A stretch of DNA of 64,000 nucleotides from Pycnococcus provasolii (Eukaryota > Chlorophyta > Pseudoscourfieldiophyceae > Pseudoscourfieldiales > Pycnococcaceae), in assembly GCA_938743325.2 (NCBI GenBank), contig OW568866.1, positions 62,001 through 126,000 on the forward strand, read 5' to 3'. Below are positions 1 to 64,000 of the stretch, piece by piece (position 1 is the stretch's first letter; each line of letters begins with the position of its first letter). Position numbers and translations under genes: made by a program. A model generated the notes under the pieces. That model searched no databases, was not told the origin of the DNA, and saw only the letters and a program-made list of their open reading frames with translations.

Positions 1-1152
1 CGCCAGTGGAAGATGTCGTGCTACGCCAATTTGGAGCTCGCGCAGGCGGTGCGAAGTTGTGTGGAGGCGAAGCGATCGGGGGAGCCGCAGCCGCGCGTGC
101 TTGGGCGCGGCGCGACGAGCCATGGGAAGGCGGGTGAGGACCATGACTTTGGTTGGCGCGATGCGCTCGATATCCTCGTCAAGTGGAGGCAGCTGAGCGA
201 GCCCAACGATCCGGTGGTTTGGGTCGACCTTCTGCCTCGCCCGCTTTTCGAGCAGGGGTACGGAAGCCACACGCCGATGTCCACTGGAGACACGAAGGTG
301 AGCCGATACTTCATGGCATGCGCGGAGAGCGCAAAGGTCATGCGCGAGGTGCTTCTCGACTCGCACACCTACCACGACGGCTCGTCGAATCGCTTCTCGA
401 TGTCGGCGAAGCAGATCGAGGCGGTGCGTAAGGCGCACCCCGCAACACCGCAGAACCTGTGGGATGCCATGAACGTCACCGCACTCGGCTTGCAGGCGTT
501 CTACATCGTCGTTCCTCTCAAGAGCCACACGCGTGACGGTCACACGATGGAAGGAACGCGCCTCGTGCTGAACATGCTTACCAACGACGAGCAGGACGGC
601 GGCAAGTGTGCACCGCAGCTTGAGTTCTCCATCCGAACGCCGTGCATGCCGCAGCGTGCCGAAGACTATGACGTTGAGTTCGCGAATCTCTGGAACCTGA
701 TGATCGCAGCCGCTGCGCGCGACGAGCTCGACGAGGCGGCGGACTTGGCACTTCGCATGGCATACTACTGGTACAACTGGCTTTTCATCAGCCGTGGCAA
801 CGCCATCGTTGGGCTGAGCGTGATGCTAGGCTTCCTATGCGGCCTTGGGCTGCCCGTGTCTGGCTTTGTTCCCGAGCACACGCAGCCTGATTGGTACGCA
901 ATGTGGAGCTATGACGGCGACGCATACATCAAGCGCGTGGCACCCTTCATCCTCGCGAAGCATGCAACGAGAGAGGGGTTTGCGAAGGATCGCAACGCGG
1001 CGATCGCCAGGGCGAAAAAAGTTTTTGCATGGATCGATCATCTCCCGCGTGTCGCGGACGTTTTGCCCACTGTTGGAAGCCGCATCGAGGCGATGAATTT
1101 GCCGTGGCCAGATAATCCGCAGGACCCGCCAGAGCTGGAGAAGCTCTTCTAG
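1..1152 (+). CDS. TTC13/SRFR1-like TPR protein, C-terminal part (5' end outside the window)
   Basis: The reading frame is open from base 1, so the gene starts upstream and only about 383 C-terminal residues are present. The segment resembles the conserved non-TPR C-terminal region of TTC13 and plant SRFR1: DPVVWVDLL (nt 208-234), a GSHTP motif near nt 262, a MEGTRL motif near nt 547, and an aromatic YYWYNW block followed by SRGNAIVGL (nt 763-820). TTC13/SRFR1 proteins carry TPR repeats ahead of this region; these would lie off the left edge. Plant SRFR1 is a negative regulator of immune transcription; the role in an alga is unknown. A TGTAA signal lies at 1156-1160, four bases past the stop. 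The family call rests on remembered motifs, so it is moderate. Confidence 0.6.
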   Translation, partial: RQWKMSCYANLELAQAVRSCVEAKRSGEPQPRVLGRGATSHGKAGEDHDFGWRDALDILVKWRQLSEPNDPVVWVDLLPRPLFEQGYGSHTPMSTGDTKVSRYFMACAESAKVMREVLLDSHTYHDGSSNRFSMSAKQIEAVRKAHPATPQNLWDAMNVTALGLQAFYIVVPLKSHTRDGHTMEGTRLVLNMLTNDEQDGGKCAPQLEFSIRTPCMPQRAEDYDVEFANLWNLMIAAAARDELDEAADLALRMAYYWYNWLFISRGNAIVGLSVMLGFLCGLGLPVSGFVPEHTQPDWYAMWSYDGDAYIKRVAPFILAKHATREGFAKDRNAAIARAKKVFAWIDHLPRVADVLPTVGSRIEAMNLPWPDNPQDPPELEKLF

Positions 1153-1155
1153 TTG

Positions 1156-1160
1156 TGTAA
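1156..1160 (+). promoter_or_regulatory. TGTAA poly(A) signal of the TTC13-like gene
   Basis: TGTAA four bases after the stop at 1152. The opposing gene, which ends at 1311, has the same signal on the minus strand (TTACA at 1250-1254). UGUAA is the known chlorophyte polyadenylation signal; its use here is inferred from position. Confidence 0.55.
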
Positions 1161-1310
1161 GAATGTACCCGTAGGCAAATTTAAATTCACTCTCGCCTCT
1201 CACGCGGAAGGGGAAGGGGGAAGGGGGTGAATTCAAGAGAAAAGTTTGTTTACATCACATCACAAACAGAAATGTTACCAAGCGCAGAAACTTGCGCGCG
1301 TAGCGCAAAC

Positions 1311-4300
1311 TCAGCGCCTAATCTTCAGCTTCAGTTGGCCGCCACTGGAACCGGCACCCGCAGGTCCAGGTCCAGCAGCGCCGCGCGCTGAAGCCGCCTT
1401 CGTCTTCGCCTTGTCGAGCATCTTCTCGAAAGCCGACTCGAGCTTCATCGAGGTGTTGTATATCGGACTATCGGGGACGTTGTACGCACGGCAATTTTCA
1501 AAGACGAGAGCGATATCCTTCAACACCGCTTTCTCCGAGGTGTAGTGCGCCCTCTCGCCCGCGGACCTTGCCACGTCCGTGAGAAGGCGGCTCTCGATCG
1601 TGCCGAGATCCATCGGTTTCTTGACGATTGTAGTGTAGCCTACCAAGCCAAGGCCGACGTGGTCGACGGGTGAATTGAAAGGCTCGGCGTCCGATCGGTT
1701 GCGCAGCTGGCCGATCGCCATCAGCAGCGGAGCTCGCCAGGCGTCGTCGGACGGCGTGGGCATCGTCGCCGCCTCGGTTTCCGCCATTTTTCCCTTCTTG
1801 CCTGCAGGCGGCGGTGCCGTAGACGGGGCATCCTGCGAACTGAGCTTGCGAATTTTAACCACCGGCGTCTTCAGCGCAGCGCCTTGATTGCCCTTGTCAG
1901 AAAGCTTGAGCGGTGCACCAACGAGCACGACGCTTTCCTTGCGCACATCGATGTCCTCCGCGATGCCGTCAGCTTCGTACACAATGCTAAGCGTGTGCTT
2001 GCGCGCGATCGCTTGGTGAACAAGCGCGACATACCACGTCTCTTCACCCGTGAGGTCGTCGTTCCACATCACCTTCACCTGGCGTCCCACAAGGGCGTCC
2101 GTCACGCCTGGCGTTGATAGGAAATCGGCCGAGATGTACGTGTCCCCCTTTGCTGCGGATGCAGCACCTCCCTGCTTGATGGAAACCTTGAGGCTGGACG
2201 GCGTGGAAGCCTTACTCTTCGCGGTGGTCAACGGCGCGCCAACGATTGCAACGCTCTCCTCGCGCAAGTTCACCTCCTCCTTCGAGCCGTCAAATTCATA
2301 CTCGATGGTGAGCGTTGCCTTTCGCTCGTTCGCCTTGTGCACGACCGCGACGTACCAGTCCTCCGCACCTGTGGACGCATCGAGCCACATCACCTCCACC
2401 TTGCGCCCTACGATCGCACCCCAAAACGCATCCGATGCCAAATCGTCGGCTGTGATCAAGTTCTTCTTCTTCATGGACTTTGACGACGACGCCGGAGGTG
2501 GAGCTGGTGGCGGCGGGAGTGCCGCCGCCCTCCCTCCCTTCAGTAGCGCCACGCTCTCCTTGTGAACGTCAACATCCTCCTGGTACAAGTCCTCCTCATA
2601 CTCGATGCTGAGAATCTTCTTCCTGACGTTCACCTTCAAGACAACGGCTGGATACCAAGCCTCCGAGCCCGACTGTTCGTCGTGCCACATCACCTCAACC
2701 CTTCGTCCCACGAGCGCTTCCGGCGATTCGAGGTTCGGGTCGTCATGCATGATGCACTTCTTTTTCTGCGACTTTGGAGCCATCGGCGGTGGCGGTGGCG
2801 GCGCCCTTGCTAACGCCATTGCGCTCTTCGACATCTTCTGCTTCTTCGAACCCGGCGGCGGCGGCGGCGGCGGTGCCTTGCGCTTATTCGACGATGAAGG
2901 TCCGGCGCTGCCCTCCTCATCCTCGTCGTAGTACCCCTTCGCCTTCGTCTTCGGCATCTTAGCCTTAGCTTTGTCGAGCAGCTTGAAGAAAGCAGCCTCT
3001 AGCTTGTCGCTCAGCTTCGAGATGGAAGATCCCTCCAAATTGTACGTCCTGCAATTCTGCCACACAAGCGAAACATCCTTCATCGCCGCCTTCTCCTGCG
3101 AGTAGAACACCTTTACCGTCTCTGCCCCGCTTCCAGCCGCCTCCATCGCCGCGTGGTCCTCGCGAAGGCGCCTCTCTACCGTGCCTAAATCCATGGGACG
3201 CGTGATGAGCTCGCGGTAACCGACTAGACCCAGGCCGTCAACATCCACGGGCTCGTTGAACGGCTCGGCTTCCGCGCGCTTGCGGAGCACAGACAGAGCG
3301 TCCAGAAATGGCTTCCTCCAGGCGCCGCTTCCCACCTTCGCCGACTTAGAAGCCACCCCGGTTGCAGCCCCATCGTCGCCTCCAGCGCCGGCGCCGCCGT
3401 GGCTGTCCATCACCTCCAGGTATGCTTTTGTGGCGGGGGAGTACGGGTCTTCCGGAGGTGGTGGCAAGTCTGGGAATGCCTTGTTCAGCTCCTTGACAAA
3501 CACAGCCGAAAGCATGTCTGCGTGTCGATAGATATCCGATCCTTCCGTGTTGTACGTCATCGCATTGAAAAACACGAGCGTCATGTCCACAACGAAGCCG
3601 CGAACGCCCTTGTATGCGCGCTGATTTCCACCCTTGCGATTTAGAGCCTTCACGACGCTGCGCAGATCGACGGGCCATCGAATCACCTTGTGATAGTGCG
3701 GAAGCTGCTTTGGGCTTGGGAGAAGCTCGAAGGGTCCAACAATGGGCGTGCCGTTCTCTTTGACGGCTCGAATCGCGGACAGGATACCCTCGCAGAGCTT
3801 TCGCTCGCGCTGGCTAAGCCCAATCGTAGGCTTCTCCACGGGAGATGATGGCATGGGCGCAGGTGGCACAGAACCCGGTGGCCTGCCTGGACCGCGCTTG
3901 CGAATTTCAGGCGGCGGAGGCATAGGCGGCGGTCCTGGAACTGCGGGGGGCGGCGGGATCGCAACAGCCTGCCAATCTTTCGTCGATGTGTCAACCCATT
4001 GGGTGATCTGGTACATCTGGCGAATCTGCTCCTTGACCTCGTCTGTCTGAGGATGCCAGAGCTTTTTCTTCGCCACCTTCCAGCCGCTGTAGTCTTTTCC
4101 CGTCAATTGCAGGATGTGCTCAGCGAGCCTCGGCAACGTGATGAGCAGAGGACATCCATCCTCGTCAGCGAGACCGTGCATTCTCTCCTCACGTTCTTTC
4201 GAGATCACACCACCACTATGGCTCGAAAGGCTTCTTCCATCTGTGCCTGGAGTCCTCGGAGGAGGAGGCGGTATTCCTGGCGTATTGGCGATCGTTACGC

Positions 4301-7300
4301 GCTTGGCACGCAACACAAGTCCGATAGGAAGGCTTGCAGACTCATCAACGAGAACGAGACGGCGATCACGCACGACCTCGGCGAGATCAAACTCCACAAC
4401 ATCTCCTGACTGGGCTTTATCATCATCCTGCTTCTCCTGCTGCTGCTGCTGCTGCGCGATTTCCTCTCCGTTGTCAGTCGCCGGCGTGGCTGCCTCTATG
4501 CCACCGTCGCCCGGGGCAGCTGCAGAGTCTTCGTGCGCAGGCGTCTTGCCCTTGTCGTTTTCGATTTCCGAATCGTTCTGCTTGCCTGGTTCAGATGTCG
4601 CCTTCTCCATTTCCGCAGCATCCGGTGCAGCTGGATCTGCCACCACCGCCGCCGCTGGAGCAGAATCATCCTCAAGGCGAAGCTTGATGCGATTCGCCTC
4701 AACATCGACAGACTCGACGACTCCACGATGCCAAACACTCTTCTCGGCATCCTGCTCACCAGCAAGAAGACGCACATCCACAGCCTTGCCTTCAAGCAGC
4801 GCGTTGCGTGCCTCGCATGGCATGACAAATCGACGCGGTTGGTGCGTTCCATCGTCCAAGCGCTGGCGCCGGCGCTCCTCGTATGTGCGTAGCAGGTACA
4901 GTGGCATGTCGCGTTCGTGACACCATCGCCCGATATTCGGAGGAGGCCATTGCATAACACCCGCAGGCGGCGGTGGTCCGAGCAGGTACTCGTACGCACG
5001 ATGGCTAGAGTTGGCGTACACCTCATCTGGAGTTGCAGCCACGCCACCCGCACCCGATTCCGCGTCACCTGCAGCCACACGGCGAGCGCGCTTGCCATCC
5101 GCACCATCGCCAGACGGCCCGACGAAGCGCCGATCGTACGCCAGAAGTCCCGACCACATCGCGATGCGACCCGACCTCGGCACCTCGAGTTCGTTCCATC
5201 GCACCGCATCGTCAAAGCAGCGCACGAGCATGCTTAGCAGGCTCACCGTACTCGCAGCCTCCATGGCCGCGATCCATGCTTGCCTGTTCGTGCGGCGGGA
5301 GTGGTGCATGCCCGCCCATCGACCGTAGCCTCCAAAGTAACGCACTAGTCCCTCGTCCCACCATCCAGCGCGACGCGCAAGGCGACGAGCGCTTAGCGTG
5401 GGCAGCTGAAGGCTTGGCGTCGATAACCCAACGCTGATCGCATTCAGGCGACCAGCCTTACCACTCGTTGTGCCGCGCTTGAAGACGTACGCATCGACAC
5501 CGTCGTGCGACAGGTACCACTTCTTCTTCATGACGATCGGGCGAACGGCAGCCTCCAGAATCAGCGCGCAACGCGTAACCTCGCGAATGTCGCGTGCCGC
5601 GGTAAGGGTCTGTCGAAAGTACGAGCGCCAGATGATGCTTTGCTCCACCGGTCCACTACCTCCTACGGAAGTCGTCACGCGGCAGCTACCGCTGAATAGT
5701 TGCTGCTGCATAACGTGTGTAAGGTCCATTCGGTGGTTCGCTGGCTCCCACATGTACTCGCATAAGCCGTACATCCGACGCTCCATGTCAAGAAGCTTCG
5801 TGGCTATCTGCAGCAACGCCGGATCTGCGCCCTCGCGTAGGCTCAGGCGACCCATGCCAGGTGCAAGCACACTCGGCCACTGATATACCGTATACGGTTG
5901 AGCTTGCACAGCACCCGTTTCCGGATCCACCTCGGCAGCAGCGGCGGCTGCGGCGGAGCTGCTCATACCTGCCATTTCGCCCTCGCGCAGGGCAAGCTCA
6001 GTCGGCACGATGATCCCAGAGCCGTAGCGATTGACGTACCGCTGCGCTGCCTCGAGGCCAATGTCATAGTGCATTTGCAAAACCTCGTCAGCAGTCGCTG
6101 GAGGCATCGACGCATCCTCCTCCTCCTCCTCCTCCTCCGCCTTCTTTCCCTCCATTTCATTTCCTTCCTTGCCCTTCTCGGCAGGTGGTGATGTTAGTGC
6201 CAAACCGACTCCTGCTGGCGCAGGTGTTGTCGGCTCGGAGGGTAGCATCGCATGCGGAACAAATTGTCGCAGTGCATACGCGCCCTTGCCAACGCGAACG
6301 AAAATGTTCTCGCCATACATGGCACCGACGATGCTCGTCATCGGATCTTTGCTCTTCGATTCTGATAGCAGATTTCGCTCCTCGCAAATTTGCAGGACAT
6401 CCTTCGCGGTGGCTCCTTCCTCGCCCTTCTCCTTCAGAACCGTGTACACAGCCCACTTCACCGTGCCTTCCTTGTAGTTAGGTTCCTCGTCAGAACCCGT
6501 AAACCTGCGGATGGCTGATGGAGCAGAGGAAAAATGATTCGCGCTGAAGGCCATGCCATAGCTCGCGGCATCAAGCATAGCGCCGGCAAGACCCATGCGG
6601 AGCAGAATACCCGCTGGGTCCCTTGACTCGGGCTCAATGGTTGGTAGCTGCTTGCGAAGCTGTCTTCTCGCCACGTTGAGTGGTACATCAGGACACGCCG
6701 CCCTCAGCCCTTCGTCGAGCGATCGGTCTTTGCCTATCCTAGATGAAGCAAGACGTTCGCGCACTTCATCCATCGCCGTGAGATCGACGTAGCTCACAGT
6801 CGCATCGCCATCGCTCATAGGTTCGGTAGACGAGCTCGAGGCTCCTTGGGCACTGGTACGTGAGGTGCCACGGCTACGCCTGCCCTCAACTTCAGCAGCG
6901 GCAGCGGCGGCGGCGGCAGCGGCAGCAGCTTCTTCTTTCGCGGCAGCAGCCTCCTGCATAGATTTGACGCTTACGCATCCCTCTTCCAATGACCAGACGT
7001 GCTTGCATGCGTGAACATACCTGGTGCCCTTGCTGTCCGATCCACAGCAGTCTGCACGAAGGTACATGTTTCCGTGCATGCCAGGATTCGAACCTTTCGA
7101 GTCCGAGTCCAGCGCACATTCTGGACACAACCATTCGCCACGTGGAATTGTCGCAGGCGTCTCGCCAACACATTCCATGTGGAAACTTCGAGGACAATTG
7201 TCGCACATGATCAGATGACCCTCTCCTTTGCATAATCCGCAAATGTCCGAGTTGATATCGCCGTCTTCCTCCTCCTCTTCTTCTTCTTCCTCCTCCTCCT

Positions 7301-10300
7301 CCTCTTCCTCCTCTTCTTCCTCCTCCTCCTCGTCTTCTTCTTCGTCGTCGTCCTGATCCTCGGCAGCTTTCTTGAGCTGCTTGCGTGCCTCGCGGGCAGC
7401 AGCTCTTGCCTTTAAGAATGCCTTGCGATCAACCTTCACTTCGTCGCCGCTGTCCGCGTAGAACCATCGATCATCGTCGTACACAAGAAGGCGGCGAAGA
7501 TGCTTCACTGCAAAGAGTGCGTTGTCCGCCTCGCCAGCGAAGTGCACTTCCACATGCCCGAGGAGATGAGATACTCCCATAGCTTCCATGCGCTCCATCA
7601 GCTCCTTACTTGTTTTGTCCTTTTCCGGCAAGACGCCCACGACGACACCCTCCCACCACGCGTCGTTGAAAAAAGCCTCCACCCGGTTGCCCGTTTGGTA
7701 TCCCGAGGCTGCCGTAGGGTCGATTTGAGTAAAGTGTGTCGGGCGCTTGGGGCGCAGTCGCAGATTCGCACCCAAATCGATGCGCTCATGCACAATGCCG
7801 CAAACCTCCTCTATGTCACTCGTCTTGTCCAGTGTTGGCACTTGAATCCATCCGAACAGCTCCTTGTTCAGATCGAGTCTAGTCCTCTTTCCGTCGTCCA
7901 GCAGGAGTGTGTGCTTTCCAGACCTCTCATCAAAACCAACCACCTCGGCGCTCTGGAAACGCGGCAAGTCCATGTTGGGACGCAGGAGGCGCAACATGCG
8001 CCCCACGTCCGCCGCCCCTCCCGCACTTGCTGGCGTGAAGAGCGAATCTAGCGCGCTCTTCGTGTCAAACTGGAAGCGGTGGCACGTTGCGCTGTGCCCG
8101 AGAAATTCCACCAACCGCTCCTCTCCATCGTCGCCATCCTCCGCATCCTCCGCGAGAAGCGCGTCGTATCGCACGCGGCAGCGCTGCCGGTTACTGGAGA
8201 TGACCGAGCCGGAGAACCAAGCACCGCGTAGGCCCTCGTCGTCGCTGATCACCTCGACGGCGTCGCCAACCTCGTACATCCTGATGAACCTCGGCTTGCG
8301 AGCCTTCGAAGACTTTCTCCCATCCTCGTCCTCTTCCTCTTCGTTGCCGCCATCCGCCCTTTCTATCACCTCGAGACGGTGCTTCAGTTCGACGCGCACA
8401 ACCTCGGTTTCCATCACGTCGTCGCACAGCAAACGAAACAGAATCGCCTTGTCCACGGCGGGAAGATCTCTGTAGTAGTCTAGCGAGGCGCCGCCTCCTT
8501 CAATGCCGAACAGTTCACCGCTGCCCAGGAACGACGACAGGACGGTGCCAGATTCAACGCCTTCCATCCAGTTAGCGTCCTCCTCCATCAGGCGCCGGCG
8601 TCCGTACGACATCAGGTAAACAGGCCAGGAGAGTGCGTCGATCTTCTTGTACTGAAGGCATGCGGGAATCTGGAAGGTGTTGCCAGTTGACGTGTATCCC
8701 TGGTAAATCTTGTGCTCGTTCACCAGCGCCGTGGCGTACGGCGTTGCAAGGCGCAGGAGCCAGATGTGGGCGGCGTCCAGCAGGCTGGTGCGCACCTGGC
8801 ACGACATCGCAGCGCACAGGCTCTCTACGGTGAATGGGCTGAGGCGTATCACAAGGCTCATCGATCTGCAGAAGGCGTACGCGCCCCCAATCTCGCTCAT
8901 CACCGCGGCGTGCGTCTCGCGGAGAGGGGTATCCTTCATGGCGGCAGCAGATGCGGATGCTTCAATGGCCCGAGCGCGCGCCGCCTTCGTGGATGCACGT
9001 CGATCTTGCTTCCACTTGCGCACGAACTGCGCCAACGTGCCGTCCTCTTTCACCTCGTATGCCGGCTCAACCGAGTCGAGGCGTGCCTTCACGTCAATAG
9101 CTGACATTGGTGCAATGCGATCGTGCGGCTCATCGCCCGCTCCAGCGCGCGCCGAGTCGCTAGCCATCAGTCCAAACATGCCAGCCATCGTGTCGCCGTA
9201 TCCAAGCCCAAGCCGGTCTTCTCTCATTGCACCTGCAATGCGCGCGCCGCTGCGTCTTGTTCCAAGATTTCTGAAAGGCGAGGGCATGATGAAGTGCACC
9301 TTGACATGCTCCTGCTCCTCCGGCTCCTGCGGCTCAGCGCCGTCATCCTTGTCGCCGGTGTCGCCGCCGCGTTTTTTAGCCGTCACGTCGAGGAGAACAC
9401 GGATTCGTGAGTCGTCATCCTCGTCGAAGTCGTCGATGGGGCCACCTCCCGATGACGAGGGAGCGCGCGTTGCGCCGATACCGAGCTCCACAGTGCCAAC
9501 GCCGAGAGGTGCCACCTTCGAGCCAGGCAGCCCAACGCGCTGCCAATGCACCGCCCACTTCTGACCTCTCGATTTCGGCTCGACACCGTGCCGAGTGAGC
9601 CATTCTCCCACAATTTCGCCATCCATCGTTTCCATGTCCTCCCACCACGGACCGTCGATGCTTCCAGACTTTTTGCGGAAGGCGGTCACTGACAGGATCT
9701 CGCCATTGTACTCCACAACTTGTTCCGCCACAAAAAGCAGTGCCTCCCTGTCGCCCTTCCTGATGCGGAGATTTCGTGGACAGCCTGCAGGTAGAGGCGG
9801 CGCGCCGTTGTCAAAGTTTGAGATCTCCTTGCGCTCCTTTCGTGCGACGAGGGCAGACGGTGTTGGCGGCGGCGCTTCGCCCTTAGTCTCCTCCAGCTCA
9901 CCGTCGTCCCCCTCAACAGCCGCCTTCTCGGCTGCGATCTTCCTCGCGGCGGTGGCGGCGCGCTCGCGCTGCGCCTCGTACTTGACCATCAGCATCTTGC
10001 GTTTCTCGTCGCGCATGAAGAGCTCGCGCGCCTCTGCGTCCTGTCCCATCGACGAGCGCAGTGCCGCGCTAAAAACTGGTGGGTCGCCGAGAAATCCCAG
10101 AAGCAATTCTTGGTACCGCTTCCCGTGCGGCGACTGCTCCCATTCACGCACGAAGTGCTCGTAGCACCTCTTGATCTGGTAGGAAACGGTTGTGCATGTG
10201 TCCGACGGGTTGAAGAGGCGCCCCACAGACTTCCAGAGCTTCTGCTGGCAGACATGATCGTAGCCTCCACGCACCATAACCTCGCGGAACAACTTCACCG

Positions 10301-11801
10301 TGCTGATTGGTTTTTTGTACGCTATGGCAAGTTCGATCTTCGGCTTATCGTCCTCCGCCTCAGGCTTCTCTTCTTGTTCCTCCTCCTCTTGCTGCTGATT
10401 CGCGATGTCGTCTTCCACAGCCTCGTCAGCCACCATGCCGTTGTCGACATTTTCCGTCGGCTGCTTGGTGGGCGTTTGGAATGCTGACGACGGTCTGTCG
10501 GTATCCATAGCCACAGCCTCGGTGCATGTGGGAGCGGTATCGACGACGCCGGCGGCACCAGTCGCGGCGTCGGCATTACCTTCAGGAGGAATTGCACCAT
10601 TGCCGTTTTCCATCTCGGCATCCATGGGAAATGGACGTGGCTCCACCACATTCGCCTCTTCCTGCGGTTGCTCGTTTTTCTCGTCGCCATCCGCTTCCTC
10701 CTTTGCTTCTTCTGCGCGTTCGTCGCCGTCGTCCTTCTCCTTCTCCTGATTACGAACGAGTCGGCGAACCATCGTGTCGGCAAGTCCCGTCGAGCCACCT
10801 GCGCCACCAATCACCTCCGCGAGCGTCACCTCAGGCTCCAAGCCGTCGCGGATACGCACTAGTCGCCTCATCTGATGCATCAGGCGCGACTTGTCCCAGC
10901 TCGGGCGCATAACGCCAAATTCTGACGTCAGGTAGGCGCGGCACTCGGCGCGCGACAGCGTCGGCACGTCGTCCAGCGGAAGGTCGTTGAAAGCAGGCCG
11001 ATCTACCGACTTGTACATGCCCACGTAATTTTTCATGCGTAGGCCGCCTCGTTCGTCGTAGCCGGCGTTAGCGTTGCGCTGTGGTACGGGCGCGGCGGCG
11101 GCGGCGCGCGCTTCCGCGGCGTCGTCATCGCTGTCATCGGCGGTCATCTCCTTCTCATCCAGAGATTCTAGTGGCTTGAAGTCATCTTGGCTCTCCAGCT
11201 GCTCCTCCACGATTGGTCCCGCAGCAGTGTCCAAGTCTGTGAGTCTCGCGCTTGGGTTGCGATGGAACGCGATCAGCCTTTCCTCAGTAGGCTCGAGTGC
11301 GCCGAGTTGCGACAACTGCCTAGAGGTGAGAGAAATCGCAGCCGCACTCCACGTCCTCCGAGGCGACGTGAGCGCCGCCGCCTCCAGCGCCTGCGCCGCG
11401 CGCACCTGAGGCAGAAACTGAGGCAGGGTGGGAGGCTGCGCCGTCGGCATCGCGAAGGCGGCGGCGGCGGCGGCGGCGGCGGATTTGCTCGCCTTGCCGT
11501 ATGCCTTTTCACGTCCTCTCGACTCGCGCCTCATTTTGGTGAGCAGCTGCTCCGCCTGTCTTGTTTTTGTTTTCTTTCCCGCCTTGCACGCGGGACAAGT
11601 CACACCCTTGATGTGGCAGTGCTTGAGAGCGATGGGAGGGCCGTCGTCAACCTCCTCGTCATCTTCGTCGTCGCCCTCGTCGCCTTCGAAGACCCAACCC
11701 TGGTCTTCGTTCACCGGCTCGTCTTCGTCCATGCCCTGCTGCTCCGTTGGCAGTTCCTCACCCTCATCCTCCTCCGCCTCCATCTGCTCGTACAAAACCA
11801 T
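1311..11801 (-). CDS. Giant multi-reader chromatin protein (ARID, tudor/Agenet, PHD, HARE-HTH, three bromodomains)
   Basis: One uninterrupted 3496-residue frame on the minus strand. Domains in order: acidic N-terminus with a CxxC pair; ARID-like DNA-binding domain (~494-570); two tudor/Agenet-like folds (~1174-1240 and 1370-1440); a Glu run (~1484-1514); PHD finger (~1520-1565) beginning CGLCKGEG and ending WLCPEC; HARE-HTH winged helix (~1774-1850); a further Agenet-like stretch near 2400; proline-rich linkers; bromodomain 1 (~2665-2780); bromodomain 2 (~2825-2950); three related tudor-like repeats, each with VGRxVxVMW (~3019-3080, 3124-3185, 3230-3290); bromodomain 3 (~3349-3470). Bromodomains 2 and 3 share a VGLGLVGY segment and the Asn of the RTYN/RAYN pocket, suggesting duplication. 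Expected role: nuclear reader of acetylated and methylated histones, perhaps in a remodeller. I do not know a named protein with exactly this order. Confidence 0.85.
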   Translation of the reverse strand: MVLYEQMEAEEDEGEELPTEQQGMDEDEPVNEDQGWVFEGDEGDDEDDEEVDDGPPIALKHCHIKGVTCPACKAGKKTKTRQAEQLLTKMRRESRGREKAYGKASKSAAAAAAAAFAMPTAQPPTLPQFLPQVRAAQALEAAALTSPRRTWSAAAISLTSRQLSQLGALEPTEERLIAFHRNPSARLTDLDTAAGPIVEEQLESQDDFKPLESLDEKEMTADDSDDDAAEARAAAAAPVPQRNANAGYDERGGLRMKNYVGMYKSVDRPAFNDLPLDDVPTLSRAECRAYLTSEFGVMRPSWDKSRLMHQMRRLVRIRDGLEPEVTLAEVIGGAGGSTGLADTMVRRLVRNQEKEKDDGDERAEEAKEEADGDEKNEQPQEEANVVEPRPFPMDAEMENGNGAIPPEGNADAATGAAGVVDTAPTCTEAVAMDTDRPSSAFQTPTKQPTENVDNGMVADEAVEDDIANQQQEEEEQEEKPEAEDDKPKIELAIAYKKPISTVKLFREVMVRGGYDHVCQQKLWKSVGRLFNPSDTCTTVSYQIKRCYEHFVREWEQSPHGKRYQELLLGFLGDPPVFSAALRSSMGQDAEARELFMRDEKRKMLMVKYEAQRERAATAARKIAAEKAAVEGDDGELEETKGEAPPPTPSALVARKERKEISNFDNGAPPLPAGCPRNLRIRKGDREALLFVAEQVVEYNGEILSVTAFRKKSGSIDGPWWEDMETMDGEIVGEWLTRHGVEPKSRGQKWAVHWQRVGLPGSKVAPLGVGTVELGIGATRAPSSSGGGPIDDFDEDDDSRIRVLLDVTAKKRGGDTGDKDDGAEPQEPEEQEHVKVHFIMPSPFRNLGTRRSGARIAGAMREDRLGLGYGDTMAGMFGLMASDSARAGAGDEPHDRIAPMSAIDVKARLDSVEPAYEVKEDGTLAQFVRKWKQDRRASTKAARARAIEASASAAAMKDTPLRETHAAVMSEIGGAYAFCRSMSLVIRLSPFTVESLCAAMSCQVRTSLLDAAHIWLLRLATPYATALVNEHKIYQGYTSTGNTFQIPACLQYKKIDALSWPVYLMSYGRRRLMEEDANWMEGVESGTVLSSFLGSGELFGIEGGGASLDYYRDLPAVDKAILFRLLCDDVMETEVVRVELKHRLEVIERADGGNEEEEDEDGRKSSKARKPRFIRMYEVGDAVEVISDDEGLRGAWFSGSVISSNRQRCRVRYDALLAEDAEDGDDGEERLVEFLGHSATCHRFQFDTKSALDSLFTPASAGGAADVGRMLRLLRPNMDLPRFQSAEVVGFDERSGKHTLLLDDGKRTRLDLNKELFGWIQVPTLDKTSDIEEVCGIVHERIDLGANLRLRPKRPTHFTQIDPTAASGYQTGNRVEAFFNDAWWEGVVVGVLPEKDKTSKELMERMEAMGVSHLLGHVEVHFAGEADNALFAVKHLRRLLVYDDDRWFYADSGDEVKVDRKAFLKARAAAREARKQLKKAAEDQDDDEEEDEEEEEEEEEEEEEEEEEEEEEEDGDINSDICGLCKGEGHLIMCDNCPRSFHMECVGETPATIPRGEWLCPECALDSDSKGSNPGMHGNMYLRADCCGSDSKGTRYVHACKHVWSLEEGCVSVKSMQEAAAAKEEAAAAAAAAAAAAEVEGRRSRGTSRTSAQGASSSSTEPMSDGDATVSYVDLTAMDEVRERLASSRIGKDRSLDEGLRAACPDVPLNVARRQLRKQLPTIEPESRDPAGILLRMGLAGAMLDAASYGMAFSANHFSSAPSAIRRFTGSDEEPNYKEGTVKWAVYTVLKEKGEEGATAKDVLQICEERNLLSESKSKDPMTSIVGAMYGENIFVRVGKGAYALRQFVPHAMLPSEPTTPAPAGVGLALTSPPAEKGKEGNEMEGKKAEEEEEEEDASMPPATADEVLQMHYDIGLEAAQRYVNRYGSGIIVPTELALREGEMAGMSSSAAAAAAAEVDPETGAVQAQPYTVYQWPSVLAPGMGRLSLREGADPALLQIATKLLDMERRMYGLCEYMWEPANHRMDLTHVMQQQLFSGSCRVTTSVGGSGPVEQSIIWRSYFRQTLTAARDIREVTRCALILEAAVRPIVMKKKWYLSHDGVDAYVFKRGTTSGKAGRLNAISVGLSTPSLQLPTLSARRLARRAGWWDEGLVRYFGGYGRWAGMHHSRRTNRQAWIAAMEAASTVSLLSMLVRCFDDAVRWNELEVPRSGRIAMWSGLLAYDRRFVGPSGDGADGKRARRVAAGDAESGAGGVAATPDEVYANSSHRAYEYLLGPPPPAGVMQWPPPNIGRWCHERDMPLYLLRTYEERRRQRLDDGTHQPRRFVMPCEARNALLEGKAVDVRLLAGEQDAEKSVWHRGVVESVDVEANRIKLRLEDDSAPAAAVVADPAAPDAAEMEKATSEPGKQNDSEIENDKGKTPAHEDSAAAPGDGGIEAATPATDNGEEIAQQQQQQEKQDDDKAQSGDVVEFDLAEVVRDRRLVLVDESASLPIGLVLRAKRVTIANTPGIPPPPPRTPGTDGRSLSSHSGGVISKEREERMHGLADEDGCPLLITLPRLAEHILQLTGKDYSGWKVAKKKLWHPQTDEVKEQIRQMYQITQWVDTSTKDWQAVAIPPPPAVPGPPPMPPPPEIRKRGPGRPPGSVPPAPMPSSPVEKPTIGLSQRERKLCEGILSAIRAVKENGTPIVGPFELLPSPKQLPHYHKVIRWPVDLRSVVKALNRKGGNQRAYKGVRGFVVDMTLVFFNAMTYNTEGSDIYRHADMLSAVFVKELNKAFPDLPPPPEDPYSPATKAYLEVMDSHGGAGAGGDDGAATGVASKSAKVGSGAWRKPFLDALSVLRKRAEAEPFNEPVDVDGLGLVGYRELITRPMDLGTVERRLREDHAAMEAAGSGAETVKVFYSQEKAAMKDVSLVWQNCRTYNLEGSSISKLSDKLEAAFFKLLDKAKAKMPKTKAKGYYDEDEEGSAGPSSSNKRKAPPPPPPPGSKKQKMSKSAMALARAPPPPPPMAPKSQKKKCIMHDDPNLESPEALVGRRVEVMWHDEQSGSEAWYPAVVLKVNVRKKILSIEYEEDLYQEDVDVHKESVALLKGGRAAALPPPPAPPPASSSKSMKKKNLITADDLASDAFWGAIVGRKVEVMWLDASTGAEDWYVAVVHKANERKATLTIEYEFDGSKEEVNLREESVAIVGAPLTTAKSKASTPSSLKVSIKQGGAASAAKGDTYISADFLSTPGVTDALVGRQVKVMWNDDLTGEETWYVALVHQAIARKHTLSIVYEADGIAEDIDVRKESVVLVGAPLKLSDKGNQGAALKTPVVKIRKLSSQDAPSTAPPPAGKKGKMAETEAATMPTPSDDAWRAPLLMAIGQLRNRSDAEPFNSPVDHVGLGLVGYTTIVKKPMDLGTIESRLLTDVARSAGERAHYTSEKAVLKDIALVFENCRAYNVPDSPIYNTSMKLESAFEKMLDKAKTKAASARGAAGPGPAGAGSSGGQLKLKIRR

Positions 11802-12143
11802 GGTGTTTGCGCCCCGTGACTGCCCCGGGGAAAAAAGCGCGAATGCGTGCGGGCGATGTGTGTCCCTTCAAAAACCTGTCTCCGGCGTTCCCGCCCCCGA
11901 AAGAAATCTTCCCTAAAAACAGTTTCAGCCCACCTTCCGGCTCCGTTTCGCGGTGATGGGGATCGTGCGTGCCCTTCGCGCGGATGCTGACCAGTGGTAC
12001 GCCAGGCTCACACTCGCCACCACACTCTCTAACGTAAGCAGGTAGAGCTCGAGCACACGCCGGCGTGCGCGCAAATGTCGTAAACGTCCCTGGCGTTTGG
12101 TGGTGGGGACTCCGGAGCGTGGGGGCGCGCGGAAAAGGAGGAG
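11802..12143. other. Intergenic region, 5' flank of the giant chromatin gene
   Basis: About 340 bp between the chromatin gene start (11801) and the MITE. Frames here are short and their translations are not protein-like. It probably holds the promoter and 5' UTR of the minus-strand gene. No recognisable element apart from the GGAGGAG run that abuts the MITE. Confidence 0.5.
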
Positions 12144-12448
12144 ACCTGAGGAGCCCCCTGGTCATAGTGAATGTGCAACTCTGTCATAGTGAAAACAACC
12201 TGGGTTTAGGTCGGGGCAAAGTCGATTGACTGCCCAAAGCCGTGTGACTGCCCAAAGGTTAGGGCACCCGTCCCGAAGCTAGTTGGGTACGTTTATAACC
12301 AGCCAACACCACTCGACCTGTGATACCGACCAATGGGGATCCGTCATGGAACCTATTTCTTTGTCTAAGTTAGGCCCCCGACCTAAACCCAGGTTGTTTT
12401 CACTATGACAGAGTTGCACATTCACTATGACCAGGGGGCTCCTCAGGT
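12144..12448. mobile_element. Mutator-like MITE, 305 bp, with 73-bp TIRs and a 9-bp target duplication
   Basis: The left arm (12144-12216) and right arm (12376-12448) are perfect reverse complements over 73 bp, both with outer end ACCTGAGGAGCCCCCTGG. The element is flanked by the 9-bp direct repeat AAGGAGGAG at 12135-12143 and 12449-12457. No frame of useful length lies in the 159-bp interior, so it is non-autonomous. Long TIRs with a 9-bp duplication fit Mutator-like elements; the superfamily is inferred, and the flank is a GGA-rich run in which a 9-bp repeat is less surprising. Each arm contains the direct sub-repeat GTCATAGTGAA twice. Arm identity suggests a recent insertion or recent arm homogenisation. 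Confidence 0.85.
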
Positions 12449-12544
12449 AAGGAGGAGGAGGAAAGGGGGGAGGGAGAGCAAAGCAGGAGGGTCCAGGGGA
12501 CTGTCCAGGGGGGGGGCGATGACCTAACAGCAGTTCAAATCCCC

Positions 12545-12563
12545 GTTAGGGTTAGGGTTAGGG
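12545..12563. repeat. Short interstitial telomere-type repeat (TTAGGG)n
   Basis: GTTAGGGTTAGGGTTAGGG, about three units, ending 19 bp before the ATG at 12583. It is too short to be a telomere; a promoter/5' UTR box like the plant telo-box is possible. Confidence 0.7.
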
Positions 12564-12582
12564 CTCGTTCTGGCTCCCCGCC

Positions 12583-13392
12583 ATGGCGCTCCAGCTCGTC
12601 CTGGCCTTCACGCTCGCCGCAATAGCGACGTACCTGCTCATAACCAATAACTACGCAACGCCTGCTCAAACCTCTCCTGCCGCCGCCGGCCAACCGTACA
12701 GGCGAGCCGCCGTGACCACCACCACCACCACCACCACCAGACCCTCGCACGACACGACGCTCGAGGCGCAGTTGACTGCGGACATCGCAAAACCTGCTGC
12801 TGACTTGCACGGTGACGCGGTCGACGTATTTGAACCACTTCGCGCGCCCATCGAGCGCGTGTGCGGCAGTCCCGCAGTGGACGGTTATTCGCACGTTTCA
12901 CCCGACTGCCTAGAGAGATCGCCGACAAACGTCGCGTGGCAGCGTTTCGTCAAGGGTGGAGGAAGCAACAAGCAGCTCGTTTCTCACGAGGAGGTAAGCG
13001 CCGACTACGACGGACTTGCTGTGGCGTGGGGTCCGAACAACAAAAAGGCGTCTTGGCAAGACTGTGCGCAAGCGTGCAAAGACCACGTTCCAGGAGCTCA
13101 TGTCGGCGGGCCGTTCCAGCATCTGCCGTGCAATGCGTGGGTGTGGTGTCCCGACGCGGTATGCTTTGAGCCAGACGCGCATAAACACACCAAAGGCGAC
13201 TGCTGGTTAAAATTCACCGAATTGCCCGCTTCTCCGGAGGTGAACATGCGAGGTGATATGGATATAATTCAGCCGGAATTCAGACAACGACACCGAAGTG
13301 CGCCCGCGCGCGTGCAGTGGATCGCAGGCGTCTTATTGCCTCCTGGGCAATTGCCGTCGAATGGAACGTGGTCGCCGCGCTTCAGGTGGTGA
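12583..13392 (+). CDS. Apple/PAN-domain secreted or type II membrane protein
   Basis: 269 residues. A hydrophobic N-terminal segment (~3-20, LVLAFTLAAIATYLL) acts as signal peptide or anchor, followed by a low-complexity Thr run (~46-53). The conserved part (~135-215) contains CAQACKDH (~160), a CNAWVWC core and CWLKF (~206), the cysteine/tryptophan spacing of PAN/Apple modules common in prasinophyte secretory proteins. Such modules bind protein or carbohydrate; no catalytic domain is visible. The start is the ATG 19 bp after a TTAGGG tract. It converges on TRAPPC3 with a 109-bp spacer; TTACA near 13466 may be the minus-strand poly(A) signal. The particular ligand is unknown. Confidence 0.65.
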   Translation: MALQLVLAFTLAAIATYLLITNNYATPAQTSPAAAGQPYRRAAVTTTTTTTTRPSHDTTLEAQLTADIAKPAADLHGDAVDVFEPLRAPIERVCGSPAVDGYSHVSPDCLERSPTNVAWQRFVKGGGSNKQLVSHEEVSADYDGLAVAWGPNNKKASWQDCAQACKDHVPGAHVGGPFQHLPCNAWVWCPDAVCFEPDAHKHTKGDCWLKFTELPASPEVNMRGDMDIIQPEFRQRHRSAPARVQWIAGVLLPPGQLPSNGTWSPRFRW

Positions 13393-13501
13393 CTGACGCA
13401 CTCATGCTCGTCGCTCTTTGTTCTTGTATAATGATTTTTTTTTCTCAATGTTGTTGTTTGTTTTACACTTCTTTCACGCGTCCACACAAGCAGTTTTTGA
13501 G

Positions 13502-14086
13502 TTAGTCGTCATCCTTGAATGGGTACGTCTCCGCCGCGTGCTCCTTCAGCGTCAGGCGAAGCTCGTTACCGTCGGCGCCTTTCAGCATATCCTTCACGAC
13601 GACAACCGTGACGTGCATTCCAATCTGCTCAAGTGCACCGCGGATAACGCCGCAGAGAACGTTGCAATAGCTGAGTTCCTCTAGTCCCCTTGGAAGTTCC
13701 ACGAAGTCGGTGATCGGATTCTCCTCGAAGTAGATGGAGCACGCGGACGGGCCGCTGCCGGCGTCACTCGTCTCCGACCACGCGCCGACGCGAGCCGTGA
13801 CGCCCAGCAAGCTTCGAAATCCAACGCGCGCAACGCTGTCCGCAGCCGACTTGAAGTCGGCGCACCGCACGCCCTGCGCGTTGGCCAGAAAGTCGTCGAC
13901 GAGCCGGCTTCCGATGCGCGCGCCCATGGCGTCCAGCTCGGCGTTCACCTCTTCGACCGTCTCGAAGTCGTGCAGGAGCTGCCTGACCATCGCGCCGTAC
14001 GTGAGCGTGAAGAGCTCGTTCGACACCTTCTCCTGCGCGGGTAGCTGGGACCCGCGCGGCGCGTTCGAGGCGCCCCGAGCGGACAT
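13502..14086 (-). CDS. TRAPPC3: TRAPP complex subunit 3 (Bet3 homologue)
   Basis: 194 residues from the preferred ATG at 14086; an upstream in-frame ATG at 14176 would add 30 residues that no Bet3 has. The protein follows human/yeast Bet3 closely: ELFTLTYGAMV near residue 24, the MG.RIG..LV.DFLA helix, GVRCADF with the Cys (~75) that is acylated in Bet3, NPL/NPITDFVELP, and YCNVLCGVIRGALEQ. Bet3 is the core subunit of TRAPP, the guanine-nucleotide exchange and tethering complex for Ypt1/Rab1 on ER-Golgi and Golgi membranes. The gene is divergent to the bS18m gene with about 160 bp between starts, so they may share a promoter. Confidence 0.95.
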   Translation of the reverse strand: MSARGASNAPRGSQLPAQEKVSNELFTLTYGAMVRQLLHDFETVEEVNAELDAMGARIGSRLVDDFLANAQGVRCADFKSAADSVARVGFRSLLGVTARVGAWSETSDAGSGPSACSIYFEENPITDFVELPRGLEELSYCNVLCGVIRGALEQIGMHVTVVVVKDMLKGADGNELRLTLKEHAAETYPFKDDD

Positions 14087-14247
14087 GGAGGAGAATGGCG
14101 CAGAGAAATGGCGCAGGCTGTGTTTGGGGGTTGGGAAAACGAAAGTAGGGTTTTCAGCGGCTTGGGTTTTCCCCACCCGGTTTTCCCCTCCGCCTCCTCA
14201 CTTCCTCCGTCCACCCGTCCCTCCCTCGCTCTCGCAGACTAAGCAGA

Positions 14248-15060
14248 ATGGCGACTCCGACAAGTGTGCTGCTCCCGTCCTGGCGGCGGCTCACCTTGCT
14301 TTGCTCGCAACGCACTTCGCAGGTGCCGTTCGCGTTCGCGTTTGCGTCTCCGTTCTCTTCGTCGACGTCGGAGAGCTCTCCTCCGCCCTCGGAGCCTACG
14401 TCAGAGAAGCCCACCGTCAACGAGGAATGGGGCTTGCCAACGACAAACAAACAACGCGCCAGGAGACCGCCGCCGACGAGGAACTTGGGACCCGCGAACG
14501 AGGTGGCACGCCTGCTCAGTGGAGGGGCAGGAGGAAAGGGGCTGTCGGACGAAGATCGAAAGCTCATCGCGGAAGGGGCGCCGACCAGCGAAACGGGATA
14601 CTCGCTGCTAGGCCACGCGTCGAAGTTCGGGCTCATACCGCCGAACCCATTCGACCAGTCCACTGACCCGGACGCGCCAGTCTACCAGCTGCAGCCGAGG
14701 CAGAGGTGGATTCCTGGCATGGTGTACGAGCCGGACCAGCTCAACCCGCTCGAGATGCCAGGTGAAGCCGTGCACTTGGAGCGACAGGCTTTTAACCGCC
14801 GGAAAACCAAGGCGAACAAACAGCTCACGGGAGCTGACCTGCACTTCATGCAGGCTAGGCTCGCGAACATGCTCGACGACAACGGCCGGATCATGCCTCG
14901 TCGCAGAACGGGGCTCTCGTATGCACAGCAGAGAAGAGCGTCGCGCGCAGTCAAGGCTGCACGCGACATGGCGCTGCTTCCACACGACGAGAGCGCGCAG
15001 AAAATTCGTAGATTTGAGAGTACGCGCCAGCGTTCTTCGGGCGACTCGTCGTCGTCATGA
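14248..15060 (+). CDS. MRPS18: Mitochondrial small-subunit ribosomal protein bS18m
   Basis: 270 residues. The first ~35 residues are rich in Arg, Ser and hydrophobics with no acid, a typical mitochondrial presequence. The C-terminal core (~190-250) is bS18: GRIMPRRRTG, then an RRASRAVKAARDMALLP helix matching the bacterial GRI.PRR.TG....Q..L.RAIKRAR.LALLP pattern. bS18 binds the platform of the small ribosomal subunit beside bS6. The long middle (~40-180) is a lineage-specific N-terminal extension as often seen in mitoribosomal proteins. The stop is 54 bp from the convergent ferredoxin stop. A plastid location is possible, but the presequence and extension favour mitochondria. Confidence 0.85.
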   Translation: MATPTSVLLPSWRRLTLLCSQRTSQVPFAFAFASPFSSSTSESSPPPSEPTSEKPTVNEEWGLPTTNKQRARRPPPTRNLGPANEVARLLSGGAGGKGLSDEDRKLIAEGAPTSETGYSLLGHASKFGLIPPNPFDQSTDPDAPVYQLQPRQRWIPGMVYEPDQLNPLEMPGEAVHLERQAFNRRKTKANKQLTGADLHFMQARLANMLDDNGRIMPRRRTGLSYAQQRRASRAVKAARDMALLPHDESAQKIRRFESTRQRSSGDSSSS

Positions 15061-15113
15061 TACGATTTTAGTAAGAACATATCTGTTTTTTTGTCAATTT
15101 ACTTTCTAAAGTG

Positions 15114-15770
15114 CTAGTGTGGCTTTGGAACGAAGCCATCCACAGCCATATTGCGCGTCGCCTGCGGGAGTCGCACGCGCAAACCTGCAAGCTCTGTCGT
15201 CGCCACCACCTGGCACCCTAGCCTGCTCGTCTCCGTGAGTCCAAAGGCGAGGTCAAGCATATCCTCCTCATCCTCGCACGCCTCGGGTATGCGTTCGTAC
15301 ATCTCCGGGTCATCGACAATGAGGTGGCAAGTCGAGCACGCTAGACTTCCCTCGCACGCGCCCTCGAGCTCGATGTCGTTATGGTGCGCCGCCTCAAGGA
15401 GATTTTCGCCCAGCGGCACGTCCACTGTAGTCTCCGATCCGTCTCGGTTTACGAATATCACCGGGATGGACTCCTCGGATGCTGCCGACGCCGCGAACCC
15501 GCGCCAACCGCCGTGCGGCGCAGTGCCGCCACCCGAGGGTGACGATGACAGCGGTGACAAGGAGACGGCTGCCGTTGACGCTCCGCCCGCGTCGTAGTCG
15601 CTGAAGGCTGACCACGCGGTTGGATCGTGTTCCTGGAAGGGGAAGGTGTCCGCGGCAGGTAGAGGCTGCAGGTGTGCGAATGGTCCGCGGCGCCACGTTG
15701 CCCCGAGCGCGCGTCTGTACGGCGTGACGAAGGAGGCGACGTACGCCGGGAACGAGGTGGCCATCGCCAT
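15114..15770 (-). CDS. Mitochondrial adrenodoxin-type [2Fe-2S] ferredoxin
   Basis: 218 residues: ~95 residues of presequence and linker, then a vertebrate-type ferredoxin fold. The cluster cysteines are C139, C145, C148 and C186 (CEGSLACSTC plus LGCQ), the CX5CX2C...C spacing of adrenodoxin/Yah1/MFDX. The acidic DEEDMLDLAFGLT helix that docks adrenodoxin reductase and partners is intact. It would pass electrons from NADPH-ferredoxin reductase to the mitochondrial Fe-S assembly machinery, and in plants also to biotin synthesis. A second Met at residue 3 is equally possible as start. It is divergent to the gene at 15971, with an inverted AACCCCGAAT/ATTCGGGGTT box between them. Confidence 0.93.
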   Translation of the reverse strand: MAMATSFPAYVASFVTPYRRALGATWRRGPFAHLQPLPAADTFPFQEHDPTAWSAFSDYDAGGASTAAVSLSPLSSSPSGGGTAPHGGWRGFAASAASEESIPVIFVNRDGSETTVDVPLGENLLEAAHHNDIELEGACEGSLACSTCHLIVDDPEMYERIPEACEDEEDMLDLAFGLTETSRLGCQVVATTELAGLRVRLPQATRNMAVDGFVPKPH

Positions 15771-15846
15771 GGGAAACGAAGAGTGGTGGTGGATAGACTA
15801 TCCAGAAATAATGGGAATGACGAGAGCGAACCAGAGAGAAGAGAGG

Positions 15847-15877
15847 CTAACCCCGAATAATCACGTGAGATTCGGGG
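15847..15877. promoter_or_regulatory. Inverted AACCCCGAAT/ATTCGGGGTT box around a CACGTG (G-box) core
   Basis: AACCCCGAAT (15847-15856) and ATTCGGGGTT (15868-15877) are perfect 10-bp inverted arms with an 11-bp spacer holding CACGTG (15860-15865). It lies 77 bp from the ferredoxin start and 94 bp from the plus-strand gene start, in a divergent promoter. The same half-site recurs in three other divergent promoters of this window. CACGTG is the consensus of bHLH/bZIP G-box factors. Function is inferred. Confidence 0.6.
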
Positions 15878-15970
15878 TTACCGCGATGAGAAAGATTTCG
15901 CGCCCACTCCCTTTGTCTCCCCTCGAATCACGCCTCCTTTTCTATTATTTGCTCGTCGACGACGACGACG

Positions 15971-16948
15971 ATGGAGACGACGCCAGAGTTCACCCAGCTC
16001 ACGCGCCGCGGCAACTACTCGCCACCGCCGTCAGACAACGACGGAAGCCTGCCAGCGGGAAGCGCGTCGCGCCAACTCGCAAAAGTTCTCGAAGACGCTG
16101 AGGGAGACGTGGTGCAGGTGGCATCACCGTCGACCGACGCATCGTCGGCGTATGTCGAGGGAGAGAGAGCTGCCTACGCACGCGCTCTGACGCTTGTCGT
16201 GCCGTCGCAGCAGCAGCTTGGCGCGCTGAGAGAATCGGTCAATCTTCTCAGCAAGGAAGTCGCGGCGTCCGCGCAGATGGCGCGTGCGTCCAACGAAAGG
16301 GCAGTCTCCACAGCCGCGCGCGTGGAGGAAATCAGAACGAGCCTTGAGCGGCTGCCCATTCTGGAGGCAAGCGTTGCAGGTGCGACGGCGGCGTGCGACG
16401 CGCAGCAGCGCGTTCTCGACGCATTTGCAACAGAATGGGCCACGCGTATCGCGCAACAGACCAAGGCGAAGACGGACTTTGGCGACCTCTCGAAGAGAGC
16501 CAGCCGCGTCGCATACGCGATGCTGTGCGCTGCTGACGTCTCGGCTCTTGCGCTCGCGCGCGCGGTCCTCGCGCATGCATCCGCGCCCGTCGCGGAGGCG
16601 ACCAGCAACGCGCTCGGACGACCGGCTCCGGGTACGGCGGAAAACATTATTGCAGCCGCCGTTCTTCTCGCAGGTGTTGAGATGACACATGCGGCGCAAA
16701 GATACGCGCAACGTCGCATTGGGACTCTCGGGGGTCTTTTGCGACCACTCGGCGTGGGCGTTGGTGTCGCGAGGGGTGTGCTGTGGGCTTCGGCGGGCTA
16801 TGTTGCCGTTCACGCCGCGAAGGATGATGCACGTCGAGTTGCCAATTCGCTTGTGCGCCACTGGAAAGGAGAAGCTGCAGGAACGTCGTCAGCAAAGGCG
16901 GCGAGCAACATCCAACCGGCGAAAGGTGAAGAAGGGCAAAACGTGTAA
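15971..16948 (+). CDS. Unrecognised protein with coiled coil and two C-terminal hydrophobic segments
   Basis: 325 residues, not recognised. The N-terminus is polar and disordered. Residues ~78-150 form an Ala/Glu-rich helical heptad pattern (QQLGALRESVNLLSKEV onward), likely coiled coil. Two weakly hydrophobic stretches follow, ~222-236 (IIAAAVLLAGV) and ~258-280 (GVGVGVARGVLWASAGYVAV), compatible with a membrane hairpin or tail. The C-terminus is basic then polar. A t-SNARE-like or peroxin-like architecture is conceivable but no family motif is visible. The stop codon TAA is itself within TGTAA (16944-16948), and the spacer to the convergent gene is only 32 bp. Confidence 0.6.
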   Translation: METTPEFTQLTRRGNYSPPPSDNDGSLPAGSASRQLAKVLEDAEGDVVQVASPSTDASSAYVEGERAAYARALTLVVPSQQQLGALRESVNLLSKEVAASAQMARASNERAVSTAARVEEIRTSLERLPILEASVAGATAACDAQQRVLDAFATEWATRIAQQTKAKTDFGDLSKRASRVAYAMLCAADVSALALARAVLAHASAPVAEATSNALGRPAPGTAENIIAAAVLLAGVEMTHAAQRYAQRRIGTLGGLLRPLGVGVGVARGVLWASAGYVAVHAAKDDARRVANSLVRHWKGEAAGTSSAKAASNIQPAKGEEGQNV

Positions 16949-16980
16949 TACTTTTTCCATACGAAAGTTACAACTTTGCG

Positions 16981-18411
16981 TCATGATTTATTCTTCTGAA
17001 TAGATGTCCTGAGCTTGGCCGCAGCACTGGCATTGAATGCAAGTCCTAAGGAATAGCGGTGCGTGGCACTCGCGATGCAATGGAACATCGAGCTTTCGCG
17101 CGCCTCGATCGTGTCATGGTCTGCAGACATGGTTTCCACACGATCTAGCTTGAAGAAACGAAGCGTTGCGCCCAATTTCGTGGCTGAGTCGCGTGTATCG
17201 TACGAGTCCGGCCACACGTCGAAGGTATTGTTCTTGAAGGTTGTGAACCAGCTCTGACCAGGTGTGGTTGTGAAGATGATGTAAGCGCGATAGGTTAAGT
17301 TTCCAAAGAACTCTTTCTCTTCGGAACTGCCTGCAGACTGCGCGATGTGATCAAATCGATTCGTGTGCCACTCGCGAGAACTCCCCGGCGGAAAGTAGAC
17401 CATGTTGGTAACGATCGCGGCATTGCAAAGCGGTCCAGGGCAAAGTGCGTCTAGGATCTTGCGCCTGAGTTTCGCGCCATGGAACTGCGCACCGCCAATT
17501 GTCGATGCATGTTCCAGCGTAGAATTGTCCGCGTAACGTCGAACGAAGGAGGAAGAAGTTGGTATTGGACCGAGTGGATTGTAATTGGCAAACGGTGAGA
17601 CTGCTGGGCCGTAAAGCGGTGACTCGTCATCCTCATCTAACCATGATGATGATCGTAGTGATGATGATGTTTTCCTCCATGCAGTTTTTACCCTCGACTC
17701 CACGGCAACTGCCATCAAGCTTGGCTGATGGTTCACGAGTGATGCATTTGGGCAGCTGACCTGCGTAGGCCGTTGGAACGACGACTTGCCGAACGGAGTC
17801 GTGCCAGTCGCCCGTCGTTGGTAGGTATCGTAGTATGCTTTGGTTGTATTGAGACGAAAAAATCGCTCATTCTCATCCCAGAAGATTGTATCGGGTGGCT
17901 CAAAGCAGCTCAGGAATGACGCTCGACATCCCGATTGCGTCGACCCTCCAAGAAAGCGTTGCCACTCCTCCTTCGTTTGCAGTTGAAATGGTGGATCACC
18001 ACGGCGGCCATCGCCGCCGTCGCCGTCGGCTTCACCACGAAATGCACCGTGGAAAACCATGAAAGCATTCCAGAGAGACGGCTCGAAATCTGGAGTCAGG
18101 CTGAACTGTTCTATGATCTGAACTGTTCTACCGGTACTGAAGGCACGCCGTCGGTGGTGGCGATCGCCGACGCGACGAAGCAGCTGATCGGCAAACTCTC
18201 TCTCCAAACTCTCATCGAGAGCAGCTTCTGAGGAGTAGTATCTATCGTACTCTTCGTAAACGCGTGACATCATCACCACTAGCGTCAGGATGTAAACCGA
18301 CACGATTGCGGTGACTGTGAATATCACGACGAGCTTTCGCACAATTGACTTCGTTGTGGGTAGACGTGCCATTGAGCGTGGTCGCCTGACGCGCCAGATT
18401 CGCGACGACAT
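16981..18411 (-). CDS. Type II membrane protein with 2OG-oxygenase/cupin-like domain
   Basis: 476 residues. A basic N-terminus and one hydrophobic span (~28-50, IFTVTAIVSVYILTLVVMM) give a type II anchor. The C-terminal domain has PPGSSREWHTNRFD, then YRAYIIFTT, GQSWFTTF, GATLRFFKL and FHCIASATHRYSLGLAFN. The two His-containing strands with the later His and Arg in HRYSLGL resemble the iron- and co-substrate-binding strands of double-stranded beta-helix 2-oxoglutarate oxygenases. No substrate can be assigned; a Golgi role is inferred from the anchor and several N-x-S/T sites. Alternative: a non-enzymatic cupin. The ATG at 18411 is preferred; Met14 (18372) is an alternative. TTACA at 16968-16972 is the likely poly(A) signal. 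Confidence 0.55.
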   Translation of the reverse strand: MSSRIWRVRRPRSMARLPTTKSIVRKLVVIFTVTAIVSVYILTLVVMMSRVYEEYDRYYSSEAALDESLEREFADQLLRRVGDRHHRRRAFSTGRTVQIIEQFSLTPDFEPSLWNAFMVFHGAFRGEADGDGGDGRRGDPPFQLQTKEEWQRFLGGSTQSGCRASFLSCFEPPDTIFWDENERFFRLNTTKAYYDTYQRRATGTTPFGKSSFQRPTQVSCPNASLVNHQPSLMAVAVESRVKTAWRKTSSSLRSSSWLDEDDESPLYGPAVSPFANYNPLGPIPTSSSFVRRYADNSTLEHASTIGGAQFHGAKLRRKILDALCPGPLCNAAIVTNMVYFPPGSSREWHTNRFDHIAQSAGSSEEKEFFGNLTYRAYIIFTTTPGQSWFTTFKNNTFDVWPDSYDTRDSATKLGATLRFFKLDRVETMSADHDTIEARESSMFHCIASATHRYSLGLAFNASAAAKLRTSIQKNKS

Positions 18412-18772
18412 GGATTGGATTCGATCGAGTTCAATTTTTCTTTCTGTAGCGGGAGTTTCCTGTCTGACGGAACCCCGAACTAGGGAGCCTGGAGGAGCAC
18501 GTGGCCCTCGCGTTGACGTGGCATCACGCTGCTCGGGGCGCCCCCTTTTACCCTACTTTCTCAGTAACAACCGATCATACTTTTCTCCAGTCGCAGCTCT
18601 CACGCACACTGGTGAACGGCACGCTGCTCAACGCGGCGGCGCTATCACAGGTAGCTAACCCAGCTACATTTCCTAGTTTTGGCGGAGTCGGGGTTGATAA
18701 TGCGAAATTCGGAATCCATTGGTGCTGATTGATTATTTCATGTGAAACTGTTACAAGTTACAACAATCGTCA
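18412..18772. other. Intergenic region between two minus-strand genes
   Basis: 361 bp with no protein-like frame. It should hold the promoter and 5' UTR of the oxygenase-like gene and the 3' end of the sulfotransferase transcript: TTACA (TGTAA on the minus strand) occurs at 18751-18755 and 18758-18762, just past the sulfotransferase stop. Nothing else recognised. Confidence 0.6.
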
Positions 18773-21040
18773 TCACGCAGCTAGCCAGTGCGTCCAATTG
18801 TGTGTCTCCACAGCGTCGAGAAGCTCGTCCGGATTCGCAATCTCGTCAAGAATGCTCTTGTTAACCTTCGCAGATGCACCCTCCTTGCTGCTCTCCAGCC
18901 TCTCCTTTTCCTTTTCCGCCGACTTCGCCGCATCCTTCTTCCTCTCTCCGCCAACAAGATCCATGCGAGGTATGCCAAGAAACTGTGCTACAGCATCAAC
19001 GCACGTATTCGGGTCCTTGGCACAATCCTCGTAGCGCAGGCGGAGGATGGGCACGCCGAGATCCTCAAGCGTGCGGTCACGGACCGATCGCAGGTTAACT
19101 TCCCTTTGCATAAACTTCACAGCTTTCGCGACGTCAAGAGAAAACTTCGTCTTGTCCACCGTCACCTGAGGTACTACCCCGCCAGTGCTTACCTTCTCAC
19201 CGTCGTGCCACTGGAATGCATTGTTCAGTTCCTTCAATGACATATCCAATCCCTTGTCCATGTTAGTCGCCATGTTGTGCTTCGCGCGATGAAGACTCAC
19301 GGTAAGCTTCAGGATATTTTCACGGTCGAGAACAACCACCTTGAAGTCGGGATGCGACTTTGCGAGATATGGTAGGATATCTGCGTAGTAATCCTCAGGT
19401 TCTGCATCATTTTTTTTCAGCCACCCTTGATAGTCTCGATACCACGCATGCATAAGCTTGAATCCGATGGCACGCGATCTCGGTGCGCATCGGCAGGGGA
19501 TGCACGTGCCGACAGCCTCTGCCGTTTCCTTCGGCGATGCGTCATCATGTGGTAGTAGGGGAAGTGGTGGCGGCGTCGCGACCGAGGCGAGAGCCTCATC
19601 GATGAGTCGACTCCTCTTCTCATCATCCTTCTCGCGCTGAGCGTACCTGAGCGTGCGACGGAGCTGCTCGAGCTGATCGCCAAACATTCGACCACCGAGT
19701 TTGCGTTCATTCGAGCCAATGCCGTGACCCCCCATGTTGCCGCCTCGATACGCAAAGTCGAGGTACAGCGAAAACGCCACGTCGGCGTATTGCTGCCTTG
19801 CCGTTCGGTTGTTGTAGTAGGAATCCGCCGTCAGATGCCCGTATTGCTCCTTCATCTGCTTTTCAGAAAGTCGAAGCACATCGCAGCTCGTGTACTCCAG
19901 ATCGAGCATCGAGCTAATGCCATTGGACGTGAATGTGTTTAGAAACTCGCGGGGGATTAGCATGATCAGATCTTTGATGTCAATTGACGACGACGACGAC
20001 GACGACTCGTTCTTCTTCAATAACATATTGAAGCGAGACGTGTTGTAACTTCGCAGTGTGCTTTGAGCCGTTGCATTCACCTGATCTTCCCACAGCTTCG
20101 TATATACGGTATTGCAGTGTTCGAGCAGAGCGGCGCTACCCATCTCGTTGGCGTACTGCATGTGCTTCGTCAGCATCCTGGTGAGTGGACCAGCATTGCA
20201 CGGCATCTTACCCCCGTAGCCCTCCGCCATAAACTTGATTCGATAGTCCGTGACTAGCTGCGGGGGCATGAGTGCCTCGCGCGGCCACCCAATCCGTCTT
20301 ACTTCACCAGGCATAGGCACCTCACCGGTCGCGCAGATGAGTGGGTGCCTGTCTATGGACGCCATGACGAATTCGCTGCCACTGCGCGGAGCTGTGAGAA
20401 TGACGAACGGAGTGAGGAGTCCTTGTTTATTGTCGTCCTTCACACCCGCAATCGTGGCCAACTTTTGCCTGTCGTCGTCCTTATTAACCTCCGCAATCGT
20501 GTGTGATGATGACGTCTGCGCTGCTTTCAATTTATCAACGATCGATTGTCGTTTCTGGTGATCGTCGTCCTTCCCACCCGCAATCGTGGCCAACTTTTGC
20601 CTGTCGTCGTCCTTATTAACCTCCGCAATCGTGTGTGATGATGACGTCTGCGCTGCTTTCAATTTATCAACGATCGATTGTCGTTTCTGGTGATTGTCGT
20701 CCTTCACACCCGCAATCGTGGCCAACTTTTGCCTGTCGTCGTCCTTAACCTCTGCAATCGTATGTGATGATGATGACGTCTGCGCTGCTGTCACTTTATC
20801 AACGAACGATTGTCGTTTATGGTGGTAGTCCTCGGACGCGAGAGGTGCGAAAGGCGGCATCATCGACATCGCCACCATCGCCATCGACATCGTGACCATC
20901 GACCATATGGCTGCGATTGTGATGACTGCGCACAATCCGACGAGTTTATTGACGACACTGCTCCTCTTCGTGGGCACGACACGTGCGCGGGAATCGCGCA
21001 TCAACGACGTCGACAACGAAGGCATGAGGGAAGTAGCCAT
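18773..21040 (-). CDS. Golgi-type sulfotransferase with tandem 44-residue stem repeats
   Basis: 755 residues. A hydrophobic anchor (~32-62, LVGLCAVITIAAIWSMV and Met-rich continuation) precedes a polar stem. The stem (~75-205) is built of three to four copies of a 44-residue unit containing KRQSIVDKLKAAQ and DDRQKLATIAG; two copies differ by only one base over the unit. The catalytic domain begins with FVILTAPRSGSEF (~210), the 5'-phosphosulfate loop of PAPS-dependent sulfotransferases, and has VVLDRENILKLTVSLHRAKHN (~566-586), the 3'-phosphate-binding region with its Ser. Expected activity: transfer of sulfate from PAPS to glycans or proteins in the Golgi. The acceptor is unknown. Confidence 0.82.
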   Translation of the reverse strand: MATSLMPSLSTSLMRDSRARVVPTKRSSVVNKLVGLCAVITIAAIWSMVTMSMAMVAMSMMPPFAPLASEDYHHKRQSFVDKVTAAQTSSSSHTIAEVKDDDRQKLATIAGVKDDNHQKRQSIVDKLKAAQTSSSHTIAEVNKDDDRQKLATIAGGKDDDHQKRQSIVDKLKAAQTSSSHTIAEVNKDDDRQKLATIAGVKDDNKQGLLTPFVILTAPRSGSEFVMASIDRHPLICATGEVPMPGEVRRIGWPREALMPPQLVTDYRIKFMAEGYGGKMPCNAGPLTRMLTKHMQYANEMGSAALLEHCNTVYTKLWEDQVNATAQSTLRSYNTSRFNMLLKKNESSSSSSSIDIKDLIMLIPREFLNTFTSNGISSMLDLEYTSCDVLRLSEKQMKEQYGHLTADSYYNNRTARQQYADVAFSLYLDFAYRGGNMGGHGIGSNERKLGGRMFGDQLEQLRRTLRYAQREKDDEKRSRLIDEALASVATPPPLPLLPHDDASPKETAEAVGTCIPCRCAPRSRAIGFKLMHAWYRDYQGWLKKNDAEPEDYYADILPYLAKSHPDFKVVVLDRENILKLTVSLHRAKHNMATNMDKGLDMSLKELNNAFQWHDGEKVSTGGVVPQVTVDKTKFSLDVAKAVKFMQREVNLRSVRDRTLEDLGVPILRLRYEDCAKDPNTCVDAVAQFLGIPRMDLVGGERKKDAAKSAEKEKERLESSKEGASAKVNKSILDEIANPDELLDAVETHNWTHWLAA
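20431..20830 (-). repeat. 132-bp in-frame tandem repeat in the sulfotransferase gene
   Basis: Unit length is 132 bp (44 codons), seen as repeated CCCGCAATCGTGGCCAAC boxes at about 20445, 20577 and 20709. The first two coding-region copies differ by a single C/T near the unit end; the copy nearest the protein N-terminus is diverged and shorter. The period is a multiple of three, so copy number can change without frameshift. Confidence 0.9.
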
Positions 21041-21258
21041 TGAAAATTGAAATGACCACCCAAATCAACGACGGGCCAAGTCCTGAGGAGGAGAATTCAT
21101 CGGACTGTCAAAAAATCGATTAAAAACCGCGAACAAGACGCGACCTCGCCGCCTGCAGTTCAAGCACGGACCCCCAAGTCCCAATTCCCAGCCCCCTGCC
21201 CCGATGCATCCCGGCGGCGGCGCTTGGTCTCCCGGATATACCCACACACATGCAGTGA

Positions 21259-21548
21259 ATGGCAGCGGCTCTCTTCAAGCTTGCACGCTCGTTCTCAACA
21301 ATGTCGTACACGCGCACAGCACACGCCACGTCAAGGGCGGCTCACGGCCGACTCAGCACGAACTACGCACGCAACGCACACGCAACAAGGCTTGGAGGTC
21401 CACGGGCGTGCGCCCAGCACGTGTCGCCCAACCTTACGGCAGGACACCAACACAACGCACGATATCGCCAGCTCGCGTCCATCGTTCGAAGGTGCAGCAG
21501 CCAGACGCCCGACGACATTTCCAGAACTGCATCAGAAGTCCCCGCCGA

Positions 21549-21580
<32 letters not shown>

Positions 21581-22740
21581 GCGAATTTCTTGCTGAGCCA
21601 ATCGACCCAGCTGTCGAAGCGGAGATGCAGGAAATGCTCAAAGACCTCGAGTTACAGGTGCAGACAAACGCCGCCGCAGACGCGGCGGAAAGGTCAACAC
21701 CGTACACAGGAGCAGAGACGGAAATGCAGGATGACTACGACAACGTCATCGTCACGCCAACACTTCAGGACATCGACGCGATGGATTCCAACCGGGGTCT
21801 TGGAGGTCTGGAGCAAGACCCGCCGGGACACAAAAGTGGATATGCAGCCATCGTAGGAATGCCGAACGCAGGAAAGTCCACGCTGATGAACCAGCTTGTG
21901 GGAGCCAAGCTCAGCATCGTCACGTACAAGCCAAACACGACGCGAAATCGCATCCTCGGAATCCTGTCCGAGCCAGCGCATCAGCTGATGTTCGTCGACA
22001 CGCCAGGCATTCTAAATCCCACGCACGCCAAGTCTGCACTCGACCGAGGCATGATGACAGCAATCAAGGGAGCCATGCGTGACGCTGACATCCTGCTCGT
22101 CATCGTCGACGCGTCGTACCAGCCAGAGGTTGACCTAGATCGCATGGACTTAGCGCGTCACATCGGGCGCATTCCCGTCACGGTGGTGTTGAACAAGGTG
22201 GACCTCGTCGAAGATCGCTCCATGTTGGACAGGCTGGTCGAAGACATCAAGAGCAAACATGGTGAAGATACGCGGGTGGTGCTGTGCTCTGCACGTACAG
22301 GTGCGGGTGTTGAGGACGTGAGAGCGTTCTGCGTCGACAATTGCCCGCTGGGACCGAGCCTGTATCCGAAGGATGTGCTGAGTGAGCATCCGGAAAGATT
22401 CTTCATCGGCGAGATTATCCGCGAGAAGTTATTCCTGCTGTACCGAAAGGAAGTTCCGTACGCATGTCAGGTGCGCGTCGTCAACTACATCAAAAGGACG
22501 AGGGGCAAAAAAGATAGGTGTGAGGCGGAAATCGTGGTGGAGCGCGACACACAGAAGGGCATTCTCATTGGACGCAAGGGCGCGGCACTGAAGGAGCTGT
22601 CAACAAAGGCACGCCTTGACATTGAAGAATTTATGCAAGCCGGCGTGTACCTCGATCTACGCATCAAGGTGAAAAAGGACTGGAGAAGAAGCGAGAAAGA
22701 CCTGGAAGCGCTCGGCTTCTCCGCGAACCCGTATGCATGA
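21259..22740 (+). CDS. ERA: Era-like GTPase with KH domain, organelle-targeted
   Basis: 493 residues: ~85 residues of presequence-like Arg/Ser/Ala sequence, an acidic linker with an Asp run, then a GTPase domain from ~195: G1 GMPNAGKST (~200), the YKPNTTR switch, G3 DTPGI (~246), G4 NKVDLV (~311), and CSAR for G5. A C-terminal KH domain follows (~405-475) with GILIGRKGAALKEL carrying the GxxG loop, the order diagnostic of Era. Era binds the 3' end of small-subunit rRNA and aids 30S maturation. A plastid or mitochondrial location cannot be decided from the presequence. Alternative start Met15 (21301). TGTAA lies at 22795-22799. The gene is divergent to the sulfotransferase. Confidence 0.9.
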
Positions 22741-22879
22741 AAATGAGTGGAGAGCATAGTACTATGCATACTTCTTAGAGAGAGAAAAATAATCTGTAAC
22801 GCTGTGATTTTTTTTTGATTTTTTTTGTGTTTTCATAGTCTATGTTACAAGTACACACTTTACAATGTGATCATCCAGA

Positions 22880-24970
22880 TCAGTCCTCCTCCTGCACTTC
22901 AGGTGCCCGCCACACTCGGAGCAAGCCGTCTTCGTCAGCCGTCGCCAGGTAGTCACCCTCGGCTGACCAGCACAGCGAGGTGACAGCCTTCGCTTGTCGC
23001 CTCGGCGGCGCTAGCTCGGTGAAAAGCTCGAGCGTCTCACCTTCCAGCAAGCGCACCGCGCCATCGACGCTGGCAACTGCCAACACGTCGCCGACGTGCG
23101 GGCGGTACGCGACGGCTGACGGGGCGCCTGTCATCTGAGGTCCACCCAATTGCGAACGGTACACTGGAGCGCCGCTGTATGCGTCGCACAGCAGCGTGTG
23201 CTTGCCCGCTCCCGACGGCTCACCGGCGATGTCCCAAAGTCGAATGGTACCGTCGTGAGACGCCGTCGCCATTATGTGCGCGGAACTCTCTTCTTCAGGA
23301 TTCGGGTGCCACGACCACGAAACGATTGTGCCGTTGTGCCCGTCATACCACCGGCAAAGTCTGCCTGACACCGCGGACCACACGAGCACACGGTAGAAAT
23401 TCTTGTCAGCACGGGGGTGATGCGTGGAGGTGAGAATCAGGCGAGCGCACGGAGTGTACGCAACGTCCGTGATCGCGCCGCTTTCCCACCCGAGCGTGTG
23501 CACGCACTCGCCAGGCGCCTCAACATCGCCCACCAAATCCCACACTCGAGCTTCCATGTCGTCTGACCCCGTCACGAGCTGTCGTCCCGAGGGAGAGAAG
23601 CACGCGCACGTCACCATGCGCTTGTGTAGCGGAGCGAGCGAAAGCAGAAGCGCGCCGGTCGCCACGTCCCAAACGCACGCCGTGCAATCCTCGCTCGTTG
23701 TGGCGACGACGCCGCCGTGACGGTCGAAGCAAGCAAACGTGAGCGGGAGCAGGTGTCCCTCGAGCGAGTGCATAGCCTCGGCGCCCCCGGCGGACGCGTC
23801 CCAAATGCGCGCGCGCCCGTCTCGACCCGCTGTCAGCAGCAACCCGGAGCCATCGGGACACCACGCGAGCGAGACGGCGGCGGCATTGTGCGCCTGCACA
23901 CGTGCCTCGAGCTCGCCATCGTGCAGGCGGTAGATGCGAAGTACTCCCGCGTCATCCACCGAGGCAAGGCGCTGTGTTGGTGGCGTTTCCGAGTCAACGT
24001 CGCCGTCACCGTCGGCAACGCCGGTGCGAAGCACGGGATCCCACCTCGCGGAGAGCGTCGAGCATGCGCACGCGACGATTGGCGACGTACCTCCCTCGCA
24101 CGTCGCGACGCACCTCTCCGCGTGCGCCAGCGCGTCGATTCGATCCGCGAGCGCGCACACTTTCTCCACGGTCCAGGCAATCGGGGCAGTGCCGGGAATG
24201 GGCGGGGGTACGGCGCGCACCAGCTCCCTCGCGCGGTCCGCGGCGGCGCGTGCGGCGCTCCACCTGCCAAGGCGTGCGCACGCGCGCGCGCGCAGAAGGA
24301 GCGGAGGCACCCACGCAGGACGCTGCGCGCACGCGCGCGCGGCGTCGTCTGCCGCCGCGTGCCAGTTCGCATCGCCGTCACCGCCGTCGTTGTCCAGGCT
24401 GTCCGCGCCGTCCGCCCTTCCACCTCCAAGCACGATACGCGCCATGGCTCGGCATGCGTACAGTTCGGCGTAAGCGCCTGCGTCGATGCGCGCGTATGAC
24501 GTCGCAGCGTCGTACAGCTGCAGGGCACGTTCTGCGTCGCCGTCAGCCATCGCCTCGTCGCCAAGCCGTTTTGCGTCAGCGCCTGGCACGACACCGTAGC
24601 TATCTTCAACTCCCTCGCGCAGCTCGGTAACTTCCTGCCCCTCGTCTTTCGCGAGATGATCTTCCGTCGTCTGCTCCTGCGTCTTGCGCATGGTCGCCGC
24701 CGCCTTGTCTGCCCACCCTTTCGTCGCTCTCATTTTTTCGAGCAGTTTAATCCTCTGTTCGTTTTCTTTGACGAATCGCGTCGAGAGGAACGCGAACGCC
24801 TCTCTCGTTCGGTGGAAGGTGAGCGGGTCGCCTCCCTTGTCCGGGTGTATTTGCAGTATGAGCGCGCGGTACTTGCGCCTGACTTCTGTTTCCGTGGCGT
24901 GCATGGGCACGCCGAGCACGTGCGACGCGGACTGCAGCGTCCACTGCTCGTTTGGCATCGCGGCGGACAT
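22880..24970 (-). CDS. J-domain, TPR and WD40 fusion protein
   Basis: 696 residues from the preferred ATG at 24970; an extra 29 codons upstream are not protein-like. The N-terminal J domain (~14-72) has the HPD triad (~41) followed by KGGDPLTFHRTREAFAFL. Residues ~125-260 contain TPR-like helices (GDEAMADGDAERALQLYDAA and an Ala/Arg-rich series). Residues ~310-690 form WD40 repeats with GH...D..VR/IWD endings such as GRDGRARIWD, SEDCTACVWD, SHDGTIRLWD and DEDGLLRVWR. Expected role: an Hsp70 co-chaperone that recruits clients or partners through TPR and propeller surfaces, cytosolic or nuclear. The combination is unusual. It is divergent to the MRG gene with 219 bp between starts. Confidence 0.85.
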   Translation of the reverse strand: MSAAMPNEQWTLQSASHVLGVPMHATETEVRRKYRALILQIHPDKGGDPLTFHRTREAFAFLSTRFVKENEQRIKLLEKMRATKGWADKAAATMRKTQEQTTEDHLAKDEGQEVTELREGVEDSYGVVPGADAKRLGDEAMADGDAERALQLYDAATSYARIDAGAYAELYACRAMARIVLGGGRADGADSLDNDGGDGDANWHAAADDAARACAQRPAWVPPLLLRARACARLGRWSAARAAADRARELVRAVPPPIPGTAPIAWTVEKVCALADRIDALAHAERCVATCEGGTSPIVACACSTLSARWDPVLRTGVADGDGDVDSETPPTQRLASVDDAGVLRIYRLHDGELEARVQAHNAAAVSLAWCPDGSGLLLTAGRDGRARIWDASAGGAEAMHSLEGHLLPLTFACFDRHGGVVATTSEDCTACVWDVATGALLLSLAPLHKRMVTCACFSPSGRQLVTGSDDMEARVWDLVGDVEAPGECVHTLGWESGAITDVAYTPCARLILTSTHHPRADKNFYRVLVWSAVSGRLCRWYDGHNGTIVSWSWHPNPEEESSAHIMATASHDGTIRLWDIAGEPSGAGKHTLLCDAYSGAPVYRSQLGGPQMTGAPSAVAYRPHVGDVLAVASVDGAVRLLEGETLELFTELAPPRRQAKAVTSLCWSAEGDYLATADEDGLLRVWRAPEVQEED

Positions 24971-25057
24971 GACAGGCGAGGTTTTGTGACGCGCAGGTCG
25001 AGAGGCGCAGGAAAAGAAGGTTCGAGAGCCGGGGAGCAAAATCAACACAAAAACCAA

Positions 25058-25094
25058 AACCCCGAATTAGAATTCGAGTGGTTAGTTCGGGGTT
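25058..25094. promoter_or_regulatory. Inverted AACCCCGAA/TTCGGGGTT motif in a divergent promoter
   Basis: AACCCCGAA (25058-25066) and TTCGGGGTT (25086-25094) are inverted 9-bp arms with a 19-bp spacer. They lie 88 and 96 bp from the two flanking starts (24970 and 25190). Same half-site as at 15847, 30005 and 53258. Confidence 0.55.
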
Positions 25095-25189
25095 TGGTGG
25101 CTTGAAGGCTTTTCGCGCGCTGCGTTTCACTTCTCCCCATCCTCACTCGCGGCTGTGGTAAACTTGATTTTGGGGTGACCGCTCGCAGC

Positions 25190-26092
25190 ATGGCGACTGA
25201 CGACGACGTCGAGCTCGAGCGACGGCTCTCCGGACTGCACGAAGCGCCGTTCGCGGCAGGGGACAGCGTCATCGCGCGCTCGGGACAATTCCTCTACAGA
25301 GCGACCGTCGAGAAAGTCGCATTCAATGATAAAGGACCCATATACGAACTCAAATACAGCGGGTGGGGACCGGAGTGGAACGACTGGAACGCGGACGTGC
25401 TCCCAAACAGCCCTGAGAACATCGACGAGATGAACAGACTACTCGACGAAGCGGCGGAGATGGAGCTGCAGCTCGAGGAAAACAAGATCAGGAAGGCGAG
25501 CGCAAATTCCGCAACGCCAGGGGCGACGGTCCCACTGCCAAGCTCGCTCAGGCAAATTCTTGCCAAGGACTGCCTGCTGCGCTCTATTGGCAAGCCGCTC
25601 CTCCTGCCCACGGCTAGCCCATGCGCGCGCGTCATCCTCTCCGACTTCGTCGCCACCAGGGGAAGCGCGGCGGCAGACAAGGAGCTCGCTAAGAACTTTG
25701 AGGAGCTTCTCGCCGAGACGTGTGCGACGCACCTGCTCTACCCGTGCGAGCTCAAGCAGGACCACGGCGCGGGACTCATACAGGGTGGCGCAAGGCTCTC
25801 CAATATCGCCGCGCAGGGCGTGTCCAGCACAGTCGGCCCAATGCACGTGCTACGCCTTATCGTCAAACTGCCCGCGCTCCTGCAGAAGGCTGGTGCGAGC
25901 GCGGATCGCATAAAGAACATCGTCTCGATTGTGAAACACCTCGCCGACTACCTTGCGAGCCACATCGACAATTACTTCCACGACGAAATCGTCGTGGCTT
26001 GGAACGCGGCAGTCAAGGAGGGTCCCGATGCGGCGGCGGCTGGATTCGCCGCTCAACTCGCCGCTGCGGACGCGGCACCGGCGAAGAATTGA
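25190..26092 (+). CDS. MRG-domain chromatin protein (MRG15/Eaf3 family)
   Basis: 300 residues from the ATG at 25190. The N-terminal chromo-barrel (~14-75) starts AGDSVIARSGQFLYRATV and includes YELKYSGWGPEWNDW, the aromatic WxxxWNDW pocket of MRG15/Eaf3. The linker is helical. The MRG domain (~115-285) carries LPSSLRQILAKD, PCARVILSDF, FEELLAETCATHLLYPCE, GPMHVLRLIVKLPALL and HLADYLASHIDNYF, the hydrophobic core that binds partner peptides. MRG proteins read H3K36 methylation and belong to NuA4-type acetyltransferase and Sin3/Rpd3S-type deacetylase complexes. At 300 residues it is a normal family length. Confidence 0.93.
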   Translation: MATDDDVELERRLSGLHEAPFAAGDSVIARSGQFLYRATVEKVAFNDKGPIYELKYSGWGPEWNDWNADVLPNSPENIDEMNRLLDEAAEMELQLEENKIRKASANSATPGATVPLPSSLRQILAKDCLLRSIGKPLLLPTASPCARVILSDFVATRGSAAADKELAKNFEELLAETCATHLLYPCELKQDHGAGLIQGGARLSNIAAQGVSSTVGPMHVLRLIVKLPALLQKAGASADRIKNIVSIVKHLADYLASHIDNYFHDEIVVAWNAAVKEGPDAAAAGFAAQLAAADAAPAKN

Positions 26093-26314
26093 CGACGACG
26101 ACGACCACCTTAAAATAATGTTATTTATTCATAATTATTATCGGCCTCACACCAACATCACATCTCACATCTCAACAGGTTGTTGCATATTAGTTGGTAT
26201 GTGTAACCCTAGTTTAGCATGCAACTTTTTTAAAACCCTAACGGCACTCCCGGCGGGGGTACCACGGGGGTACGGGTGTTGCTCCCCCCTCTTCCCCTCT
26301 TCCAATCATTCGAC

Positions 26315-28495
26315 ATGACGTCAGACGAGGTTGGCAGTGACGCAGATGCGCCGTCGCCGCCATCCACCGCCGCGGCTGCACACGCCGATGTTGCGCACAT
26401 ATGGCTGCCGATTCTCGCGCAACTCCCGCTGAAATCAGTCACGGCGTTCGCGCTCACGTGCCGCGCGTTCGCGGCGCACGCGCGTGACTCGTTGCACTGG
26501 TCGACCCGTCTTAAGAACAACTTCTCACCTGCTCTGCTCGCTCGCGTTGCGTCGCAGGGTGTGCCCTCGTTCGACCTGTTCAAGCGGCTGCATGCCGTGC
26601 ACGGAGTTCGCAAGGCAGTGTGGCACAAAGCCGTGCCACAAATAGATTCAATCAATTCTTTCCATGATTGGGTAGGACCGCGCGAGTTAACAGCGAGCGC
26701 TCCGTGGCCCGAAGGTGGCGTGCTAGTGGTTGGTGGCTGGCGAGGTGGGAGTGTGGACTGTCAGGTGTACTGGCTCAAACCCGACGCGTCTGGGCGAAAC
26801 GTGCGTTGTCACAGACTTCGAGTAGGTGGAACACCACCTTCTTCAAGGTATGGACATACGCTCACTCCGTTTGGCGACGGGCGGCAGTTCCTGCTCACCG
26901 GTGGATTTCTTGGAGGCGGTTATCAAAACCCAATCGGAGACTTGGCTGTGTTGCGGCAAGCGACGACGAACACGGAGAGTAGCGCAGCTACACGACGTGT
27001 TAGGAGAGTAGCACGGATCGTCACAGGATCGTCACGAGCCTCCTCCTCGACTCCCAGCCTGGAGTGGTATTACCCAGACGTTCGCATCGCTCTTGAGCAC
27101 GGGACGCTCTCGGAGACGGTTCTCGTGAACGACTCGAGCAAGCTCGATATACTAGGCGTTGGACGAGGAATGCATGCAGCGTGCGGTAGCACGACAGGTA
27201 TCGCGCCATCGTCGTCTTCTTCTTCGTCGTCGTCATCAACTCAATATGTCTTTCTCCATGGCGGCGTCATTAGCAGTGACATGGATGCGAGTACAAGTGT
27301 CGGTCATTTGACTGTCATAGACACAGCCTCGGTCCCTTTCATCGTGCATAGGCAGAATGAATCATTCACATCGCGATGGGATGATCGTATTAGTGCACCC
27401 ACTGGCATCAACGTTGACGTCCATATGGATCCTGTCAATTATGAACTGGCGATGCGCGAGATGGAACACGTCGAGCATCCCTTGTACGGATCCGAGCAGT
27501 TTCTACCAAACCTTGACGAGCTTCGCTTTGGCCACACGATCGACGTCTACGACGGCGAATTATTTGTGATCGGAGGAGCGCAATTTGGCGACGACGCGAT
27601 CAGAAGCGGCGTCGACGTAGGGTCTCATGTGATTTCACTTTCTCTGGCTACGCTTGTCTGGACACGCTGCCGCATGCGCTACGACGAAGAAAGCCTCGGG
27701 ACGTGGCTGAGAAATACCGCCACCTCTATGTTTGAGGACGAGTACAATTGGGACGAGGACAGTATCCCGGAGGATCTCATTGCCAAGATCAGGTACCCAT
27801 TACCAAGATTGCAAGCGAGTGCAAGGCTACCGTGGAGCAGCAAAGTGCTTCTGTTTGGTGGATTTTCAGCTCAGAAGACTGCATCGTCCCCTGGAAGCCT
27901 TCCATGGCAAGGAGGGCAACGACAGTTCGGCGGTATCTCGCCCTACGATGATAACACTCTCTGGACGCTGGACTTGGCACCGAACTTGCGTTCGTCTGCA
28001 TCCGAGGATGTGCGGACGGTGGTACTCGGAATGCCATTGAACACTGTTGGCGAGCCGTACTCGAGACTTGCAGCATGCTTGTCACCACTCCTTGGAGCCG
28101 AAGAATCGAGTCTACCGAGCAGGTTTATGCTCTTTGGCGGATATCGACTCAAGAGAGCAGAAACGGATCAAACGTGCATTCTTCAACTTGATGGCTCTGC
28201 AATTACGGAAGCGGAGGCAGGTATGCAAGTAGACGGCGAAGATGAATTTGGGGAGAGCGACGATGACTGGCCTTTTGAGGAGAGCGACGATGACGACGAC
28301 GGCGACGGCGATTCTGAAGATGACATGGATGGATCTGAGGAGAGCGACGACGACGACGACGACGACGATTCTGACGACGACGACGATTCTGACGACGACG
28401 ACATGGATGGCGTGATTGGCTTTGATGCATCGCAGCCAATCGAGCGCGTGGATGATGACGCTGTATATGACGAGGAGGCTGATGAGGTGGATTAG
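26315..28495 (+). CDS. F-box/kelch-type protein with acidic tail
   Basis: 726 residues from the ATG at 26315. Residues ~26-75 fit a degenerate F-box (IWLPILAQLPLKSVTAFALTCRAFAAHA). Several kelch-like blades follow: GGVLVVGGWRGGSVDCQVYWL, RYGHTLTPFGDGRQFLLTGGF, FGHTIDVYDGELFVIGGAQF, RLQASARLPWSSKVLLFGGFS and SRLAACLSPLLG with FMLFGGYRL. The C-terminus (~640-726) is almost all Asp/Glu/Ser, encoded by GAC/GAT-rich DNA (28258-28410). A role as substrate adaptor in an SCF ubiquitin ligase is inferred from the F-box/kelch pairing. A single AACCCTAACG box lies about 80 bp upstream of the ATG. Confidence 0.75.
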   Translation: MTSDEVGSDADAPSPPSTAAAAHADVAHIWLPILAQLPLKSVTAFALTCRAFAAHARDSLHWSTRLKNNFSPALLARVASQGVPSFDLFKRLHAVHGVRKAVWHKAVPQIDSINSFHDWVGPRELTASAPWPEGGVLVVGGWRGGSVDCQVYWLKPDASGRNVRCHRLRVGGTPPSSRYGHTLTPFGDGRQFLLTGGFLGGGYQNPIGDLAVLRQATTNTESSAATRRVRRVARIVTGSSRASSSTPSLEWYYPDVRIALEHGTLSETVLVNDSSKLDILGVGRGMHAACGSTTGIAPSSSSSSSSSSTQYVFLHGGVISSDMDASTSVGHLTVIDTASVPFIVHRQNESFTSRWDDRISAPTGINVDVHMDPVNYELAMREMEHVEHPLYGSEQFLPNLDELRFGHTIDVYDGELFVIGGAQFGDDAIRSGVDVGSHVISLSLATLVWTRCRMRYDEESLGTWLRNTATSMFEDEYNWDEDSIPEDLIAKIRYPLPRLQASARLPWSSKVLLFGGFSAQKTASSPGSLPWQGGQRQFGGISPYDDNTLWTLDLAPNLRSSASEDVRTVVLGMPLNTVGEPYSRLAACLSPLLGAEESSLPSRFMLFGGYRLKRAETDQTCILQLDGSAITEAEAGMQVDGEDEFGESDDDWPFEESDDDDDGDGDSEDDMDGSEESDDDDDDDDSDDDDDSDDDDMDGVIGFDASQPIERVDDDAVYDEEADEVD

Positions 28496-28658
28496 ACATA
28501 AATTAAAATAATGTTTACTGTATTCAAATGTTGCGATTCAATATCTTTATGATTAGTATTTGCTGTGTCTCGTCGCCTCAAAAGGGAAGCTGGCTTCGCG
28601 CGCTAGCAATTTATGTAATATCCGCGCGCCCATGGCATGGCATTGTGGTATATAGTAC

Positions 28659-29834
28659 CTATGCGCCGGCGACGGTGGGGGCTGCCGCCGGCGGCGCAGA
28701 TGGCGGCGGTGCAGACGCGGCGGGCACGCCGGCGGGTGCATTCCCTTTGTTCGCTTTCGCGTTGACCGCAGCTGTCGCCTTACGGCGAGTCGTATCTTTC
28801 TTTCCGCGAGATGCAGCTGCGGCAGGACCGTTTGCGATCTTGCCCTTCGTCGGCGGCGGTGCAGACGCATCCAGGCTGCCGATTGGCATACGAATGCACA
28901 CACCAAGCGAAAGTACGAGTCCATCGCCAGAGCCGTCTTCGCGTGTGACAGCGTCACGAAATGCGCGCAGCACAGTTGCGACGCTCGCCTCACCCATCGA
29001 GCACGTGGGAAAGAATCGCGGCGGCGAGTATGCTGCCGCATTCTCCATTTGTCCCGATCGATTCGGCAAGTAGAGGGTGAGATTCTGCTGAGCAAGCTCT
29101 TTCGGGATGGAGAGGCGCTCCATGAGAAAGGTGAGAAAGCGCTCCGCTGCCACGTTGGTAGTCCTACTATTGGATAGGTCCAGGCTGAAGTCTTGCGATG
29201 ATACCCAGTGCGTACTTACCGTAGAGAGCGCCACGGACGAGAGCGACGGTGCCTGCTGCTGCTGCTGCTGCTGCGGTGGCTTCGGCTGCTTTTTCTCCGG
29301 CATCTTGCGCTTCTTCGTCGGCGGGACGAAATCTTCTGCGTCTGACTCGTCGGCGACGACGTTGATGTTGTTGTTGTTATGCTGCACCGCCTCACGTCGC
29401 GTATTTCCAAGCAAGGTTTGCCCCAGGTTGGTAGGTGGTGGTGGTACTCCGTTGCCGACCTCCTCCGTCGCCATGGCTGGCGCGAGCGACGTGAATGCGC
29501 TTCGCAGGAAGAGGGCATCTTCCTCGGATCCGCCGTGCGACGTTCCGTTCGTGCGCATGCCGCTCTCCTGCTGTTCCGGGGACGTGTTCATGCTTCGCGT
29601 TGTTGGCACCATTGCCGTTGACACGGGCATTGCAGGTGGCGGAGCGAGCATGTTGTGCCATCGCATGCGTGAGAAGAGGTTTTCGTTATTCGTAATGGTT
29701 GGGGACACACCAGTGCCACCAGTGCTATTATTGTTATTAGCAGCAGCTGCGTGACTACTCGTCGGCACGAGTATGGTGGTGATGCGAAGCAGCACGGCGC
29801 CGAAGTCGACGTGACTGATATAGTCAGTAGCCAT
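28659..29834 (-). CDS. Unrecognised, probably nuclear protein with NLS
   Basis: 391 residues from the ATG at 29834. I chose this start because the frame upstream to 30218 reads through AT-rich promoter-like DNA. The N-terminal ~20 residues (MATDYISHVDFGAVLLRITT) look structured; then comes a disordered Asn-, Gln- and Pro-rich region with a basic cluster KKRKMPEKKQPK (likely NLS) and a seven-Gln run. A folded-looking block (~215-320) contains VAAERFLTFLMERLSIPKEL and FRDAVTREDGSGDGLVLSLGV. The tail is Ala/Pro/Lys-rich. No family recognised; a transcription or RNA-processing subunit is a guess from composition. Confidence 0.6.
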   Translation of the reverse strand: MATDYISHVDFGAVLLRITTILVPTSSHAAAANNNNSTGGTGVSPTITNNENLFSRMRWHNMLAPPPAMPVSTAMVPTTRSMNTSPEQQESGMRTNGTSHGGSEEDALFLRSAFTSLAPAMATEEVGNGVPPPPTNLGQTLLGNTRREAVQHNNNNINVVADESDAEDFVPPTKKRKMPEKKQPKPPQQQQQQQAPSLSSVALSTVSTHWVSSQDFSLDLSNSRTTNVAAERFLTFLMERLSIPKELAQQNLTLYLPNRSGQMENAAAYSPPRFFPTCSMGEASVATVLRAFRDAVTREDGSGDGLVLSLGVCIRMPIGSLDASAPPPTKGKIANGPAAAASRGKKDTTRRKATAAVNAKANKGNAPAGVPAASAPPPSAPPAAAPTVAGA

Positions 29835-30223
29835 GCCTGCTAATAAGGGGAAGGAATAATGTGTGACTACGAAGCAGGCCTGAAGTGAAGTAAGTGAAGG
29901 GAGGCCTGCTTTGGTTTGGCAAAGCAGACCCCCACCTGGGACGGACGGTTTCCCATCCCAAACAAACGGCACACAGATGACAGAAAGAAGAAAAACAGGG
30001 AGAGTTCGGGGTTTCATAATTCGGGGTTTCATGGGATTCTCCAGCTTCTTCGAGGAATCGTTGTTAAATTTTTTCTCTGCAAGGGGGAGGGACCCTTTTT
30101 CCCTTTCCCTTTTCACATCGGCATTGTCCTTGAGGCCCTTTGTTTGCCCCCCCCACCCCTGTTTACCCCGGCCGCAAACTGACAGCCCTTTCCTTTTAAG
30201 AAGCGTTTCACACGGCACTTTCC
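29835..30223. promoter_or_regulatory. Divergent promoter with tandem TTCGGGGTTT boxes
   Basis: 389 bp between the starts at 29834 (minus) and 30224 (plus). TTCGGGGTTT occurs twice in direct orientation at 30005-30014 and 30020-30029, a 15-bp spacing, matching the motif of three other divergent promoters here. The rest is G/A- and T-rich low-complexity DNA with no protein-like frame. Confidence 0.5.
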
Positions 30224-30967
30224 ATGCCGCTCGTCATCAACAAGGCGCCCGGCGGGATGGGCGTCCTGCCCGTCTCAATCAAACTAGCTAGCAACACGTC
30301 GCCGCCGACGGCACTATCGCAAAACAATAAATACGCCTTCAACCGAAAGGCAACCACCGTCGTGTGCTGCAACTCTGCAAACGACAACAACGCGTCGTCC
30401 ATCGGAGAAACGTCGCCGGGAACACAGTCAGTCATCAACAACGTACTGCGAGTACTGCCAGCACGAACGAAAACCAAGCAAAAAAGTCCGCCTCCGAAAA
30501 TGCTTCCAGCCAACCAAGCGGCGGTCGAACTCGACGAAAACGCACCACCTGGACCACTCGTGGACCTAGGCGACGACACCAAACCCGTTTGCGTCGTGTG
30601 CAGGGAAACTGTCGAGAACGGTTCGAGGTGTATCGAGTGCCCACACTGCTCAGCAAGGACGCACGGAAGCTGCCTGCACCGGTGGTTCATCTCGCAGAAC
30701 GAACTTTCAAGAACAGCCATCGCGAGAAAGGGGACGTGCCCGTGCTGCCGTGCAACCATCAGGTGGGAGGAGGCGGTGAACGACATGCGCGACAGGGCAA
30801 GTGGAGGTGCGGGCCGTGCCAGCGGGCTTAGTACCAAGTCGCTCGTGAACATGAGCGAAAAGGTGCTGCTAGGAGGTGTTCTTGCGGAAGCGTCGCTCGA
30901 CGACAGCTCTCGCCGTGCGTCCACAGGACACAGGGCGTGGCAGTTCTTCACCGGACGCCTGCGCTAA
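30224..30967 (+). CDS. SLX1-type RING/PHD-like zinc finger protein lacking a GIY-YIG domain
   Basis: 247 residues. Residues ~124-185 carry CVVCRETVENG, CPHCSARTHGSCLHRWF and GTCPCCRATIRWEEAV, the spacing of the C-terminal zinc finger of SLX1, including the CPCC and the following Trp. The N-terminal 120 residues are disordered and basic and show none of the GIY-YIG nuclease motifs that precede this finger in SLX1; none appear in the 389 bp upstream either. SLX1 is the nuclease of SLX1-SLX4, which cuts Holliday junctions and flaps; this protein could bind SLX4-like partners without cutting, or be an E3-type RING. The role is inferred. Confidence 0.6.
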   Translation: MPLVINKAPGGMGVLPVSIKLASNTSPPTALSQNNKYAFNRKATTVVCCNSANDNNASSIGETSPGTQSVINNVLRVLPARTKTKQKSPPPKMLPANQAAVELDENAPPGPLVDLGDDTKPVCVVCRETVENGSRCIECPHCSARTHGSCLHRWFISQNELSRTAIARKGTCPCCRATIRWEEAVNDMRDRASGGAGRASGLSTKSLVNMSEKVLLGGVLAEASLDDSSRRASTGHRAWQFFTGRLR

Positions 30968-31035
30968 ACGCGAAGTGATTGAGCATTCATTATAAAAAAG
31001 AAAAAGAATAGTAGTTGTAGACGAAGACGGATCTT

Positions 31036-32058
31036 TTACTCGCCAAACGGGTCGATGCGCGGATCGTGCTCCGTCGCCATGGCCATGCCGGTGCACAGGC
31101 AACTTGGGCAGCTCACCTTCCCCGTTCCCTTGCACGTTCCGCACGTGTTCATCTCACCGCCATCCTCGCTGGCGACAATGCCCTGGCCCGCGCACGTGCC
31201 GCACGTCAGGTATCCGGTGCCCGCGCAGTACAGGCATCGTTTTCGCGCAGCCTCCTTCACGTTGTTCACCTCAACGACCAGCAGCGCGGAGATGACGCCC
31301 ACAGCCCCGCCGCAGAAGGAGGCGACGATGGGGTCCACCTCGCTGAGCTGTTTGGGCAGGTGCACGCCCTCGATGAATTGCGCATAGCTGGTTCCTCCGA
31401 GACCAAGCCTCACTTCGAGCAGCGGTGCGAGAATACCCCCGAAGACGATGACGGTGACAACAAACGCGCCGTACATGGCATAGTACTGGTTGATGTTCTC
31501 CTCGTTGACAGGAGGCAGGAGCGGGATGGCGCTGTCCACCTTCTGGTCTCGCGGGTCCACCTCCTCGACAACCGCGGTGTTTGTTTTGTCCTGTCTTGTC
31601 CTGAGTCTCTGCTGGATGCGCAGGCGTCGCATTTCCTCAAGCAGCAGGAAGATCTTCGTCTTTCGCGCCTCGAGGTTGTCGCGTATGTTCTGCGCGTCTA
31701 GGTTGGCAAAGTCCGTGACCGTCTCTCTGCTTTCGATGATGCAGAAGTTCGCGGGCAGAGCCGCCGAGTCGTCCATGTCGATTCCCGAGATGGGGTTACG
31801 GTTCGACTCGTCGACTTGTGTGGTTGACGCGGTGGACGAGATGGATGGGTCGGACTCCTCAGGCCCCCCCTGTGATGGTCCTGAGGACTCAGCAGCTGCC
31901 GATGAAGCCCGGGAACAAAGGGGGGAGCGCTTAATCTTACGCACCACGCAATGAGGAATTTTAAGCGGCGCACAAACAAAAGCAGCACGAGCACGAGTAC
32001 CCCGAGCAGTTGCCATGCACAAAGACGAGCGTGAAGAGAACGAGGGAGCACGAAGCAT
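31036..32058 (-). CDS. OR: ORANGE (OR) plastid DnaJ-type zinc-finger protein
   Basis: 340 residues from the ATG at 32058; sequence upstream of it is low-complexity. The first ~50 residues are Ser/Arg/Ala-rich and serve as transit peptide. The body follows plant OR closely: YYAMYGAFVVTVIVFGGILAP (first membrane span), GGTSYAQFIEGVHLPKQLS, DPIVASFCGGAVGVISALLVVEVNNV (second span), then four CxxC-type elements (CLYCAGTGYLTC, CGTC, CGTCKGTG, CPSC) and the hallmark C-terminus CLCTGMAMATEHDPRIDPF. OR is a holdase-type partner that stabilises phytoene synthase and promotes carotenoid accumulation and plastid protein folding. It supports a green-lineage plastid. Divergent to the sialyltransferase gene. 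Confidence 0.96.
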   Translation of the reverse strand: MLRAPSFSSRSSLCMATARGTRARAAFVCAPLKIPHCVVRKIKRSPLCSRASSAAAESSGPSQGGPEESDPSISSTASTTQVDESNRNPISGIDMDDSAALPANFCIIESRETVTDFANLDAQNIRDNLEARKTKIFLLLEEMRRLRIQQRLRTRQDKTNTAVVEEVDPRDQKVDSAIPLLPPVNEENINQYYAMYGAFVVTVIVFGGILAPLLEVRLGLGGTSYAQFIEGVHLPKQLSEVDPIVASFCGGAVGVISALLVVEVNNVKEAARKRCLYCAGTGYLTCGTCAGQGIVASEDGGEMNTCGTCKGTGKVSCPSCLCTGMAMATEHDPRIDPFGE

Positions 32059-32396
32059 TGCAGCAGAAGAGATAGTGAAGTGCACTACCGTATCGTATCG
32101 TATCGTATCTGCCGACGCCCAGGTGGACGGATGAAGATGAAGGGGGAAGAGGGGGAGGGAAGGGAAAGGGGCGGCCCCTGGGGAAAGGAACGAACACCTC
32201 AGAAAAGGAAGGAGGATAGCAGATTGCATTGCGTGGGTGGATAAGCCTCCCAACCCTAACCCTAACCCTAACGCCAATACCGCTTGATAGGATTCCGTTC
32301 AAGAGGGAATCCCCTCCTCGTCCCTGTGACCGTTGGTGCCCTCCTCCCCCCGAAAAAAAGACCCAAACCTTTACAGACCACTACATACTACTTGAA
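32059..32396. promoter_or_regulatory. Divergent promoter with a telomere-type tract
   Basis: 338 bp between OR (minus) and the sialyltransferase-like gene (plus). It contains AACCCTAACCCTAACCCTAAC at 32252-32272 (three units), a purine-rich run, and a short CGTATCGTATCGTATC direct repeat near 32091-32107. No protein-like frame. Confidence 0.55.
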
Positions 32397-34208
32397 ATGG
32401 CGGGCGCGCGCAGTCGCGCAGAGTCGCGCAGTCGTAGCGCGATCGCTGTCGTGGGCGCACTGGTGGTCGGCGTCGTGCTCCTCGTCGCGTTCCGATGGCA
32501 CGCCGCACCGCGCACCAGGCTCTCCTCGAAAGACCGCATACTCAAAGCCCTAAGGCAGAGACAAAAACTTAAGCAACCGCAAAGTCAACAGCCGCAGACA
32601 ACCTCGCCCAACACATCCGCCCTTCTCGACCCGGACGCGGCGGAGGACGACCTATTCGGATCCGACGACGAACTCAGGTTAATCGCCAAGATCGTCAAGG
32701 TGGCGGAAGCAAAGGCCGACAAGGAAAAAGAACGAAAAAGGGCCGCCATGCTGCAGACGGAACTGTCACGCAGAGCCGTCAGGTCAGGGTCGGCCGCCGC
32801 CGCCGCATCCACGTCAGCCGCGAAATGGCTGCACGACGCCTCGAAAACTGGCGGGCTCGTGCAGGACATCACGGGACACAAGTGCTCCGCGCCCACCGAC
32901 TGCACGGAGGCGTGCCAGAGAGGATGCGAGCGTGAGGCGGTGCAGAGAGCTTGCGAAAAGGAGTGCGACGAAGAGTGCGCTGACACCGCGCAAGCTTCCG
33001 CCGGCACGGGGCCGTGCCCCCGCGCGGGTAAGAGCAAGCAGAGCAAGGCGGCCAGCACCACGTGCAAGGCAGCAGCCGCGGCGGGAGGCGGCGCGCACGG
33101 GTGCGCGGCGGCGTGCCAGAGCAAGTGCGCGGCAAGGCGTAAGGAAGAGCTCACCGCAGCGGAGAAGACCTGCCTCGCGGCGAGCAGAGGAGAATGCCAG
33201 GCGCAGTGCTCTACGGGGGGTAGCTATGCGTCGGCGCTGAGCCACGCCGCAGGTGACTTTGGCGAGGTGTACGATGCGACGCAGTGCGAAAAACTATGCG
33301 AGGCGGAATTCGTGTCGCGATGCCGCACAGCGCAGGGTGGTGTGTGCGCGTCCAAATGCGGAAAGCACGTCTGCACGAACGGCTTATGCGCGTGTCCAAT
33401 CTTCTACTCGGGAGACACGCAGTGCGGATCGCAGATGCGGCTCGCGGAGATGCTCCCGCCACGCTACCAGCACTGCGTTGTGCCGTTCACCGACGACCGA
33501 TTCAGAAAGGGATCGGCAGGCAACAAGACCATTATGGATTCGGATAATCCGGCAAATAGCGCCATCGCGCACAAGTTTGCGCGCTCGCGCGTGCTCAACT
33601 CTGGCCGAGCGCCAAGCATGTTCCCAGATCTTGCGGAGATGGCCGACTGGAGCACCTGCGCGGTCGTCGGCAGCTCGAGCTCAATGTCGAGCGCCGGGCT
33701 CGGCGCGGAAGTGGACAATCACACCGCGGTCATCCGATTCAACGACGCGCCAACGGAGGAGTACGAGTCGGACGTGGGCAGCAAGACGACGCTTCGCGTG
33801 CAGAATGTCATGTACTGTGGATTCCACGAGAAGCGTCGCGAGGTTTGCCTGCACTACACGGGATGGCGAAGCAACAGATGCAGCATAGAGAATCGTCGAA
33901 GGTGGCCCACTTGCAACTACGCGCACATGAGCTTTCGCATGCTGCGCTACGTGCGCGACTACCTCGCGCCAGCGCAAACTGCGAGCACGATTATAAAGAA
34001 GGATACGTCGGCAGGATTCTTCGGCGTGCTGCTCGCACTTCACATGTGCGGCTCCATCGACATCTACGGTTTCACGCAGTCGTCACGGCACTACTTTCAC
34101 AAGGTGACAAAGTCCAAGTCATCCTTCGGGGAGAAGCACTCGTGGCGACTGGAGCGCCAGTGCCTGGCGGTAATCAGCTCTCTGCCTCAGGTTCAGCGTC
34201 GAAGATGA
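32397..34208 (+). CDS. GT29 sialyltransferase-like type II membrane protein with Cys-rich stem
   Basis: 603 residues from the ATG at 32397. A single anchor (~17-38, AIAVVGALVVGVVLLVAF) is followed by a basic stem and a Cys-rich segment (~160-350) with repeated CxxxC pairs. The C-terminal ~190 residues are GT29: sialylmotif L begins CAVVGSSSSMSSAGLG and includes HTAVIRFNDAP, and motif S is SAGFFGVLLALHMCGSIDIYGF; a later HSWRLE may supply motif VS/III His. Plants and green algae have GT29 members whose donor is thought to be CMP-Kdo or a related sugar rather than sialic acid. Golgi location is inferred. TGTAA is at 34220-34224. Confidence 0.85.
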   Translation: MAGARSRAESRSRSAIAVVGALVVGVVLLVAFRWHAAPRTRLSSKDRILKALRQRQKLKQPQSQQPQTTSPNTSALLDPDAAEDDLFGSDDELRLIAKIVKVAEAKADKEKERKRAAMLQTELSRRAVRSGSAAAAASTSAAKWLHDASKTGGLVQDITGHKCSAPTDCTEACQRGCEREAVQRACEKECDEECADTAQASAGTGPCPRAGKSKQSKAASTTCKAAAAAGGGAHGCAAACQSKCAARRKEELTAAEKTCLAASRGECQAQCSTGGSYASALSHAAGDFGEVYDATQCEKLCEAEFVSRCRTAQGGVCASKCGKHVCTNGLCACPIFYSGDTQCGSQMRLAEMLPPRYQHCVVPFTDDRFRKGSAGNKTIMDSDNPANSAIAHKFARSRVLNSGRAPSMFPDLAEMADWSTCAVVGSSSSMSSAGLGAEVDNHTAVIRFNDAPTEEYESDVGSKTTLRVQNVMYCGFHEKRREVCLHYTGWRSNRCSIENRRRWPTCNYAHMSFRMLRYVRDYLAPAQTASTIIKKDTSAGFFGVLLALHMCGSIDIYGFTQSSRHYFHKVTKSKSSFGEKHSWRLERQCLAVISSLPQVQRRR

Positions 34209-34219
34209 GAGAGAATCTT

Positions 34220-34237
34220 TGTAATTTTAGAGTTACA
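34220..34237. promoter_or_regulatory. Convergent poly(A) signals (TGTAA/TTACA) of two genes
   Basis: TGTAA at 34220-34224 serves the plus-strand sialyltransferase-like gene (stop 34208), and TTACA at 34233-34237 is TGTAA for the minus-strand WW/IQ gene (stop 34284). The two signals are nine bases apart, so the 3' UTRs should overlap. Confidence 0.6.
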
Positions 34238-34283
34238 TAGTGCGTACACTATTCATTTGTTCCCCAAATGGAAAAATAAATAT

Positions 34284-37200
34284 CTAAATCGACGCCTTCT
34301 TCTTCGTCGTCTTTTTCACCTTGCGCGCTGGACGGCGGCGCTCGCCGCCATCCGCCGCTGGGGGCAGGCCACCAAAGCCGAAGCCTGGGCTCGCGCCTGC
34401 GGCTCCCTGCCTTGGCGTGCCCGCGCCCCCGAGCAGTGCCGCGGAAGCTGCCTTGGCTCGAGCGGCAGCAAGCTTGGCGCGCGCACGGTCCTCCTTCGCA
34501 GCCTTGGCGCGGCTCTCCTCTGCCGAAACAGCCTCGGCAATCTCGTCTGGCTTTGGGATTGCGCACATCTCGCAGATTTCGCTGAAGCTCATTGGCATGT
34601 CGGTTGTATTGCAGCGTTCTCGAAGCGCAGAGACTTGGTCCTGCATCTGCTTGAGCAAGTCGATGTACTCTCGTGCCCAATCCTTCGCGGTGGTTGGCAG
34701 CGCACCGAAGTTTGCCGCGCTGATTCGACCAGACGCGGTGGTGTTCCGCATGGAGTTCGCCCGGAGGTACGCAAGGTGACCGGGGCACACCGGCGCCGCG
34801 AGCAGCGTGTCTCGGCGGTGCATCAACGTGGAGCACGTTAGCGTCGCCTGGTACACCTCCTCGAGACGCCGTAGCTCCTCCACGTGAGCGTCGAGGATGG
34901 GCGCCGTGACGTCCGTCACCTCCATGAGCAGGAAGCAGTCTCGCCACCTCTGGCTTACGTGCAGCTCGTCCCAGAGATTTCGCAGCATCGTCCGCGCCTC
35001 CTGAACGAGCGGGCCGAGGTTTGACAGCTTCGCCTGCTCCATGCGCTCCCACTCCGCCTGGCATCGGTGCTCCACGGCGGCGGCTAGGAAGCCGGGAGAA
35101 TTCTTCGGGGGCAGCTTGAACTGCTGCTCCGGCGGCACGCTCAGCAGGCGGTACAGCACGTGAAGCTGGCTCATGCTGCTGTGGATGCGCGCCTGGCGCA
35201 TCTTCGCCTCCTCCACTAGCACAGCCTGCTTCGTGCGCAGCGCCATGATCGCATCCTCGGATAGCATGTCGTCCGCGTGACCAGCCTTGAGAACGTCCAT
35301 GAGCACGTGGTGGTTCATCACGCGCTCCTTGATCGCGGGCGCGAGGTTGACGAAGCGCGGGTCTTCGAGTGGCAGCATGCCAAGCGCGGCGTACAGAGGG
35401 ACGAGATGCGCGAGCACCTGCGCACGCAAACCCGCGCGGTCCCGCAGCACGTGCAGCTCTTTGCGCGCGAGAACGGTGCGCATGCGCGCTTGGATGCTCG
35501 TCGCGCAACGGTGCAGCTTGGCCACCTGTGACCGCCGCCTGCTCGCCTCGCGCCGCGCCAGCATGCCCCGCGCAATGCGCTGTATGAGCGCCGACGCGCG
35601 CGTTTCGTGCGCCTTGCGTCTCACGCGATTCTCGACGTCGCGCTTCGCGAGTATCATGCGCCACTTCGACTGCACACGCGTGGCCATGTCCGCCTCGAAG
35701 TCGGCGAACATGTCCGCCACCGCCGCGCGTCGTCGCCGGATCATTCGCTTGCACATCATCTGCAGTCGCGCGACGACGAACATGAGCTTCGACTTTTCCT
35801 CGCGAGCCGCCTTTCTCGCGAGCTTGCCGCGCATGAGCCTCTGGATCGTCGTCGCGGACTGTTCGACGCGCTCGCGCTCGTTGGCACGCAGGAACGTGGC
35901 GTACTTCCTCGCCTGCAGGCCTCGGTACGCGCTCTGGATCGACCGCGCGGCGCGCATGCGCCTCGCCTCACCGCGGGCGAGCAGGCCACGCACCGCCGCC
36001 TGCAGTCTCGTCGCCGCGGCCGACTGCTTCATGTTCTCCGTCGCTTTCATCGCGCGGCGGCGGCGGAAGTGCGACTGAAGCGCGACCACGGCGCCCAGCG
36101 CCGCGGCGGTGCGGCGCATCATCTTCGCCAGCTCTCTCGCCTTTCTGCCTCGCACCGCCGCCTGGATCGTGGTGGCAGCATTTGCGCGCCGCATGTTCTC
36201 GACGTGACGACGTGCGAGGTGGCCTCGCACGTGCCGTCCCACCTCTCGGCTTGCGTTGTTGAGCACGAGCAGTTTCGCGTACGCGCCGCGCGTGCGCACG
36301 CCTCGCCACCGTCGCTGGATATCGCGCGCGGCACGTTGCTGCCTCGCGAAGCGTCGCCCCATGGCGCCGCGGAATGCACGCTGCAGCTTCGCCACCCCAG
36401 ACAGGCGTTTCGCCTTGTCGGTGCGCACGAGCCGTCGCCACCACCTTTGCACGGTTCTCGCGCCACGCTCGCGCCACGCGAGCCGCCTTGCGAGGAACAT
36501 GCGGAACATCGTCTGGATGCAGAGCACGGCGCACTCCGCCTTCCAGCTGGCGACGGCATCGCGCACGACGTGGCCTCGGTACAGCCTCTGTATGAGCACG
36601 GCGGCACTCGTTCGGCGCACGTTGTACCTTGACGTGACGCGCCAGTAGAACTGGATGAGCCTCGACGCACGCTGCGCGTCCGCGTCCCACGGCGGATAGT
36701 ACGTGACGACGCCAAGGCCGAAGTGCACGTAGTACGCGCGCCCAAGGTCGTCGAGGAACGGCATCCAGACAGACTTGATGTCCGGCTGCCCGTGCGTTTT
36801 CTTACGCCTCTCGGGAAGCCGTCTGCGCTCCTCTGCGGCGAGTGCGAAGAAGTAGTCGTCCATGGGGTGCTTCAGCGTGCTCTTCCCGTTGACGACGTCG
36901 TAGAAGTACACGGCGCCTGTTCCGTCCTCGAGCTCCTCCCAGTTGGGGGGCAAGGCAACTTGCACAGCCTGCTTGGCGATCCACAGCAGGTCAGGCTCGA
37001 GCGTGAGGTCGATTCCCAGGTACACAGCCATGTCGCGCACCTCCTCCGGCGTCGGCGGAGGTCCTCCGTTGGGCGTGGACAGCAGGTTGAGCGCCCACCA
37101 TCCCTTGCGGTCGTCGCAGTACTGCCTGAGGCTGCCGTACAGTTCCTGGTAGTACTCGAGCAGCTGCGGCTCCTCCTCGCACTTCAGCAGAAGCGCTCGG

Positions 37201-37448
37201 AACGTGGACAGCAGAGGGTGCTCCCACCTCGACTCGCCGGAGCTGTGGTCGTAGTAGAAGATTTGCGACGACTCGTCGCTGTACTCGGACCAAGGCTCGG
37301 GCAGCCTCGCGTCGTAGAACTCCTGCGCGATCCACCCGTACCTTCGCCACGTCACGGGCGACTCGTAGTCTATGCCGAGCTCGATCGCCTTGCGCACAAC
37401 CTCCGCGGGTATGGCTGGCCGCGCGTGCAAGTTTTGCGTGCGCGCCAT
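34284..37448 (-). CDS. WW-domain and multi-IQ-motif protein, probable ciliary/centrosomal
   Basis: 1054 residues from the ATG at 37448. A CEP164-like N-terminus has helical ELGIDYESPVTWRRYGWIAQEF, a WW domain (~50-85, LPEPWSEY...SRWEHP), a second helical block ending GIDLTLEPDLLWIAKQ, a second WW (~175-205, LPPNWEEL...) and a weaker third (~240-275). From ~280 to ~700 there are about fifteen IQ-type repeats (e.g. AAVLIQRLYRGHVVR, AATTIQAAVRGRKAR, SATTIQRLMRGKLAR), so it should bind several calmodulin or centrin molecules. The rest is helical, with a Lys/Ala tail. Family: IQ/WW scaffolds of basal bodies and axonemes; exact orthology not assigned. Confidence 0.75.
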   Translation of the reverse strand: MARTQNLHARPAIPAEVVRKAIELGIDYESPVTWRRYGWIAQEFYDARLPEPWSEYSDESSQIFYYDHSSGESRWEHPLLSTFRALLLKCEEEPQLLEYYQELYGSLRQYCDDRKGWWALNLLSTPNGGPPPTPEEVRDMAVYLGIDLTLEPDLLWIAKQAVQVALPPNWEELEDGTGAVYFYDVVNGKSTLKHPMDDYFFALAAEERRRLPERRKKTHGQPDIKSVWMPFLDDLGRAYYVHFGLGVVTYYPPWDADAQRASRLIQFYWRVTSRYNVRRTSAAVLIQRLYRGHVVRDAVASWKAECAVLCIQTMFRMFLARRLAWRERGARTVQRWWRRLVRTDKAKRLSGVAKLQRAFRGAMGRRFARQQRAARDIQRRWRGVRTRGAYAKLLVLNNASREVGRHVRGHLARRHVENMRRANAATTIQAAVRGRKARELAKMMRRTAAALGAVVALQSHFRRRRAMKATENMKQSAAATRLQAAVRGLLARGEARRMRAARSIQSAYRGLQARKYATFLRANERERVEQSATTIQRLMRGKLARKAAREEKSKLMFVVARLQMMCKRMIRRRRAAVADMFADFEADMATRVQSKWRMILAKRDVENRVRRKAHETRASALIQRIARGMLARREASRRRSQVAKLHRCATSIQARMRTVLARKELHVLRDRAGLRAQVLAHLVPLYAALGMLPLEDPRFVNLAPAIKERVMNHHVLMDVLKAGHADDMLSEDAIMALRTKQAVLVEEAKMRQARIHSSMSQLHVLYRLLSVPPEQQFKLPPKNSPGFLAAAVEHRCQAEWERMEQAKLSNLGPLVQEARTMLRNLWDELHVSQRWRDCFLLMEVTDVTAPILDAHVEELRRLEEVYQATLTCSTLMHRRDTLLAAPVCPGHLAYLRANSMRNTTASGRISAANFGALPTTAKDWAREYIDLLKQMQDQVSALRERCNTTDMPMSFSEICEMCAIPKPDEIAEAVSAEESRAKAAKEDRARAKLAAARAKAASAALLGGAGTPRQGAAGASPGFGFGGLPPAADGGERRRPARKVKKTTKKKASI

Positions 37449-38892
37449 TGAGAAAAAGTACAGCAAGCGTCTGTCTCTTCTTGTTGGTGACGAGAAAACA
37501 AGAAGCTACCCCCAACCTTGTGCGTGCGTGCGCGTGCTACTACTGCTTGAAAAAGGTGGCACAGCAACTTGCAGTGTGCGTCCGTCGGCCCTGTGCGCCG
37601 ATGGTGAGCAGCACACGCGCAGAGGCCGCACAGAGGCGCCCGCCCTTAAGTGCTGGAACGCCAAAGCGCCTTAAGGGGACTGGCGTGGTTGGGTTCGGAC
37701 GGAGAAGAGTCTTGGGCAGAAGAAGGTCAAAAGAAACAGTCAGACCGAACCCAAACCAAAACGAGGAAGGGAAGGCTCCCTGTGGTTGTGTGGTGTGGAC
37801 TATTTTGGTGGTAAACAATTGTTTTCCGCCAACGTCCCAACGGAACGAGATCGTGGCGCGACGACACGCGGCAGGCGGCAGGGTGGGATGGGATGCACAT
37901 GGGTGCCCACCTGGGAGGGCCAGGAGGCCGCGGGTTGCCCACGCAAAACGTTGCAAAACGCGTTCGGCGCAAGCTTTCTTGTGACATGTCTCCACGCCTG
38001 AGACTGCTTGGTCCCACTCTTCACATCACCCCATGTGATGCCATGCTTTCAAGAGCAAACTCTCGGGTCAGGAGAGGTGGTCAGGAGGAAATCCCAGGCA
38101 GCCTGTCAGCTGAGAAAGAAAACGACGAAAGGAGACGCAGAAACCAGCCGCAGAAAAAGAGTACGAAAACGAAAGGAAACGAAAGGAAAGGAAAGGAAAG
38201 GAACCGAAAGGAAAGGGAGGAGAGGAGAAAAGAACCAGCGACAAAAGAGAGCAACAAAAGAGCAGAAAAGAACACACACAGATGAACAAAATGTGAACAC
38301 TGACCACCAAGGTATCCCCAAAAAAGCAACTGAAAAACACACCCAAACACAAGTGGGTTCCAAAGTCCCAGAGGCTGATTCTCGGGAGTTCATTTCCAAG
38401 AAACCAAGACGTGCCAACGTCAGCTCCTCTTGTCATGAAATTGCGGTCGGGAAAAGCCCCGCTCCAACCCATCGGGACCCTTACCCGTCTTGAGATTCGC
38501 CAACACGACAGCCTCAGAAACTCACAAGAAGTCCTCTCCTTTTTTTTGGCGTTCTCTTCTGTCCCCCTTCCCTTCCGAGGTGTCCCAGGTGGAGGTGGGT
38601 GCCTCCCCTCCCCTCCCCGCTGTCCCCGCTGGCTGGATGTTACGTGTCCTATCCGCTGCACCGCATAATCTTCACCGCATAATCTTCATCGCATCACATC
38701 GCACCGCACCGCATCGGATTCACTTCACTTCACTTAGTAGGTAAATACTTCAGTCTTCGTGGTTCCTTTTGCTTGCTGCTGCTTTTGCTTGCTGTTGCCT
38801 CGCTCTGTAGCTTGTCTGCTTATCATCGTATCATCAAAGTTTTCAGCAAAGGTTGTTTCTTTTGTGTTGCTGTGTCCTTGGCAACTGGTACC
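37449..38892. other. Long intergenic region with a purine-rich simple repeat
   Basis: About 1.44 kb between divergent genes. Frames here translate to low-complexity sequence without domain character, so I call no gene. It contains a GAAAG/GGAAA simple repeat at 38170-38216 and the tandem words CCGCATAATCTTCA (38659-38690) and CACTTCACTT (38721-38736). A 5' UTR or 5' intron of the RMDN-like gene may lie at its right end. Confidence 0.5.
38170..38216. repeat. (GAAAG)n simple repeat
   Basis: Imperfect tandem GAAAG/GGAAA units in a purine-rich, noncoding stretch. Confidence 0.7.
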
Positions 38893-40326
38893 ATGGTTGC
38901 GGAGAAGTTCTGCCTGAAGATGACCAAGGTAGCCGCGACGAAAACGTCGCACCAGAAGAACAGCAAAACCATGACCAAGTCGTCAAGTGGCACACACTTA
39001 AACTCAGCCATGGGAAAACACCACCTCTACCGAAAACATACGCCCGCAGACTACGACTACGACGAGGAGTCCGCCAACGTCGAGGACGTGTTCAGAACAA
39101 CGTCCAAACCTTCCAAGGGAATGTTAGCTATCAGTCCAAAGAGAAAAACGACCACGACGGCACAGCAAGACAGTGTATCACCATTACACTCAGCTCGCTC
39201 GATGGCGGCTCTCGCGCTCGGTCTGCACTTTGAAACCAACGTCGACTCCACGTCTGAACAAAACGCAGTCTCCTTGTTCACCTCGTGGACACTCATCACG
39301 CACACAACCGCCATCTTGCTAAGGCTTCTCTACCGAAGCGTACTCACGGACATATGCACGTTCCTCATGCACATATGGCCGCTCATGAAGTCGCCCGCAG
39401 ACATATGGACGCTTGCTTCGTCGTCAAGAACCACAGCGTCGACCAACAGCTCAGACACCGCCGCCATCACCGCCACCGCCGCCGTCACAAACAACGTTGA
39501 CAGATTTGACGCGCACGACACCGAGGATGTCAAAAATATCATCGACGAAGCTCTCGCGGTTGAGCGAAAGCTTCAGCCGCGTGATGCCGCGTCCATCTAC
39601 GAGCGCGCCGTCAACACGCACCCGCGATGCGCAGAAGTGCGCATACGGTGGTCCAAGGCTCTCAGCGACGCCATGTTCGACGAGGACATCTACTCCGTGC
39701 CCGCACGAGCGAGGGCACTGTGCGAGCGCGCATGCGACATCAGCAAGGCTGTCTTAGGCGCGCTGCTAAGGCAGCTACGATCCGCGCCGGCATCCAACGT
39801 GCGCGCGCTCATGACCGCCGCGGCGAAAGCACACGTTGTGCACGCCGTCAACCTGGGAAGGCTCGCGAGCTGGCTCGGGCCGCGAGGACAGGTTCGTCTC
39901 ATCGATGACATACGCACGCACGCAAGCAAGGCGGTACGCCTGTCCCCAGACGACGACTTTGCACACCACGTGCTCGGAAGATGGGAACTCGAGGTGGCGC
40001 AGGTACCCGGCGCCGTAAAGGCGATCGGGAAGCTGATTGGCGTTCCGATCTTGGACTCCGCAAGCCTCGCCGCGGCGGAGAATCACTTCCGCGCCGCCGT
40101 TTCGATGGCACCAGACAGACTCATTCACAGAACGCTTCTTGCCAAGTGCCTAGTTGCGCGCGCGAATCGCGAAAAAGGCGCACAGCACCCTGACGCCGAC
40201 GCGAGGCGCGCGGAGGCACGCGAGCTGCTAGCCATCGCACTTCAGCTTCCCGTTGACGACGTTAATGCACACTATGAACGCAAGGATGCTGAACGAATGC
40301 TCAAGCAGAGATCCCTCATTCAGTAA
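38893..40326 (+). CDS. RMDN (regulator of microtubule dynamics) family TPR protein
   Basis: 477 residues from the ATG at 38893, which sits in a good ACCATGG context; frame further upstream to 38773 lacks another ATG. The N-terminal ~200 residues are polar and poorly conserved, with a hydrophobic stretch (~143-165, SWTLITHTTAILLRLLY) that could anchor it. The C-terminal TPR-like domain (~245-470) matches RMDN: RWSKALSDAMF, an ASKAVRLSPDDDFAHHVLGRWELEVAQVP segment (the HxLGRW...VA signature), LIGVPILDSASLAAAENHFRAAVSMAP and LLAIALQLPVDDVNAHYERKDAERML. RMDN proteins associate with microtubules, spindle poles or ER-mitochondria contacts. The start remains uncertain. Confidence 0.75.
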   Translation: MVAEKFCLKMTKVAATKTSHQKNSKTMTKSSSGTHLNSAMGKHHLYRKHTPADYDYDEESANVEDVFRTTSKPSKGMLAISPKRKTTTTAQQDSVSPLHSARSMAALALGLHFETNVDSTSEQNAVSLFTSWTLITHTTAILLRLLYRSVLTDICTFLMHIWPLMKSPADIWTLASSSRTTASTNSSDTAAITATAAVTNNVDRFDAHDTEDVKNIIDEALAVERKLQPRDAASIYERAVNTHPRCAEVRIRWSKALSDAMFDEDIYSVPARARALCERACDISKAVLGALLRQLRSAPASNVRALMTAAAKAHVVHAVNLGRLASWLGPRGQVRLIDDIRTHASKAVRLSPDDDFAHHVLGRWELEVAQVPGAVKAIGKLIGVPILDSASLAAAENHFRAAVSMAPDRLIHRTLLAKCLVARANREKGAQHPDADARRAEARELLAIALQLPVDDVNAHYERKDAERMLKQRSLIQ

Positions 40327-40339
40327 TGAAGTTGCACTT

Positions 40340-40640
40340 TAGTTTGTCCAACAGGTCGTCCGTTCACACCATTCACTTTCACCATTCAGCCCATGCACCG
40401 GTGCCATTCAGCAGCGCGTTTTTTGATCACGGCGCAAATGATTTCGAAGCAACCTTAGGCCGCTTTTCGCTGGCGTCCGGCGTGAGAGCTCCGGTTGCGA
40501 CATGTTGTCGCTGGTGTCGTCGCCATCGCCACCAACATGATCGTGCATCAACACGACGACTCAAGAGTCGCACTTAGCTACTCTACCTAGAAGCATCGAA
40601 AGGAGTGCAACGTGCGGGAAAAGGAGCTGTCTTAGAGTTG
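40340..40640. repeat. Dispersed 3'-flank repeat, copy A
   Basis: Noncoding DNA just past the RMDN-like stop. It shares an exact 29-bp block (40462-40490) and collinear weaker similarity on both sides with 47240-47455, which lies just past the CDKL kinase stop. Copy A carries about 70 bp of extra sequence between GTCCGTTCAC and the block. Tentatively a SINE/MITE remnant or a duplicated 3' flank. Confidence 0.7.
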
Positions 40641-40734
40641 AAGCTTGCAATCATGTACTGTCAATTGATACGCATGAAATGGTTCCTTCCATCAAATTTC
40701 ATCAAATTCTTTCTTATCAGTACTTACTGTAATG

Positions 40735-42198
40735 TTACAAGTTGTTGGTATCGTCAACGAGAAGATCAAGACAACCGATGGTTGCCGGTGCATGCTCCAT
40801 CGCCCCAGACGTGGTACGCAACTTTCTCTGTTTCCCTGCCCACCACGCGGAGCCTGAGCACGCTTCGTCCCACATGGACGAGGTTGACAACGGTGGAGCG
40901 GGTGCCGGCGCCTTCTCCGTCTCCCCGCCGCCGACAACCGCATCGGCGAACGCCGCGTCGCGTGCCATACGATGCAGCACTACCGCCGAGAGCGTGTCGT
41001 TGATCACCCTCAGCTTGCACTTCCGGTCGTTCGCATCCGAGCACGCAAGGCTGGGACTCGCATTCACCTCGATCAGCCACGGCTTGAGCGTGTCGCTGAC
41101 GATGATGTCGTATCCGTACAGCTCGAAGCAGTGCTTGTCGTTGATCATCACGTTCTGGCAAGCCCTGAGCGAGTGTACAACCATCGCGTCGATGTCCGCA
41201 AACAGGCGATTCGTGCGATCGCGTCCGTACCTCGCCTCAAGCCATAGCTTGAGGTCGCTGAGCGGCCACTTGTTCCCGTGCTCGTCGTTGTAGTTCTCTC
41301 CGTGCTTCTGCACCGCGTTGTTCGTCAGGTGCACGAACGAGTTGTCGAGGTCGCTGACGTCGTTGGTGTACTTTGCGCCGCAGAAGCGCGCGAAACCCTT
41401 GCGCGCGATGTAAGCCTTGAGCGGGCGAAATGACAGCACAGCGACGTACACGCGAAGGTCGAACTTGCGGCCACCAACGAGCAGCGGGTTGTCAATGTAC
41501 GCGGAAACGACGTACGTCTCACCCGTGGTCGCGCCGTTCGTGTCTCCAGCCACACCGGTGCGATTTGCCGCGGCCGTGGAGCCGTACATGCTCGCGGAAG
41601 TCGGTCGGCCGCTCGTCACGCCGTACATCGAGCTTGCCCACCTCTTAAGCTGCGCAAACTTGTGCATGAGGAAGATGCCGCGTCCCTGGCTCCTCGACGT
41701 GGGCTTGGCAATCCACGTGTTCGGCAAGTTCTTTGCACCACCGCTCGCGGACGACGGCCTTGACGAGTTCGCCTTGAACTCCTCCACGAAAAGCGAGTAG
41801 TCGCTCGGCAGGACAAAGGTGAGCGGTATGAAGTCAACCTGCTCGAGCAGCGGCGAGCCGTGGCTTGCGTACGGCCCATACCCGCCCGTCGTCGCCATCG
41901 CCGTCTCACCCTTTGCGCCGATTTCCCTCTCCAGCTCCCTTCGATACCTCTTGATGTTCTTCACCATGAGGTCCTTTCTCGTGAGCTCGTAGTGGTTTGG
42001 GAAGTGGTTCACCACCTGGTGGTCGCCGAGGCGGTATCCGTTGTCTGGGTGGAAGATCGCCTTGACGGTGTAGATGTTCGCCCAGTACACGTTCCAGTTC
42101 TCCTCGCCGTCCGACTGCGACCACCTCAGCCAGCCTCGCCGTGCGAAGTTTCCGTGCACGACGAACTTGTCGAAGTCGCTGCGCCATGTCAGCGGCAT
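40735..42198 (-). CDS. TTLL1: Tubulin polyglutamylase catalytic subunit TTLL1
   Basis: 487 residues from the ATG at 42198; the frame continues upstream without a good start, so a short 5' exon is possible. It follows TTLL1 throughout: FARRGW, YRLGDHQVVNHFPNHYELTRKDLMVKNIKRYRREL, PLTFVLPSDYSLFVEEF, NTWIAKP with the nucleotide-binding Lys, GRGIFL, ISxYIDNPLLVGGRKFDLRVYV, DNSFVHLTNNAVQKHG, and CFELYGYDIIVSDTLKPWLIEVNASPSL with the Mg-binding E and N. TTLL1 adds glutamate side chains to tubulin, in animals within a complex with PGs1 and others, mainly on cilia and basal bodies. A Ser/Ala/Gly-rich insertion lies at about 190-235. TTACA at 40735-40739 overlaps the stop codon. Confidence 0.93.
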   Translation of the reverse strand: MPLTWRSDFDKFVVHGNFARRGWLRWSQSDGEENWNVYWANIYTVKAIFHPDNGYRLGDHQVVNHFPNHYELTRKDLMVKNIKRYRRELEREIGAKGETAMATTGGYGPYASHGSPLLEQVDFIPLTFVLPSDYSLFVEEFKANSSRPSSASGGAKNLPNTWIAKPTSRSQGRGIFLMHKFAQLKRWASSMYGVTSGRPTSASMYGSTAAANRTGVAGDTNGATTGETYVVSAYIDNPLLVGGRKFDLRVYVAVLSFRPLKAYIARKGFARFCGAKYTNDVSDLDNSFVHLTNNAVQKHGENYNDEHGNKWPLSDLKLWLEARYGRDRTNRLFADIDAMVVHSLRACQNVMINDKHCFELYGYDIIVSDTLKPWLIEVNASPSLACSDANDRKCKLRVINDTLSAVVLHRMARDAAFADAVVGGGETEKAPAPAPPLSTSSMWDEACSGSAWWAGKQRKLRTTSGAMEHAPATIGCLDLLVDDTNNL

Positions 42199-42465
42199 GA
42201 GGTCAAACTTCGCGACTGGGGGAAAAACGAGTTCGCGTGCGTCGCGTGTGGCGTGTGGCGGGGGGGGGCGAGGGACGAGGGAGGCGGGAAAGACTTGGAA
42301 ATCAAGCGGGTGGATTGCGTGGGAATTCCAATAACCTGAAGTGGTTGAAGTGGTCCTACAAGACCTGGAAGAAAGAGAAATACGTTGCAAGAAGCGAGGC
42401 TCTGGTCCAGGGACGGAAAGACGGAGGAGGAGGAGGAGGAGATGAGGCTGTGCTGCTGCTGTTGC

Positions 42466-43164
<699 letters not shown>

Positions 43165-43255
43165 TCACCAAAAAAAGGGGGTAGGGGATCTGGGTAGGGG
43201 GCGAGGAGGGAGAGGGGGAGAGAGGGGAGAGGGGGGGGCGGGGAGAGGGAATATT

Positions 43256-43296
43256 CCTAACCCTAACCCTAACCCTAACCCTAACCCTAACCCTAA
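43256..43296. repeat. Interstitial telomere-type repeat (CCCTAA)n
   Basis: Six exact CCCTAA units (43261-43296) plus a partial one, the longest such tract in the window, 125 bp upstream of RAB6. It follows a G-rich run. It is internal, so not a chromosome end; it may be a telo-box-type promoter element or a scar of healed breakage. Confidence 0.8.
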
Positions 43297-44322
43297 AGCC
43301 CCTGCATGAATACCCTAATCCTTATCAGGACTGTTAAGGCTATGTGTTAAAATGTGTGAACAGCACGGTAAGTCGGGTTCCCCTGACGGGTAGTCAGTCG
43401 CAAGAGGCAGGGAAACCGGTCGCATGTCGCCACTCCACCAGCCGGCGCCGGCAGCGCGACAACAACTCAAACAAGCAGAGAGGGAAGAGAGGGGAGAAAC
43501 CGAACTCAGCTGACTGCCGGTACAGTACAGCAAAACTAAAAAGTACAGTATTTTTTAACTACAGTCCTGTGCCTCGTTTTCTTGTCTTCGGACATCTTCG
43601 GACATCGGGTAGGGCAGGAGGGAGGAGGGAGGGAGCGTGTGCTCCCAAGGATCGATCGATCGCTCCTAAGCAAGTCCCAAGAAACCTGTACGGGTACAGA
43701 AAATACAATGTCGTTTAGCAGACGTGTTTGGCAGAGGAGAGTACATACTGTAGAGGAGGAAGGAGAGGGCAGATAACGACGTACAGTACAGTAAAAACTT
43801 TTTAGTGTACAGTACAGACTTCCTTCCCCCTCGGAACCACTCACAGTGGAGCGAGAAGCACTACCCTACACGAATAAGTACCACTACACGAATACACGGC
43901 CAGTTACCTCCCCCCTGCAGGCCCCACCGGTCGGTCATCGGTGCCTGGCCTTTCACCTTTGCCCTGATCACCACCTGATGCACCACCTGCATTAGCCTGA
44001 TCAAACACCTCTGCAGCCTCTGCACACCTCTGCTTTCCAGCAGCTTTCCCCAAGGCCTTCGAAGGCGAAGGGCGAAGGCCGCACCCGTCAACGACAGCGA
44101 CAGCGACAGCGACTCCGAAGAGCAGGCACCCTGGAGTGGCCACGCAACGCCAACGCCAACGCCAACGCCAACGCCAACGCATTGAGGCTTAAGGCTGAAC
44201 AAGGTAAGGCGTCTGTCTACTCAACAGCTGGACGAGTGGTCGGTTGCAACCTCGGTTCACGCGTTGTTATAGCTGAACTGCGATAAATTAGAGCACTTGG
44301 CAAACCTGCTTACTGTGGTAGT
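43297..44322. other. Intergenic region with several simple repeats
   Basis: About 1.0 kb upstream of the CDKL-type kinase. It contains TACAGTACAG words (near 43518, 43783 and 43810), a GACAGC run (44094-44111) and a CCAACG run (44145-44180). No frame looks protein-coding. The last ~150 bp should contain the kinase promoter and 5' UTR. Confidence 0.5.
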
Positions 44323-47199
44323 ATGGGCGTCAACGTCGCACCCACGCACGGACGGCCCGCGCAGGCGTACGACGGGCTCTGGCTCGGGGCGCCGCACCCC
44401 ATGTTGAGGCAGCACACGGCGCAGCAGGGACCGGCTCTGCGAACATCCTCACTCATGAACAACGTGCAAGGAACCAAGGGAACGGCGGGGCGCACCGTCA
44501 GACTCAAGGAGTCCCCTCAGCACATGCAGCCGCGCATGCTGCCTCTTCTCAACGAGCAACTCGCAAGCAGGGAAACGAGGTACCAGGAGCTACGCGTGGG
44601 CATGCAGCAGCGCTCGAGCAACCCATACGGCGAAAAGACGCTCGCGACAGCTAGCGCGCTCCGGCCGAAAACGACGCCTTACAACCACGCGAATCCCCTA
44701 GTACCGCCACGGGCACCCACCGCCACGGGCGCCGTGGGTGGCGGATTTTTCATCAGCTCTGGACAACAGGCCATGGCGCCTCAGACTGCAGCAGCCAGCG
44801 CGGCGCAGCAGTACGTCGTTCGGCTGCCAAACACGCGAAGTCAGCCGCCGGCTGGCTTCAGCGTGAACTTTGAGCTCGTGGGAACGACGTCGCGTGCAAG
44901 TATGCGCTCAAGAGCGACGCCGTACCTGCCGCCCGCCGAGGCGACGACGAGGCAGGCAAACGGCGTCACTGTGCCATTTGCCGCAAGGCCGCACTCGCAG
45001 GCCCACGCAACGGCATCGCGAGCAGGTGGAGGGGGTTCGTTCAAGGGGTCCGTGGTTGTCGGCCTCACGACGACGAGCTCTTCGGGCGAAATGACCACGG
45101 CGGCTGCCAAGACGCGCTTTACCGTCGACGCTGTCAGCCTCCTTCCTCCTGCCGAGAAACCATCACGCGCGGAGCCTGCGAGACGGAGCGTTCCCGTGAC
45201 GACGCAAGGACGGCGTGCCAAGGCATTTGCAGCGCTAGAGCAGCAGCATCCTAGCAGCAACGGCCTCGCGCCGCGACCTCTGGGAGGCGTGCCTGGCACG
45301 CGACGGCCGGCTCAGCAGGCCCTCGTGACGGCAGAGCAGAGTGAGCCTATGCTCTACGTCGGCGCACCGCCACCGCCAATTGCAAGCCGAAGCACCCGAT
45401 TTAATGCACCCGGTCAGCCGATCATTGGCAACCAGTACCTTGCCGGAACTGTCAAGGGAACGCGCAGCGGCGCGCAGCTCGCGTCGGATCGGAACGGTGA
45501 CCTGTACATTGGCATGGTTCCACAGCCAACACGCGAGCGCGGCACGCGCACCCTTGGCCGCCTGCCCGAGGGATTTGGCAACACGGGCAAGAAGGCGGTG
45601 ACCACGCTGCCGTACGGCGCAGCTCCCGCGCCCGAGGTGAACAGGCCCGCGGCTCCGACGTTCGTGCTCAACGCAGGATTCGCCGCAGCTCGCGTGCAGG
45701 ATGCCATTACCAAGGCAAACGCGAAGCGCTTCGATGCCGAGGCGCGTGGCGAGCTCGAGGCGGCGATCGAGGCGATCGCGCCCAGTGCGCCGAAGGGTGA
45801 CCCGCTCCTTGCGAGTGCCCAAGCTGCACTCAAGGCACTGTGGAGACGCGAGGCGGCACGCGAGAGGCTGATGCGCGCGATGGATTTCTCGGGCCCACCC
45901 GCGGGGTTGGTGAATGCGCTCGCCGAGGCGCTCGACGCGGCCATGTCAGCCGGCGTTGTGGAAACCGAGTCGTTGATGAGCGAGGCTTTGCGCGAGCTGA
46001 AGCGCGCGGAGGAGGATGCGCGCGCAGATGCCCGCCGTGCCGGAAATGCCGCGGCGAAGGCAGAGGCGGCAATGCGAGAGGAGGAGGCTGCACTCGTTCA
46101 CCCGCTGCCCACGGAGGCTGGCGCGCGGACGCTGCGCGACGGCCGCTTCGTCGTGCAGACCGTCGTTGGCGAGGGCGCGTACGGCGTCGTCATGCGATGC
46201 ACGGATCGCGGCGAGAAACCGACGGCGGCGCACAAGACGGTGGCGGTGAAGGAGTTCAAGGTGGAAGATTCGGATCCGGATGCTGAGGACGTGCGCCGTA
46301 CAGCTCGCCGCGAGGTGAGCCTGCTGAAGCGCATGCAGCATCCTCACATCGTTCGATTCATTCAGGAGTTTGACGAGCGCGAGAAGCTGTTCATCGTGAT
46401 GGAGTTTGTGCCAAAAAACTTGCTCGAAGTCCTGGAAGATGCACAAAGTCGCAACGGTCGAGGCGGGCTTCCCAAGCCGGTGGTGAAGCGTATTATGTAC
46501 CAGCTGTGCCTTGCGCTGGCGTACATCCACGAGTGCGACATCGTGTACAGAGACGTGAAGCCGGAAAACTTACTCGTCGCGGAGCGCGTTCCCAACGCAT
46601 CGGACAACGTAAACCCCGCTGCTCTGCTCGACCGAGGCGACGGCGTTGGCGTCGTTTTGGAGATGAAGCTGTGCGACTTTGGATTCGCACGGCCTCTCGG
46701 CCCGAACACGAGCGCGGCAGACAAGAGCCCGACGTGGCCGGATACGGATGACATCTTGACGGACTACGTGGCGACGCGGTGGTACCGTGCGCCAGAGCTC
46801 CTGCTTGGCCCGCCTTTCCCAAGCGAGCGGGACCCATCTGCTCTCGTGCACAGTCCGTACGGCGTTGGCGTGGACATGTGGGCGGTCGGCTGCCTGATGG
46901 GCGAGTGCCTGGACGGAGAGCCTCTCTTCCCCGGCGACTCGGACATTGATCAGCTGCGTCGCGTTCAGGAGATGCTCGGCCGTCTCACGACGAAGCAGCT
47001 GGAGCTGTTCCTTCGCAACCCGTCGAATACGAATGCGTCTTTCCCCTTCGACGGCCCGCCAATTGGTCTGGACGCGCGGTACGGACATTTGCTCAACGAC
47101 GTTGAGCTTAGCTTCATGGCTGACCTGCTTCGCGTTGACCCGAAGCAGCGCATGTCCGGCGAAGAGTGTCTTGCCCATGCAATTTTCTCCGACGCTTGA
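44323..47199 (+). CDS. CDKL-type (cyclin-dependent-kinase-like) Ser/Thr kinase with long N-terminal extension
   Basis: 958 residues. The first ~590 residues are disordered, rich in Ala, Arg, Pro and Thr, with several internal short RSxxTRFN/ RGTRTLGR-type repeats; residues ~560-600 are helical. The kinase domain (~605-955) has GEGAYGVV, VAVKEF (catalytic Lys), YRDVKPENLL (Tyr replaces the usual His of HRD), DFGFARPL, TDYVATRWYRAPELLL (CDKL/RCK-type TxY loop), DMWAVGCLMGE and a final RMSGEECLAHAIF. CDKL kinases such as Chlamydomonas LF5/CDKL5 control flagellar length. The insert between DVKPEN and DFG is longer than usual. The kinase is C-terminal, whereas animal CDKL5 has it N-terminal. Confidence 0.88.
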   Translation: MGVNVAPTHGRPAQAYDGLWLGAPHPMLRQHTAQQGPALRTSSLMNNVQGTKGTAGRTVRLKESPQHMQPRMLPLLNEQLASRETRYQELRVGMQQRSSNPYGEKTLATASALRPKTTPYNHANPLVPPRAPTATGAVGGGFFISSGQQAMAPQTAAASAAQQYVVRLPNTRSQPPAGFSVNFELVGTTSRASMRSRATPYLPPAEATTRQANGVTVPFAARPHSQAHATASRAGGGGSFKGSVVVGLTTTSSSGEMTTAAAKTRFTVDAVSLLPPAEKPSRAEPARRSVPVTTQGRRAKAFAALEQQHPSSNGLAPRPLGGVPGTRRPAQQALVTAEQSEPMLYVGAPPPPIASRSTRFNAPGQPIIGNQYLAGTVKGTRSGAQLASDRNGDLYIGMVPQPTRERGTRTLGRLPEGFGNTGKKAVTTLPYGAAPAPEVNRPAAPTFVLNAGFAAARVQDAITKANAKRFDAEARGELEAAIEAIAPSAPKGDPLLASAQAALKALWRREAARERLMRAMDFSGPPAGLVNALAEALDAAMSAGVVETESLMSEALRELKRAEEDARADARRAGNAAAKAEAAMREEEAALVHPLPTEAGARTLRDGRFVVQTVVGEGAYGVVMRCTDRGEKPTAAHKTVAVKEFKVEDSDPDAEDVRRTARREVSLLKRMQHPHIVRFIQEFDEREKLFIVMEFVPKNLLEVLEDAQSRNGRGGLPKPVVKRIMYQLCLALAYIHECDIVYRDVKPENLLVAERVPNASDNVNPAALLDRGDGVGVVLEMKLCDFGFARPLGPNTSAADKSPTWPDTDDILTDYVATRWYRAPELLLGPPFPSERDPSALVHSPYGVGVDMWAVGCLMGECLDGEPLFPGDSDIDQLRRVQEMLGRLTTKQLELFLRNPSNTNASFPFDGPPIGLDARYGHLLNDVELSFMADLLRVDPKQRMSGEECLAHAIFSDA

Positions 47200-47537
47200 T
47201 AACTAAGATCACTCATTCAGTCATGGAATGTAATTTACTTTAATTCGTCCAACGGTCGTTCACTATCAGGCGGCTTTTCGCTGGCGTCCGGCGTGAGAGC
47301 TTCACTTACTTGCGCACGTTGTCATGGTTGTCGTCGCCGTCGCCAACCAGCTGTGCAACAACAACAACAACACGATGGCTGAAGAGTTGCACTCATGACT
47401 CTGCCTAGACATCATCATCTAAGGGAGAATGCAGTTTTGTGGGAAAAGGAGTTGAGGTTTTGTATAATCACAATGGTATTTTACACACACTACAGTTCTG
47501 GGCGAACAACAAACACATCACGGAGAAAAGAAAATTG
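47200..47537. repeat. 3' flank of the kinase gene containing dispersed repeat copy B (47240-47455)
   Basis: Holds TGTAA at 47229-47233 and, at 47240-47455, sequence homologous to 40340-40640: the exact 29-bp block at 47273-47301, flanked by matching CGTCCAAC, TCGTTCAC, TGTCGTCGCC, CACGA..GCT and GGGAAAAGGAGTT words. No protein-like frame. Confidence 0.7.
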
Positions 47538-47837
47538 CTATGCGGCAAGAGGAGTTCTCTGCTGAAAGTACGTGACAACGACGTACCGTCCCGCGAGGTT
47601 GTATCCCGACAGTCCGTCGTGTGCGTTTCGCGCGTCGTAGATGTCTTCGTACACGACGTACGCGGTTCCTTTCGTCTTTGCGTTCGTTCCCATTCTGACT
47701 TGCCTGATGGCGCCGTACTTTCCGAAGGTGTCGTACATGGCGTTTGCGGAGACGTCGAAGGGGAGGTTGCGCACGTAGAGTATGCGCGTCACCTCGGGGG
47801 GCAGGCGCAGGCCACTAGTATTGTGAGGCACGGACAT
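47538..47837 (-). CDS. SF3B6: SF3b subunit p14/SF3B6 (branch-site RRM protein)
   Basis: 99 residues from the ATG at 47837. It is one RRM nearly identical in pattern to human SF3B6: [39 protein letters not shown], then [36 protein letters not shown]2 is ILYVRNLP and RNP1 is [10 protein letters not shown]3B6 contacts the branch-point adenosine within U2 snRNP's SF3b complex. The protein ends about 20 residues earlier than human SF3B6 (125 residues), lacking the Lys-rich tail; this could be genuine or due to an unseen 3' exon. A TAACCCTAA box lies about 55 bp upstream of the ATG. Confidence 0.93.
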
Positions 47838-47975
47838 GAAGAACAAGTATTAAAATATGGCGGCGGCGAGGGGTAAAAATCTCCATGTGCCCTCCCCGTA
47901 ACCCTAATACCCCCTGGCGCTGCGCGGGCTCTTCGGGAGGGTGCGCGCAGCACTAACTGCTAGGATCTTTGGTCG

Positions 47976-48091
47976 CTGGGAGTGTAATGTGAGCTCTTTT
48001 ATGTGTGGGTGAGCCCACCACATCACATTCATGCTGGGAGTGTAATGTGAGCTCTTTTATGTGTGGGTGAGCCCACCACATCACATTCATT
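47976..48091. repeat. Exact 58-bp tandem duplication with internal hairpin
   Basis: Two adjacent copies, 47976-48033 and 48034-48091, identical but for the last base. Each contains inverted arms AATGTGA/TCACATT with a nested GTGGG/CCCAC pair (GTGGGTGAGCCCAC). Noncoding, between SF3B6 and the recombinase/RNase H frame. Confidence 0.85.
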
Positions 48092-48193
48092 CCTTCACAT
48101 CAATGTTATCCCCCTCAGTATAGTACTGGATGTGTGGGTAGACAGAAGGTTGGGAACGGGCGGGCGGGATGAAACTTCGACGTTGTGTGTTAA

Positions 48194-48214
48194 CTAGGGT
48201 TAGGGTTAGGGTTA
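48194..48214. repeat. Interstitial telomere-type repeat (TTAGGG)n
   Basis: CTAGGGTTAGGGTTAGGGTTA, three and a half units, followed by degenerate AGCCCTAATCCTAA up to the stop of the minus-strand recombinase/RNase H frame. Confidence 0.75.
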
Positions 48215-48228
48215 TCTTAGCCCTAATC

Positions 48229-50382
48229 CTAATTTAGCTTGGAGCGAGCGATCATTAATATCGGCTCGTCAATCAGCTGGATCGGGATGGTCTGGCACTC
48301 GTGTACGCGTGGCTGCCATGCGAGGATCGCCGGATGTGCAGTGGCATCCTCCATGGTGGTACGCGTCGGGATGTCAGCCACATTGGCCTTCGACGCTACC
48401 CATTCGCCCCACAGAGCGATATTGTGCATCGCCAGCAGAATGCTAATGCAGTTAGCAATCGCCGAGAGTGACGGTTTTGTTGCGTAACCGTGTATGATGG
48501 CAGACAGCGCTGTGGTGTTGTCGCCCAGGTACACGACTGTGCGGTCCCTCGCCGTGTCCCCAAAGTTCCAAAGCCAGAACAGGAGCACGAGGAGTTCGTA
48601 CTGGTTGATTGCACGTTCAGTGTGACCCCCGCCGGCAGCGAGTTCCAAAGCGAGGAATTTCTGGAGCGTTATTGGGACGGTTGTCGCCGCGATTCCAGTG
48701 GCGGTTGTTGCCAGGTCCTTCCACACGATCGCGATGCGCGGTGTGCTCCCTCCAGTGGCGTCGCCGTACACGAGGATAGGCGGACGCGGGGGTCGCCGGC
48801 AGTGATGTACTCGTGGCGGTAGAGCCGGTAGCAGCGCGACGAAGAAACGTAACGCCGCGCTGAGCGGGCGGGTGAGCCGTTGCGTGTCATCCCGACCCGC
48901 GGCGCGATGCCAGAGCGGCTGGATAGCTGCGCGCCCGATGCGGGCGAACGCTGACGCCGTGGCGAACATAATTTTGCCTGCTAACGATGCTGCGGTAGCC
49001 GGCGCACACTCGTGTGCCTGCAGCGGGCGGATGTGGCGCTCGGTCGGCGTCAGTGGCACGGCGTGATCGTGCTGGGCCCCCGATAGAGCCCATCTGCCGA
49101 TTTCATTAGCATCCATGGGAGGCATGAGAAAGGCCTTGGCGGACTCCGTGAGCACATGGCGCGGGGAGTGCTTCGTCATCAGCTGTGCATACGGCACGGG
49201 GACCCCGGCGGCGAGCAGGCACCCGCGCAGCGACTGTACGGCACGCTCGCCGAGACACGGTGCGGACAGCCATGCCCGCGCACTGCGGGGGTCTCCCGTG
49301 TCGCGCTGTCCCGTTCGTGCAGCAGTGTCACGAAGGAGAGTGGAGTGGTGCGGCACCGCTGCGGACATGTGCAGAAGCATGTCGAATGCGAGCGTACCGC
49401 CCTCGAGTCCAACTGTGGGCATCCACGACGGGCGCCTGCGCATGCGCATGCGGTTGGGGTTTTTGTCGATCGCCCGTGCTGTCGCTAGCTCCGCGCTGAT
49501 GCGGACCAACGTCGCCTGCACAAATTGTGCATGGCGATTGCACGAGAGTGCCATGGCATGCCACGCAGCGGCATGGCATCGGAGGAAGACCGATTGGCTG
49601 CGGTCGGAAGCCAGGCGTTCCAGCGCGATTACCATGCGTATCGAGAGCGCCATGGCGGGCTGCGATGGTGGTGGCGGTGCAGGCACTACGTGCCCCACCC
49701 TTGCCAGTGCGGGCGTAGGCGACACTTCGAGCCCGAAGTGCCGCTGCAGCCAGGCGAGAGCCCTCGCCAGAGATTGTCGTACTGACGATCCCGTAGTGAT
49801 GCGCGCTGTGGGGGAGCCCCCCCGTCGCGCAGCATCATCGCGTCTGCCACGAGCACGCTCGCGGGCGTCCGTGTCTGCCTTTTCAAGGTACGCGAATGCC
49901 ACGAGGGGCGTGATGGTCACGTCGCGCGCCCGGGCAAACTGTTGCAGTTCGTCCAGCGCCCGCGCGCCGACGGCGATGGTGTCCGGCGCGAATGTCGCTG
50001 CCAGGCGGAGGTGGATCGTGAGCGTAGGCGCCACACCATGACGGGTGAGCTGCGAAACGTCGATCCCCAGCGGAAAGGCAATCGCCTCGGGAGGCAGGAT
50101 GCCGAGGAGTCGTCGTGCTGCACGGTAGCACGCGGCGTGCTGGAAGTCCACCGCCGATGCCCCCTGCGAACTGCCGCGCAGTGTGGCATCCGACGGGATT
50201 GCCATGCGGGCAACCGCTGCATTCCAAACGCCGAGAAACGCGTTCAAATTCTGGATGTCGTCGTTGTTTCCCGACGCCATCGCTGGATCGCGTGGATCGT
50301 ATGCACGACGAATGAGGATGCTACCCACGGGGGTGGGGTTCCATCTAGAGGGGTTTCTTTCCTCGGACTCATCACTGGGCAT
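48229..50382 (-). mobile_element. Retroelement-related ORF: tyrosine-recombinase-like region joined to an RNase H domain (DIRS-like affinity)
   Basis: One long frame of about 717 codons. Parts, N to C: a ~200-residue helical region; a probable tyrosine-recombinase catalytic region (about nt 49640-49020) with HSPRH as the HxxR box followed by an IGRWA stretch; a connection-like segment (about nt 49010-48780, FATASAFARIGRAAIQPL); and an RNase H domain (about nt 48770-48290) with VYGDAT, NQYELL, LGDNTTAL and NVADIPTR supplying D, E, D, D. The last two parts resemble the connection and RNase H regions of DIRS-type elements in marine protists. I see no reverse transcriptase palm in the frame. Telomere-type words lie on both flanks (48194-48214 and near 50458). 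The frame looks whole; no terminal repeats were recognised. It may be an element part or a domesticated gene. Confidence 0.6.
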
Positions 50383-50555
50383 CCGATTCACTGCTCGCTA
50401 CGAGGGTATACTTTCCGGATGAATCCTCCAAGGAACCCTAGTTTGGAAATCATAACAACCCTAACCATTCCCCCCCTGTTCTTTTCCTCTTCCTTTTCTT
50501 CTCATTTGGATAACCCCCGCTCCCTTTTCCCCCGGAGGCTACCACCTTACTATTC

Positions 50556-52325
50556 ATGGCGGGCCCACGTGTAAGTTTTTCTTGGTGCATGGCGGCGCGC
50601 TCCTTCTCAGGAGTAGCGCGTGTTCCAGTCTTGAAACACCACAGGCGTTCCGTCGCACGTAATTCTCCGCGGGGGGGGTGGGATTCAACCCTAGGGCGCG
50701 TTCGTTGGGGGGGCGTGGCACACGCTTCTTCGTCGTCGTCAGCACATGCGGACTTCCACGACGCGTCCAAGACGTTCACGTCGCTCAACATACACCCAGC
50801 AGTCACGTGCGGACTCAAAGTCTTGCTGGAAACAGATAAACCGACCGTCATACAGGCAAGCGCAATACCGGACATACTCAGTAACAGCCACACCGTCATC
50901 GCCGCGGAAACTGGATCCGGAAAAACCGTCGCGTACATGGCACCCATATTCAGCCAAATCGTCAACCAGAAACGAGACGACCAAGCGTCGGGAAGAAAAC
51001 CTAAGTGGCACGAAAGAGGAGTCGTCGTCGTGATTTGCCCAAACGCTACACTCGCGAGGCAGGTGGCGGCTGTTGCAGCGGAACTCGCCAAGGCGGTTGG
51101 CGCAAGCGACGAAGGCGCGAAAGTGAACGTCGACTGCTTCGTCGCAGGCGTGCCTCCGCCAACCTCGCCGCCGGACGTTATGGTCACCACTCCCGCGACG
51201 CTACTTGGTGTGAGCGACTGGTTTGGCAAGCAGAAAAATAGACAGCGATTCGTGCGCACGATGCGTGTGGTTGTGTTCGACGAGGCGGACGTGCTACTTT
51301 CCGGTGGGCTGCAGGAAGATATCCTCACGCTTCTTGAGTGGCTGCGAATAGACGACAAGTGGAAACGCCAGGACGAAAGAGAGGAGGGGAAAGATCGCGA
51401 GCAGGATGCTGCCTCCTCCTCGTCGTCGTCGCCGTCGCCGCCGCCGTCGTCGCCAACAGACACGTACCGGCTGTACGACGACGACGAAGAAGAAGACGAC
51501 GATTCAAGTCCTGCACAGCAGGAGCAGGAAGTGGTAAGCGCTGACGACGACGTGCAGTCGCTGAAGTGGCGAGGGCCACGGACGTACGTGTTCGCTGGCG
51601 CCACGATTCCCGACCGTGGGAAGGGTAGCGTTGCGGGAATGCTGCGCCAACGATATCCCGACGCCAAGTGGGCACGCGGGCCGCGACTGCACAACATCCT
51701 GAGCGAGCGCGTCAATCAGCGTTGGATCAACGTCGCGGACAACGATGCGGCGGAGACTGCGCTGAAGGACGTGCTGACGTCCGACGGCGCGTTCGAAGCA
51801 GGACGCAGGACGATGGTGTTCGCGAAGACGGTCAAGGCGGCGGAACGCGTCGCCGACTGCGTGCGTGCCGCCGCGGTGGAGGCAAACGCGCATGATGCAG
51901 AGATATTCGTCTATACGAAGAATACGCACGTGTCAGAGCGCTTCGAAATGATTCAGGCATTTGGTGAGCGTGGTGGGATCTTCGTCTGCACCGACAGTGC
52001 GAGCCGTGGCATCGACGTGAAGGGCGGTGTTCAGCACGTCGTGCAGGCTGACTTTGCGCAGGATGCGGTGAGCTATCTGCATCGCGTCGGACGCACGGCT
52101 CGCGCGGGAGCGAGCGGGTCTGCAACATCTATTGTACGTCCGGCGGAGAAGGTTCTTGCAGACACACTTCGTGCGGCGGTGGAGAGCGGCGTCGCGATTG
52201 AGGACTCCTTCTCTCGCAATCGCCAGTTTGCGAAGAAGCGTAAAAAGTACGGCGACGATCATCACATGAATCTTGTGCGCGAACGCGTCAACGAGTCGAA
52301 GCCGACAGCATCATCGTCTACGTAA
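50556..52325 (+). CDS. Organelle-type DEAD-box RNA helicase
   Basis: 589 residues. An Arg/Ser-rich N-terminus (~1-55) looks like a transit peptide. Helicase motifs: F upstream of Q-motif PTVIQASAIP (~95), AETGSGKT (motif I, ~115), TPATLL (Ib), DEADVL (II, ~230), GAT (III, in place of SAT), a RGIDVK motif (V) and HRVGRTARAG (VI, ~510). An insertion rich in Asp/Glu/Ser (~270-330) separates motifs II and III. Similar to plant RH22-type and DDX28-type helicases, which act in organellar ribosome assembly; the organelle is not decidable. The C-terminus is basic. The stop is 55 bp from the convergent gene. Confidence 0.88.
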   Translation: MAGPRVSFSWCMAARSFSGVARVPVLKHHRRSVARNSPRGGWDSTLGRVRWGGVAHASSSSSAHADFHDASKTFTSLNIHPAVTCGLKVLLETDKPTVIQASAIPDILSNSHTVIAAETGSGKTVAYMAPIFSQIVNQKRDDQASGRKPKWHERGVVVVICPNATLARQVAAVAAELAKAVGASDEGAKVNVDCFVAGVPPPTSPPDVMVTTPATLLGVSDWFGKQKNRQRFVRTMRVVVFDEADVLLSGGLQEDILTLLEWLRIDDKWKRQDEREEGKDREQDAASSSSSSPSPPPSSPTDTYRLYDDDEEEDDDSSPAQQEQEVVSADDDVQSLKWRGPRTYVFAGATIPDRGKGSVAGMLRQRYPDAKWARGPRLHNILSERVNQRWINVADNDAAETALKDVLTSDGAFEAGRRTMVFAKTVKAAERVADCVRAAAVEANAHDAEIFVYTKNTHVSERFEMIQAFGERGGIFVCTDSASRGIDVKGGVQHVVQADFAQDAVSYLHRVGRTARAGASGSATSIVRPAEKVLADTLRAAVESGVAIEDSFSRNRQFAKKRKKYGDDHHMNLVRERVNESKPTASSST

Positions 52326-52380
52326 AACACTTGTTTGTTTGTTTCGTCTCTTCTTGAATCTGTTTCGTTTGTTTTTACTG

Positions 52381-53121
52381 TCACACGTCCATTCCACGTT
52401 CACGAAACTTCTTCAGAAGCGGATCCTCCTCTTCGTCAGGCTGCATTGTGATACCGGACGCCTTTTCTGTGGCGCTGCGGATCCTCTCTTGTGCCGCATC
52501 AGCCTTCTGCGCCATGATTTGTCGTTCGAAGATTCGAACCGCATCAGCGAGCTGGTCAACCCCTCGCCTCGCCTGGTCCGCACGTCGCCTCGCGTCGTCC
52601 GCGTCGGACTCCATCCCCTGAAGACGTCTGTTAGCCTCTGCACGCCTGCCAAGGTGCGACCTAGCGGCGTCGTCGTCACCTGTTTTCACCGCCTCCTCGG
52701 CATCCGCATAAGCCTGGTCCGCGATGAGCTTGAGGTTGTTTACGTCTGTGTTGAGTCGGTCTGCGTCAAGAGCAAGCACACGCGCGGCATCTTCCGCATC
52801 CGCCAAGTCGTTTGCGAGTTCCTGCGCCTGCTCGACTTGTTCTCGCGTGACGCCCATGCGCCTGAGTTCATTCTCCTCCGTCTCCTGCACCTGTCTGTTG
52901 AACTTTTTGTTCGCTCCCATAGATCCGCCGATTTGCGATCCCAGGATGGCGCCAAACGGTCCCGCGATGAGTCCCCCGAGCACAGCTCCACCGAGCACGC
53001 CTTTCACATCCTCGTTTCCACCACCACCAGGAGACTTGTTGGAGGCACGACGAACGAGGAGTGAGGGAGCGCGCAAGGGAGAGCGCCATGAAGGAGCGCG
53101 CAGTTGAGGAGCCGTTGCCAT
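52381..53121 (-). CDS. Glycine-zipper coiled-coil protein, probably organellar
   Basis: 246 residues from the ATG at 53121 (in-frame codons upstream are less likely). The first ~30 residues are basic and presequence-like. A glycine-zipper stretch (~40-67, GVLGGAVLGGLIAGPFGAILGSQIGGSMG) could insert in a membrane. The remaining ~170 residues form a long Ala/Asp/Arg-rich coiled coil with a tail ending KKFRERGMDV. The helix composition is reminiscent of PspA/IM30 (VIPP1), but I see no signature that fixes the family, and PspA lacks a glycine zipper here. Function unknown; membrane-associated scaffold is the cautious reading. Divergent to the GT77-like gene. Confidence 0.6.
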   Translation of the reverse strand: MATAPQLRAPSWRSPLRAPSLLVRRASNKSPGGGGNEDVKGVLGGAVLGGLIAGPFGAILGSQIGGSMGANKKFNRQVQETEENELRRMGVTREQVEQAQELANDLADAEDAARVLALDADRLNTDVNNLKLIADQAYADAEEAVKTGDDDAARSHLGRRAEANRRLQGMESDADDARRRADQARRGVDQLADAVRIFERQIMAQKADAAQERIRSATEKASGITMQPDEEEDPLLKKFRERGMDV

Positions 53122-53257
53122 TATCCGGGGCGTCATCACAATCACAAAGGGGAGAGAGGAGAGGATAGTCTAGTCTAAAGGTATGAGGGGCCGGAAATGC
53201 CCCGGAGCCGAGGAAATGCATTCATGGGAATGGGCCCACCTAGGGCGGAAGGAGCGG

Positions 53258-53268
53258 ATTCGGGGTTA
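53258..53268. promoter_or_regulatory. ATTCGGGGTTA promoter motif
   Basis: The half-site found at 15868, 25086 and 30005/30020 recurs here between the divergent starts at 53121 and 53422. A TGGGCCCA palindrome lies just upstream at 53231-53238. Confidence 0.5.
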
Positions 53269-53421
53269 CAGTAAGAAGCGCGCCCCCCTCCCATTGATTT
53301 TCTCTCCCGGTCTCTCGCCCTCTCTGCGGCCTCGTGTCCTGCTCAGTGCTCACTTGTGCAAGGCCGTGCACGTGCGCACTCCCGCTCGTGATCGATCAAC
53401 TTGCGCCGGCACGAACCAAGA

Positions 53422-56298
53422 ATGGCGAGCCAACGGACGGCCAGCCGCTTCGTCAAGTACGTGCTCGTCATATGCACGCTGTCGTTCGCGCTCTCGCTCG
53501 TCTACGTGCTCGGACGACCGCTCTACTGGAGACTGCTCGCGACGACGCCCGTCTCAGCCTTTCTCAGATCGTCAACATCAGAAAGGTCGAAGTCGTCATC
53601 ATCATCTATGCGTGGTTTTGAGTTTCTAGACTCTGTATTTGAGACTGTCGCAACAACGACGGGGTCTAGCAGTCAGCCTTCTCCCGAGGTGGACGATAGT
53701 GATAGCACGCCGGAAAGTTCTTGGGAGGAGAAGCGAGAGGACCAGAATGCCCAGTCGCCTGAAGACGAGGCGGAAGTTGAGACGCGGCAAACGCCTGAAC
53801 AGGAGTTCACAACCACCACCGTCGACGACGACGCTGCCACCTCTCCCGACTCACCCGACTCAGAATCCATCTCAGCAGCAGCCTCAGCAGCTACAGAAGC
53901 GGCAGCGCACCGCAGCCACCACAGCACACCACTCACAGCTGGCTCACGCGAACTGCGCTACCCATTCTTCGATCCCGTCAAGCCGTATTCTCCGTTCCGA
54001 AGTCTGGGCTCCACCAAGCCGTGGTGGGGCGAGCTCGAAGAACCTGGCGCGCTGAAAGAGATGCTGGAAGCGCGAAGTTTCAAGGGCGAGCTCATCATGC
54101 TCACGACGGACGCTGAGAGACTCGAGCTGTCCGCCAACTTCATCAACATGCTCGTTCACAGGTGGGGATTCGATCACTACATCCTCATCGGACTCAACGA
54201 AGCATCGTGCGTCAACCTGAGAGATTCCGACGCCGTTTACTCGTATCCAATTAGCTGTGCCTGGAGCAACTTCCTGGAAAAAGATTTGGTGGCGGCGGGA
54301 AGCAGCTTGAAAAGGATTTGGAATGGCATTAACCACATGAACAACATAGCGCAGCTGTGGATGACGAGGCACCGCCTCATGGAAAAATTCATCGACCACG
54401 GCGTGAACGTGCTGTCCATTGACAACGACGCTGCCATCGTCACGGATCCGTACATAGATTTCAAGTCATCCAACGCTCGCGATGACGGCGTCAGCCCCGG
54501 CGACGTTGAGCTATTTGTGCAGCATCACGGTGGATTTCCGGGCATATGCGCGGGAGTGATTTACCAGCAGAACGCGAAGCCAGGTGGTGGCGTTCAGTTC
54601 TTCTTCCACGAGGTGTGGAGTCGCATGCTGGATGCGGCGAAGGGACCGCCGCTCTTTTCGCAAATTCCAGGGCAGGTGGGAGCGCCGTTCATCGAGTCGT
54701 ACACGTTTGACCAGGGACCTACCGATGACGTGATTGAGAGCTCCGTGGGTGCCACGTCGGAGAACTGCAATGCAGCAAATAGGTACGCGCACGAAGGAGT
54801 TTTGCTGCTTGTGAAGGATGAGATTCAGAGCGTGCCGCCCCGCTGGGAGGATGTGGAGGAGAATCGACGCATGCCTGCTTGGACACGCGATCACATCGTG
54901 GCGGGAGGTGGTGGACCATGCTCGACGAGCTTCCGCCACCAGCTGTGGAAGCTGCAGAACGACCATGCTGGATTTATCGACAGCTTCGCAAACGACGAGT
55001 GGACATGGGTCAAGGGCACGGTGAAAGATCATCTGCTCAGCGTCCCAAAGGTGGGCCGTGGGGAGCCACTCAAATGCTTCCGTGACCTGATGCTTCCCAT
55101 GTCGCAGCCGCACGTTTTGGAGGGTGGCAGGCACGAGCGCATTGGCATTGCGCCCGGATACATGGTCAGCGCCTGGTCAGACGCCTTGGAGAGTGCAACG
55201 TGGCACGTCAAGGGTGGGGGCAGTGCACTTGCACACGTCGTTGGGCAGAGCGGTGGCAACATCAACAAGGTGTTCATCATGCGCGCCCTTGGATGGTATC
55301 ATCCGAGATCAGATAAGGCGGCGGGGATGGAGCGCATGATGAAGGGTCTTCTGGAGCGTAGGAATGAGCTTGAGACGTTTGCTAAACCTCCTCCTGAATT
55401 CCATCCCGGCGATACCGTGTGGGACGCATTCGAGAAAGCCGTGCGAGAGAATCGCGTGGACTTGACAGAGGGTAGCGGGCCACGCATGCTCGCCTTCAAG
55501 TCAACACCCGGTCTCTTGAAAATGCTTAGCACGTCCAAGGAGGTGTTTCGCGCCGCATTCGGGCGGCTCTTTCTGATAGCTCTTTCGCTAGGGCGTAAGC
55601 CGGTCGTACCGCTCATTCCATGCTCCGCGCCGTGGTTCTCCCAGCGGCCTGAAAACTACGCCACGAATACCATCCTTCGCGATGTGCAGGCACTCTCGAC
55701 TCCCGTGGCTGATCCGCTCGGGCCAGCACCTCCCGAGGCGGGTCGTTGGGAAGGTGTAGGCTACGGTGCAGACGGCACGGGATCTTCATTTGGCCATAAC
55801 GCCGACACGGCGCTGTGCTACTGGAACCCGCTTCTGAACTACTGGCAGATTTGCGACGAGCAATTTCTTTACCATCACCACGACATCGCGACTTACACAG
55901 CACGTGTGCCCATCGAAGGATGGACGTTGCCTGGCGATCGCAACGTCGTGAGTGTGTTGGAACCGTGCAAGGGCTTGGCGGGAACCAACGGGACGTACGA
56001 TGCAGGTTACCTGCTTACGCACCCGCCAACAATGAAACTCGCCGCGCTGCATGCGCTAAAGGATGTTCCGATCGTTTACCTTGACGTGGGCGAAGAGACG
56101 GACCCGTCGTGCGTTCCGGCGGTGGAAGCGGAGGAAGTGATGAAGTACATGGCTGATAGCAATTGGCAAAAGTACGTTGTCCACATGAGTAATGCGTTCC
56201 GGGCTTGCTCGGTTTGCACGGATAGCGACGAGTGCCGCAAGATTTGGGTGAGGCCGGATTGGACATATAAGCCGGGTGAGCCGCAAGACAACTATTAA
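53422..56298 (+). CDS. Large GT77-like (nucleotide-diphospho-sugar transferase) type II Golgi protein
   Basis: 958 residues from the ATG at 53422. One anchor (~10-34, YVLVICTLSFALSLVYVL), then a disordered acidic stem (~55-180). The first catalytic-type region (~215-500) fits Nucleotid_trans/GT77: ELIMLTTDAERLELSANFINMLVHRWGF, HYILIGLNEASC, NVLSIDNDAAIVTDPY with DxD metal motif, and VELFVQHHGGFPGICAGVIY. A second region (~690-955) has FGRLFLIALSLGRKPVVPLIPC, CYWNPLLNYWQICDEQF and paired cysteines near the end; I do not recognise it, but similar tails occur in algal GT77-like proteins. Expected role: glycosylation of cell-surface or wall glycoproteins, e.g. arabinosyl- or xylosyl-transfer. TGTAA lies at 56325-56329. 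Confidence 0.8.
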   Translation: MASQRTASRFVKYVLVICTLSFALSLVYVLGRPLYWRLLATTPVSAFLRSSTSERSKSSSSSMRGFEFLDSVFETVATTTGSSSQPSPEVDDSDSTPESSWEEKREDQNAQSPEDEAEVETRQTPEQEFTTTTVDDDAATSPDSPDSESISAAASAATEAAAHRSHHSTPLTAGSRELRYPFFDPVKPYSPFRSLGSTKPWWGELEEPGALKEMLEARSFKGELIMLTTDAERLELSANFINMLVHRWGFDHYILIGLNEASCVNLRDSDAVYSYPISCAWSNFLEKDLVAAGSSLKRIWNGINHMNNIAQLWMTRHRLMEKFIDHGVNVLSIDNDAAIVTDPYIDFKSSNARDDGVSPGDVELFVQHHGGFPGICAGVIYQQNAKPGGGVQFFFHEVWSRMLDAAKGPPLFSQIPGQVGAPFIESYTFDQGPTDDVIESSVGATSENCNAANRYAHEGVLLLVKDEIQSVPPRWEDVEENRRMPAWTRDHIVAGGGGPCSTSFRHQLWKLQNDHAGFIDSFANDEWTWVKGTVKDHLLSVPKVGRGEPLKCFRDLMLPMSQPHVLEGGRHERIGIAPGYMVSAWSDALESATWHVKGGGSALAHVVGQSGGNINKVFIMRALGWYHPRSDKAAGMERMMKGLLERRNELETFAKPPPEFHPGDTVWDAFEKAVRENRVDLTEGSGPRMLAFKSTPGLLKMLSTSKEVFRAAFGRLFLIALSLGRKPVVPLIPCSAPWFSQRPENYATNTILRDVQALSTPVADPLGPAPPEAGRWEGVGYGADGTGSSFGHNADTALCYWNPLLNYWQICDEQFLYHHHDIATYTARVPIEGWTLPGDRNVVSVLEPCKGLAGTNGTYDAGYLLTHPPTMKLAALHALKDVPIVYLDVGEETDPSCVPAVEAEEVMKYMADSNWQKYVVHMSNAFRACSVCTDSDECRKIWVRPDWTYKPGEPQDNY

Positions 56299-56566
56299 AT
56301 AATGTTTATTTTACTGTACAAACTTGTAACTTGCACACGAATAAAAACTATAGCCCCATGTGGTGATCTGCTTCTAAGGTTAAGTGCTCTCTCATGAAAT
56401 CCAAACTTTTCATGCTGGAATCGTTCTAGCTAGATGTCATCGTCGACCACCAATTCATCACGTCCGGGTCATGCATGATAAACTCGCGCAGGTCGCCGAT
56501 GACTTCCTCGACGAATTGCGGCAGCCGTTTGCTGAATAACGCCGAATGAAATCAGATGAGACAAGC

Positions 56567-56599
56567 AAGCGGAAGGCGAGTTGAGTTCGCCTTCCGCTT
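56567..56599. repeat. Perfect 13-bp hairpin with 7-base loop
   Basis: AAGCGGAAGGCGA (56567-56579) pairs with TCGCCTTCCGCTT (56587-56599). A weaker outer pairing (CAAGCG with CGCTTG near 56603) may extend it. Noncoding; function unknown. Confidence 0.8.
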
Positions 56600-56932
56600 C
56601 ACCGCTTGCGCCCGCGAGACTGCAGCAACAGCAGATTCCATTGCGGTAAATTTAAAACTACCCAAGGTTAGAAGGTAGACGTAAGGCTTCCACGGGATTT
56701 CACCATCGCTCCATTCGCTCGGCGCGCGGCGTTGTACTCTTCGCGGATAGCGCTTGAGACACCGTTGCCGCGTCCCCGCGCGCGATCGTACGCACTCCCA
56801 CTAATGGTCAAAATTGCTGACTACTCACAACATATGAACATATGTTATTTGAGCGGATATGAGCGGCGCGATACCACCAACCGAACGTGTCAACGTGCAG
56901 TCGTGCACGTCGTGATACTACTCGTCCTTAGA

Positions 56933-56972
56933 GGTACCGCCTCGGCCTCGCCCACGTGGGCGAGGCGGTACC
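56933..56972. repeat. 40-bp compound palindrome centred on CACGTG
   Basis: GGTACCGCCTCG (56933-56944) pairs with CGAGGCGGTACC (56961-56972). Inside lies the perfect 20-bp palindrome CCTCGCCCACGTGGGCGAGG (56946-56965) with a G-box CACGTG. Two mutually exclusive pairings are possible because the CGCCTCG word is partly duplicated. Confidence 0.8.
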
Positions 56973-57272
56973 CTCGCGTGTCAAGGAGTGTTTATGCAGT
57001 CCAATTAACTGTCTTGTCGCGAACTTCTGGTCGCGACGCCATTGTCGCGCGTTGTTTGCTTCAGTTATTTTTTTTTTTGCTCGACCGGGATCCCAAACCT
57101 CCCATCACAAAAAATACAATTGACCGACGACGGATCCCCTCCCAACTGGAGAAAAGGGGGGGAGGAGCCCTCCTCAGCCCCTCCCCTCCCCTCGGGCCTC
57201 CCCCCTCCCCTCTCAGGTCCTCAGGGTTTCTCGCCCTCGCCAAACCAGACGACGCCTCAAACGAAAGCAGCC

Positions 57273-57739
57273 ATGGCGTCGCGGTCGGCCGTCGGTGCTC
57301 TCGCCTCCTCCGTCGTGCGTAGAGCGATGATGAATAACTCCTCCTCCGCCTCACTTAATCAAGCCAGAAGGTTTGCGGCAGGTATGTATATGTACTCATT
57401 CATGGTGTTCAGTTTCACGTGCTTCGCGCTCTTGTTGTTCATGTTTTTTTTTGTTGAGTTTTACTTTAGTTATCAGACAACTAACTCCCCTCACTCCACT
57501 TTTTACTTCGTTTCTTTTTTTTTTCCACAGGGGGACACGGGCCAGGACAGACATACGCGGGACTCACGCTGCACGAACCGCCGTTCATCTACAAGGCGCT
57601 CGGACAGCTTGCCGGGGCGACCATGTGGTTTTGGGTCTTTTACCGCTTCTACCACGACGGAGACGCGTTCATCAACGGACACGACTCACACTGGATGCAT
57701 GACCTTATCGAAGAGGAGAAGAAAAAGCTAAAAGCCTAG
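57273..57739 (+). CDS. Mitochondrial complex I subunit NDUFB2-like, two exons
   Basis: Exon 1 is 57273-57381 and exon 2 is 57531-57739, giving 105 residues. The junction joins GCG GCA G to GG GGA CAC, making an AAGGHGPG sequence. The mature part matches NDUFB2/AGGG and its plant equivalent: GGHGPGQTYAGLTLHEPP, then ATMWFWVFYRFYHDGDAFINGH with the MWFW...R...DG core of the single membrane span. The first ~36 residues are a mitochondrial presequence (Arg- and Ser-rich, no acid). The protein is an accessory subunit of the complex I membrane arm. It is the only gene in the window for which I can see an intron. Confidence 0.85.
57382..57530 (+). other. Spliceosomal intron of the NDUFB2-like gene (149 bp)
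   Basis: Donor GTATGT at 57382 and acceptor TTTTCCACAG ending at 57530, with a T-rich tract before it. The intron is much richer in T than the flanking exons. Splicing restores the family's conserved GGG/AGGG region across the junction. Confidence 0.9.
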
Positions 57740-57831
57740 CTCCTGAGAGTTAAAAAAAACGTCGAGAGATGGCAACGGTTGTTGGAAAGCTGTAATTGGA
57801 CAACACATGGTTTCTGCGTGAATGTCTTTGG

Positions 57832-58908
57832 TTACACGTCATCCTGCTCCCACTCGCGGATAGGAACGGCGTCTGGGAACCTCTCCTTCAAACGCTTTGT
57901 CGGCGAGAAGTTTCCGTTTCCATCCGCGCCGTAGTATAGAAGGTAGAGGTACGGGTGGCTGACGCCCATGGGCGCAGGGGGAGCGAGTGACGGCAGCGAC
58001 GAGCTCATGTCCTCCTCCGCCTCCGCCTCCTCCGCCTGCGCGTCGTCGTCATCGCTCGGGGGTGGTTCGCACTGCTGCAGCATGTCCTCCGGAACGTACG
58101 AAACGACCGCGGGAGGAACGTCGCCCTGGCCGAACCCAACTCCGCCCGACGCGCTCATCCACGTTCGTTCGTCGGGCAGGACGAGGTAAAACGGCTGGGA
58201 CGTTCCTCGTGGCGCGCTCGAGGCACCCGACGCGTCTAAGAACGCGTCCGACTCGCGGCACGCCGCATCAAAGCCTGCGACAACGCCGTAGTATCCGTGC
58301 TGCGCGTGCCTCACCGTCTGCCCGAGCACAAAGGCGTTGGCTCTGCTCGCGGTCAGGATGAGTTCGTCAGCCGACCCGGATGAGCCGCTCGCCGCCTCCT
58401 CGAGCGCGGCGATCTTGTCGCGCAGCTGTGCGGCGTCGGCATACCTCTCCTCCTCGATCGCCTGCGCGAGCTGTCCGCGCAGTATGATTCCGTCGGCGGC
58501 GGCGTCTAGAGAAGCTTGCTTTGCGCTCGCCCTTTCTCTGGCGGCGCCACCCGGTTGGTTTTCCATTAGTCTCGCGAGTGCCTGGTCAACGTCGTCTCTT
58601 CTCTTTCTGATTTCGTTCGCGGCGTCGAACGCGTCTAGGTTGAGCGCTCTCTGCAGCCTGACGTCTAGGTCCATTTGGAAGAACATGAGCATGAGTTCCT
58701 CGTTGGCGTGCGCGCTGTGCTCGTTGATCATCTGGATCGTGTCACCTCCACCGCCCTCTGCCTGTGCGCCAACGGGACCGACGGGCATCGACGCACGTCT
58801 CGCGCAAGTAACGTTATTCCCGAACGAGACCACTCGACGGCCGGCACTCACCGTGCTCCGGGGTAAATCTAATCTCCCCCGGAACGTAGCCAACATCCCA
58901 TGCTGCAT
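57832..58908 (-). CDS. CLPF: ClpF-like UVR/YccV plastid protein
   Basis: 358 residues from the ATG at 58908; in-frame ATGs at 59013 and 59199 would add up to 97 residues of Cys/Ser/Arg-rich sequence, so the start is uncertain. After a transit peptide (~1-50) comes a conserved helical region (MFFQMDLDVRLQRALNLDAFDAANEIR), a UVR motif (~140-172, LAQAIEEERYADAAQLRDKIAALEE) and a YccV/HspQ-type domain (~190-335) with LGQTVRHAQHGYYGVV, QPFYLVLPDERTW and SYVPEDML. This UVR-YccV order is that of plant ClpF, an adaptor that works with ClpS1 to deliver substrates to the plastid Clp protease. TTACA at 57832-57836 overlaps the stop. Confidence 0.85.
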   Translation of the reverse strand: MQHGMLATFRGRLDLPRSTVSAGRRVVSFGNNVTCARRASMPVGPVGAQAEGGGGDTIQMINEHSAHANEELMLMFFQMDLDVRLQRALNLDAFDAANEIRKRRDDVDQALARLMENQPGGAARERASAKQASLDAAADGIILRGQLAQAIEEERYADAAQLRDKIAALEEAASGSSGSADELILTASRANAFVLGQTVRHAQHGYYGVVAGFDAACRESDAFLDASGASSAPRGTSQPFYLVLPDERTWMSASGGVGFGQGDVPPAVVSYVPEDMLQQCEPPPSDDDDAQAEEAEAEEDMSSSLPSLAPPAPMGVSHPYLYLLYYGADGNGNFSPTKRLKERFPDAVPIREWEQDDV

Positions 58909-59779
58909 TGCTGACGCCGAAAAACAGGAACAGGAAGAAGAATGACAACGACGGGCCCCCAATGAAGACCCAGACCCAGACCTAGACAATGAAGTAGAAC
59001 GCACCACCACCATACAAACAGCACCACGCAGACAAAGGCAGACACAAGCAACGAGCAAGCAACGAGCACGACAAAGACCACCACCACACTCACAACACCA
59101 GTGGTGATGGCGAGAGAGAGAGAGATCCAAAGAATGCCTGATGCGATCCGAGCGGAGGGACCAAGAAAGAAAGAAAGACGACTGGTGAGTGAGAGCCATA
59201 AATCTGTCTCCCTAAATCTCAGAGGGAGTCTTTCCTTATTAGGGGTTAGGAAGTGACTGAAACCTATACTCTCTTGTGAGCGTGGTCTTGACCTTAAGTG
59301 ACCTTAAGACAGCCACACTGGAAGTAAGTATAAAGCAGTTATAACCACTGGTAGTGGCCGCCACTAGATATAGGTTTGGTATCCCCTCTGACTACGAATC
59401 GAGTAGACAAAGAGAAGAATGATCGATTACAAGATACTCATCGGACGAGCCCATCTAGTGGCTCGCCCACAGGACGCCTCTGGGCCGACCAGAGGCCCCA
59501 GGAGACACCTCTTCACCACCGTAGAAGTGGCGATAAGGCCTTCAATCAAATCCCATCCAAATCCAACCCAATATCTTCACCAGTAGATAAATCAGGAGCC
59601 AGGGAGCCGCCACTCCTTCACATGTCACAAACCCACGTGGCGGAACTCCGAAACCAAACTCACCTGAAACCCCTAAAACATAACCCCGGTCCGGGAGCCC
59701 AGAAACCGATTCCAAGGCACCCGAAACCCCAATCCATCAAAACCCCAAAACAGAACCTGCGAGACCTAAACGCCCTCGC
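58909..59779. other. Intergenic region between CLPF and the copia fossil
   Basis: 871 bp. The first ~290 bp may be CLPF 5' UTR or coding. Further right the base composition shifts toward A/T, with a hairpin GCCTCTGG/CCAGAGGC (59476-59483 and 59489-59496), another CGAGCC/GGCTCG pair (59446-59451 and 59460-59465) and a repeated TGACCTTAAG word (59289-59308). It may include the non-coding end of the copia element, but no LTR pair was recognised. Confidence 0.45.
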
Positions 59780-61330
59780 TCACTCCTCCCGAGCAGGGTC
59801 TCGGGGTACAAACTCCCTGCACAGTGTCCTGTCACGCAACCTGCAGAAATCATCACGCGATAGCCCCTTAGTAAGAAGATCAGCCAATTGATCCTTTGTA
59901 TCGATGTATCGCAGCTCCAACACTAGACGTCGCACCTGATCGCGCACATCTTGCAGCCGCACATCGATGTGTTTAGTGCGTCCACTATAGACAATGTCAC
60001 GCAGAATTGTGATGGCAGCTGTGTTGTCCTCGTACACGATAGTTGGCCCAGGTACGATGATACACAGTTCTCCGAGGGCACGCCTTGCGACGATGATCGA
60101 TGCGCAGTTGTCAGCAAGTGCAATGAGCTCGGCTTCCGTACTCGATTTGGCAGTGAGATGCTGTTTGGTGGACTTCCACATAAATGCACCTTGCTGTCCA
60201 AAGGCGCCCAGCATGCCAGAAATCGACTTGCGGTCAGCTTCTCCAGCGAAATCGGCATCCACATAGGCGCGCATGTTGGGGATACCGGCCATTGCAGGAT
60301 AGAAGATTCCATAATCGACCGTGGTGCGTAGGTGGCCGATAATGCGCTCGACCATCTGCCAGTCGGCTTCAGTAGGACTTGCCATGCCTTGAGCAGCGGC
60401 TCGTGTGGCATAGGCGAGGTCTGGACGGCTGAGATTGACGAGGTAGAGCAGCATGCCCACAGCTTTGCGAAATTGTCCAGCGCGAGCTTCAGAAAGCGAA
60501 GGAGACGGCATCGGGGGAGGTTCACTGCGCGTAGGCGTAGCAAAGGAACCGAGTACATCAGGAAACGTATCTAAGATACGTTGGGCGTATGCGGTCTGGT
60601 GTACGCGCACCCCGGATGTCGTGCGGCAGAGTTGTAGACCAATGATCTGGGTAAGCTCGGCGCCATCCTGCCGCGTGATCTTATCGAAGGCGGCGCGCAA
60701 CGACTTATAAGCCTCCTCCACATCAGCGGAGCGCTGAGCGAAAACGCTGATGTCACCGTGCTCCGAAAGGATTGTCACCGGCAGTCCTTCGACGTAGAAC
60801 AATTGTGCCCTGCTTGACGCAGGCCATAGAGAGACTTGTTCAGCTTCCAGATCATCGGATTTCCTTTCAAATCAAGCCGTTCCAATCCATATGGCGGCCT
60901 CATGTAGATGACCTGCTCCAAGAAACTGTGCAGGTATGCCGCTGTGACATCAAATTCCTCCTCAATGAGGCCAAGTGAAAGTGACGTCCACAGAAACATC
61001 CTCATCGTTGACAACTTCGGCGTGCTTGCATATGTCTCGTTGAAGTCGATCCCAGGTATCTGAGTAAAGCCTAGTCCCCAACTGGGGGTTTGCACCACAA
61101 CCGTCTTTGGCTGGCTTTTCATCAATCACATGAAATAGGTACTTCCCAGTGATCCTGCCCGCCAACGGTGACGGCATTTTTGGTATCTTCTTGTGCCCTT
61201 TTCGCTTCACAGCATGGAGCGCTGCTTTTGCGCGTTGCTGCCATCCAGGAAAGAGAGATACTGAAATGCCATCAAAGATTCCATGATTGTCGCTGTCACT
61301 CGGTTTCGTCTGCGAACCCATGAGGCTCAT
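59780..61330 (-). mobile_element. Ty1/copia retrotransposon fossil (reverse transcriptase and RNase H portions)
   Basis: Minus-strand remnant of a copia pol region. Recognisable parts are the later part of the reverse transcriptase (FDVTAAYLH, then MRPPYG and LNKSLYGLRQ) and a copia RNase H region (YVDADFAG, KSSTEAELIAL, YEDNTAAI, TKHIDVR and DLLTKGL). The element is broken, with at least two interruptions, and is incomplete on its 5' side; gag and most of integrase were not seen. No paired LTRs were recognised, so age cannot be estimated from them. The composition is richer in A/T than the neighbouring host genes. Confidence 0.85.
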
Positions 61331-61908
61331 AACCTGTCGTTTGGGGAATGCAGTAGCAATCTGCAGCGCGGCGAATGACCAGAGATGACGACAACAAAAA
61401 TTAGTATCAACGGTAAAAAGAAGTGTGCTTCTAACCTACTCCGCCATAGATTGGCAGAGGGAAGAATGATCACACCTTTACAAAGGAAAACGTGATGACA
61501 TAACCTGTCGTCGTAGTCCTGTAGTAGTAATGTAAAGAAGATGTAGATCAGTTAGAGTAGTTAAGTGATGGTTCGATAAGAAACAATAAAAGACAGTTAT
61601 ATAAGCAAACATAGGATATAATCGAAATATCTAATCAGGGAATCCCCCTGCCAATCCCGTCCTTTGGATTCGCGTGACGGGGAGGTCTAATCGCGTGACG
61701 GGGAGGTCTAACCACGTTACCACGTGACGGGGAGGTTTTCTCTCTGATTAGTAAAGTAAACCCTAGTAGGGTTTGGATAGAAACACGACAGTCTTGTTAT
61801 GAGTAGGGGTTTGGGAAAAAGAAGAGCTGGGTTCAAACTTCCCTCAAAGGGGGTGCCTTCCCTTCCCGCCCCCCCCCCGGCCTCTCACTCGTCTATCGTA
61901 GCTTGAGC
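61331..61908. other. A/T-rich intergenic region upstream of HIRA
   Basis: 578 bp, the most A/T-rich noncoding stretch in the window, possibly further relic of the copia element. At 61672-61737 a GCGTGACGGGGAGGTCTA word occurs three times (61672, 61693 and, variant, 61721). AAACCCTAGTAGGGTTT, a perfect inverted repeat, lies near 61758. The last ~100 bp should carry the HIRA promoter. Confidence 0.5.
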
Positions 61909-64000
61909 ATGCCCGTCGTCGACGTCCCGCCGTGGGTGCGCCACGACGCGCTCAAGGCCATTTACAGCGTGGACATATGCCCGCGAGGACGCAGGCTCGC
62001 GACAGGAGGAGGGGACAACCGCACGCGCATATGGGACGCGCGACCGCTGTTCACACCCACGAACGCGTGGGCGGAGGCGTCGACGACAAACCAAACCAAC
62101 GCGCCAAACGCGCCAGCAGCACCCGCGCTCGACAGCTCCATATTCACGGGAACGCTGCTGCTCGCGTCGCTCTCGGACCACTACGGGCCAGTCAACGCCG
62201 TGCGATTCAACCCGCAGAACGAAAAAATGCTCGCGGCGGCGGGAGACGACAACAACATCCTGCTCTACGAACTTCAGGTTGGAACGGGGGCCAAGGAGTT
62301 TGGAAGCAACACCGCGCCCAACGCAGAGAACTGGAGGGCGAGCATCGTCTGCCGTGGACACCTCTCGAATATCACCGACCTTAGCTGGTCCGTAGACGGG
62401 CGCTTGTTCGCCACCTGCAGCCTCGACAACGCCGTGATCGTGTGGAACGCAAAGGGACGCGAGGTGGCGCGTCTGCAGGGACACGAAAGCTTCGTTAAGG
62501 GTGTCACCTGGGACCCCGTGGGGAGGTACCTTGCAACGCAGGGTGACGACAAGAGGGTCATCATCTGGCGTACGGACACCTGGAAGCAGGCGAACGAGGT
62601 ATCCGAGCCGTTTGCCAACACGCCGCCGAATCGAACGCACTCGCTGCGTCTCGCGTGGAGCCCCGACGGGCGGTTTGTGGCAAGCACGAACGCGTACGAG
62701 AATCTCGTGGGAGCGCACACGGCGCCAATCATCGGGCGTGAGAAATTCGGGCAGCAGTTCAGCCTCGTGGGACACTCCGCTCCAGTCGTCACAATTCGCA
62801 TGAACCCGCGCATGCGGCACAACAAGGGAAAGGGAGCTGTGTGCGCCGTCGCTATGGGCAGCCAGGATCGATCCATCAGCGTGTGGAATCTAGGCACGAT
62901 GCGACCCAGCGTATACAAAGGGCTCTTCGAAAAGCAGGTTTCCGACCTCGCTTGGGATCCTTCGGGCCGCCTGCTTGTAGCATGCTCCCTAGATGGCACC
63001 GTGGCCACGCTTCAGTTTTTTGACGAGGAGATTGGAACGCCACTCACCGACGCCGAGCATTCCACATTCATGTCCTCGCTCTACGGTTCGATGCCTGGTG
63101 CGATGGGTGGCAAGACAGCCTTGCCGGAAAGTGCGAGGATGAGGGTGCCGGGTGGTGGCGGCGAGCATGCTGTCGCCACGGCACGTGAGGAGCGGCAGCA
63201 TCACCAACAGCCCTCAGTGATGCCCCAGCGTATGGATCGGCGGAACGACGGGCGCAAGCGTATCGTTCCGAACGCGGTCGAAGGCGGCGGCGGCGGCGGC
63301 GGTGCCATGACTGCCATGCCACTTCGACCGCCTCTCCCACCGCCGGCGGGCGCGGCAGCTGCGGCGGGAGCATCGCCGGCACCGATCGCGATGGTTGGGC
63401 GAAAGCGGCCAAGCGAAGGTGGTACGCTGCAGTTGCAGCCGGCACCCGCGCTCAGGGTCGTTCCACCCACGGAGATTACGCCGCAGCTTCACCTTCAGCT
63501 CTCTGAAAGCGGCATGGTGCTCGAGTTCCGCAATCAAGCTGAGAAGTGCGCGCTCGTCTGCCGGCGGGCAGATGGCACAGCGCTCTGGACGGATCAGCTT
63601 CCTAATCCATGCGCTCGCGCCGCGGGAGGTTCCGGTGGCGTGTGGATCGCCGCAGGGTGCGCCGATGGCACGCTGCACGCTCTGCTGCCCTCCGGCCGCC
63701 GCGTGCTGCCCCCGCTGGTGCTCGGCTCCGCGCCAGCTTTCCTGAGTGCATCGCCGTCTTCAGATGGCGGCGCGCCGCCACGGCTTCTCTGGTGCGGCGC
63801 GGACGGTGACCTCGCAATCTTCAACTGCGCGACGTGCCGACGCGAGCTGACGGCACGGCTGCCAGCCATTGTGGGTGCCGAGGTGGCGGACGTGAGGCTT
63901 CGAGACGCTGTGAAGGCGGAGGACGTTCCGGTGCCCCTCTGCGTTCTTGCGGATGGCAGGGTGCTAGCTTACCACGCAGGTCTCGAGTCGTGGATGTTGG
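61909..64000 (+). CDS. HIRA: HIRA histone H3.3 chaperone (3' end outside the window)
   Basis: 697 residues are present from the ATG at 61909 and the frame is still open at 64000. The N-terminal WD40 propeller (~15-385) matches HIRA: IYSVDICPRGRRLATGG, VNAVRFNPQNEKMLAAAGDD, VKGVTWDPVGRYLATQGDD, LRLAWSPDGRFVAS and SDLAWDPSGRLLVACSLDG. The B domain follows (~442-456, RRNDGRKRIVP), the short peptide that binds ASF1. The HIRA/TUP1-type C-terminal domain has begun (~520 on) with LHALLPSGRRVLPPLVLGS. HIRA deposits H3.3-H4 outside S phase with ASF1, UBN and CABIN1. A Gly run (~460-467) and a Pro/Ala linker separate the parts. Confidence 0.95.
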   Translation, partial: MPVVDVPPWVRHDALKAIYSVDICPRGRRLATGGGDNRTRIWDARPLFTPTNAWAEASTTNQTNAPNAPAAPALDSSIFTGTLLLASLSDHYGPVNAVRFNPQNEKMLAAAGDDNNILLYELQVGTGAKEFGSNTAPNAENWRASIVCRGHLSNITDLSWSVDGRLFATCSLDNAVIVWNAKGREVARLQGHESFVKGVTWDPVGRYLATQGDDKRVIIWRTDTWKQANEVSEPFANTPPNRTHSLRLAWSPDGRFVASTNAYENLVGAHTAPIIGREKFGQQFSLVGHSAPVVTIRMNPRMRHNKGKGAVCAVAMGSQDRSISVWNLGTMRPSVYKGLFEKQVSDLAWDPSGRLLVACSLDGTVATLQFFDEEIGTPLTDAEHSTFMSSLYGSMPGAMGGKTALPESARMRVPGGGGEHAVATAREERQHHQQPSVMPQRMDRRNDGRKRIVPNAVEGGGGGGGAMTAMPLRPPLPPPAGAAAAAGASPAPIAMVGRKRPSEGGTLQLQPAPALRVVPPTEITPQLHLQLSESGMVLEFRNQAEKCALVCRRADGTALWTDQLPNPCARAAGGSGGVWIAAGCADGTLHALLPSGRRVLPPLVLGSAPAFLSASPSSDGGAPPRLLWCGADGDLAIFNCATCRRELTARLPAIVGAEVADVRLRDAVKAEDVPVPLCVLADGRVLAYHAGLESWML

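What the first reader, a model, noticed from the sequence alone, without database searches (positions are those of the whole stretch)
48229..50382. Frame joining a tyrosine-recombinase-like region to a DIRS-type RNase H without a reverse transcriptase palm
The frame places an HxxR-type recombinase box (HSPRH) ahead of a connection-like segment and an RNase H with its D/E/D/D set. Known DIRS-type elements carry RT-RNase H and a recombinase, but in other arrangements and with RT present. A recombinase directly fused to connection plus RNase H is, to my knowledge, undescribed; it could be a new element class, a partner ORF of an element whose RT is elsewhere, or a domesticated gene. It is the best candidate here for an undescribed system.
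Basis: partly seen in the sequence, partly recalled or inferred. Interest (0 to 1): 0.75.

Follow-up and report, generated by a model that had tools for sequence, protein, structure and literature searches.

The report
Broken jumping-gene protein without reverse transcriptase
A single gene in what is probably an alga's chromosome looks like the two ends of a recombinase-type retrotransposon protein joined together with the middle missing, most likely a crippled leftover rather than a new kind of mobile element.

Summary
The frame is real: 722 open codons on the minus strand (48229-50397, first Met at 50382), with host-like codon positions. Its C-terminal part carries an RNase H D/E/D/D set (strict motif in 0 of 20000 shuffles). 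Its middle carries R, K, HxxR and W at exactly Xer-like spacing (28 of 50000 shuffles), but the nucleophile position is His and there is no Tyr from residue 404 to 543. No RT palm motif lies in any frame, and no convincing terminal repeats. No Pfam, NCBIfam, PHROG, PDB or home-made profile recognises either half, and AlphaFold without relatives gave no usable model, so both domain names rest on motifs written after seeing the sequence. No relative was found in viral, prokaryote, phage or plasmid collections; no host genome is held. Kinetoplastid VIPER/TATE elements already have the order Gag-YR-RT/RH. One in-frame deletion from inside the recombinase to the RT thumb would remove exactly the two missing parts. 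I read it as a deletion remnant of a YR-RT-RH retrotransposon, unable to recombine or reverse transcribe alone. Domestication is possible but untested. "New element class" is not supported.

The parts
48229..50397 (-). Whole open frame, stop to stop (722 codons; first ATG at 50382, 717 aa)
   Evidence: length and codon test
49651..50382 (-). N-terminal part, residues 6-249, no recognisable domain; possibly recombinase core-binding region (by eye only)
   Evidence: no family match; no PDB match
49078..49650 (-). Tyrosine-recombinase-like catalytic stretch, residues 250-440: R288, K312, H410xxR413, W436
   Evidence: exact Xer-like spacing, 28 of 50000 shuffles; no profile or fold support
49063..49065 (-). 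Codon at the nucleophile position (W436+9): His445 instead of Tyr
48793..49059 (-). RT thumb/connection-like stretch, residues 447-535 (assigned by eye, from recall of DIRS-type RTs)
   Evidence: sequence only; no profile match
48343..48780 (-). RNase H-like domain, residues 540-685: D546, E601, D626, D675
   Evidence: strict motif 0 of 20000 shuffles; fold not confirmed
47975..48090 (.). Two perfect tandem copies of a 58-bp unit, 3' of the frame; able to fold; no copy on the 5' side, so not shown to be an element end

Best explanation
The frame is a deletion derivative of a tyrosine-recombinase retrotransposon that encoded recombinase, RT and RNase H in that order (as VIPER/TATE do). One in-frame deletion ran from just behind the recombinase's HxxR...GRW segment to the start of the RT thumb, removing the recombinase's tyrosine helix and the RT fingers and palm together. 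The product could at most bind DNA and cleave RNA in RNA-DNA hybrids; it cannot make the covalent Tyr-DNA intermediate or copy RNA. It is therefore immobile by itself, and its open frame is most simply explained by a young deletion. Shown: the frame, the motifs, the missing Tyr and missing palm motif. Inferred: the domain identities, the ancestral order, the single deletion, its age, the activities.
For: RNase H D/E/D/D in a strict context. R/K/HxxR/W at exact Xer spacing but His at the Tyr position, and no Tyr from 404 to 543. No RT palm motif in six frames of 47850-50550. The two missing parts are adjacent in a YR-RT-RH protein, an order published for VIPER and listed for TATE, in one frame in Bodo saltans TATE. 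A thumb-like stretch (SLAGKIMFATASAFARIGRAAIQPL) follows the recombinase stretch directly (sequence; assignment by recall). No convincing terminal repeats and no second copy in the window.
Against: No profile recognises either half: Pfam, PHROGs, NCBIfam and PDB gave nothing relevant, although DIRS/Ngaro recombinases of fungi are found by PF00589 (PMC3783388, section 12). In a home-made recombinase HMM the protein ranked 96th of 603 listed sequences (score -1.2; the six best are its own shuffles), matching only at residues 129-170, not at the catalytic motifs; in an RNase HI HMM it was not among the 445 listed. My first RNase H motif missed it. Structure models are unusable and the one Foldseek search gave no significant match. 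No relative was found, so neither the parent element nor the deletion junction has been seen. In Bodo saltans the single-frame TATE copies had no predicted YR or RT domain. A 722-codon frame with no stop is unusual for a dead remnant.
Confidence: 0.5

Rival explanations
1. A domesticated host gene: the host kept the fused DNA-binding and RNase H parts of a YR retrotransposon for its own use, for example as a nuclease or DNA-binding factor, and selection keeps the frame open.
For: Long intact frame with host-like codon-position G+C; all four RNase H acidic residues kept; sits as a single gene between two host genes without convincing element ends. Precedents: a VIPER-derived gene kept in trypanosomatids (PMC5146736, passages) and ALOG transcription factors derived from a DIRS1-type recombinase (PMC3537659, passages).
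Against: No orthologue found in any collection searched, none of which holds eukaryotic genomes as such; codon score below that of the nine correctly framed reference genes, which trained the table; selection cannot be measured from one copy.
Confidence: 0.2
2. An ordinary host or orphan gene of unrelated origin whose resemblance to recombinase and RNase H is chance.
For: No family or structure match at E up to 10 other than chance-level ones; home-made HMMs do not find it; loose motif patterns occur in 2-3% of shuffles; patterns were composed, and one was altered, after seeing the sequence.
Against: The strict RNase H motif (0 of 20000) and the exact recombinase spacing (28 of 50000) occur together, in the order of a known element type.
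Confidence: 0.2
3. A non-autonomous mobile element, or one partner of a split element, that keeps a recombinase-RNase H protein and borrows RT (and the tyrosine) from another copy: the first reader's new class.
For: Frame intact; RNase H residues intact.
Against: No convincing terminal or split direct repeats round the frame; no second copy in 64 kb; nucleophile absent.
Confidence: 0.1

Closest known systems
VIPER and TATE retrotransposons of kinetoplastids (VIPER-like group of the DIRS order)
   Same: Recombinase gene ahead of RT-RNase H; two Bodo saltans TATE copies have the three genes in one frame (PMC6681497, sections 6-7; PMC5146736, passages)
   Different: Here no RT palm motif, no recombinase tyrosine, no recognised Gag-like frame, no split direct repeats; sequence relation not shown
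PAT-like (TOC3, Kangaroo) elements of green algae
   Same: YR retrotransposons known from algal genomes (PMC4157794, PMC3266345 and PMC8226300, passages)
   Different: As described there they carry RT, YR, a methyltransferase domain and split direct repeats; RT, methyltransferase matches and such repeats were not found here
DIRS1-like elements
   Same: YR plus RT-RNase H
   Different: The catalytic YR part lies in the 3' end of the YR frame beyond the overlap with pol (PMC3266345, passages), so YR follows RT-RH; here it precedes RNase H
VIPER-derived domesticated gene of trypanosomatids (PMC5146736)
   Same: A long frame holding only part of a YR retrotransposon, with no element remnants round it (passages)
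   Different: That gene resembles the C-terminal part of the third VIPER protein with RT and RH domains not conserved, and is kept at one locus in several species; here the RNase H residues are kept and no orthologue is known
Crypton transposons
   Same: Recombinase without RT (recalled; only the opening of the abstract of PMC3212892 was seen, in the listing)
   Different: Cryptons have no RNase H and need their tyrosine (recalled); the tyrosine is missing here

Membership tests
YR retrotransposon (DIRS order) | Reverse transcriptase palm | tested here: not met
   No [YFVIL]xDD in six frames of 47850-50550
YR retrotransposon (DIRS order) | RNase H with D/E/D/D | tested here: met
   Motif level only: D546, E601, D626, D675, strict motif 0 of 20000 shuffles after a first version missed it; fold and profile unsupported
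YR retrotransposon (DIRS order) | Split direct repeats or inverted terminal repeats | tested here: not met
   (46800-52500, 16 nt or more) lists 9 direct families and 15 inverted pairs; only two weak pairs lie on either side of the frame with both copies close to it: a 17-nt inverted pair of telomere-type repeat (82%) and a 25-nt direct pair (72%) whose left copy lies in the RRM frame. Flank searches found no other pair
YR retrotransposon (DIRS order) | Several copies in the genome | not testable with these tools
   No genome held; in the window tblastn finds only itself, next best E 0.039
Tyrosine recombinase | R, K, HxxR, H/W at characteristic spacing | tested here: met
   R288, K312, H410xxR413, W436; 28 of 50000 shuffles
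Tyrosine recombinase | Nucleophilic tyrosine | tested here: not met
   His at W+9; no Tyr between residues 403 and 544
Tyrosine recombinase | Profile or fold match | tested here: inconclusive
   No Pfam match; HMM from 48 viral-contig Xer-like proteins ranks it 96th of 603 listed, among shuffles; model pLDDT 36
Crypton | Recombinase as the only enzyme domain, tyrosine intact (definition recalled) | tested here: not met
   RNase H-like C-terminal part and no tyrosine
Domesticated retroelement gene | Conserved orthologues at the same locus under selection | not testable with these tools
   No eukaryotic genome collection on hand; no relative in those searched

The most novel reading that the evidence does not exclude
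A recombinase-derived DNA-binding domain with its nucleophile replaced, fused to an active RNase H, and kept by the host or by a non-autonomous element as a nuclease directed at RNA-DNA hybrids (for example against R-loops or against reverse-transcription intermediates of related elements).
Probability: 0.12. Interest if true: 0.6.

Novelty: new variant of a known kind. Interest (0 to 1): 0.27.

Why it matters
If it is a remnant, it hints that YR-RT-RH retrotransposons existed in this lineage in the recombinase-first order that, in the papers seen here, is described for kinetoplastid VIPER/TATE; that bears on how YR elements were assembled. If it proves conserved and expressed, it would be a rare case of a retroelement gene kept for its DNA-binding and RNase H parts.

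Tried and rejected
Family searches of the whole protein and of pieces (Pfam, NCBIfam, PHROGs; pieces were given to Pfam and NCBIfam only) and PDB sequence searches gave nothing relevant; the only NCBIfam row (a radical SAM family, E 0.28 for the whole, 0.059 for the C-terminal piece) and the PDB rows (kinetochore protein KKT14, E 0.73; triosephosphate isomerase, E 0.78) are chance level. AlphaFold on the whole protein (pLDDT 36) and on the RNase H part alone (pLDDT 39) failed for want of relatives; a Foldseek search of the latter gave no match at E below 0.001 (best 0.68). Relatives were sought by protein in viral contigs, GTDB genomes, phages and plasmids (four Serratia tail-fibre records at E 0.7, chance). 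Degenerate DNA patterns for DIRS-type RT, RNase H and thumb gave 0, 0, 0 and 6 stretches; the six frames were read by eye and show no RT or RNase H. Home-made HMMs from viral-contig Xer-like recombinases and RNases HI (of 80 loci in each set I passed 51 and 55 to the script, leaving out by hand mainly near-duplicates and short matches; 48 and 55 had no stop and were used) did not separate the protein from its own shuffles.

Considered and rejected: telomere-like repeats at 48197-48213 and 50457-50473, an inverted pair bracketing the frame, as insertion scars, because the 8-mer AACCCTAA occurs 16 times in the window at seven places. The 58-bp tandem repeat as a terminal repeat, because no copy lies on the other side. 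Rfam and tRNA scans gave nothing (47000-51000, whole window).

Full report
What was checked. The frame is as stated, with the start at the first ATG (50382) and the stop-to-stop frame reaching 50397. It is not a chance opening: 300 shuffles of the region reached at most 315 codons, and the base composition by codon position is like that of neighbouring genes. The frame lies between an RRM-protein frame (47538-47849, minus) and a DEAD-box helicase frame (50514-52325, plus). The window is eukaryotic: protein kinase, tubulin-tyrosine ligase, MAP65, sialyltransferase and a UVR/YccV protein are among 20 frames scanned. The last of these suggests a plastid-bearing alga, which is my inference from recall. 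No whole genome is held.

The C-terminal half. Residues 540-685 carry D546, E601, D626 and D675. My first RNase H pattern, which asked for two residues between Asn and Ala-Asp near the last Asp, missed the protein. Allowing one or two, the strict context occurs in none of 20000 shuffles and in no other of 125 window frames of 150 aa or more; a loose form occurs in 481 of 20000 and in one other frame. No profile recognises it, an HMM of phage-type RNase HI does not list it, and the single-sequence model is not usable. I take it as an RNase H of the retroelement kind at about 0.85, on motif grounds; the DIRS type as such was not testable.

The middle. The exact pattern occurs in 28 of 50000 shuffles and in no other of the 125 frames; a looser one in 625 of 20000 and in 2 of the other 124. 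Nine residues after the W, where XerD has Y279, stands His445, and the protein has no tyrosine between residues 403 and 544. So this is at best a recombinase stretch without its nucleophile. Pfam's recombinase family, which finds fungal DIRS and Ngaro recombinases (PMC3783388, section 12), does not find it, and an HMM of 48 Xer-like proteins ranks it 96th of 603 listed sequences, its own shuffles holding the top six. I take the recombinase reading at about 0.65.

What follows the recombinase stretch. Residues 447-535 read to me, from recall, like the thumb and connection of DIRS-type RTs. No profile matched them, so this rests on recall alone. No RT palm motif of the form [YFVIL]xDD is present in any frame of 47850-50550.

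How it fits known elements. In VIPER the YR gene spans 1510-2517 and the RT/RH gene 1386-4214 (PMC5146736, passages). TATE is listed with Gag-like, YR and RT/RH genes, RT being in ORF3, and two Bodo saltans copies have the three in one frame; the same table reports no copy there with predicted YR and RT domains (PMC6681497, sections 6 and 7 read). In such an element the recombinase tail and the RT fingers and palm are neighbours, and these are exactly the parts missing here. One in-frame deletion explains both losses. This is inference: no parent copy has been seen. In DIRS1 the catalytic YR part lies beyond pol instead (PMC3266345, passages).

Element ends. Among 9 direct families and 15 inverted pairs in 46800-52500, only two weak pairs lie on either side of the frame with both copies close to it: a 17-nt inverted pair of telomere-type repeat (82%) and a 25-nt direct pair (72%) with its left copy in the RRM frame. 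The telomere-type repeat is common in the window and I do not take either pair for an element end. No second copy lies in the window. A perfect 58-bp tandem duplication lies 3' of the frame, with more stable folding than 200 shuffles (z -3.3), but has no partner on the other side.

Function. If the reading is right, the protein cannot recombine or reverse transcribe by itself; an RNase H activity and DNA binding are the only functions left that I would expect. The simplest view is a young dead remnant. The open frame and the intact RNase H residues leave domestication open, with precedents in a VIPER-derived gene and the ALOG factors (PMC3537659, passages).

Novelty. Word searches of the held open-access library were made (30 of 35 papers listed, 11 of 11, 15 of 30, 15 of 90, 10 of 48, 10 of 11). 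In the titles and opening lines of abstracts listed I saw no recombinase-RNase H protein without RT; the papers themselves were not read for this except the passages and sections named here. I rate it as an unusual, probably degenerate derivative of a known kind.

Noticed in passing
window 12546-12559, 26234-26241, 32252-32271, 43259-43296, 47900-47907, 48200-48213, 50457-50464: AACCCTAA (telomere-type repeat, like plant telo-boxes) occurs 16 times against 0.62 expected, at seven places; some lie near the 5' ends of host frames (26234, 32252, 47900, 50457).
   Followed up: partly
window 47975-48090: Two perfect tandem copies of a 58-bp unit that folds better than shuffles, between the RRM frame and the frame of the finding.
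   Followed up: partly
window 1311-11867 (-): A single open frame of 3518 codons; not searched against families.
   Followed up: no
window 20432-20824: Three copies of a 132-bp unit (44 codons) inside the frame 18773-21064 that has split sulfotransferase matches.
   Followed up: no
window 16981-18552 (-), 28659-30233 (-), 53392-56298 (+), 59780-60871 (-): Long frames (523, 524, 968, 363 aa) without any Pfam match at E 0.01, four of the 20 frames scanned.
   Followed up: no
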